Notes: generated by a model not told the origin, from the letters alone. A stretch of DNA of 33,869 bases from Roseovarius sp. (GCA_024636515.1 JAGXGX010000166.1:1-33869); one strand, 5' to 3'; positions 1 to 33,869 are shown, numbered from the stretch's first letter. Program-made: numbers and translations.

Positions 1-42
1 TGGGCAGGCTGGCGATCATTGCTGTATGTCCTCGGACGTCCG

Positions 43-483
43 TCAAACGGACTTGGCGACGCGCTGGCGCGCTTCCGCGCTCTCAACATCAGTGACACCT
101 AGCAGGCTGGCGGTCATGCGTAGCAGGGCGTTTTCTGGATCGGCACGCTCGCCGTCAACCAGCACCACCTGCCACAGCGCCTCGATCACGCCGATGCGCT
201 GGTCGTAGGGAACGCCATCCTTGATCTCGCGGGTAAAACGGACGGTATCGGGCGCATTGGCCTCGGCGTCTTCGGCATCGCTGCGCAAGGCGGCGGCTTC
301 ATCCGGCGAAAGGCCATAGCGCGCGGCCAATATCCGGTCAATCCGGTCGATCTCGCTGGGGGCGTAGTCGCCATCAGTGCGCGCCGCGCGCACAAGCAGC
401 GCGGCGATCGCGAGACGTGCGTCGGTTTCGGTCAGCGGTTGGTTATCCGCGGCGGTGAGGCGTTTGAAAAAATCTGCAATCAT
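43..483 (-). CDS. TerB-family (tellurite resistance-like) protein
   Basis: ORF 43..519; internal Met (MIADFFKRLTAADNQPLTETDARLAIAALLVRAARTDGDYAPSEIDRI) is the more likely start; TerB-like acidic helical domain. Confidence 0.75.
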   Translation of the reverse strand: MIADFFKRLTAADNQPLTETDARLAIAALLVRAARTDGDYAPSEIDRIDRILAARYGLSPDEAAALRSDAEDAEANAPDTVRFTREIKDGVPYDQRIGVIEALWQVVLVDGERADPENALLRMTASLLGVTDVESAEARQRVAKSV

Positions 484-609
484 GGCAGGGGATATAATGC
501 GGCTGAGCGGTAGGGCCAATCCCTAATTGCAGGGCGGGATGCCTGCGCGCCGTGCCAGAGCCAGTAGTGCGTAAATTTGGCGGAAGAAAGCGCAGGATGT
601 TTCGCTGTT

Positions 610-1047
610 TTAAAGCGGCGTGGCACGGGACTGGGCAGCGTCGCATTCGGATTTGGTGAGGCCCAATGCCTCGCGGACCTGCGCAACGATTGCCATTTCG
701 GCGTCGCCCGGCGCGCCGTCCGCCAGCATGACCTGCCACAAGGCTTCATATGCCTCGATGCGCGCCTCAAAGCTGACCGTCTCGCGGATCAGCAGGGCAA
801 ATTTGCGTGTGCTCGGTGCTTCGGCCTCGATTTTTTCGCAGGTGGCGCGCATTTTAGCGGCGTCAACTGGTCCAAGCGCGTTCATCCGGGCCAATAGCGC
901 ATCGATGCGGGCGATTTCGCGGGATTGGTAATTGTCGTCCGCCTTGGCCACACGCACCATCAACGCCCCAAGCGCAAGGCGCGCGTCAGGTTCGGGCAGC
1001 GGCTCGGAAGGGTGCCCCTTGAGAAGGTTCAAGATACGCGTCAGCAT
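610..1047 (-). CDS. TerB-family protein, paralog of the neighbouring gene
   Basis: 145 aa; same LT/EPDARLALGALMVRVAKADDNYQSREIARIDALLA pattern as the 43..483 gene. Confidence 0.75.
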   Translation of the reverse strand: MLTRILNLLKGHPSEPLPEPDARLALGALMVRVAKADDNYQSREIARIDALLARMNALGPVDAAKMRATCEKIEAEAPSTRKFALLIRETVSFEARIEAYEALWQVMLADGAPGDAEMAIVAQVREALGLTKSECDAAQSRATPL

Positions 1048-1239
1048 AGAATCAGGTTTACCTGCTGCGGACGGCAGGGCAAGCGATTTCCACGCGGCGG
1101 CCTGCGTAGGCGGAACTTGGGCCGGCTGCGCAGCGCCAAGGGCCGCATTTGGTACAAGAGGCGTTTCAGCGCGCGATAAACTGCGCTACGAAGGTCTGGC
1201 CTGCGCAGACATGGCTGCGAATGCCCACGAAGGACCAAC

Positions 1240-2928
1240 ATGAGTGCGCCCGATCCCTCCCTTGCTGCTCGCACAATTGCCGATATTCGCGCCGGGTCGC
1301 AGCGTGCGTGGCATATTTTGCGCACGCGGGGTCCCAGCCAATTTCAATTCTGGCTTATCGCGCTTTTTATCGGGATCGCGGCGGGGTTTGCTGCGCTTTT
1401 CTTCCGCAAAGGCGTGGGTTGGCTTCAAACCGCGCTTTACGGCGTTGACGATCCGCGCAGCCTGAACACCTTTGCGCAGGCGCTGCCATGGTATTGGATC
1501 CTTATCATACCGATCATTGGCGGGCTGGCTGTGGGGATCATCCTCACCCGCTTTACCCCTGACGGCAAGGTGCGTGCCGTGGCCGACGTTATTTCGGGCG
1601 CCGCGCTAAACGATGGCCGGGTTGAGAAGCGGGCAGGCATCGCCTCGGCGTTTGCATCGCTGATCACATTGGGCACCGGAGGCTCGTCGGGGCGCGAGGG
1701 GCCGGTCGTGCATCTGGCAGCCGTTATCGCAACCTGGGTGTCGGACCGGATCAATGCCAATGGCCTGCATGGGCGCGATTTGCTGGGCTGCGCTGTGGCG
1801 GCTGCGGTATCGGCGTCTTTCAACGCGCCTATCGCCGGGGCGCTCTTTGCGCTGGAGGTGGTGCTGCGCCACTTTGCCATCCACGCCTTCGCGCCAATCG
1901 TGATTGCCAGCGTCGCGGGTACAGTGATCAACCGGCTGGAATTTGGGGATATCACGGAATTTACGCTGCCCGACGCATCAGTGCTGGAATTCTATGGAGA
2001 GCTCCCAGCATTTCTGATCCTTGGATTGCTCTGCGGCGTGGTCGCGGCCGTGCTGATCCGAAGCGTATTCTTTGCCGAGGATGTGGGCGATAGTGTCTGC
2101 CTTCATTTGCACATTCCCGGTTGGGCGCGCCCGGCGATCGCAGGCGCCATGCTGGGCGGGATGGCCATCGCGTTTCCGCATATTATTGGCGTCGGATACG
2201 AGACGACGTCGGCAGCGCTGACCGGCGAGTTGCTTCTGCACGAGGCCATCGTATTTGCGGTGATCAAGGTGTTGGCCGTGGCCGTTACGCTGGGCGGGCG
2301 TATGGGAGGCGGCATATTTTCGCCCTCGCTGATGCTGGGCGCGCTGACAGGCTTGGCCTTTGGCCTCATTGCAACACCGATTTTCCCTGATATGTCGGGA
2401 TCGCACACCTTATATGCGCTGGCGGGGATGGGGGCGGTTGCCGCTGCTGTGCTGGGCGCGCCGATTTCGACCACGCTGATTGTGTTTGAGCTGACGGGCG
2501 ACTGGCAGACAGGGCTGGCCGTGATGGTGGCCGTATCCACCTCGACTGCGCTGGGCACGACGCTTGTAAACCGCTCATTTTTTCTGTCGCAATTAAAACG
2601 GCGGGGGATCCACTTGGCTGAGGGACCGCAGGCGTATTTGCTGTCGATGACGGGCGTCGCTGGGCTGATGCGCGCCGCGAGCGACGACAGCGCCCCCGCC
2701 GAGGAAGTATGCCGCGCGATGATCGACAAGGGCATCCACGTTGATATCGCCTCAACCCTCGAGACGGCGATGCCGATGTTCGATGCGCATGAGGTGAATT
2801 ACGTGCCGATCACTGCCCAAGCAGCGGGAGATGCACCAGCAATTTACAAAGGTGTTCTCTATCACGTGGACGCGCTGAAGGCCTATAACCTCGCGCTGGC
2901 AGCCTTGTCACGCGAGGAGCATGGGTAG
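1240..2928 (+). CDS. CLC-family chloride channel/transporter
   Basis: 562 aa; GGSSGREGPVVHL, SFNAPIAGALFALE and GGRMGGGIFSPSLMLGALTG motifs; multiple TM segments. Confidence 0.93.
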   Translation: MSAPDPSLAARTIADIRAGSQRAWHILRTRGPSQFQFWLIALFIGIAAGFAALFFRKGVGWLQTALYGVDDPRSLNTFAQALPWYWILIIPIIGGLAVGIILTRFTPDGKVRAVADVISGAALNDGRVEKRAGIASAFASLITLGTGGSSGREGPVVHLAAVIATWVSDRINANGLHGRDLLGCAVAAAVSASFNAPIAGALFALEVVLRHFAIHAFAPIVIASVAGTVINRLEFGDITEFTLPDASVLEFYGELPAFLILGLLCGVVAAVLIRSVFFAEDVGDSVCLHLHIPGWARPAIAGAMLGGMAIAFPHIIGVGYETTSAALTGELLLHEAIVFAVIKVLAVAVTLGGRMGGGIFSPSLMLGALTGLAFGLIATPIFPDMSGSHTLYALAGMGAVAAAVLGAPISTTLIVFELTGDWQTGLAVMVAVSTSTALGTTLVNRSFFLSQLKRRGIHLAEGPQAYLLSMTGVAGLMRAASDDSAPAEEVCRAMIDKGIHVDIASTLETAMPMFDAHEVNYVPITAQAAGDAPAIYKGVLYHVDALKAYNLALAALSREEHG

Positions 2929-2935
2929 GGTGTTC

Positions 2936-2982
2936 GGGGGCTTTGCCCCCAAGAGTTTCAAATCCTCAGGATTTAAAACTCT
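2936..2982 (+). terminator. two consecutive hairpins downstream of the CLC gene
   Basis: GGGGGC-TTT-GCCCCC (2936-2950), then AGAGTTTcAAATCC-TCA-GGATTTaAAACTCT (2952-2982). Confidence 0.55.
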
Positions 2983-3020
2983 CCACCAGGATATTTTTGA
3001 GCAAAAAGAATGGGCGAAGA

Positions 3021-3362
3021 TCAAACCCGCTCGACCGTCACCAGATCGCCGGAGTGAAAGGCGAGGTGGCCTTTGATTTCTGATACAGCCGCATTGGGCG
3101 CCTCATAGCTCCACGCGGCGTTTTCTATCGTGCGGCTTTTGGTGGCGATGGAGTAGTAGCTGGCCGTGCCCTTATGCGGGCAATCTGTGGCGTGGGAGCT
3201 AGGGTCGAGCAAGGCGGTGGCGATGTCTTCGCGGGGAAAGTAAGTAACAGGCGGATAGCCCTCCTCGGTTAATTCCAGCGCGTTCTGGCTCTCACCGATG
3301 ACGGCCCCGCCGGCGCGGACGGTCCAGGTGCCGCCTGCCTTGGCTATAGTTATCTTGCTCAT
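3021..3362 (-). CDS. DUF427 domain-containing protein
   Basis: 113 aa; YPPVTYFPREDI...DCPHKGTASYYSI...AAWSYE pattern. Confidence 0.85.
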   Translation of the reverse strand: MSKITIAKAGGTWTVRAGGAVIGESQNALELTEEGYPPVTYFPREDIATALLDPSSHATDCPHKGTASYYSIATKSRTIENAAWSYEAPNAAVSEIKGHLAFHSGDLVTVERV

Positions 3363-3444
3363 AATATCGTGCCTTCCCTCGCTGAATAAGCTTGTCCAAC
3401 ATGACGGTTTTGACGCAGCAACGCCAGCGCCGAGATGCCGCGGC

Positions 3445-5283
3445 CTAGATTGGGTCTGTTGCCTGCTTTAGCCAGTTTGCCGCAGCAGGGCTAAGGCGTG
3501 CCGCGATTTTCTCGCGGCAGTCTGCGTGATAGGTGTCGAGCCAATCCACCTCTGCCTGCGACAGCATATCGCGCTGGATCAGGCGCCGGTCGATGGGCAC
3601 GAAATTTAACGTCTCGAATGCAAGGCGGCCTTTGGCGCTGTCTGCCGGATCGCTGCCGGGCAAGGGCGGCGCAGGCTGCACAACGAGGAGGTTCTCAATG
3701 CGGATGCCGAAATGCCCCTCGCGGTAGTATCCCGGCTCGTTCGACAAGATCATGCCGGGGCGCAAGGGGACCTCGCTGGCGCGGCTGATGCGCTGCGGCC
3801 CTTCGTGTACGCAAAGGTAAACGCCGACGCCGTGGCCGGTGCCGTGGGCATAATCCTGATCGGCCAGCCAGAGCGGATAGCGCGCGATGGCGTCAATGTC
3901 GCGGCCCGCCAGCCCGTCTGGAAAGCGGAGGCGAGAGATGGCGATCATACCTTGGAGCACGCGGGTAAAAGCCGCGCGCTCTGCGTCGCCCACAGTGCCA
4001 ACAGGCAGCGTGCGGGTGATGTCGGTCGTGCCGTCCAGATACTGCCCGCCCCCGTCAAGGACCAGAAGATCGCCTGCCTCAAGTGTTCTGTTTGAGGCCT
4101 CCGATACCCGGTAATGGGCCAGCGCACCGTTCGGGCCGCTGCCAGCGATGGTGTCAAAGCTGATATCCAGCAGCTTGCCAGTGGCGCGGCGGGCCTGCTC
4201 CACTTCGGTCACCACGTCGATTTCGGTGATTGTACCGGGGGCCTGTTCGTCGAACCACGTCAGGAATTCGCACAGCGCCGCGCCGTCGCGCAGATGAGCT
4301 TCGCGGGTGGCGGCAATCTCGGCCTCCGTCTTGCACGCCTTTGGCAGGATGCAGGGATCGGCCGCGAAGGCCGGTTTGATCGCTGCATCCTCCAGCGCCG
4401 TGACGATGGCGACCGGGATGCTGGCCGGATCGACGCGCACTGGCGATAGCAAAAGCGTTACAGCGGCGGCAAAACCTGTATCGGGGTGCGCGGTTACGCC
4501 GCCGGCCGTGCAGTTATCCGGCATTGCATCTAGTTTCGCGGGATGTACGTAAATCTCGACCCGCGCGTCGTCATGCAGGATGGCGAACGCGTGCGGGACC
4601 GGGTTGCGCGGAATGTCTGCGCCGCGAATATTCAGCAGCCACGCGATGCTGTCGGGTAGCGTTAGGATCGCGGCGCGTTGACCGGCGCTGCGCAGGGTCT
4701 CTGCCAGTTCGGCGCGCTTTGTGGCGCTCGTCTTGCCTGCCAGCGCGTCTGGGTAGGCGGTGATTGCCCCGGTCGGTGGGGCGGGACGGTCTGGCCAGGG
4801 GGCGGGACGGTCTGGCCAGATACCGTCGACCAAGTTGCCATGCGCGACGGGCGCGATGCCGCTACCCTCCAGCGCGTTTGATAGATCGGCGATCTCCTTG
4901 GCCGTATGCAGCCACGGATCAAAGCCCAGCCTGCCGCCTTCGGGCAGGGCGTGTTTTAGCCAATCTGCCAACTTCGTTTCGGGCCAGTCGACAGGCTGAT
5001 ATGCGGCCGCATCAATCTGATTGCGCACTTGAGTCCGGTAGCGACCATCGACGAAAACGCCCGCCTGATTTTCTGTGATCGCCGCAAAGCCGGCAGAGCC
5101 GGTGAAGCCTGTCAGCCATGCCAAACGCTCATCGCCCGGTGCGACGTATTCGCCCTGATGGACATCGGCGCGGGGCACCAGCCAGCCGTCGAGTTCGGCG
5201 GTTTTCATAGCAGCGCGCAGCAGTTTTAGGCGGGGCGCGCCCTGTTCGGGGTTCGATTTCTCGGAGAACGACTGAAACATCAT
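3445..5283 (-). CDS. aminopeptidase P family protein (M24 Xaa-Pro aminopeptidase)
   Basis: 612 aa; creatinase N-terminal domain, metal-site motifs [29 protein letters not shown] and [18 protein letters not shown]. Confidence 0.93.
4778..4819. repeat. perfect 21-bp tandem duplication (2 copies) inside the aminopeptidase P gene
   Basis: GGGGCGGGACGGTCTGGCCAG at 4778-4798 and 4799-4819; encodes [14 protein letters not shown]. Confidence 0.95.
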
Positions 5284-7154
5284 GATACGCGCCTTATGCC
5301 CATAACACGCGCCCGTGCGCGCGGATCGCTGTCAAATAGCGCCGCCAACTGCTCGGTCATTGCACCGGCGAGTTGATCGACATCCGTGATTGTCACCGCG
5401 CGGTCGTAATAGCGCGTCACATCATGGCCGATGCCAATCGCCAGAAGCTCCACCGCTTTGCGTTTTTCGACCATGCCGATCACGTCGCGCAGGTGCTTTT
5501 CCAAATAGTTGGCGGGATTCACTGAAAGGGTGCTGTCATCGACCGGCGCGCCGTCCGAAATCACCATCAGGATCTTGCGCGCCTCGCGGCGGGCCGTCAT
5601 GCGGCGGTGTGCCCATTCCAGCGCCTCGCCGTCGATGTTTTCCTTTAGTAGCCCCTCTTTCATCATCAGGCCAAGGTTCTGGCGCGTCCGCCGCATGGGC
5701 GAGTCGGCGGATTTATAAATAATGTGTCGCAGGTCATTCAGCCGTCCCGGCAGCTGCGGGCGACCATCGCCTAGCCACGCCTCGCGGCTTTGCCCGCCCT
5801 TCCACGCGCGGGTGGTAAAACCGAGGATTTCGACCTTGACGTTGCACCGCTCCAACGTGCGGCCCAGAACGTCAGCGCAGATCGCGGCGATGCTGATTGG
5901 GCGGCCCCGCATGGAGCCTGAGTTATCCAGCAGCAAGGTCACGACGGTATCGCGAAACTCGGTATCTTTCTCGACCTTAAAGCTAAGCGGTGTCGTTGGG
6001 CTGGCTACCACGCGGGCGAGGCGGCCGGCGTCAAGAATGCCCTCTTCGCGGTCAAACTCCCAGCTTCGGCTTTGCTGCGCTTGCAGACGGCGTTGCAGCT
6101 TGTTGGCGAGGCGGCTGACTGCACCTTTCAGCGGCTCCAGTTGCTGGTCGAGGTAGGCGCGCAAGCGCTCCAGCTCAATCGGCTCGGCCAGATCCTCGGC
6201 GTGGATCTCTTCGTCGAAGGCGTTGGAGTAGACCTGATAATTCGGGTCAGCATCAGAAAAGGGTGCGGGGGCAGGCGGCTCCATCGGGGCCTCCCCATCG
6301 GGCATGTCGGCCTCGTCGCCTGCATCCTCGGCTGCGCTTTCATCCATGCTGACCTGAGCCTGAGACGCGTCTTGCTGCTCTTCCTGCGATTGCTCGGCGT
6401 CGGCGTCTGCATCGTCGGTATCGCTGTCGTCTTCGCCTCCGCTGTCCTGCTCCTCATCGTCGGCGTTCTGCTCGGCCTCGTCGTCCTGGTCATCATCCTC
6501 GGCATCGGGATCGTCGCCCAACTGATCGCCGTATCCCAGATCTTCGATGATCTTGCGCGCAAAGCGGGCAAAGTCGCCCTGATCGGCCAGCTTGTCCTGC
6601 AAATTCTCCAGCGTTTCGCCGGCCTCGCCTTCGATAAAGCCACGCCACAGCTCCATCACGTTGCGCGCACCTTCGGGCAATTCGCGGCCCGTGGCGAGAT
6701 GGCGGATGAGGTATCCGGCGGCGGTGGCAAGCGGCGCGTCTGCCGGATCGGTGATCTGGTCATAGCCAGCGCGCGCAGCCTCGGCAGCGATCTTGGCGTC
6801 GATATTGCTTGCTGTTCCGGGCATAGTGCGTGCGCCCACGGCCTCGCAGCGGGCCGTCTCCATCGCCTCGTAGATATCGCGCGCCATAGCACCGGGCGGT
6901 ACGTATTTCGCGTGCGTTTTCGCGTTGTGATACTTGTGCCGTAGCGCCAGAGCGTCGGCGGTGCCGCGCGCGTGCAGCACCTCCTCGCGGGTCATGCGGC
7001 GGCTGATCTGGGGCAGGCGCATCGCGTCGCCGCTGACGCCCGAGGGGTCTACCGAATAGCTGACATTCAGGTCGCGGTCACCCGCCAGCACCTTGGTCGC
7101 CTCGGCGAGGGCCTTCTTGAACGGATCGGCTGGGTTATCGGATGGTTTTTTCAT
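5280..7154 (-). CDS. cobT: cobaltochelatase subunit CobT
   Basis: 624 aa; CobT N-terminal domain, acidic low-complexity linker, VWA domain with [14 protein letters not shown]; adjacent to cobS. Confidence 0.94.
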
Positions 7155-7230
7155 TGGTGTTCTCCAACGCGGATCGGCTTGCGGGCCGTCTTGTAGATGC
7201 CGCGCCCCACGGGTGGGCGCGGCGGGGCCA

Positions 7231-8217
7231 TCACCCCATGCTCACGCTTGCCGCGCTTTCGGGAAGTTCCTCGTCAAAGCAGCGCTGGTAGAATTCGGCG
7301 ACTGTCTGGCGCTCCAGCTCGTCGCACTTGTTCAAAAACGTCAGGCGGAATGAATAGCCGACATCGCGGAAGATGGTGTTATTCTGCGCCCACGCAATCA
7401 CGGTGCGGGGCGACATGACGGTGCTAAGCTCGCCGTTCATAAACGCCGTCCGGCTAAGGTCGGCGACGGTTACCATCTGGCTGATCGTCTTGCGGCCCGC
7501 CGCGGTATTGTAGGTTGGGTTCTTGGACAGCACGATCGCCACCTCGGCGTCGTGGCTGAGGTAGTTCAGCGTCGCGACGAGGCTCCAACGGTCCATCTGG
7601 CCTTGGTTGATCTGCTGGGTGCCGTGGTAGAGGCCTGTTGTGTCGCCGAGGCCGACAGTGTTGGCCGTCGCGAAAAGGCGGAAGTAGGGGTTAGGCGTGA
7701 TCACCTCGTTCTGGTCCAGCAGCGTCAGCTTGCCATCTGCCTCCAGCACGCGCTGAATTACGAACATCACGTCGGCGCGCCCCGCGTCGTATTCGTCGAA
7801 CACGATGGCGGTTGGATTGCGCAATGCCCAAGGCAGGATACCTTCGTGAAATTCGGTGACTTGCACGCCGTCCTTCAGCTTGATCGCGTCCTTGCCGATC
7901 AGGTCAATCCTGCTGATGTGACTGTCTAGATTTACGCGCACGCAGGGCCAGTTTAGGCGGCTGGCCACCTGCTCGATATGTGTGGATTTGCCCGTTCCGT
8001 GATAACCTTGGATCATCACGCGCCGGTTATGTGCAAAACCGGCAAGGATCGCCAGCGTCGTGTCGCGGTCGAACTTGTAAGTCGGGTCGATATCGGGCAC
8101 GCGCTCGGTCCGCTCGGGGAAGCCTTTGATGTGCATACCAGAATCGATACCGAAAACCTCGCTCACGTCGATGTCTTCGGTGGGTTTCGCGTGCGGGTCG
8201 ATCATGCCGTCAGCCAT
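7231..8217 (-). CDS. cobS: cobaltochelatase subunit CobS (AAA+ ATPase)
   Basis: 328 aa; Walker [11 protein letters not shown], Walker [11 protein letters not shown]; adjacent to cobT. Confidence 0.94.
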
Positions 8218-8382
8218 TCTAATTGATCCTCAAATCGCGTCTGTCGTTTGCAGCATGTGGTGCAATATATTGTGGCGAAGGGCAAGGGAAAGGGAAAGAA
8301 ATGCTGGCCTAGCTGCGCGCTTACCTTATATCGTTTCAGATGCGGCTATCTTGCCCATTACCGATCAGGACGTATCCGCCCA

Positions 8383-8922
8383 GTGACCCGCGACGAGATA
8401 GAAGCACTGATTGCGCGCACTGCGCTAGGCGAGCGGGCGGCGTTCTCAAGCCTTTATGCACACACCTCTGCGAAACTATTTGGCATCTGCCTGCGTGTCT
8501 TGCATGACCGGGCCGAGGCCGAAGAGGCGGCGCAGGAGGCCTATGTCAAGATTTGGCGTCATGCGGATCGCTATCGCGCGAATGGTCTCAGCCCGATGAC
8601 GTGGCTGATCGCAATCGCGCGCAACACGGCCATCGATCGCGCGCGCAAGCGGCGCGAGGCGCAGCCGGGGCTGGATGCCGCCGAGGCGATGGCCGATGCC
8701 GCGCCCGGCCCCGAGGCGCAGGCGATCGCGTCGAGCGATAGTGGGCATTTGAGCGCCTGTCTGGACGAACTGGAGGCGGGTCATGCAGGGGCCGTGCGCC
8801 GCGCCTATCTAGAAGGCGAGACATATGCCGAACTGGCGGCACATTACGACGTGCCGCTTAATACGATGCGAACTTGGCTACGCCGCAGCCTGTTGAAATT
8901 GAGGGAGTGCCTGACGCGATGA
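8383..8922 (+). CDS. ECF-type RNA polymerase sigma factor
   Basis: GTG start inside ORF 8248..8922; sigma-70 region 2 (RVLHDRAEAEEAAQEAYVKIWRHADRY...PMTWLIAIARNTAIDRAR) and region 4 (GETYAELAAHYDVPLNTMRTWLRRSLLKLRECL). Confidence 0.9.
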   Translation: MTRDEIEALIARTALGERAAFSSLYAHTSAKLFGICLRVLHDRAEAEEAAQEAYVKIWRHADRYRANGLSPMTWLIAIARNTAIDRARKRREAQPGLDAAEAMADAAPGPEAQAIASSDSGHLSACLDELEAGHAGAVRRAYLEGETYAELAAHYDVPLNTMRTWLRRSLLKLRECLTR

Positions 8923-9617
8923 CTGGCACGCAGCCATATGACAAGGACGACAGCGTTCTTGCAGCAGAGTATGCCCTTGGCTTGCTGACCGCGGATGCGG
9001 CGCTGGCGTTCGAGGCGCGTCTTGTGAGCGAGCCTGACTTGCGCGCGCTGTATGCTGCGTGGGCCGATGATCTGGCCAGTCTGACTGATGATATCGCTCC
9101 GGTCGCACCGCCTGCTGCATTGGAGCGGCGGATCGAAGCGCTTCTTTTTGGTACCGACACCGCGCGGCGGCCCTTCGCGGGCTGGCGCGGTCTCGGCTGG
9201 CTGGTGGGCGGCGCCGTCGCGGCAGCGCTGGCGCTGCTGTTGGTTGTGGACGCGGGGCTGCTGACACCGGATGCACCTAGCGCGCCCTTATATACTGCCG
9301 ATATTGCCGCAGAAGACGGCTCACTGCGGATTGCGGCCAGCTATGACGCGGAGGCCGGTGCGCTGCTGGTTCAGCGCGAGGCGGGCGCCGCGCCAGAGGG
9401 CCGCGCGCTGGAGCTGTGGCTGATCGCTGGCACAGCCGCACCTGTATCGCTGGGTGTGTTGCCGGATAACGGAACAGCGCGTTTCGAAATTGCCGAGGCA
9501 TTGCGCCCGCAACTCCCCGGCGCCGTTCTGGCCATCAGTGACGAGCCACCGGGCGGCTCGCCCACTGGCGCGCCGACCGGTAGCGTATTAGCGACAGGTG
9601 CGATCACATCAATCTGA
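8919..9617 (+). CDS. RskA-like anti-sigma factor, single TM
   Basis: ATGA overlap with the sigma gene; N-terminal anti-sigma-like helical region, TM GLGWLVGGAVAAALALLLVVDAGLL, C-terminal ELWLIAGTAAPVSLGVLPDNG region typical of RskA-family proteins. Confidence 0.85.
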   Translation: MTGTQPYDKDDSVLAAEYALGLLTADAALAFEARLVSEPDLRALYAAWADDLASLTDDIAPVAPPAALERRIEALLFGTDTARRPFAGWRGLGWLVGGAVAAALALLLVVDAGLLTPDAPSAPLYTADIAAEDGSLRIAASYDAEAGALLVQREAGAAPEGRALELWLIAGTAAPVSLGVLPDNGTARFEIAEALRPQLPGAVLAISDEPPGGSPTGAPTGSVLATGAITSI

Positions 9618-9756
9618 TGGGTTTGACGCTGAATTAAATTAGGCATCTCAGTCAGTTACAATATTTTTTGGAACATCTGAAACTCTGCCGCGCCGCGCCG
9701 CGTGAGTTGGGGGGTCAGCAGGCGATAAACGTCTGCACAACCCCGGGAGATCCGAT

Positions 9757-10311
9757 ATGACCTTCAAGACCCTTATGACCGCCACCGCAACCGTTGCCGT
9801 TCTGGCCAGTGGCGCCTATGCCGAAAACCCCATGGTCGGCGGCGCCGCAATGTATGCGGATAAAAATATCATCGAAAACGCCGTGAACTCAGCCGATCAC
9901 ACCACGCTGGTCGCCGCTGTCAAGGCGGCTGGTCTGGTCGAGACGCTGTCGGGGACTGGCCCCTTCACAGTGTTCGCACCGACGAATGCCGCATTTGAAA
10001 AACTGCCCGAAGGCACTGTCGAGGGCCTGCTGAAGCCTGAGAACAAGGACCAATTGACCAAGATCCTGACCTGCCACGTCGTCGGCGCCGATGCGATGTC
10101 GACTGCGATCATGGGCATGATCGACGATGACGGCGGCGCGCACGTTGTCCCCACGCTGGGCGGTTGCATGTTGAACGCGACATATGACGGCGACATGATC
10201 ATGCTGGAAGACGAGCAAGGCCAGACCATTAACGTCACTATCGCCGACGTCGACCAGTCGAATGGTGTGATCCACGTCGTCGACACAGTGATCCTGCCTG
10301 CTACCGAATAA
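9757..10311 (+). CDS. secreted fasciclin domain protein
   Basis: 184 aa; signal peptide; FAS1 motif GPFTVFAPTNAAFEKLPEGTVEGLL and NGVIHVVDTVILP. Confidence 0.92.
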   Translation: MTFKTLMTATATVAVLASGAYAENPMVGGAAMYADKNIIENAVNSADHTTLVAAVKAAGLVETLSGTGPFTVFAPTNAAFEKLPEGTVEGLLKPENKDQLTKILTCHVVGADAMSTAIMGMIDDDGGAHVVPTLGGCMLNATYDGDMIMLEDEQGQTINVTIADVDQSNGVIHVVDTVILPATE

Positions 10312-10321
10312 GCCGCACACG

Positions 10322-10345
10322 CGTGTAGCACACGCCCGCTACACG
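10322..10345. other. inverted repeat CGTGTAGC-N8-GCTACACG
   Basis: perfect 8-bp arms at 10322-10329 and 10338-10345, just after the fasciclin stop. Confidence 0.6.
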
Positions 10346-10363
10346 ATGCAGTGAGGATACGGG

Positions 10364-10383
10364 CCCGGCACTTGCTTGCCGGG
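10364..10383 (+). terminator. hairpin CCCGGCA-N6-TGCCGGG, possible terminator of the fasciclin gene
   Basis: 7-bp perfect stem followed by a moderately T-rich stretch (tctgttgctttc). Confidence 0.45.
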
Positions 10384-10452
10384 TCTGTTGCTTTCACATT
10401 GATAGAAACGCGCGCAGCCGAACGGCCCGCGCAACGCACAGGGAGCAATAAA

Positions 10453-10935
10453 ATGGACAGACGCCACTTTATTACCGCGACGTTGGCCGCAGGATCGGCT
10501 GCTGCATTCGCACGCTTTGGCGCCGCCAATACCTCTGCCGAGGGCAGCTTTGAGGTGACGCGCACCGAGGCAGAATGGCGCGCAATGTTGACCGAGATGC
10601 AATACTCCGTCATGCGCGAGGAGGCGACAGAGCGCGCCGGTAGCTCGCCACTGGATAAGAATTACGAGGCCGGCACCTATAGCTGCCGTGGATGCGATCT
10701 GCCGCTCTATCCTTCGGACACCAAATACGACAGCGGCACCGGCTGGCCCAGCTTTTGGCAGGCCAAGGACGACGCAGTCGCGACCAAGCCTGACCGCTCG
10801 CTCTTTGGCACGCGCACCGAGGTCCACTGCCGCCGTTGCGGCAGCCATCTGGGTCACATCTTTGACGACGGTCCTGCACCGACCGGCAAGCGGCACTGCT
10901 TGAACGGCGTCTCATTGAAGTTCGCCGCCGCCTGA
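10453..10935 (+). CDS. msrB: peptide-methionine (R)-S-oxide reductase with Tat-like signal
   Basis: MDRRHFITATLAAGSAAAFA N-terminus; YSCRGCDLPLYPSDTKYDSGTGWPSFW, CRRCGSHLGHIFDDGP and KRHCLNGVSL motifs. Confidence 0.94.
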   Translation: MDRRHFITATLAAGSAAAFARFGAANTSAEGSFEVTRTEAEWRAMLTEMQYSVMREEATERAGSSPLDKNYEAGTYSCRGCDLPLYPSDTKYDSGTGWPSFWQAKDDAVATKPDRSLFGTRTEVHCRRCGSHLGHIFDDGPAPTGKRHCLNGVSLKFAAA

Positions 10936-10960
10936 TACATCTTCGATGCAACTTCCAAGG

Positions 10961-11005
10961 CCACCTTAGCGTTGTCCCTATGACGCACCGCTAAGGTGGT
11001 CTTTT
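10961..11005 (+). terminator. rho-independent terminator after msrB
   Basis: CCACCTTAGCG-N17-CGCTAAGGTGG followed by TCTTTT. Confidence 0.7.
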
Positions 11006-11049
11006 CGCGTATAGCCGCGCGACACATTCATTCAACCAAGGAGATACGC

Positions 11050-11472
11050 ATGCAACGCAAAGGTTCAGCCGTCTGGAGCGGCGATTTGAAATCCGGCAAG
11101 GGCCATGTGAGCACCGAAAGCGGCGCGCTCAAAGATCTTCCCTATGGCTTCAACACCCGGTTCGAGGACACCCCCGGCACCAATCCCGAAGAGCTGGTCG
11201 GCGCCGCCCACGCGAGCTGCTACGCCATGGCGATGTCGCTGGGGCTGGGCGAAAAGGATCTGAAAGCGGATGAGATCAAGGCGACGGCCAAGGTTACGCT
11301 GTCGGAGGTTGATGGCGGATTCGCAGTGACCAAGGTACACTTGGACGTTACTGCCAAGATCCCCGGTATCAGCGAGGAGGATTTTCAGAAAGTGGCAGAA
11401 GCGACCAAGAAGAACTGCCCGATCTCCAAGCTGCTGACAGCCGAGATAACGCTGGATGCGAAGCTCGTATAG
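11050..11472 (+). CDS. OsmC-family peroxiredoxin/hydroperoxide resistance protein
   Basis: MQRKGSAVWSGDLKSGKGHVSTESGALKDLPYGFNTRFEDTPGTNPEELVGAAHASCYAMAMS...KNCPISKLL; both OsmC cysteines. Confidence 0.92.
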   Translation: MQRKGSAVWSGDLKSGKGHVSTESGALKDLPYGFNTRFEDTPGTNPEELVGAAHASCYAMAMSLGLGEKDLKADEIKATAKVTLSEVDGGFAVTKVHLDVTAKIPGISEEDFQKVAEATKKNCPISKLLTAEITLDAKLV

Positions 11473-11493
11473 GGGCCAGCATCCCTAAACGTT

Positions 11494-11528
11494 AAAAGGC
11501 CCCCGGCAGACATTACCGGGGGCCTTTT
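11494..11528 (+). terminator. strong rho-independent terminator after the OsmC gene
   Basis: AAAAGGCCCCCGG-N9-CCGGGGGCCTTTT, 13-bp stem with T tract. Confidence 0.9.
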
Positions 11529-11622
11529 ATTGGAGTGCTAGCGAATAGCGTTTGTCCGCTATGCGGGGTAGAGCCGACATAGGACGAAAAGGTGCCCGCA
11601 GGACTCGTCCTTTGAGACATAG

Positions 11623-11934
11623 CTATTCAACTCTGCGAGCCGACTTGGCAAAAACACCCATTCCCGTACCTTTCGCGATAACGACAACTTGTCCGCCGCT
11701 CTCAAGCGAGCGCCCAAGTTCTTCTGAAAAGCCGCAGAGCTTGTCAAACATCAAAGGCAAGTCATCAAGAGTGATCGGGTTTCGACATTTTCGATCAACA
11801 CTCCGCTCGAATTTCGTAACGGTGAAGGTGACCTCTGTTTCAGCGCCAGCAATTGTAGCACCAATCATTGGTCCACCCAATGTGACGGCGCTGCTTCCGA
11901 TCGTGAAACCCACAAAAGGCGTGAAGGATACCAC
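11623..11934 (-). CDS. hypothetical protein
   Basis: 103 aa ORF, GTG start overlapping the stop of the upstream ORF by one base; no recognised domain. Confidence 0.4.
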   Translation of the reverse strand: MVSFTPFVGFTIGSSAVTLGGPMIGATIAGAETEVTFTVTKFERSVDRKCRNPITLDDLPLMFDKLCGFSEELGRSLESGGQVVVIAKGTGMGVFAKSARRVE

Positions 11935-12152
11935 TAAAAATTTCTTCGCTTTCCCGATTTTTTCTCATTGATCTTCAAGCCTATGACTATTCCCCAGGTA
12001 AACAAACCCGCCATAATAGCCCCCGAAACAGCAGCGGGAATGCGAACTAAGGAGACCCATTCAGGCGAAGGGATAAATTGGATGCCGAACATTTTAGAGA
12101 ATAATGGAGCAACTCCATTTGGGAGCCAAAAATGAGCAACCATCTGATCCAA
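11934..12152 (-). CDS. hypothetical small membrane protein
   Basis: 72 aa with one predicted TM (IPAAVSGAIMAGLFTWGIVIGL) and a basic tail; AT-rich segment. Confidence 0.4.
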   Translation of the reverse strand: MDQMVAHFWLPNGVAPLFSKMFGIQFIPSPEWVSLVRIPAAVSGAIMAGLFTWGIVIGLKINEKKSGKRRNF

Positions 12153-12322
12153 AATGGCAGTCGCAAAAATGGTGTTTGCTTCTTTACGTCAGCATTCATG
12201 GTTTGATGCTTGCAACTACATTTCGGCCCTAATGTGGCAATCACATAGGAAATCTTGACTTGCGTGGCGATTGGTTGGCCTTCTTCGGACTCAAAGCCGC
12301 CTCCCAATTCTTGTAGGCGCCC

Positions 12323-12949
12323 CTACTTGAAATTCCGGCTATTCTTGATCTGATCCCACGCCCACATGACCTGTTGCAGCTGCTCTTCTTGGCTGCGGTC
12401 GCCGCCGTTGATGTCGGGGTGTAATACCTTGATGAGGGCGCGGTAGCTTTTGCGCACCTCGGCCTTGGTCATAGTGTCCTTGGCCTCCAGGATGTCGATG
12501 GCCTGACGCTCGGTGGGGGGCAGGCGCTTGCCGCCGCCGGCTTTGTCCTTGCCGGGGTTTCGCGTGGCATTGACGCCCAGCACCTGATGCGGATCCTCGA
12601 TTCCCAGCCGCGCCCATGCGCGCGCCTCGGGGTCTGTGAATGCCTTGGTCTGGCGCTCCCAAACCTTGTCTTTGGACATCTGCGCGTTGATCTCGGCCTC
12701 GGTGGTTCCGTCAAAGAAGTTCCACTTGAGATTGTACTCGCGCGCATGCTCTTGGCAGAACCAAAAGAATTCATCCAGCACGTCCGGTGCCTTGGGCGCG
12801 CGGTAGAGGCCGGGATTTTCGCAACCCTCATGCTCGCACGGGCGTTTTGATGTCTCGGACGCACCGGACATCCCGCGACGACCGCGGGGGTTTTTCTTCT
12901 TGGCCGACGAGACGGACATATCGAAGCCGAACGGATCGGATTTGGTCAT
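12323..12949 (-). CDS. J-domain (DnaJ-like) protein
   Basis: start MTKSDPFGFDMSVSSAKKK inside ORF 12323..13066; C-terminal J domain ...EVRKSYRALIKVLHPDINGGDRSQEEQLQQVMWAWDQIK with HPD. Confidence 0.9.
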   Translation of the reverse strand: MTKSDPFGFDMSVSSAKKKNPRGRRGMSGASETSKRPCEHEGCENPGLYRAPKAPDVLDEFFWFCQEHAREYNLKWNFFDGTTEAEINAQMSKDKVWERQTKAFTDPEARAWARLGIEDPHQVLGVNATRNPGKDKAGGGKRLPPTERQAIDILEAKDTMTKAEVRKSYRALIKVLHPDINGGDRSQEEQLQQVMWAWDQIKNSRNFK

Positions 12950-13025
12950 CGTGTACCCCTTTGCGAGTCGAAGCCAATACTCTAGTCTAAACGCGCGGAA
13001 GTTGAAGGGGGCGAAGGGCAGAAAG

Positions 13026-13283
13026 ATGGATAAGGCGGCAGAAATTCGCGCAGCACTAAAGCGCAACTTTGATGTGCAATCTCTTGAAGTTATTGACGAA
13101 AGCGAGGCGCATCGTGGTCATGCAGGATATCCAGAGGGCGGCCAGTCGCATTTCAGAGTGCGTATTCGTGCTGGCGCGCTGGCGCCAATGTCGCGCATTG
13201 CGCGCCACCGGGCGATCCACGCCGCCATCGGGCCGGAGCTAATCGCGCGGATACATGCGCTGGCGATCGAGGTAGATGTATGA
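13026..13283 (+). CDS. bolA: BolA family protein
   Basis: MDKAAEIRAALKRNFDVQSLEVIDESEAHRGHAGYPEGGQSHFRVRI...RHRAIHAAIG. Confidence 0.9.
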   Translation: MDKAAEIRAALKRNFDVQSLEVIDESEAHRGHAGYPEGGQSHFRVRIRAGALAPMSRIARHRAIHAAIGPELIARIHALAIEVDV

Positions 13284-13346
13284 CGCACGACGTTTTGCCA
13301 AAGAGATGACCGTGGCGCTGAGCCGGAGGAAAGTGGCGCGTCTGCG

Positions 13347-13802
13347 TTAATCTTTCTTTGGCACCTCTGGCGTCTCCGGCCCGTCCGGTGTGTCAGGTAC
13401 CACGTCTGGCTCTGGCTTGGGCGCCGGATCGACGCGTGCAGGCGTCATTGGCGTTACCACCGGCTCGCGGCGCTTTGATGTCTGCGCGGGCGTCCGGGCG
13501 TCCGGCGACACCGCCTCGGCCACGCCTTGCGCGACGGAGATCACCTCGTCTGCGGCGCTGTCCTCATCGGCCTTCATGCGGCGAAATATCATCAGCGTGC
13601 GGTATACCGTCTGGGTGGATGTCAGGCCCTGCCGCTCGTCCGAGGGCAGGATATCGCTGCGCAGATATTCCCATCCAGCGGCGGCTTGCTCATTTAGCAA
13701 GCCCTCGATGGTATTTGCGAAACGGGCCTCACCGGCCTTGATGCCCGGCGCCTTCGCGCCTTTGGCGGGGGCAGGGATCACCTTGTATTCGTAATTGGCC
13801 AT
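13347..13802 (-). CDS. DUF4177-like domain protein
   Basis: 151 aa; MANYEYKVIPAP...FANTIEGLLNEQAAAGWEYLRSDILPSDE, Pro-rich C-terminus. Confidence 0.75.
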   Translation of the reverse strand: MANYEYKVIPAPAKGAKAPGIKAGEARFANTIEGLLNEQAAAGWEYLRSDILPSDERQGLTSTQTVYRTLMIFRRMKADEDSAADEVISVAQGVAEAVSPDARTPAQTSKRREPVVTPMTPARVDPAPKPEPDVVPDTPDGPETPEVPKKD

Positions 13803-13876
13803 TGGGCTTACTGCCTCGTTTTTGTGTTGATCTGTTATAGCTTAGCCGCTTGTCGGCATGGTTGAAAGCGCGGGTG

Positions 13877-14368
13877 CTACCCCTTGTGGACGATACCCAT
13901 CGGCAGGCCGACGCCCTCGGGTCGGGGCAGTTTGTCATGGGCGGCCTGCAACGCTGCGACGCGGGCTGCGATATCAGCGGGCATGGGCGCAACGCGGGGG
14001 CCGGTCATGTCGATATGCAGCACCAGCGCCTCGGCGGTCGCGGCCAGCCAGCCATCTTCGTGATGTAGCTGTTGAAAACTGTGAAAGCGCTTCGCATCGT
14101 GATCCAGCAACTGAACCGAGCATTGAACGCGGTCGCCCTCGTGCAGCTCGCGCAGGTATCGCACGCGAAAATCGGCGACAAATGTGGTCATCTGCCGCGT
14201 GCGTGCATATTCCGCACCAAAGCCCATCAGATGGTAAACATCGTCGATGCCCTCATCGAACAGCACGTTGTAATAGGCCATGTTCAGATGGCCGTTAAAG
14301 TCGATCCACTCGGGCCGAACGACCATCCAGTCCGACAGGGCCGGGCCGTCTGCGAAAGGCTCCGTCAT
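13877..14368 (-). CDS. thioesterase family protein (hotdog fold)
   Basis: 163 aa; [31 protein letters not shown] hotdog signature; overlaps the gatB stop. Confidence 0.85.
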
Positions 14369-15876
14369 TCGGCCAGCTTTGCGGCGACGATTTTGTTCAC
14401 AGCTTTGGGGTTGGCCTTGCCGCCTGTCGCCTTCATCACCTGTCCGACGAACCAGCCTGCCAGCTTGGGATTGGCCTTGGCCTTTTCGACCTGTGCGGGA
14501 TTGCCAGCGATGATCTGGTCCACCGCTGCTTCAATCGCGCCGGTATCAGTGACCTGCTTCATGCCGCGATCTTCGACGATCTGCGCTGGGTCGCCGCCCT
14601 CACTATAGACGATCTCAAACAGATCCTTGGCGATTTTGCCGGAAATAGCGTCCGATGCGATCAGGTCCGCGATACCGCCCAGCTGCGCGGGGGATACGGG
14701 GCTGTCCGTGATGTCAGCACCCTCCTTCTTCAGGCGACCAAACAGCTCGTTTATAACCCAGTTGGCCACCAACTTGCCGTCGCGCCCCTCCGCAGCAGCC
14801 TCAAAATAAGCGGCATTGGCGAGCTCGGCGGTCAGGACGGATGCGTCATACTCGGACAGGCCAAAAACCTTGACGAAGCGCGCCTTTTTCGCATCTGGCA
14901 GCTCGGGCAGTGATGCCTCAATCTCGTCCACCCAAGCCTGCTCAATCTCTAGCGGCAGAAGGTCGGGATCGGGGAAATAGCGGTAGTCATGCGCCTCTTC
15001 TTTGGAGCGCATTGACCGCGTCTCGTTCTTGTCCGGATCATAGAGGCGCGTTTCCTGCACCACCTCGCCGCCCGCCTCGACAATCGCGATCTGGCGGCGC
15101 GCCTCGACGTCAATTGCGGCCTGAATAAAGCGCATAGAGTTCATGTTCTTGATCTCGCACCGGGTGCCGAGATGCGAGAAGTCCTGCGTTTCCTGATACT
15201 TCTCGTACTGGCCCGCACGGCAGATGCTGACATTGACGTCGGCGCGCAGATTGCCGTTCTGCATGTTGCCGTCGCAGGTACCCAGATAGCGCAGGATCTG
15301 GCGCATTTTCAGCACGTAGGCCGCCGCCTCTTCGGGGCCGCGGATGTCGGGCTTGCTGACGATTTCCATCAGGCACACGCCCGTACGGTTCAGATCAACA
15401 AAGGACATGTTAGGGTCCATGTCGTGGATGGATTTGCCGGCGTCCTGCTCCATATGAATGCGCTCGATCCGGACAAGCCGCGCGATGCCAGGCTCCATAT
15501 CCACCAGTACTTCGCCCTCGCCAACAATGGGATGGTAAAGCTGGCTGATCTGGTAGCCTTGCGGCAGGTCAGGGTAAAAGTAATTCTTGCGATCAAACGC
15601 TGACTTCAGATTGATCTGCGCCTTTAGGCCAAGGCCGGTGCGCACGGCCTGCTCGATGCAAAACTCATTGATGACAGGCAGCATCCCCGGCATCGCGGCG
15701 TCGACAAAGGCAACGTTTGAGTTCGGCTCGGACCCGAACAGGGTGGAGGCGCCCGAGAAAAGCTTGGACTTGGACGCGACCTGCGCGTGTACCTCCATGC
15801 CGATCACCAGTTCCCAGTCGTGCTTGGCCCCGGCGATGACCTTCGGCTTCGGCGTCTCGTATGTCAGGTCCAGCAT
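14365..15876 (-). CDS. gatB: Asp-tRNA(Asn)/Glu-tRNA(Gln) amidotransferase subunit B
   Basis: 503 aa; [30 protein letters not shown], full-length GatB with YqeY-like tail. Confidence 0.97.
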
Positions 15877-15947
15877 GGCGGCGTCCTTTTGTCAGATGCC
15901 GGGACTTTTAGGACAGGCCGCGCGGCTGGGCAAGGGGCAGGGCGCGG

Positions 15948-17216
15948 CTAGGAGGGCATCGGAAGCAGATACATCCCGGCGGGCGAGAATGCGATGGAAT
16001 TGCCTCCGGCGATATCATCGGCGAATTGTGCGGCGATGGCACGCAGCGCAGTGCGGCGGCCTTCGCTGATGAGTGCGCGGCGCGAGGGCAGGGGCGGGGC
16101 GCCCGGATGATAGAGGGCCTGCGTCCAGATCAGCGGATGCAATTCGTACAGATGATCGCGCAGGATCCAGACGAGGCAGCCATGCAGAGCCTCGCGCGCG
16201 GCGCGATTAGCGTGGGGCGCCGCCGCATCCTCGCGCATTGTAACGGCGCAAAATGCGGCCAGCAGGTTGGCAGTGTGCTGGTCGGGGCGTCGCTGCAGAA
16301 TATCGCGCAGCCCGTCAATGAAAAACACCGGGTCGAGCAAAGCCAGCGCGCCCGCATCCAGCGCCAGCGCGTCGAAATAGACCCAAGCGTAGGCGCCTGC
16401 GCCCCAGCTACCACCGGTGCGGGCGGCGGTGCGCCGCGCTTCTAGTTCCAGTTCGGCGTAGCTGCCAAGGCGAGCGGGTACCAGCGCAGCCCCCAGTGCC
16501 CGCATATTTCGCGGGCTGTTCGGATCCAGATCAATCAGATCCTCAAAGCGGTCGGCGACGCGCGCCTCGCGTGCGTCGAGCGGATTGGGCAGCGCCGCCA
16601 GCAGCGCGCAATGCGCAGCAGCCAGCGAGGGCGCATCCTGCTCGATACCGCATAGCGACGATAGTAACGCCTGCGCACGCGCCGCATGAGCGGCCGAGCG
16701 CTCTGCCGCTCCCTCTAGCGCGGCGGCGCTCGGGATGCCGCGCCATGCCCATGCCAGATCGATATGCGCCAATGCGACGATCATTTGGATGGGATATTCG
16801 TCTGGATACTCGGCTGCGATCGCCTCAAGCGCGTCGATCCCGCTTGGAGGCGGGATAATCCCTTCATGCAACATATCCTCAACCACCGAGACGACATCGC
16901 TGCGCGCGCCAAAGGCCAGCAGGATCGCCGCCGATTCGCCGCTCGGCGTGACGACGCGCTCGTGGTCGGCATCGCGGATCTGTTCGGACAATTCCTCCCA
17001 CAGCTCCTGCCGGGCCATTTGCAGGCCGCGATCCTGAAACGCGGCGCGCGCCACTTCCTCGTCGGTGATGGGTATCGACGGCAGGATGACGTGGCGGCTG
17101 AGGGTGTCCAGATCGGGCCGTATGCTGCTGCCAGCCGCGCCACCTGAACGCCGAGCCAGACACCCTACGGCGCGGCTAAGAAGGGAGCGTGCGGTTCTGG
17201 TCACTGAGTGTGTCAC
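15948..17216 (-). CDS. hypothetical protein, Ala-rich helical, possibly TPR-like
   Basis: 422 aa ORF with consistent coding character; no confidently recognised domain. Confidence 0.7.
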   Translation of the reverse strand: MTHSVTRTARSLLSRAVGCLARRSGGAAGSSIRPDLDTLSRHVILPSIPITDEEVARAAFQDRGLQMARQELWEELSEQIRDADHERVVTPSGESAAILLAFGARSDVVSVVEDMLHEGIIPPPSGIDALEAIAAEYPDEYPIQMIVALAHIDLAWAWRGIPSAAALEGAAERSAAHAARAQALLSSLCGIEQDAPSLAAAHCALLAALPNPLDAREARVADRFEDLIDLDPNSPRNMRALGAALVPARLGSYAELELEARRTAARTGGSWGAGAYAWVYFDALALDAGALALLDPVFFIDGLRDILQRRPDQHTANLLAAFCAVTMREDAAAPHANRAAREALHGCLVWILRDHLYELHPLIWTQALYHPGAPPLPSRRALISEGRRTALRAIAAQFADDIAGGNSIAFSPAGMYLLPMPS

Positions 17217-17312
17217 GTACGGGCTGACCTTTTGCTGAAAATCTCAGATGCCGTTTTGGGTGCCCATTCTGTCCAAATCATGTCGCGCCTTGGGAGAAGC
17301 GGTGTTGAATCG

Positions 17313-17327
17313 TTAAGCTGGCGTTAA
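17313..17327. promoter_or_regulatory. candidate CtrA-type binding site TTAA-N7-TTAA
   Basis: TTAAgctggcgTTAA in the divergent intergenic region 17217-17468. Confidence 0.45.
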
Positions 17328-17468
17328 GGATAAACGCGCCGAGAGGTGTGTTTTGACAGCACGGCAGGCGCTGTGTCAGGGCCCATTTGATCGGCGCGAG
17401 CCTGCTTATAAAGGGGCGCCATCCGCCGCGTTATTGCCAGCCCCGGCGTTTTCGGCGATTATGCGGCC

Positions 17469-18155
17469 ATGAACCGTATTGCCATTGGCCTTTGCGCCAT
17501 TCTCCTTGTGGCGCCTGCCTTGCGTAACGCGTCAGCCACAGAGACGGCGACGACGCGGCCTATGTCGCGCGCCGCCGAGGTACCCAATGCCCGCTGGGAT
17601 CACCGCCCGGGCGGCTCAGCTTGGACGCGTAGCGCACTGTCGGCACTGTCACAACACGGCGCTCCACTGGTGAAATCCGTACCCCGCGACATCGCCGCAT
17701 GGTGCCCCGGCTACGCCGCAGCAGATGAGGCGCAACGCCGCGCGTTTTGGGTCGGGTTCCTCTCGGCACTCGCCAAGCATGAGAGTACATATCGCGCCAA
17801 GGCTGTGGGCGGCGGTGGCCTGTGGTTTGGTCTGCTGCAAATTCTGCCCAGCACTGCGCGCGGCTATGGCTGCCGGGCGCGTTCGGGCGGTGCGCTGACC
17901 AATGGCGGCGACAACCTGAGCTGCGCGATCCGCATCATGGCGCGCACTGTGCCACGCGACAATGCCATCGCCGTCAAAGACGGGCGTTGGCGCGGCGTCG
18001 CCGCCGATTGGGGTCCGATGCGCAATAAAGGCAAGCGGGATGACATGGCGTCGTGGCTGCGCGGGCAGGAGTATTGCGCGCTAAAACGCTCGCCCCGCCC
18101 GACGTTGCGCCCCAAATCCATAGAAACGCAGCGCAGCGCGAAGCAGGCGCGCTAA
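17469..18155 (+). CDS. lytic transglycosylase (SLT domain), secreted
   Basis: 228 aa; signal peptide; SALAKHESTYRAKAVGGGGLWFGLLQILPSTARGYGC. Confidence 0.85.
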   Translation: MNRIAIGLCAILLVAPALRNASATETATTRPMSRAAEVPNARWDHRPGGSAWTRSALSALSQHGAPLVKSVPRDIAAWCPGYAAADEAQRRAFWVGFLSALAKHESTYRAKAVGGGGLWFGLLQILPSTARGYGCRARSGGALTNGGDNLSCAIRIMARTVPRDNAIAVKDGRWRGVAADWGPMRNKGKRDDMASWLRGQEYCALKRSPRPTLRPKSIETQRSAKQAR

Positions 18156-18162
18156 CGCCGCC

Positions 18163-20727
18163 TCAACATTGCAGGATGCGCCCGACCATTTCAGCGGTGT
18201 CGCGGCTGAGGTTCGGCTGGCTGGCGATGCGATTCAGCTGCGCCTTGATCATTGACTGGCGCGCTGGGTCATAGCGCCGCCAAGTCTCGAACGCGGAACA
18301 CATGCGCGCCGTCGTCTGCGGGTTCAGCGGATCCAGCGCGATCAGCCAATCTGCCAGCAGCTCATATCCAGCGCCGCTGGCATAATGAAAGCCTGCCGGT
18401 GATCCGGCCAGCGCGCCCAGCGTCGCGCGAAAGCGATTAGGGTTTTTCATGGTGAAATCGGGATGCTGCGTCAGATTTGCGGCAGTCTCTGCCGCTAGGT
18501 CCGGCGCCGCGTAGGCGACCTGAAGGCTGAACCACTTGTCGATAACCAGCCTGTCGGCCTGCCATTGATCGTAAAACGCGCGGATTGCTGCATCGCCCTT
18601 GCCTGCTTGCAGAAGGCACGCCAGTGCCGCCAGATGCTGCGTCATATTATCAGCCGCGCCGTACTGCGCCTGCGCCGCAGCGCCGCCGTCTCGGCGCGTT
18701 ATCATCGCCAGCGCGGCATTGGCCAGCGCGCGTGCGCCCGATTGCTTGGCGCCCGGATCGTAGGGCTCCGTTACCTGATGCTTCGCATATAGTGTTCTGG
18801 CCACGGCCTCCAAAGTCTTGGCCCTTGCATCCTTGAGCGTCTCCAGACCGTCCCAGATCGACTGCGGATCGGGTGTGCCCCCGGCGTCAAAGATCGCCTG
18901 CGCCAGATCATCCTGACTGGGCAGGCTAAGCGCGAGCGCCCGAAAGGCGGGATCAAGGCTCTCGTCCTGCGCCACCGTCGCGATTGCCTGCAAATAGGCC
19001 GCGTCTGGCGCTGCGCCATGCCGGATCATCGCCAGAAGCCCCTCGCGCGCCAGCGCACGGCCCGCTTCCCACTTGTTGAAGGGGTCGGTGTCATGGGCCA
19101 AGAGGAACGCGCGCTCAGCGTCGTTTGTCTCGCGTTCAAGGATCACGGGCGCCGAAAAACCGCGCAGGATCGACGGGATGGGATGGGCCGAAAGACCTTT
19201 AAATTCAAAACTCTGTTCTGCTTTATTCATCTCAAGTAGCTGCGTTTCCACGACCTCATCGCCATTTTGCGATAGCAGGCCAACGGCGATCGGGATCACC
19301 CGCGGCGGTTTGTCTTGCTGCCCCGGTGTTGGCGGTGTTTCCTGTTTGAAATTAAGGGTATAAGTGCCGTCCTTGAACTCATCTGTTACCGACAGGCGCG
19401 GCGTGCCGGCATCCTCGTACCAGCGTTTGAACTGCGCCAGATCGCGGCCTGTCACATCCTCAAACACCTTCAGCCAATCCTCGATTGTGCAGGCCTGCCC
19501 ATCATGTCGCTGGAAATAAAGCGTTAGCGCCTTGGACCATGCGTCATCCCCCACCAGAGTTTTCAGCATCCCGATCAGCTCGGCGCCCTTTTCGTAGACG
19601 GTGGCAGTGTAGAAATTGTTGATCTCGACAAAGCTGCTGGGCCGCACCGGATGCGCCAGTGGACCGTTATCCTCGCGGAACTGGCGCGCACGCAGGGCGA
19701 TCACGTCCTCGATCCGCTTGACCGGCGCGCTGCGCATGTCTGAGGTGAATTGCGCATCGCGAAAGACGGTCAGCCCCTCCTTGAGGCACAGCTGAAACCA
19801 GTCGCGGCAAGTGATCCGGTTGCCTGTCCAGTTGTGAAAATACTCGTGCGCGATTATCGCCTCAATCCGCTCAAAATTGCCGTCGGTTGAGGTTTCTGGT
19901 GAGGCCAGGACGCAGGAGGAGTTGAAGATATTCAAGCCCTTATTCTCCATCGCGCCCATGTTGAAATCGTCGACGGCGACGATATTGAACAGATCCAGAT
20001 CGTATTCGCGGCCATACTCCGTCTCGTCCCAGCGCATCGAATCCTTAAGCGCCTGCATCCCAAAGGCGCATTTGCCCTCATCGCCGGGGCGCACCCAGAT
20101 ATTAAGTGCCACTTCCCGGCCAGACATTGTGGTAAAGCTGCCCGGGTGCGCCACCAGCTGGCCAGCCACGAGCGCAAAGAGGTACGCCGGTTTCGGCCAC
20201 GGATCATGCCATTCGGCAAATCCGTCGTCCATTTCACCGGGGTTGCCGTTGGAAAGCATCACAGGCTCGGCGCCCTCAATGCGCACGGTAAAGACGGCCA
20301 TCACGTCTGGGCGGTCGGGATAGTAGGTGATCTTGCGAAACCCTTCGGCCTCACACTGTGTGCAATACATGCCGCTGGACATGTATAGCCCCTCCAGCGC
20401 GGTGTTGGTCGAGGGGCTGATCTCAACCTCGGCCTCCCACATGAATTCGCCGTCTGGCACAGCGCAGGTCAGGCCCGTTTCCGTCACATCCGGCGCCACC
20501 TCGACTCCGTCGATACAAGCGCGGATCAGCGTCATTTTCTCGCCGTCCAGCGCGAATTCGCGGCTGCTGGCGTCGGGATTAGGTGTGAAAGTGATGCGGC
20601 TTAGGACGCGCGTGCGTGTCGGATCGAGGCGAAAGGTCAGATGCACATCGCGCACCAGCCAGTTAGGCGGGGTGTAATCGGACAGATGAATTGGCTCTAC
20701 GGCGGCGTTCGGTGCGGGATGCGACAT
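18163..20727 (-). CDS. pepN: aminopeptidase N (M1)
   Basis: 854 aa; GAMENKGLNIFN and HEYFHNWTGNRITCRDWFQLCLKEGLT. Confidence 0.97.
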   Translation of the reverse strand: MSHPAPNAAVEPIHLSDYTPPNWLVRDVHLTFRLDPTRTRVLSRITFTPNPDASSREFALDGEKMTLIRACIDGVEVAPDVTETGLTCAVPDGEFMWEAEVEISPSTNTALEGLYMSSGMYCTQCEAEGFRKITYYPDRPDVMAVFTVRIEGAEPVMLSNGNPGEMDDGFAEWHDPWPKPAYLFALVAGQLVAHPGSFTTMSGREVALNIWVRPGDEGKCAFGMQALKDSMRWDETEYGREYDLDLFNIVAVDDFNMGAMENKGLNIFNSSCVLASPETSTDGNFERIEAIIAHEYFHNWTGNRITCRDWFQLCLKEGLTVFRDAQFTSDMRSAPVKRIEDVIALRARQFREDNGPLAHPVRPSSFVEINNFYTATVYEKGAELIGMLKTLVGDDAWSKALTLYFQRHDGQACTIEDWLKVFEDVTGRDLAQFKRWYEDAGTPRLSVTDEFKDGTYTLNFKQETPPTPGQQDKPPRVIPIAVGLLSQNGDEVVETQLLEMNKAEQSFEFKGLSAHPIPSILRGFSAPVILERETNDAERAFLLAHDTDPFNKWEAGRALAREGLLAMIRHGAAPDAAYLQAIATVAQDESLDPAFRALALSLPSQDDLAQAIFDAGGTPDPQSIWDGLETLKDARAKTLEAVARTLYAKHQVTEPYDPGAKQSGARALANAALAMITRRDGGAAAQAQYGAADNMTQHLAALACLLQAGKGDAAIRAFYDQWQADRLVIDKWFSLQVAYAAPDLAAETAANLTQHPDFTMKNPNRFRATLGALAGSPAGFHYASGAGYELLADWLIALDPLNPQTTARMCSAFETWRRYDPARQSMIKAQLNRIASQPNLSRDTAEMVGRILQC

Positions 20728-20844
20728 GGCGTGTCCTTTTGGTCGGAACCTCTTGGCTGATAGCAGAGTTAGTAGGATAATCAGGGGCCTTCAATGGGCA
20801 TCGCGGCACCCGCGTCGCATAAACAAATATTGGGAGTATTCGCT

Positions 20845-21072
20845 ATGTCGGCACCCGACACGAACACCGAAAAGAACAAGGCAGCCCACAAGACGCCTAT
20901 TGTCGGTATGGTCGCGATGGTTATTTTTGCGCTGGTACTGCTGTTTGGTCTAGTCGCTTGGCTAAGCTATGCTGGCAACGATCCCGAAGAGGCGGGCGGC
21001 GTTGAGGACGGCATCAGCACCGAACTGAACGAGACGTCTGAACCTGCGGTGGAGCAGCCGTCGACAGAATAG
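20845..21072 (+). CDS. small single-TM hypothetical protein
   Basis: MSAPDTNTEKNKAAHKTPIVGMVAMVIFALVLLFGLVAWLSYAGND...; RBS-like GGGAG upstream. Confidence 0.65.
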   Translation: MSAPDTNTEKNKAAHKTPIVGMVAMVIFALVLLFGLVAWLSYAGNDPEEAGGVEDGISTELNETSEPAVEQPSTE

Positions 21073-21115
21073 CGCTCGGCAGACTAAGCAGTGCCGCTGC
21101 ACGGTTTCAACAATG

Positions 21116-21142
21116 GCCCGGCTTCGATTAGCCGGGCTTTTT
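21116..21142 (+). terminator. rho-independent terminator
   Basis: GCCCGGCT-TCGATT-AGCCGGGC followed by TTTTT. Confidence 0.85.
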
Positions 21143-21178
21143 GCATATAGGTCTCACGTTGCTGCTAGCAGAGGGTTG

Positions 21179-21343
21179 ATGAAGCACCGCAAGAAGAGTG
21201 ATTTGCCGTCGAAGATATGCGCTACCTGTGGCCTCCCATTTACTTGGCGGCGCAAATGGGCGCGTGATTGGGATACTGTGCGTCATTGCAGCGATCGATG
21301 CCGCCGCCATCGCGGCAAGGGCTCTGGCACTACAGGGGCTTGA
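21179..21343 (+). CDS. DUF2256 zinc-ribbon-like small protein
   Basis: MKHRKKSDLPSKICATCGLPFTWRRKWARDWDTVRHCSDRCRRHRGKGSG. Confidence 0.85.
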   Translation: MKHRKKSDLPSKICATCGLPFTWRRKWARDWDTVRHCSDRCRRHRGKGSGTTGA

Positions 21344-21398
21344 ATTTCAGTGCGCAGGCGTCAAGATAGTGCAAACATTCCGCATCGCGAAGGCCCCT

Positions 21399-22178
21399 AT
21401 GAAACGACCCGTCGTCGGCATTATTGGCAACCAATACGTCATTGAGGAGCGCTATCCTGTTCATGCGGTGGGCCGGATGAACTTGGACGCAGTCGCACAT
21501 GTTGCGAATGCGATGCCCTATGTAATTGCCGCCGATCCCGCGCTGGTCAGCGTGGATGAGCTAATGCAGGTTTGCGACGGCTTTTTGCTGACAGGCGGAC
21601 GAGCCAACGTGCATCCCGATCACTACGGCGAGCCGCCGAGCGCCGCGCATGGGGCCTTTGATGAGGCGCGTGACGCAATCACCCTGCCGCTGGTGCGTGC
21701 CTGCGTTGAGGCAGGCCAGCCAATCTTGGGCCTTTGCCGCGGTTTTCAGGAGATCAACGTCGCGATGGGCGGCACGCTGGACCCTGAGATCCGCGATCTG
21801 CCGGGCCGGGACAATCACCGCATGCCCCCCGATGGTACGTTGGAGGAGCAGTTTGCTTTGCGCCACTTGGTAACATTGGATGAGGGCGGCATATTCCACC
21901 GGCTGCTCGGCTCCCGCGAGGTGATGACCAATACGCTGCACGGACAAGGTATCAGGGCGCCGGGGCCGCGCATTGCGGTGGAGGGCCGCGCGGTGGATGG
22001 CACGATTGAGGCGATCCACGTTAGCGGCGCTGCGGGATTTGCGCTGGCGGTGCAATGGCATCCCGAATGGAACGCCGCGACGGACCCTGTGTCACGGCCA
22101 TTATTTGAGGCGTTCGGCGCGGCCGCGCGGCAGTGGGCGGCGGGGCACGGCCCTGCACCGGCGTTGAAATCTGCGTAG
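21399..22178 (+). CDS. class I glutamine amidotransferase, gamma-glutamyl-gamma-aminobutyrate hydrolase (C26) family
   Basis: start MKRPVVGIIGNQY inside ORF 21198..22178; catalytic PILGLCRGFQEINVAMGGTL and VQWHPEW. Confidence 0.9.
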   Translation: MKRPVVGIIGNQYVIEERYPVHAVGRMNLDAVAHVANAMPYVIAADPALVSVDELMQVCDGFLLTGGRANVHPDHYGEPPSAAHGAFDEARDAITLPLVRACVEAGQPILGLCRGFQEINVAMGGTLDPEIRDLPGRDNHRMPPDGTLEEQFALRHLVTLDEGGIFHRLLGSREVMTNTLHGQGIRAPGPRIAVEGRAVDGTIEAIHVSGAAGFALAVQWHPEWNAATDPVSRPLFEAFGAAARQWAAGHGPAPALKSA

Positions 22179-22317
22179 TACGCAGCAAACGGGCGTTTGC
22201 GCTGATAGTAAACTTCGGGATTCAGGTATTTATGACCAAGAAAAAGCCGGGGGCACTGTGCACTGCGCGGTGCCTGTGCGAGTGGTCGAGGCAGACTAGA
22301 CAACCCGGCGTCAAGGA

Positions 22318-22743
22318 GTGCGCGTTGACATGAAACCGGATCTGCAACCCGGTCCGGATCCAAGTGCGCCGCCCGAAGCGGGTACAGTGATGCGTGCGCT
22401 CTGGGTTTGTGTGGGCAGCGTGTCGCTAGCGCTTGGCGCGGTTGGGGTGATCCTGCCGCTGCTGCCGACGACACCGTTTGTTCTGCTTGCGGCATTCGCC
22501 TTTGCGCGGGGGTCGCCGCGGCTGCGGGGGTGGCTGACAGGCAATCGGATCTTTGGCCCTATCATCGCCGACTGGGAGGCACGCGGCGTTGTCGCGCCGC
22601 GCTACAAGGCTATGGCCTGCACCGCTATGTGTGCTGTTTTGCTAGCATCGGTGCTGGGCGGATTGGCTTGGCGGTTGATCGCAGTGCAGGCCGTCTTCAT
22701 GTTTTGCGCGGCGGCCTACGTGCTAAGCCGACCCTCCCGATAG
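22318..22743 (+). CDS. YbaN/DUF454 family inner membrane protein
   Basis: LGAVGVILPLLPTTPFVLLAAFAFARGSPRLRGWLTGNRIFGPIIADWEARGVV. Confidence 0.9.
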   Translation: MRVDMKPDLQPGPDPSAPPEAGTVMRALWVCVGSVSLALGAVGVILPLLPTTPFVLLAAFAFARGSPRLRGWLTGNRIFGPIIADWEARGVVAPRYKAMACTAMCAVLLASVLGGLAWRLIAVQAVFMFCAAAYVLSRPSR

Positions 22744-22845
22744 AGCGAAATAGGATTTGGTAAAGCAAAAGATCGGAAAACCCTCATTTGCCGCAAGGCC
22801 CTCTGGCGCGTAGCGTTGCGCAACAGTAAAATCTGAGGGTGAGGC

Positions 22846-23026
22846 ATGGCGCAGCGAATATTCATTGCGGGCGAATGGACGGTATCGGTCGCAGATGATG
22901 TTCTTGATTGCATAGATCCATCGACCGGCGCGGCGCTGGAGGCTGGATGCCTTCCTTGAGCCGAAACAAAAAACACGGTGGAAGGTCGGCGGCGGCGTTG
23001 GCTGGTATGACATGAAAACTGGCTAG
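22846..23026 (+). pseudogene. internally deleted aldehyde dehydrogenase remnant (N- and C-terminal ends only)
   Basis: 22846 frame: MAQRIFIAGEWTVSVADDVLDCIDPSTGAALEAG (ALDH N-terminus-like); +1 frame: LDAFLEPKQKTRWKVGGGVGWYDMKTG* (resembles ALDH C-termini of the type ...EPKQ...GWY). Confidence 0.6.
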
Positions 23027-23064
23027 ATCGCACCGCGCACCCATTCCCGAGAGAGAGACTATAC

Positions 23065-25161
23065 ATGCCCAAAGATACTAAGTCTGCCCGCGACCCGCGC
23101 TATGATATCCTTTTTGAGCCGGTCAAGATCGGGCCGGTGACGGCCAAGAACCGCTTTTACCAAGTGCCCCACTGCAACGGCGGGGGCTATCGCGACCCTT
23201 CGGCGGCGGCGCAGATGCGCAATATCAAGGCGCAAGGCGGCTGGGGTGTAATCTTTACCGAGCAGGTTGAGATGCATCATACGTCTGAAATCACGCCGTT
23301 TATCGAGCTAAGGCTTTGGGAGGATAAGGATATTCCCGGCCTAGCGCGTATGGCCGAGGCGATGAAAACGGATGGCGCGCTGGCAGGGATCGAACTGGCC
23401 TATAGCGGCGTCAACGGTGGCAATCTTTATACCAAAGAGGTGCCGATGGCGCCCTCCACCTCGCCGATTCTGACTTTCTACAAGGACCCGGTCAGTGCCC
23501 GCGCGATGGACAAGGAGGACATTCGCGATTTGCGCCGTTGGCACCGCAATGCGTGCCTGCGCGCGAAAACCGCGGGCTATGACATCATCGAGTTATATGG
23601 CGCGCACGGCTTTGGCGTGATCCAGCATTTTCTGTCGCCGCTGACCAATCAGCGCAGCGATGAGTACGGCGGCAGCTTGGAGAATCGCGCGCGTCTTTTT
23701 CGCGAGTTGATCAGCGAGTGCAAGGATGCGGTTGGCGACAGCATTGCTATTTCCGTGCGCCTGTCGCTGGAGGAAATTGGCGGGTTGGAGAACCCCGAAG
23801 TGCGCGACATGATCTCGATGAACGCCGATCTGCCGGACCTTTGGGATCTGGGCCATGGTACGTGGGAGGACTGCTCGGGGCCGTCCCGCTTTACCGAAGA
23901 AGGCGCGCAAGAGCCGCTGGTGCGCGGCATCAAGGAGCTGACGGACAAGCCTGTGGTCGGTGTCGGCCGCTTTACCTCGCCCGATGCGATGGTCAGCCAG
24001 ATCAAGCGCGGCGTGCTGGATTTCATCGGGGCCGCGCGCCCGTCAATTGCCGATCCGTTCATCCCGCGCAAGATTGACGAGGGCCGCGTCGAGGATATTC
24101 GCGAGTGCATCGGCTGCAACATCTGCGTGACGGGCGATATGACCATGTCGATCAGTCGCTGCACGCAGAACCCCACCTTTATGGAGGAGTGGCGCAAGGG
24201 CTGGCATCCCGAAGAGATCGACGCAAAGGGCGTGAGCGAGACGGTCCTTATCATTGGCTCGGGTCCCGCTGGTCTTGAGGCCGCGCGCGCCGCTGGCGAA
24301 CGCGGTTATCAGGTTGCGCTGGCTGAGGCAGGGACCGAACTGGGCGGGCGCGTGGCGCTGGAATGCAAATTGCCCGGTCTGGCGACGTGGGGCCGCGTGC
24401 GGGACTACCGCCAGCACCAGATTTCTCAGATGCCGAATGTCGAGGTCTACTACGACTCGCTGCTTTCGGCGCAGGATGTTCTCGATTTTGGCTTTGATAA
24501 TGTAGCGATTGCGACTGGCTCCACTTGGCGCCGCAACGGCGTGGCGCGGTACAACCTGCTGCCTATCCCCATGGACGCCGCGATGCCCGTTTTTACCCCA
24601 GATGATCTGATGGCGGGTACGCTGCCGGAGGGTGGTCATGTCGTGCTATATGACGACGATCACTATTACATGGGCGGCGTTTTGGCCGAGCTTTTGGTGC
24701 AAAAGGGGCTGGAGGTGACGCTTGTCACTCCTGCGAACCTCGTCAGTGAATGGACGCTGAACACGCTAGAGCAGCATCGCATCCAGGCCCGCATGATCGA
24801 GCTAGGCGTGCATATCGTCACCGCGCAGGCGGTCACGGCTGTGACGGGGCAGGGCGCGACACTTAGCTGCGCCTTTACCGGGCGCGCGAGTAACGTGGAC
24901 TGCGACGCTGTCGTCATGGTCACATGCCGGATGCCCAATGACGATCTGTGGCAGGCGCTCAAGGCCCGCGAGGATGAGTGGGAGGGCGCAGGCATCAAAA
25001 AGATTGAGCGTATTGGCGACGCCAACGCGCCCGCGCCGATTGCTTGGGCTACCTATGCCGGTCACCGCTTTGCCCGCGAGTTGGACGTAACCCGCGAGCA
25101 GGACGAATTGCCATTCCGCCGCGAAGTGACCGAACTGGCCCCGAAGGAGGCGTTTCGATGA
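23065..25161 (+). CDS. trimethylamine/dimethylamine dehydrogenase-type NADH:flavin oxidoreductase (iron-sulfur flavoprotein)
   Basis: 698 aa; RDPRYDILFEPVKIGPVTAKNRFYQVPHCN (Cys37 = 6-S-cysteinyl-FMN position), CIGCNICV-N11-CTQN [4Fe-4S], GWHPEE, second dinucleotide-binding domain LIIGSGPAGLEAARA. Confidence 0.93.
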   Translation: MPKDTKSARDPRYDILFEPVKIGPVTAKNRFYQVPHCNGGGYRDPSAAAQMRNIKAQGGWGVIFTEQVEMHHTSEITPFIELRLWEDKDIPGLARMAEAMKTDGALAGIELAYSGVNGGNLYTKEVPMAPSTSPILTFYKDPVSARAMDKEDIRDLRRWHRNACLRAKTAGYDIIELYGAHGFGVIQHFLSPLTNQRSDEYGGSLENRARLFRELISECKDAVGDSIAISVRLSLEEIGGLENPEVRDMISMNADLPDLWDLGHGTWEDCSGPSRFTEEGAQEPLVRGIKELTDKPVVGVGRFTSPDAMVSQIKRGVLDFIGAARPSIADPFIPRKIDEGRVEDIRECIGCNICVTGDMTMSISRCTQNPTFMEEWRKGWHPEEIDAKGVSETVLIIGSGPAGLEAARAAGERGYQVALAEAGTELGGRVALECKLPGLATWGRVRDYRQHQISQMPNVEVYYDSLLSAQDVLDFGFDNVAIATGSTWRRNGVARYNLLPIPMDAAMPVFTPDDLMAGTLPEGGHVVLYDDDHYYMGGVLAELLVQKGLEVTLVTPANLVSEWTLNTLEQHRIQARMIELGVHIVTAQAVTAVTGQGATLSCAFTGRASNVDCDAVVMVTCRMPNDDLWQALKAREDEWEGAGIKKIERIGDANAPAPIAWATYAGHRFARELDVTREQDELPFRREVTELAPKEAFR

Positions 25162-26282
25162 GCGTCGCGCAGGCCGCGGCCCTGCCCATCGCAGAGCGCG
25201 CGCGCGCCGCGGTAGAGCTGGATAATGTCGAGAAGACCTACGGGACCGGCAAATCAGCGGTCAAGGCGCTGAAGGGCGTCAGCTTCGACATTGCAGACAA
25301 TGAGTTTTTTACGCTGCTTGGCCCCTCGGGGTGTGGCAAGACCACGCTGCTGCGCGCGCTGGCATGGTTTGAGAGTGTGACGGCCGGCACTATTCGCCTC
25401 TTTGGCGAGGATATCGTCGATGTGCCGACCTACAAACGCTCGATCAACACCGTGTTTCAGCATTACTCGCTGTTTCCGCATATGAGTGTTGCGGAAAACG
25501 TTGCCTATGGCCTGAAGCGGCTGAAGAAGTCGAAATCCGAGATTGAGGCGACCGTCGCTGATATGCTGGAACTGGTCAAAATGACCGATTTTGCGGGCCG
25601 CCTCCCGGCGCAGTTATCGGGCGGGCAGCAACAGCGCGTGGCACTCGCCCGTGCGCTGGCGCCGCATCCTAAGGTGCTGCTACTCGACGAACCCCTGTCG
25701 GCGCTCGACCTCAAACTGCGCCAGTCGATGCGGCAGGAATTGAAGCAGATTCAGGCACGTACGGGCATCACCTTTATCTTTGTCACGCACGACCAGGACG
25801 AGGCGTTGTCGATGTCCGACCGCGTCGCTGTCATGTCGGCGGGCTACGTGCAGCAGGTCGGCACACCGAATGAGATCTACGAGCATCCGGCCAACCGCTT
25901 TGTCGCGGGCTTTGTCGGGGATGCAAATTTCATCGACGCGCAGATCACGTCGCCCGTTGGGGACACCGTCACTTGCCGCACCAAAGGCGGGGCAGTATTG
26001 CAGGCAGACGCGCGTAACCTGCTAGAGGGCCAGCGCGACGTGACGTTATTCCTGCGACCCGAAAAGGTGAAGCTGGCAAAGGTCGGCGCCGCGACAGTTG
26101 ATGGGGAAATTACGGACATTCAGTACCTCGGCAACTCGACAATGATGCAGATCGACATCGGCGAGGCGGAGCCTCTGGTGGTGACCGAGCCGCTGGGCGA
26201 GGTCGATCAGCGCCTGCGCCAAGTCGGCGATAGGGTGGGCGTCATCCTCAGCCCTAGCGCCCTACAAATACTGGTGGAATGA
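25158..26282 (+). CDS. ABC transporter ATP-binding protein, spermidine/putrescine (PotA) type
   Basis: MSVAQAAALPIAERA start, ATGA overlap with upstream gene; Walker A GPSGCGKTT, LSGGQQQRVALARAL, LLLDEPLSALD, TOBE domain. Confidence 0.94.
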   Translation: MSVAQAAALPIAERARAAVELDNVEKTYGTGKSAVKALKGVSFDIADNEFFTLLGPSGCGKTTLLRALAWFESVTAGTIRLFGEDIVDVPTYKRSINTVFQHYSLFPHMSVAENVAYGLKRLKKSKSEIEATVADMLELVKMTDFAGRLPAQLSGGQQQRVALARALAPHPKVLLLDEPLSALDLKLRQSMRQELKQIQARTGITFIFVTHDQDEALSMSDRVAVMSAGYVQQVGTPNEIYEHPANRFVAGFVGDANFIDAQITSPVGDTVTCRTKGGAVLQADARNLLEGQRDVTLFLRPEKVKLAKVGAATVDGEITDIQYLGNSTMMQIDIGEAEPLVVTEPLGEVDQRLRQVGDRVGVILSPSALQILVE

Positions 26283-27187
26283 TGGCCAACCTGCCCAGCA
26301 ATCCCGCGCTTCGGCGCACATTATCGCTGGCGCCCGCCCTGGGCATCATCGGTATCTTTATGCTGATACCGGTCGGCATCATCGCGGTATTCTCATTCCT
26401 TGAGGCTAAATCATTCGGCGGCGTCGTCTGGAGCTTTTCGACTGACGCCTATGTGCAGCTCCTGTATGAGCGGGCGCTGGACGACAGCCTGATACTCTCG
26501 CCGGGCTACCTGATTATCATTTGGCGGTCATTCTTGTTGGCCGGGATCGCGATGCTGTGCTGTCTCGTCGTTGGTTTTCCGGTGGCCTATTTTATCTCGC
26601 GCCAGCCGCTACAGCACCGAAATATGTGGATTTTGCTGATCACCATTCCGTTCTGGACCAACCAACTGGTGCGCACGTTTGCGTGGATCATAATTCTGGG
26701 GCGCAACGGCATCATCGAGGCGCCGTTTCACTGGGTCGGCATCCTTGGTAGCGACGACACGCTGGGCCTGATGTACAGTAATTTCGCCATCGCGGTGGGC
26801 CTGACCTACACGTTCATCCCGCTGATGGTGTTGCCGATTTATGCGAGCCTTGAGAAGCTGGATTTTACCTTGGTCGAGGCGGCCGCAGATCTCTACTCCT
26901 CCAAGTGGGAGGCCTTCTCTAAGGTCATCATACCCTTGTCCAAGCCGGGCATTATCGCAGGATGCCTTTTGGTGTTCATCCCGTCGCTGGGCGCGTTTAT
27001 TCAACCTGACCTGTTGGGCGGGGGCAAGAACATGATGCTGGGCACGCTGGTCCAATTCCAGTTCTCGACCGCGCGAAACTGGCCCTTTGGCGCAGCTATT
27101 GCAATGATCCTGCTGGCGGCTGTCGTTATTTTCCTGATGATCTATGCCCGCGCCGCACGCGGCCAGCAAAAGATGGAGCTGCACTGA
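26279..27187 (+). CDS. ABC transporter permease, PotB/PotH type
   Basis: 302 aa multi-TM; LLITIPFWTNQLVRTFAWIIILGRNGIIE; EAAADLYSSKWEAFSKVIIPLSKPGI EAA loop. Confidence 0.94.
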   Translation: MMANLPSNPALRRTLSLAPALGIIGIFMLIPVGIIAVFSFLEAKSFGGVVWSFSTDAYVQLLYERALDDSLILSPGYLIIIWRSFLLAGIAMLCCLVVGFPVAYFISRQPLQHRNMWILLITIPFWTNQLVRTFAWIIILGRNGIIEAPFHWVGILGSDDTLGLMYSNFAIAVGLTYTFIPLMVLPIYASLEKLDFTLVEAAADLYSSKWEAFSKVIIPLSKPGIIAGCLLVFIPSLGAFIQPDLLGGGKNMMLGTLVQFQFSTARNWPFGAAIAMILLAAVVIFLMIYARAARGQQKMELH

Positions 27188-28017
27188 TGGCCGCCATTGA
27201 ACATAGCAAACCCAAAAAGCGACGCGCTTTTGGCGAGGTGCCCGGCCTCGGCGCGCTGGCGATTGCCTTCATGATGTTCCTCTACCTGCCGATCCTCGTG
27301 CTGGTGGTCTATTCGTTCAATGCGGGCAATATCGTGATGGTCTGGACGGGCTTCAGCACCGACTGGTATGCACGCGCGTTCGCCAACGAGGATATTCGCA
27401 AGGCCGCGATCAATTCGCTGGTGGTGGCGACAAGCGCGACGGCAATTGCCACCACCTGCGCGACGCTTGCCGCCCTCGCATTGGCGCGTGGCGGCAGTTT
27501 CAAGGGCAAGGGCGCGACTGTCGGCGTCATCACCCTGCCGCTGATGGTGCCTGAAATTGTGACTGCGGTGGCGATGTTGGTATTTTTCTCCAACATCGGG
27601 CTTAACTTCGGTTTGGGCAACGTGATCCTTGCGCATGTGACGTTTTGCATCCCCTTCGCGTTCATGCCGATCCGCGCGCGCCTCGACGGTATGGACACCA
27701 CGTTGGAGCAGGCCTCGCGTGACCTTTATGCCTCCGACTGGGAGACGTTTCGGCTGGTTACGCTACCGCAGCTAATGCCCGGCGTACTGGCCGGTGCGAT
27801 GCTCAGCTTTGTCATATCCATGGACGATTTCATCATCACGCTGATGGTGGCAGGGGCCGGCGACACAACGCTGCCCGTTTATATCTACAGCATGATCCGG
27901 CAGGGCATCACGCCCGAAATCAATGCCGTTTCCTCCATCTTGCTGCTGTTTTCTATCGTGCTGGTGACCGCCTACTGGTTCGTCACCCGCACCAAGCCGG
28001 ATGGCAAAAACCGCTAA
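27187..28017 (+). CDS. ABC transporter permease, PotC/PotI type
   Basis: 276 aa multi-TM; EQASRDLYASDWETFRLVTLPQLMPGVLAGAMLSFVISMDDFIITLMVAG. Confidence 0.94.
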   Translation: MAAIEHSKPKKRRAFGEVPGLGALAIAFMMFLYLPILVLVVYSFNAGNIVMVWTGFSTDWYARAFANEDIRKAAINSLVVATSATAIATTCATLAALALARGGSFKGKGATVGVITLPLMVPEIVTAVAMLVFFSNIGLNFGLGNVILAHVTFCIPFAFMPIRARLDGMDTTLEQASRDLYASDWETFRLVTLPQLMPGVLAGAMLSFVISMDDFIITLMVAGAGDTTLPVYIYSMIRQGITPEINAVSSILLLFSIVLVTAYWFVTRTKPDGKNR

Positions 28018-28050
28018 ATAACCAAGAAACCAAAACAGGGAGTCACGACA

Positions 28051-29091
28051 ATGAAAACCATGACATTCTTTGGCCTGATGGCCGGAAGCAGCCTGATCGC
28101 GGGTGCCGCAATGGCCGAAGGGACACTGAACCTATACAACTGGACCGATTACACCTCCCCCGAGATGATCGACAAATTCGAGGCCGAAACCGGCATCGAC
28201 GTGGTCCTCGACACCTACGATTCAAACGAGACGCTGCTGGCAAAAATGCAAGCGGGCGCAACCGGCTACGACATTATCGTGCCAAGCCATAACTTCGTGC
28301 CGATATTTATCTCCGAAGGCTTAGTCCAGAAGGTGGACGCAACCCAGATGGAGAATTTTGCCAACGTGCAGGACCGTTGGAAGAACCCTGAATGGGACCC
28401 CGACCAGCAATATACCGTGCCGTTCCACTGGGGATCGGCCTCGGTGTCCTACCGTCCCGATCTATATGGCAAGGAACTGACCAGCTACGGCGAATATTTC
28501 GAGCCGTCTGAAAACGTGAAGGGCCGCATCGGCGTGTTCAAGACGCCTGAAGAGATCGTGAACCTCGCGCATCTTTATCTGGGTCAGGACTTCTGCAACG
28601 AGAACCCCGAGGAAATGCAAAAGGTGCAAGATCTGCTGGTCGCGCAGAAACCCGACGTTGTCGCCTATAGCTCGGAGGGAATGAACGACCGGCTGATCAA
28701 CGGTGACACGATCATCACATCGCACTGGAACGGCTATTCGTTCAAGGGCCGCAAACTGGCCGAGGAAGCGGGCAAAGAGATCACCTATGCCTATCCCGAA
28801 GAGGGCGTTATCGGCTGGTCTGACAGCTTGATGATCCCGGTCGGTGCCGAGAACGTGGAAAACGCTAAGATTTTCATGAATTTCATCATGGACCCCAAGA
28901 ATATGGGGATGCAGTCGAACTTCGCAGGCTACGGCGGCCCGATTGAGGGTCAGCGCGAATTCATGAACGCCGATCTACGCGACGCGCCCGAGATCAACGT
29001 GCCTGAGGATGCCAAGATGATCTTTTCCTTCGCATGCAACGAGAAGTCGCAAAAGCTGATCGACCGCGTCTGGACCAACGTCCTGCGCTAA
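28051..29091 (+). CDS. polyamine-type periplasmic substrate-binding protein (PotD/PotF family)
   Basis: signal peptide; GTLNLYNWTDYTSPEMIDKFEAETGIDVVLDTYDSNETLLAKMQAGATGYDIIVPS. Confidence 0.94.
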   Translation: MKTMTFFGLMAGSSLIAGAAMAEGTLNLYNWTDYTSPEMIDKFEAETGIDVVLDTYDSNETLLAKMQAGATGYDIIVPSHNFVPIFISEGLVQKVDATQMENFANVQDRWKNPEWDPDQQYTVPFHWGSASVSYRPDLYGKELTSYGEYFEPSENVKGRIGVFKTPEEIVNLAHLYLGQDFCNENPEEMQKVQDLLVAQKPDVVAYSSEGMNDRLINGDTIITSHWNGYSFKGRKLAEEAGKEITYAYPEEGVIGWSDSLMIPVGAENVENAKIFMNFIMDPKNMGMQSNFAGYGGPIEGQREFMNADLRDAPEINVPEDAKMIFSFACNEKSQKLIDRVWTNVLR

Positions 29092-29097
29092 GGCTTG

Positions 29098-29125
29098 CGG
29101 CCTGCGCGCCGAGGTGCGCAGGCCG
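29098..29125 (+). other. intercistronic hairpin after the binding-protein gene
   Basis: CGGCCTGCGC-N8-GCGCAGGCCG, perfect 10-bp arms, no T tract. Confidence 0.8.
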
Positions 29126-29145
29126 ACTAATAAGGAGTTAAGACA

Positions 29146-30246
29146 ATGAAAACGGGCTTTGTCTGTCATGAGAAATACATGTGGCATGATACCGGCCACG
29201 CGGGGATTTTCATTCCTGCGGTGGGCCATGTGCAGCCGTCCGAGCATGCCGAAAGCCCCGAAAGTAAGCGGCGCATCCGCAACCTGATGGAAGTGACGGG
29301 GCTGCTGGAAAAGCTGGTGCAGATCGTGCCGCGACCCGCCACGCGCGACGAGGTGCTGCGCTATCACACACCGGACTACATTGATCGGCTGGCGGCGCTC
29401 AGCGCCGAGCGGGGCGGGGATGCGGGCATGACGACACCCTTCGCGGCGGGCGGGTATGACATCGCGCTGCTGTCGGCGGGCGGCGTTCTGGCAGCCGCCG
29501 AGGCGGTGGTCGATGGCACCGTCGACAATGCCTACGCGCTGGTGCGCCCGCCCGGCCATCACGCCGAGGCACATATGGGCAAGGGGTTTTGCCTGCTGGC
29601 CAATGGCGTTCTGGCTATCCGACATGTGCAGGCGACGCGCGGCATTGGCCGTGTCGCTGTGCTGGATTACGACGTGCATCACGGCAATAGCGCTGAACAT
29701 GCGTTTTACGACGACCCTAATGTGCTGACTATTTCAATCCATCAGGACAACTGTTTTCCGCCTGATTCAGGTGCGGCTGGCGACATCGGGCGCGGCAAGG
29801 GCGAGGGCTATAACATCAACGTCCCGCTGCCGCCCGGTTCGGGCCGCGAGGCCTATCGCGCCACGTTCGAGCGTGTGGTTGTCCCCGCCATCACCGCGTT
29901 CAGGCCGGACTTCATCGTCGTTCCCTCAGGCTTTGACGCGGGCGGGTTCGATCCACTGGGCCGCATGATGCTGTCCTCAGGCAGCTATCGCGAGATTGCA
30001 GCGACGATGAAGGCGCTGGCGGCGGACCTATGCGGGGGCCGCCTGCTGTTCACCCACGAAGGCGGATATGCTGCCGTGCATGTGCCGTTCTGCGCCCATG
30101 CCGTTATTGAGGAGTTGTGCGATTCGGGCGCCCGCATCGACGACCCATTTGCACCCATTCTGGATGGGATGGGTGGCCACCAGCTTTACCCGCACCAAGA
30201 GGCGGTGATCGACGCGGCCGCTGAACTGGCAAGCAAAATCAAATAA
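29146..30246 (+). CDS. histone deacetylase-like amidohydrolase / acetylpolyamine amidohydrolase family
   Basis: 366 aa; ALVRPPGHHAEAHMGKGFCLLAN, VLDYDVHHGNSAEHAFYDDPNVLTISIHQDN, VPSGFDAGGFDPLGRM. Confidence 0.93.
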   Translation: MKTGFVCHEKYMWHDTGHAGIFIPAVGHVQPSEHAESPESKRRIRNLMEVTGLLEKLVQIVPRPATRDEVLRYHTPDYIDRLAALSAERGGDAGMTTPFAAGGYDIALLSAGGVLAAAEAVVDGTVDNAYALVRPPGHHAEAHMGKGFCLLANGVLAIRHVQATRGIGRVAVLDYDVHHGNSAEHAFYDDPNVLTISIHQDNCFPPDSGAAGDIGRGKGEGYNINVPLPPGSGREAYRATFERVVVPAITAFRPDFIVVPSGFDAGGFDPLGRMMLSSGSYREIAATMKALAADLCGGRLLFTHEGGYAAVHVPFCAHAVIEELCDSGARIDDPFAPILDGMGGHQLYPHQEAVIDAAAELASKIK

Positions 30247-30265
30247 CTGCGCAAGGAACTTCATC

Positions 30266-31405
30266 ATGAACATTAAGATCAAGGGCTCCATGCTGCCCAG
30301 TGGTGAGCGCGGCAAAGTAACCGCCGATCCGCTAAATTCGCCGACGCTGCCCTCGCGCTATTACACTGATGAGAGCATATATCGGCAGGAGATGACCCAT
30401 ATCCACCGCAAGGCGTGGACCTATATCGGCCATGTCGGCGACGTACCTGAAACGGGGTATTACTTCACCGATACGGTCGGCGAGCAGCCCATCGTTGTCG
30501 TGCGCGGCGGCGATGACGTAGTTCGGTGTTTTTACAACGTCTGCCCTCACCGTGGTCACCAACTGCTCGAGGGCGCGGGCAAGCTAAAGGCCAAGGGCAT
30601 CAGCTGCCCCTACCATGCATGGATGTTCCACCTAGACGGGCGCCTTGGGGTGGCGCGACTGACAGAGCACGTCAAGGATTTCGACAAATCGCAATTCGGG
30701 CTCAAGGAGATCCGCATCGCCTTTGCCGCCGGTCTGATCTTTGCCACGCTGGACCCGGACGCGAATGATTTTGCCGATGAGATGGAAGGCTTCGTCGAGA
30801 ATATCGAGCATTTCCTACCAGCCGCCAAGGATTTCATCGTCGCCGAGCGTCTGCATTACGACATCAAGGCGAACTGGAAAACGGTCGTCGACAACTTCTC
30901 GGAGGCGTACCACATCCCGATCTGCCATCCGCAGCTATCCAAGGTGTTGGAGCAGGAGATGGAGGAGTTGAAGGCAGAGCGGCGCTGGACGTTCAACCGC
31001 TTCAAGAGCAAAGAGGGTTTCCCCGGCTTTGAGCTGACCCCCGGATCGCCCTATTACGCCTGGCAGGCGTGGCCGCATTTCTGCGCGCTCAGCCTGCCGG
31101 GATCGAACAACCTGATCGTGCTGCGCATGGCGCCCGACGGCGTTGGTCGCTGCGCCGAGCGGGTCGATATCTATACGCCGAAGGGCGAGGAGGATAACCC
31201 CAAGCTGGGCGCGGTACGTGATCTGTTCATGCATATGTTCAACATCGAGGATATTGCCATCGTGGAAAGCGTGCAGCGCGGGCTGGCGTCGATGGGCTAC
31301 GATCAGGGCCGCTATATCTGCGACAAAGAGGATAGCTGGTTCACCGAATACCAGCTGCATTGGCTGCATATGCAGGTGCTGGAGGCGTTGGGCGACGCGG
31401 CGTAG
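30266..31405 (+). CDS. aromatic-ring-hydroxylating/quaternary amine-type Rieske oxygenase alpha subunit
   Basis: 379 aa; Rieske CPHRGHQ...SCPYHAW (30542-30616) and mononuclear iron motif DNFSEAYHIPICH (30890-30928). Confidence 0.93.
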   Translation: MNIKIKGSMLPSGERGKVTADPLNSPTLPSRYYTDESIYRQEMTHIHRKAWTYIGHVGDVPETGYYFTDTVGEQPIVVVRGGDDVVRCFYNVCPHRGHQLLEGAGKLKAKGISCPYHAWMFHLDGRLGVARLTEHVKDFDKSQFGLKEIRIAFAAGLIFATLDPDANDFADEMEGFVENIEHFLPAAKDFIVAERLHYDIKANWKTVVDNFSEAYHIPICHPQLSKVLEQEMEELKAERRWTFNRFKSKEGFPGFELTPGSPYYAWQAWPHFCALSLPGSNNLIVLRMAPDGVGRCAERVDIYTPKGEEDNPKLGAVRDLFMHMFNIEDIAIVESVQRGLASMGYDQGRYICDKEDSWFTEYQLHWLHMQVLEALGDAA

Positions 31406-31420
31406 GGCGCGATTGCGCCC
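31405..31420 (+). other. short hairpin directly after the Rieske gene stop
   Basis: GGGCGC-GATT-GCGCCC. Confidence 0.55.
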
Positions 31421-31535
31421 GCAGGCAGACATACCTCAGAAAATCCTCTGGCCCTCCTAGGAAACGGATATTTTTGCTGATGCAAAGGCACTGCTACGCT
31501 CGTCCCAACAGATAGCCAGCCAAGGGGATAACCAC

Positions 31536-33056
31536 ATGCTGAGAACCGGCGACGAGTACAGGGATTCGATCCGCGACAACCGCGAAGTTTATATGAACGG
31601 CGAGCGGGTCAAGGACGTGACCGCGCATCCCATGTTCAAGCCGCTGGTTGATGTGCGCGCGCGCATCTACGACATGGCGCACGACCCCGAAACTGCTGAT
31701 GTCATGACCACCCATGATGGCACCGAATTGAACGCTATCGGCAATGCGCTGCCCTACACTCAGGACGATTGGTGGGCCAAGCGCCGCTCGACCGATGCCG
31801 TGATGGAGGATATCGGCGGTGTCGTTACCCGCGTGGGAGACGAGACCGTGGGCGAGATGTGGTCGCTCTATGACGGGCAGGACATGCTGAACGAGGTCGA
31901 TCCGCAGTTCTCCAAGAATATCAAGACGCACATCCACAAAGTGCTGAAGGAAGACCCCTTTCACGTGTCGGCCAATACCGACCCCAAAGGTGATCGCAGC
32001 CTAGCCCCGCAGGACCAAGACCCCGACATGCTGCTGCATGTGGTCAAGGAAACCGACGCTGGCCTTATCGTGCGCGGCGCCAAGTATGAGACGGCGGCAG
32101 CCTATGCCAACCAAGCGTTTACCAAGCCGACAATCGCCAACTGGGGCAATGCCGCGCTGAGTGACTATGCCGTTGGCTTTATCTGCGATCTCGGCTCGCC
32201 CGGTTTGAAATTCCTGTGCCGTGGCGGCTTTGCCAGCACGCGCGCTGATGATCGGGACTATCCGCTCGCGGCGCGCTTTGACGAGGTCGACACCATCGTC
32301 ATCTTTGATAACGCGTTGATCCCATGGGAAAACGTGCTGTTCTATCGCCACACCAAGGCGGCAGCGTTTATCCGGTCGACGCTGCACCGCTATTCGGCCT
32401 TCGCCTTCGTGCAGCGCACGTTGAAGCAGGCGGACCAGATGATCGGCTCGGCGCTGTTCAACGTGCGGCAGACCGGCCTCGACAACCAACCCGCCGTTCA
32501 GGAAAAGCTGGCCGATCTGGCGATCTGGCGCGAGGGAATCAATGCCCATCTGACCGCGTCTATCGCGCTGGCCGAACGCTCGCCCGCTGGCCTGATGATG
32601 CCGAACCAGTCGCTATTGATGACGGGCCGTTGCCACGCGCTGAACAACCTTGCCCCGATGATGCACATCGCCCGCGAGCTGTGCGGCGGCCAGATCTGTG
32701 TCACGCCCAACGCCGCCACATTCGACGCGCCCGACACCAAGCCGTGGATGGATAAATACTACTCCATCAACGACAATTGGGTCGCCGAGGACCGCCGCAA
32801 GCTGTTGGCCTACGCCCGCGACCTGCTAAATTCCGACTACGCCGGACACCGCCTGACATTCCAGCTGTTCGCGCAATCACCGCCCTTCGCGCAGCGCGCC
32901 GCCGTTTACCGCAATTTCGATTGGGACGGGCCGCTTAACTTTGTCAAAAAGGGCGCGCACTTGTCGGACAGCGTGATGGCGGGAATTGAGGAAAAGACCG
33001 GAGACGGCGCCGTCGCGCAATATTACAATGAGACGCTGCTGAAAGCAGCCGAATGA
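31536..33056 (+). CDS. HpaB-like (4-hydroxyphenylacetate 3-hydroxylase / 4-hydroxybutyryl-CoA dehydratase family) FAD-dependent monooxygenase
   Basis: 506 aa; MLRTGDEYRDSIRDNREVYMNGERVKDVTAHPMFKPLVD N-terminus; acyl-CoA dehydrogenase-like fold; AREWCGG-like region IARELCGGQICVTPN. Confidence 0.88.
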   Translation: MLRTGDEYRDSIRDNREVYMNGERVKDVTAHPMFKPLVDVRARIYDMAHDPETADVMTTHDGTELNAIGNALPYTQDDWWAKRRSTDAVMEDIGGVVTRVGDETVGEMWSLYDGQDMLNEVDPQFSKNIKTHIHKVLKEDPFHVSANTDPKGDRSLAPQDQDPDMLLHVVKETDAGLIVRGAKYETAAAYANQAFTKPTIANWGNAALSDYAVGFICDLGSPGLKFLCRGGFASTRADDRDYPLAARFDEVDTIVIFDNALIPWENVLFYRHTKAAAFIRSTLHRYSAFAFVQRTLKQADQMIGSALFNVRQTGLDNQPAVQEKLADLAIWREGINAHLTASIALAERSPAGLMMPNQSLLMTGRCHALNNLAPMMHIARELCGGQICVTPNAATFDAPDTKPWMDKYYSINDNWVAEDRRKLLAYARDLLNSDYAGHRLTFQLFAQSPPFAQRAAVYRNFDWDGPLNFVKKGAHLSDSVMAGIEEKTGDGAVAQYYNETLLKAAE

Positions 33057-33075
33057 TCGCCGGGGAGGCAACATC

Positions 33076-33869
33076 ATGGGACATGAACCACGTGCTATCG
33101 ACGAGTTGATGAAAACTGCCGCGCTGCCATTCGAGGCGGCGCGCGCCATGCCGCCTTCGGTCTACACGTCCGAAGAGTTTCTGGAGCAGGAGCAAGAGCA
33201 TATATTCGCGAAAGAATGGTTTTGTGTCGGGCGCGCCAGCACGATGCAAGAGCCCGGCGATTATGTCACCATTGAGCTTGCGGGTCAGCCCATTGCTGTC
33301 ATTCGCGGGCGCGATGGCGCATTGCGAGCGATGTCCAATGTATGCTTGCACCGCATGTCGACCCTGCTGGAGGGGCGCGGCAACACGCGCTCAATTGTGT
33401 GCCCCTATCATGCCTGGACCTACAATCTGGACGGTAGCCTGCGCGGCGCGCCCGAGATGGACCGCAACGATGCGTTCTGCAAAGCAGACTACAAGCTGGG
33501 CGATATCCGCTGCGAGGAATGGCTGGGCTGGGTTTATGTCACGCTTGATCCGGGCACTCCGTCCGTCGCGCAGCAGCTTAGCCCTCTGGCCGACCTGATC
33601 GGCGATTACGGCATGGAAAACTATGTCGAGACCTTCAACGAGGTCCATGTGTGGGACACGAACTGGAAGGTGTTGGCTGAGAACTACATGGAAAGCTACC
33701 ATTTGCCGGTCTGCCACAAGGGGACCGTCGGCCCGTTTACCGATCTGGCGAATGTCGATTGCCCGCCCGGCCACCCGCATTTCAACATTCACTGGTTCAC
33801 CAAAGAGGCAGAACTGGCTATCGGCAACGCGCATCCGGACAACACCCGCCTGACTGGCGTGATGCGCAA
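33076..33869 (+). CDS. second Rieske oxygenase alpha subunit, truncated by window end
   Basis: Open frame from ATG 33076 to window edge: MGHEPRAIDELMKTAALPFEAARAMPPSVYTSEEFLEQEQEHIFAKEWFCVGRA...; CLHRMSTLLEGRGNTRSIVCPYHAW (33343-33411); ENYMESYHLPVCHK. Confidence 0.93.
   Translation, partial: MGHEPRAIDELMKTAALPFEAARAMPPSVYTSEEFLEQEQEHIFAKEWFCVGRASTMQEPGDYVTIELAGQPIAVIRGRDGALRAMSNVCLHRMSTLLEGRGNTRSIVCPYHAWTYNLDGSLRGAPEMDRNDAFCKADYKLGDIRCEEWLGWVYVTLDPGTPSVAQQLSPLADLIGDYGMENYVETFNEVHVWDTNWKVLAENYMESYHLPVCHKGTVGPFTDLANVDCPPGHPHFNIHWFTKEAELAIGNAHPDNTRLTGVMR

Follow-up and report, generated by a model that had tools for sequence, protein, structure and literature searches.

Histamine catabolism has been described as the hin pathway of Pseudomonas putida U and PAO1, in which HinF is an FAD monooxygenase (EC 1.14.13.5), HinL an enamine deaminase, HinH an amidase and HinG an enzyme of EC 3.5.1.8, with hinFLHG forming the contiguous genes PA5393-PA5390 in PAO1 (PMC8231116, PMC6467879). 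Histamine can also be oxidised by histamine dehydrogenases, which accept agmatine as well, although at a lower rate, and for the Nocardioides simplex enzyme (3K30) Gln65, Ile74, Phe77, Glu79, Asn115, Tyr181, Trp267 and Asp358 have been proposed to bind histamine (PMC10180351).

The window analysed here is a stretch of 33,869 nt from Roseovarius sp. (GCA_024636515.1 JAGXGX010000166.1:1-33869), and positions 23065-33869 carry nine plus-strand genes. We consider it likely that they belong to an alphaproteobacterial operon for the catabolism of histamine (imidazole-4-acetate) that is a variant of the hin pathway, a reading that rests on homology, active-site residues, gene order and an exchange of HinF for HpaB plus a flavin reductase, with the chemical steps deduced from these. 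Both systems have a LysR regulator and the logic of converting imidazole-4-acetate to aspartate in common. In contrast to hin (hinABCD, hinFLHG, hinIJ and hinK), the cluster lacks HinF and has an HpaB-like oxygenase with a flavin reductase, a histamine dehydrogenase replaces the aminotransferase HinC, PotABCD replaces the permease HinA, and Rieske and HDAC-like genes are additional. The original prediction of an undescribed pathway is not supported, as most steps match the hin pathway and the core largely corresponds to a characterised operon; the HpaB/flavin reductase pair and the Rieske enzymes are without counterpart there. The same logic of a flavin monooxygenase with RutF-like reductase, amide hydrolysis and a Rid-family deaminase is found in the Rut pyrimidine pathway, but the window uses an HpaB-family oxygenase instead of the luciferase-like RutA, and the hydrolases differ. 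A Rut-like uracil pathway was rejected, since there is no RutA or RutB.

All gene types that had been predicted were recovered in the predicted order and on the plus strand (Table 1). Most genes overlap by 1-4 nt or are closely spaced, with consecutive distances of -4, -4, -1, 33, 54, 19, 130 and 19 nt, and the GC content at third codon positions is uniform (0.73-0.78 in all nine genes). Farther upstream lies a Peptidase C26 gene (21384-22178) with a weak match to the gamma-glutamyl-GABA hydrolase PuuD (156 bits, cut-off 266), which may or may not relate to the cluster, and on the minus strand an 854-aa ORF (18163-20727; HEYFHNWTGNRITC stretch) that resembles aminopeptidase N.

Table 1. Features of the predicted histamine-catabolic cluster in the window.
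Feature	Position	Strand	Basis or remark
DUF454 gene	22318-22743		Precedes the cluster, which begins at 23065
Intergenic region, 321 nt; likely (candidate) operon promoter region	22744..23064	+	Sole long gap ahead of the run of short gaps
Histamine dehydrogenase homologue, 698 aa, covalent-FMN + 4Fe-4S TMADH superfamily	23065..25161	+	Similarity and site residues
PotA-like ABC transporter ATPase, 374 aa	25158..26282	+	TIGR01187 potA above cut-off
PotB-like permease, 302 aa	26279..27187	+	Top NCBIfam match PotB, under cut-off
PotC-like permease, 276 aa	27187..28017	+	Top NCBIfam match PotC, under cut-off
PotD/PotF-like substrate-binding protein, 346 aa	28051..29091	+	PotF/PotD models 174/171 bits, cut-offs 636/582
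Histone-deacetylase-like zinc amidohydrolase, 366 aa	29146..30246	+	PF00850, 284 bits
Rieske oxygenase A, CntA-like, 379 aa	30266..31405	+	225.8 bits to carnitine monooxygenase CntA
HpaB-like two-component flavin monooxygenase, oxygenase component, 506 aa	31536..33056	+	PF11794 + PF03241
Rieske oxygenase B, 5' part	33076..33869	+	PF00355; CntA 149 bits; complete 383-aa copy on C19 (L004:127-1278)

The last gene, encoding Rieske B, is broken off by the contig end at 33869, and the cluster probably continues on another contig of the same MAG (C19), the first 920 bp of which overlap window positions 32950-33869 without gaps and with 95.2% identity. Onward from there, C19 carries the complete Rieske B gene, RidA, DUF1028, an ArgE-like hydrolase, LysR, a flavin reductase-LysR fusion and PhyH. 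The identity of 95.2% suggests a strain mixture or strain variation in the MAG, and the join proposed from this overlap (C210-C19) is supported by the isolate Roseovarius litorisediminis, which keeps exactly this gene order from HpaB and Rieske B through RidA, DUF1028, ArgE and LysR to the flavin reductase (L056). Past the contig end, an oxygenase reductase, a flavin reductase, an aldehyde dehydrogenase and a regulator had been expected; the flavin reductase and the regulator are indeed present on C19, while no aldehyde dehydrogenase was seen and no CntB-like reductase was seen beside the window's Rieske genes. Neither the aminotransferase HinC nor the aldehyde dehydrogenase HinD was detected in the window or on C19. 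Other genes on C19 (locus L004) encode a 576-aa protein with a C-terminal B12-binding domain (7657-9387) and a polar amino acid-type ABC transporter together with a creatininase-family protein (11235-14765).

The first protein of the cluster resembles the histamine dehydrogenases of Rhizobium sp. (6DE6, 1088.9 bits) and Nocardioides simplex (3K30, 871.6 bits) over its full length, followed by 6L6J (695.6 bits), which we take to be an enzyme of the nicotine-pathway type, and by TMADH (516.6 bits); the best histamine dehydrogenase score is more than twice the TMADH score. The FMN-linking cysteine and the four cluster cysteines are present, with VPHC and CIGCNIC...C aligning with 6DE6, 3K30 and TMADH, and all six residues of the proposed histamine site that were checked (Gln65/67, Ile74, Phe77, Glu79, Trp267 and Asp358) are conserved both in the window protein and in its close group. 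At the positions of the aromatic bowl of TMADH, which presumably consists of Tyr60, Trp264 and Trp355, the protein has Gln, Trp and Asp, with Gln and Asp as in both histamine dehydrogenases. By similarity and substrate-site residues, it is a predicted histamine dehydrogenase that shares the cofactor cysteines and histamine-site residues of 6DE6 and 3K30. An identity as TMADH or DMADH, as originally proposed, was rejected in view of the lower score and the altered aromatic bowl, and with these site residues the proposed N-methylated amine does not fit as the substrate of the flavoprotein. The import of a cationic amine, a dehydrogenative C-N cleavage and a heteroaromatic moiety, all part of the same prediction, are supported.

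The PotABCD-like proteins probably import histamine, with the binding protein as one component of the importer. As this protein scores below the cut-offs of the PotF and PotD models, its ligand is possibly a different one, and PotABCD genes were found together with histamine dehydrogenase in the loci L177, L178, L179 and L190. The HDAC-like protein has the zinc-site motifs DVHHG, GFDAGG and EGGY, and among solved structures those of bacterial HDAC-like amidohydrolases (9gkw, 9glb, 5g0x, 1zz0) come closest to it, which points to an N-acyl-amine deacylase; that it deacylates N-acylhistamine is a guess. Such genes were seen again in SAR116-type loci and in L066, L081, L088, L178 and L179.

The HpaB-like oxygenase is only distantly related to proteins in the PDB (at most 156 bits). 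With the phenol hydroxylases HpaB, TftD and HadA (2YYG, 3HWC, 6JHM) it shares the fold family, the equivalent of Arg100 and a dedicated HpaC/RutF-like flavin reductase, but this reductase carries a fused LysR ligand-binding domain, and of Arg100, Tyr104 and His142, which we take to be the residues that contact the phenol hydroxyl in Thermus HpaB, only Arg100 is kept, whereas Tyr104 is replaced by Glu103 and His142 by Ser145. Arg99, Glu103 and Ser145 do not vary among the 95 clade members, and as two phenol-contacting residues are thereby replaced throughout these 95 sequences, a phenolic substrate is unlikely. A protonated imidazole would go well with the fixed Glu, and the enzyme may well be an imidazole-ring hydroxylase. 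A scan for this clade found 80 loci, with identities of 73-87%, which are spread over Rhodobacterales, SAR116, rhizobia, Rhodospirillales and Acetobacteraceae as well as a few gammaproteobacteria.

The original expectation that the genes would be conserved beyond one genome is borne out by HpaB-clade loci in Rhodobacterales and other groups. Among 94 such loci, DUF1028 was found near HpaB in 61, LysR in 60, flavin reductase in 48, RidA in 48, ArgE-like hydrolase in 27, histamine dehydrogenase in 19, Rieske B-like oxygenase in 18, aldehyde dehydrogenase in 17 and HDAC-like genes in 11, with RidA undercounted by the ORF filter and many loci ending at contig ends. According to these neighbour counts, the gene set is far beyond chance. 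Histamine dehydrogenase also served as an independent starting point in 385 alphaproteobacterial genomes. Of the loci reached in this way, L177 contains HinF, RidA, DUF1028, aldehyde dehydrogenase, LysR, histamine dehydrogenase, ArgE, an AguB-like gene and PotABCD; L179 contains PotABCD, HDAC-like, AguB-like, ArgE, histamine dehydrogenase, DUF1028, RidA, flavin reductase and HpaB, and no HinF was found in its genome. L045 and L075 have the layout HpaB-Rieske B-[X]-RidA-DUF1028-ALDH-LysR-histamine dehydrogenase-PotAB in common (RidA of L045 inferred from a 678-nt gap), and position X is occupied by a flavin reductase in one and by HinF in the other. That HinF and flavin reductase/HpaB are thus swapped in otherwise similar gene sets is the chief reason why the HpaB pair appears to do the job of HinF. 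HpaB is not a simple HinF replacement everywhere, and strict mutual exclusion was rejected, as 10 of 28 HpaB-carrying genomes contain both; HinF occurs in 29 of 299 sampled Pseudomonadota. In Flavimaricola marinus (L012), a PLP-dependent amino acid decarboxylase-like gene (18191-19528) lies between histamine dehydrogenase and PotA, and its product could make the amine in situ. In the SAR116-type loci L020, L021, L029, L034, L037 and L039, HpaB is surrounded by PotABCD, amidase, histamine dehydrogenase, HDAC-like and AguB-like genes, and RidA and DUF1028 were not seen there.

How do the genes on C19 relate to the hin genes? A close DUF1028 homologue was found in 104 of 150 Pseudomonas genomes, and six of the 12 DUF1028 loci that were read (L134-L137, L139, L142) encode a 436-460-aa protein, verified as FAD-type oxidoreductase for L135, followed by RidA, DUF1028 and ArgE, with the latter three in the order found on C19. 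Identities of these Pseudomonas proteins to those of C19 are 57-59% for RidA, about 54% for DUF1028 and 44-47% for ArgE. The named control genomes, in contrast to these, yielded no Pseudomonas reference for DUF1028. On C19, RidA would thus correspond to HinL and the ArgE-like hydrolase to HinG by type, and DUF1028 to HinH by position; the Pseudomonas loci were equated with hinFLHG, and HinH with DUF1028, by order and protein type and not via the P. putida U sequence. HinF itself has no match above 33 bits in the window genome, which is 86.6% complete. That HinF might be HpaB-like was rejected, as HpaB occurs in one of 150 Pseudomonas genomes, compared to 104 with DUF1028, and the HinF-type locus encodes a different FAD protein. 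In the two Pseudomonas genomes that encode HpaB, histamine dehydrogenase is missing, but HinC/HinD-like aminotransferase and aldehyde dehydrogenase genes lie at the locus. In three other Pseudomonas loci (L131, L132, L133), DUF1028 and ArgE have PhyH, HisJ-like and class II aldolase-like genes as neighbours, no HinF-type gene was seen, and another pathway seems to use the same hydrolase module.

In the proposed pathway, histamine would be imported by PotABCD and possibly also released from N-acyl forms by the HDAC-like enzyme, and the histamine dehydrogenase would oxidatively deaminate it to imidazole-4-acetaldehyde. An aldehyde dehydrogenase, whose gene is present in clusters of relatives, would form imidazole-4-acetate, the ring of which would be hydroxylated by the HpaB-like oxygenase with the flavin reductase from C19 instead of HinF. 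DUF1028 (HinH), RidA (HinL) and the ArgE-like hydrolase (HinG) would then accomplish ring opening and aspartate release, and Rieske B, possibly together with Rieske A and PhyH, would probably demethylate N-methylated relatives into this route. Points against this pathway are that histamine dehydrogenase is within reach in only 19 of the 94 HpaB loci, the coexistence of HpaB and HinF, and the aldehyde dehydrogenase not seen in the window's own cluster. The positional match of DUF1028 to HinH, the deduced C210-C19 join and the acceptance of agmatine by characterised histamine dehydrogenases count against it as well.

The Rieske enzymes share with CntA and the glycine betaine monooxygenase GbcA the Rieske [2Fe-2S] and catalytic domains and a bridging Glu. 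This Glu, in an N-x-x-E-x-x-H motif in Rieske A and B and present in all 24 aligned Rieske rows, stands in place of Asp, which we take to be a feature of CntA/GbcA oxygenases. The GbcA model gives 165 bits for Rieske A and 134 bits for the truncated Rieske B protein (cut-off 670). Rieske B falls into a supported group with 15 members from HpaB loci, the majority of which are encoded immediately downstream of HpaB; it is probably an oxidative N-demethylase. Rieske A was absent near HpaB in every other locus examined among the 94 and was thus rejected as a conserved cluster member. N-demethylation of methylated imidazoles, considered here as a hypothesis only, would account for both the recurrent CntA-like Rieske genes and the PhyH genes in a nearby slot.

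Which other substrates could such a cluster serve? HpaB and Rieske B might form a module for N-methylated imidazoles (methylhistamine, methylimidazoleacetate or marine betaines such as zooanemonin), in which Rieske or PhyH enzymes demethylate, HpaB hydroxylates the ring that HinF refuses, and the RidA, DUF1028 and ArgE steps are shared, but this is rather doubtful. The module would explain why the Rieske B clade directly follows HpaB in many loci, why PhyH occupies the position after RidA in L042, L081 and L088, where other loci have the Rieske gene, and why CntA is the nearest solved relative of Rieske B, and the 10 genomes with both HpaB and HinF fit differing substrates. Many HpaB loci, however, are devoid of Rieske and PhyH genes, and in L179, L012, L019 and the window histamine dehydrogenase adjoins HpaB and no HinF was found, for which reason HpaB seems to be needed there for plain imidazoleacetate.

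It is improbable that the operon serves agmatine, putrescine or acetylated polyamines, with deacetylation by the HDAC-like enzyme, oxidation by the dehydrogenase and an AguB-like step in relatives. PotABCD, an AguB above cut-off in one SAR116-type locus and the acceptance of agmatine by histamine dehydrogenases agree with such a function, but it offers no role for HpaB, flavin reductase, RidA, DUF1028 and the ArgE-like hydrolase, and the rate of the Rhizobium enzyme, the closest relative of the window protein, with agmatine is about 10% of that with histamine. A pyridinium betaine, an aromatic amino acid betaine or another quaternary N-methyl amine degraded via a TMADH-type demethylase, suggested initially in view of two CntA-like Rieske enzymes and an HpaB-family enzyme, is very hard to reconcile with the data: Tyr60 and Trp355 of TMADH correspond to Gln and Asp, Tyr104 and His142 of HpaB to Glu and Ser in the entire clade, and the RidA/DUF1028/ArgE set fits the histamine pathway. 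Catabolism of homarine, a marine N-methyl heteroaromatic compound, was rejected, as literature searches gave no matching operon and the dehydrogenase pointed elsewhere.

Histamine catabolism thus being the preferred reading, the cluster indicates that marine and soil alphaproteobacteria possess a histamine-to-aspartate route unlike that of Pseudomonas in transport, deamination and ring attack. No description of the HpaB form was found in a literature search lacking most subscription journals, and its novelty is therefore provisional. The analysis offers a testable function for this conserved HpaB clade, for which 4-hydroxyphenylacetate hydroxylases are the closest named families, and likewise for the neighbouring Rieske and DUF1028 genes. 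More tentatively, an undescribed branch of imidazole catabolism might be widespread in alphaproteobacteria, in which an imidazole-attacking HpaB-family monooxygenase acts together with Rieske/PhyH N-demethylases and methylated imidazoles are mineralised as well; if so, methylhistamines, methylimidazole-acetates and zooanemonin-type betaines would be among these compounds, and the extra oxygenases may let the bacterium use methylated imidazole compounds as well.
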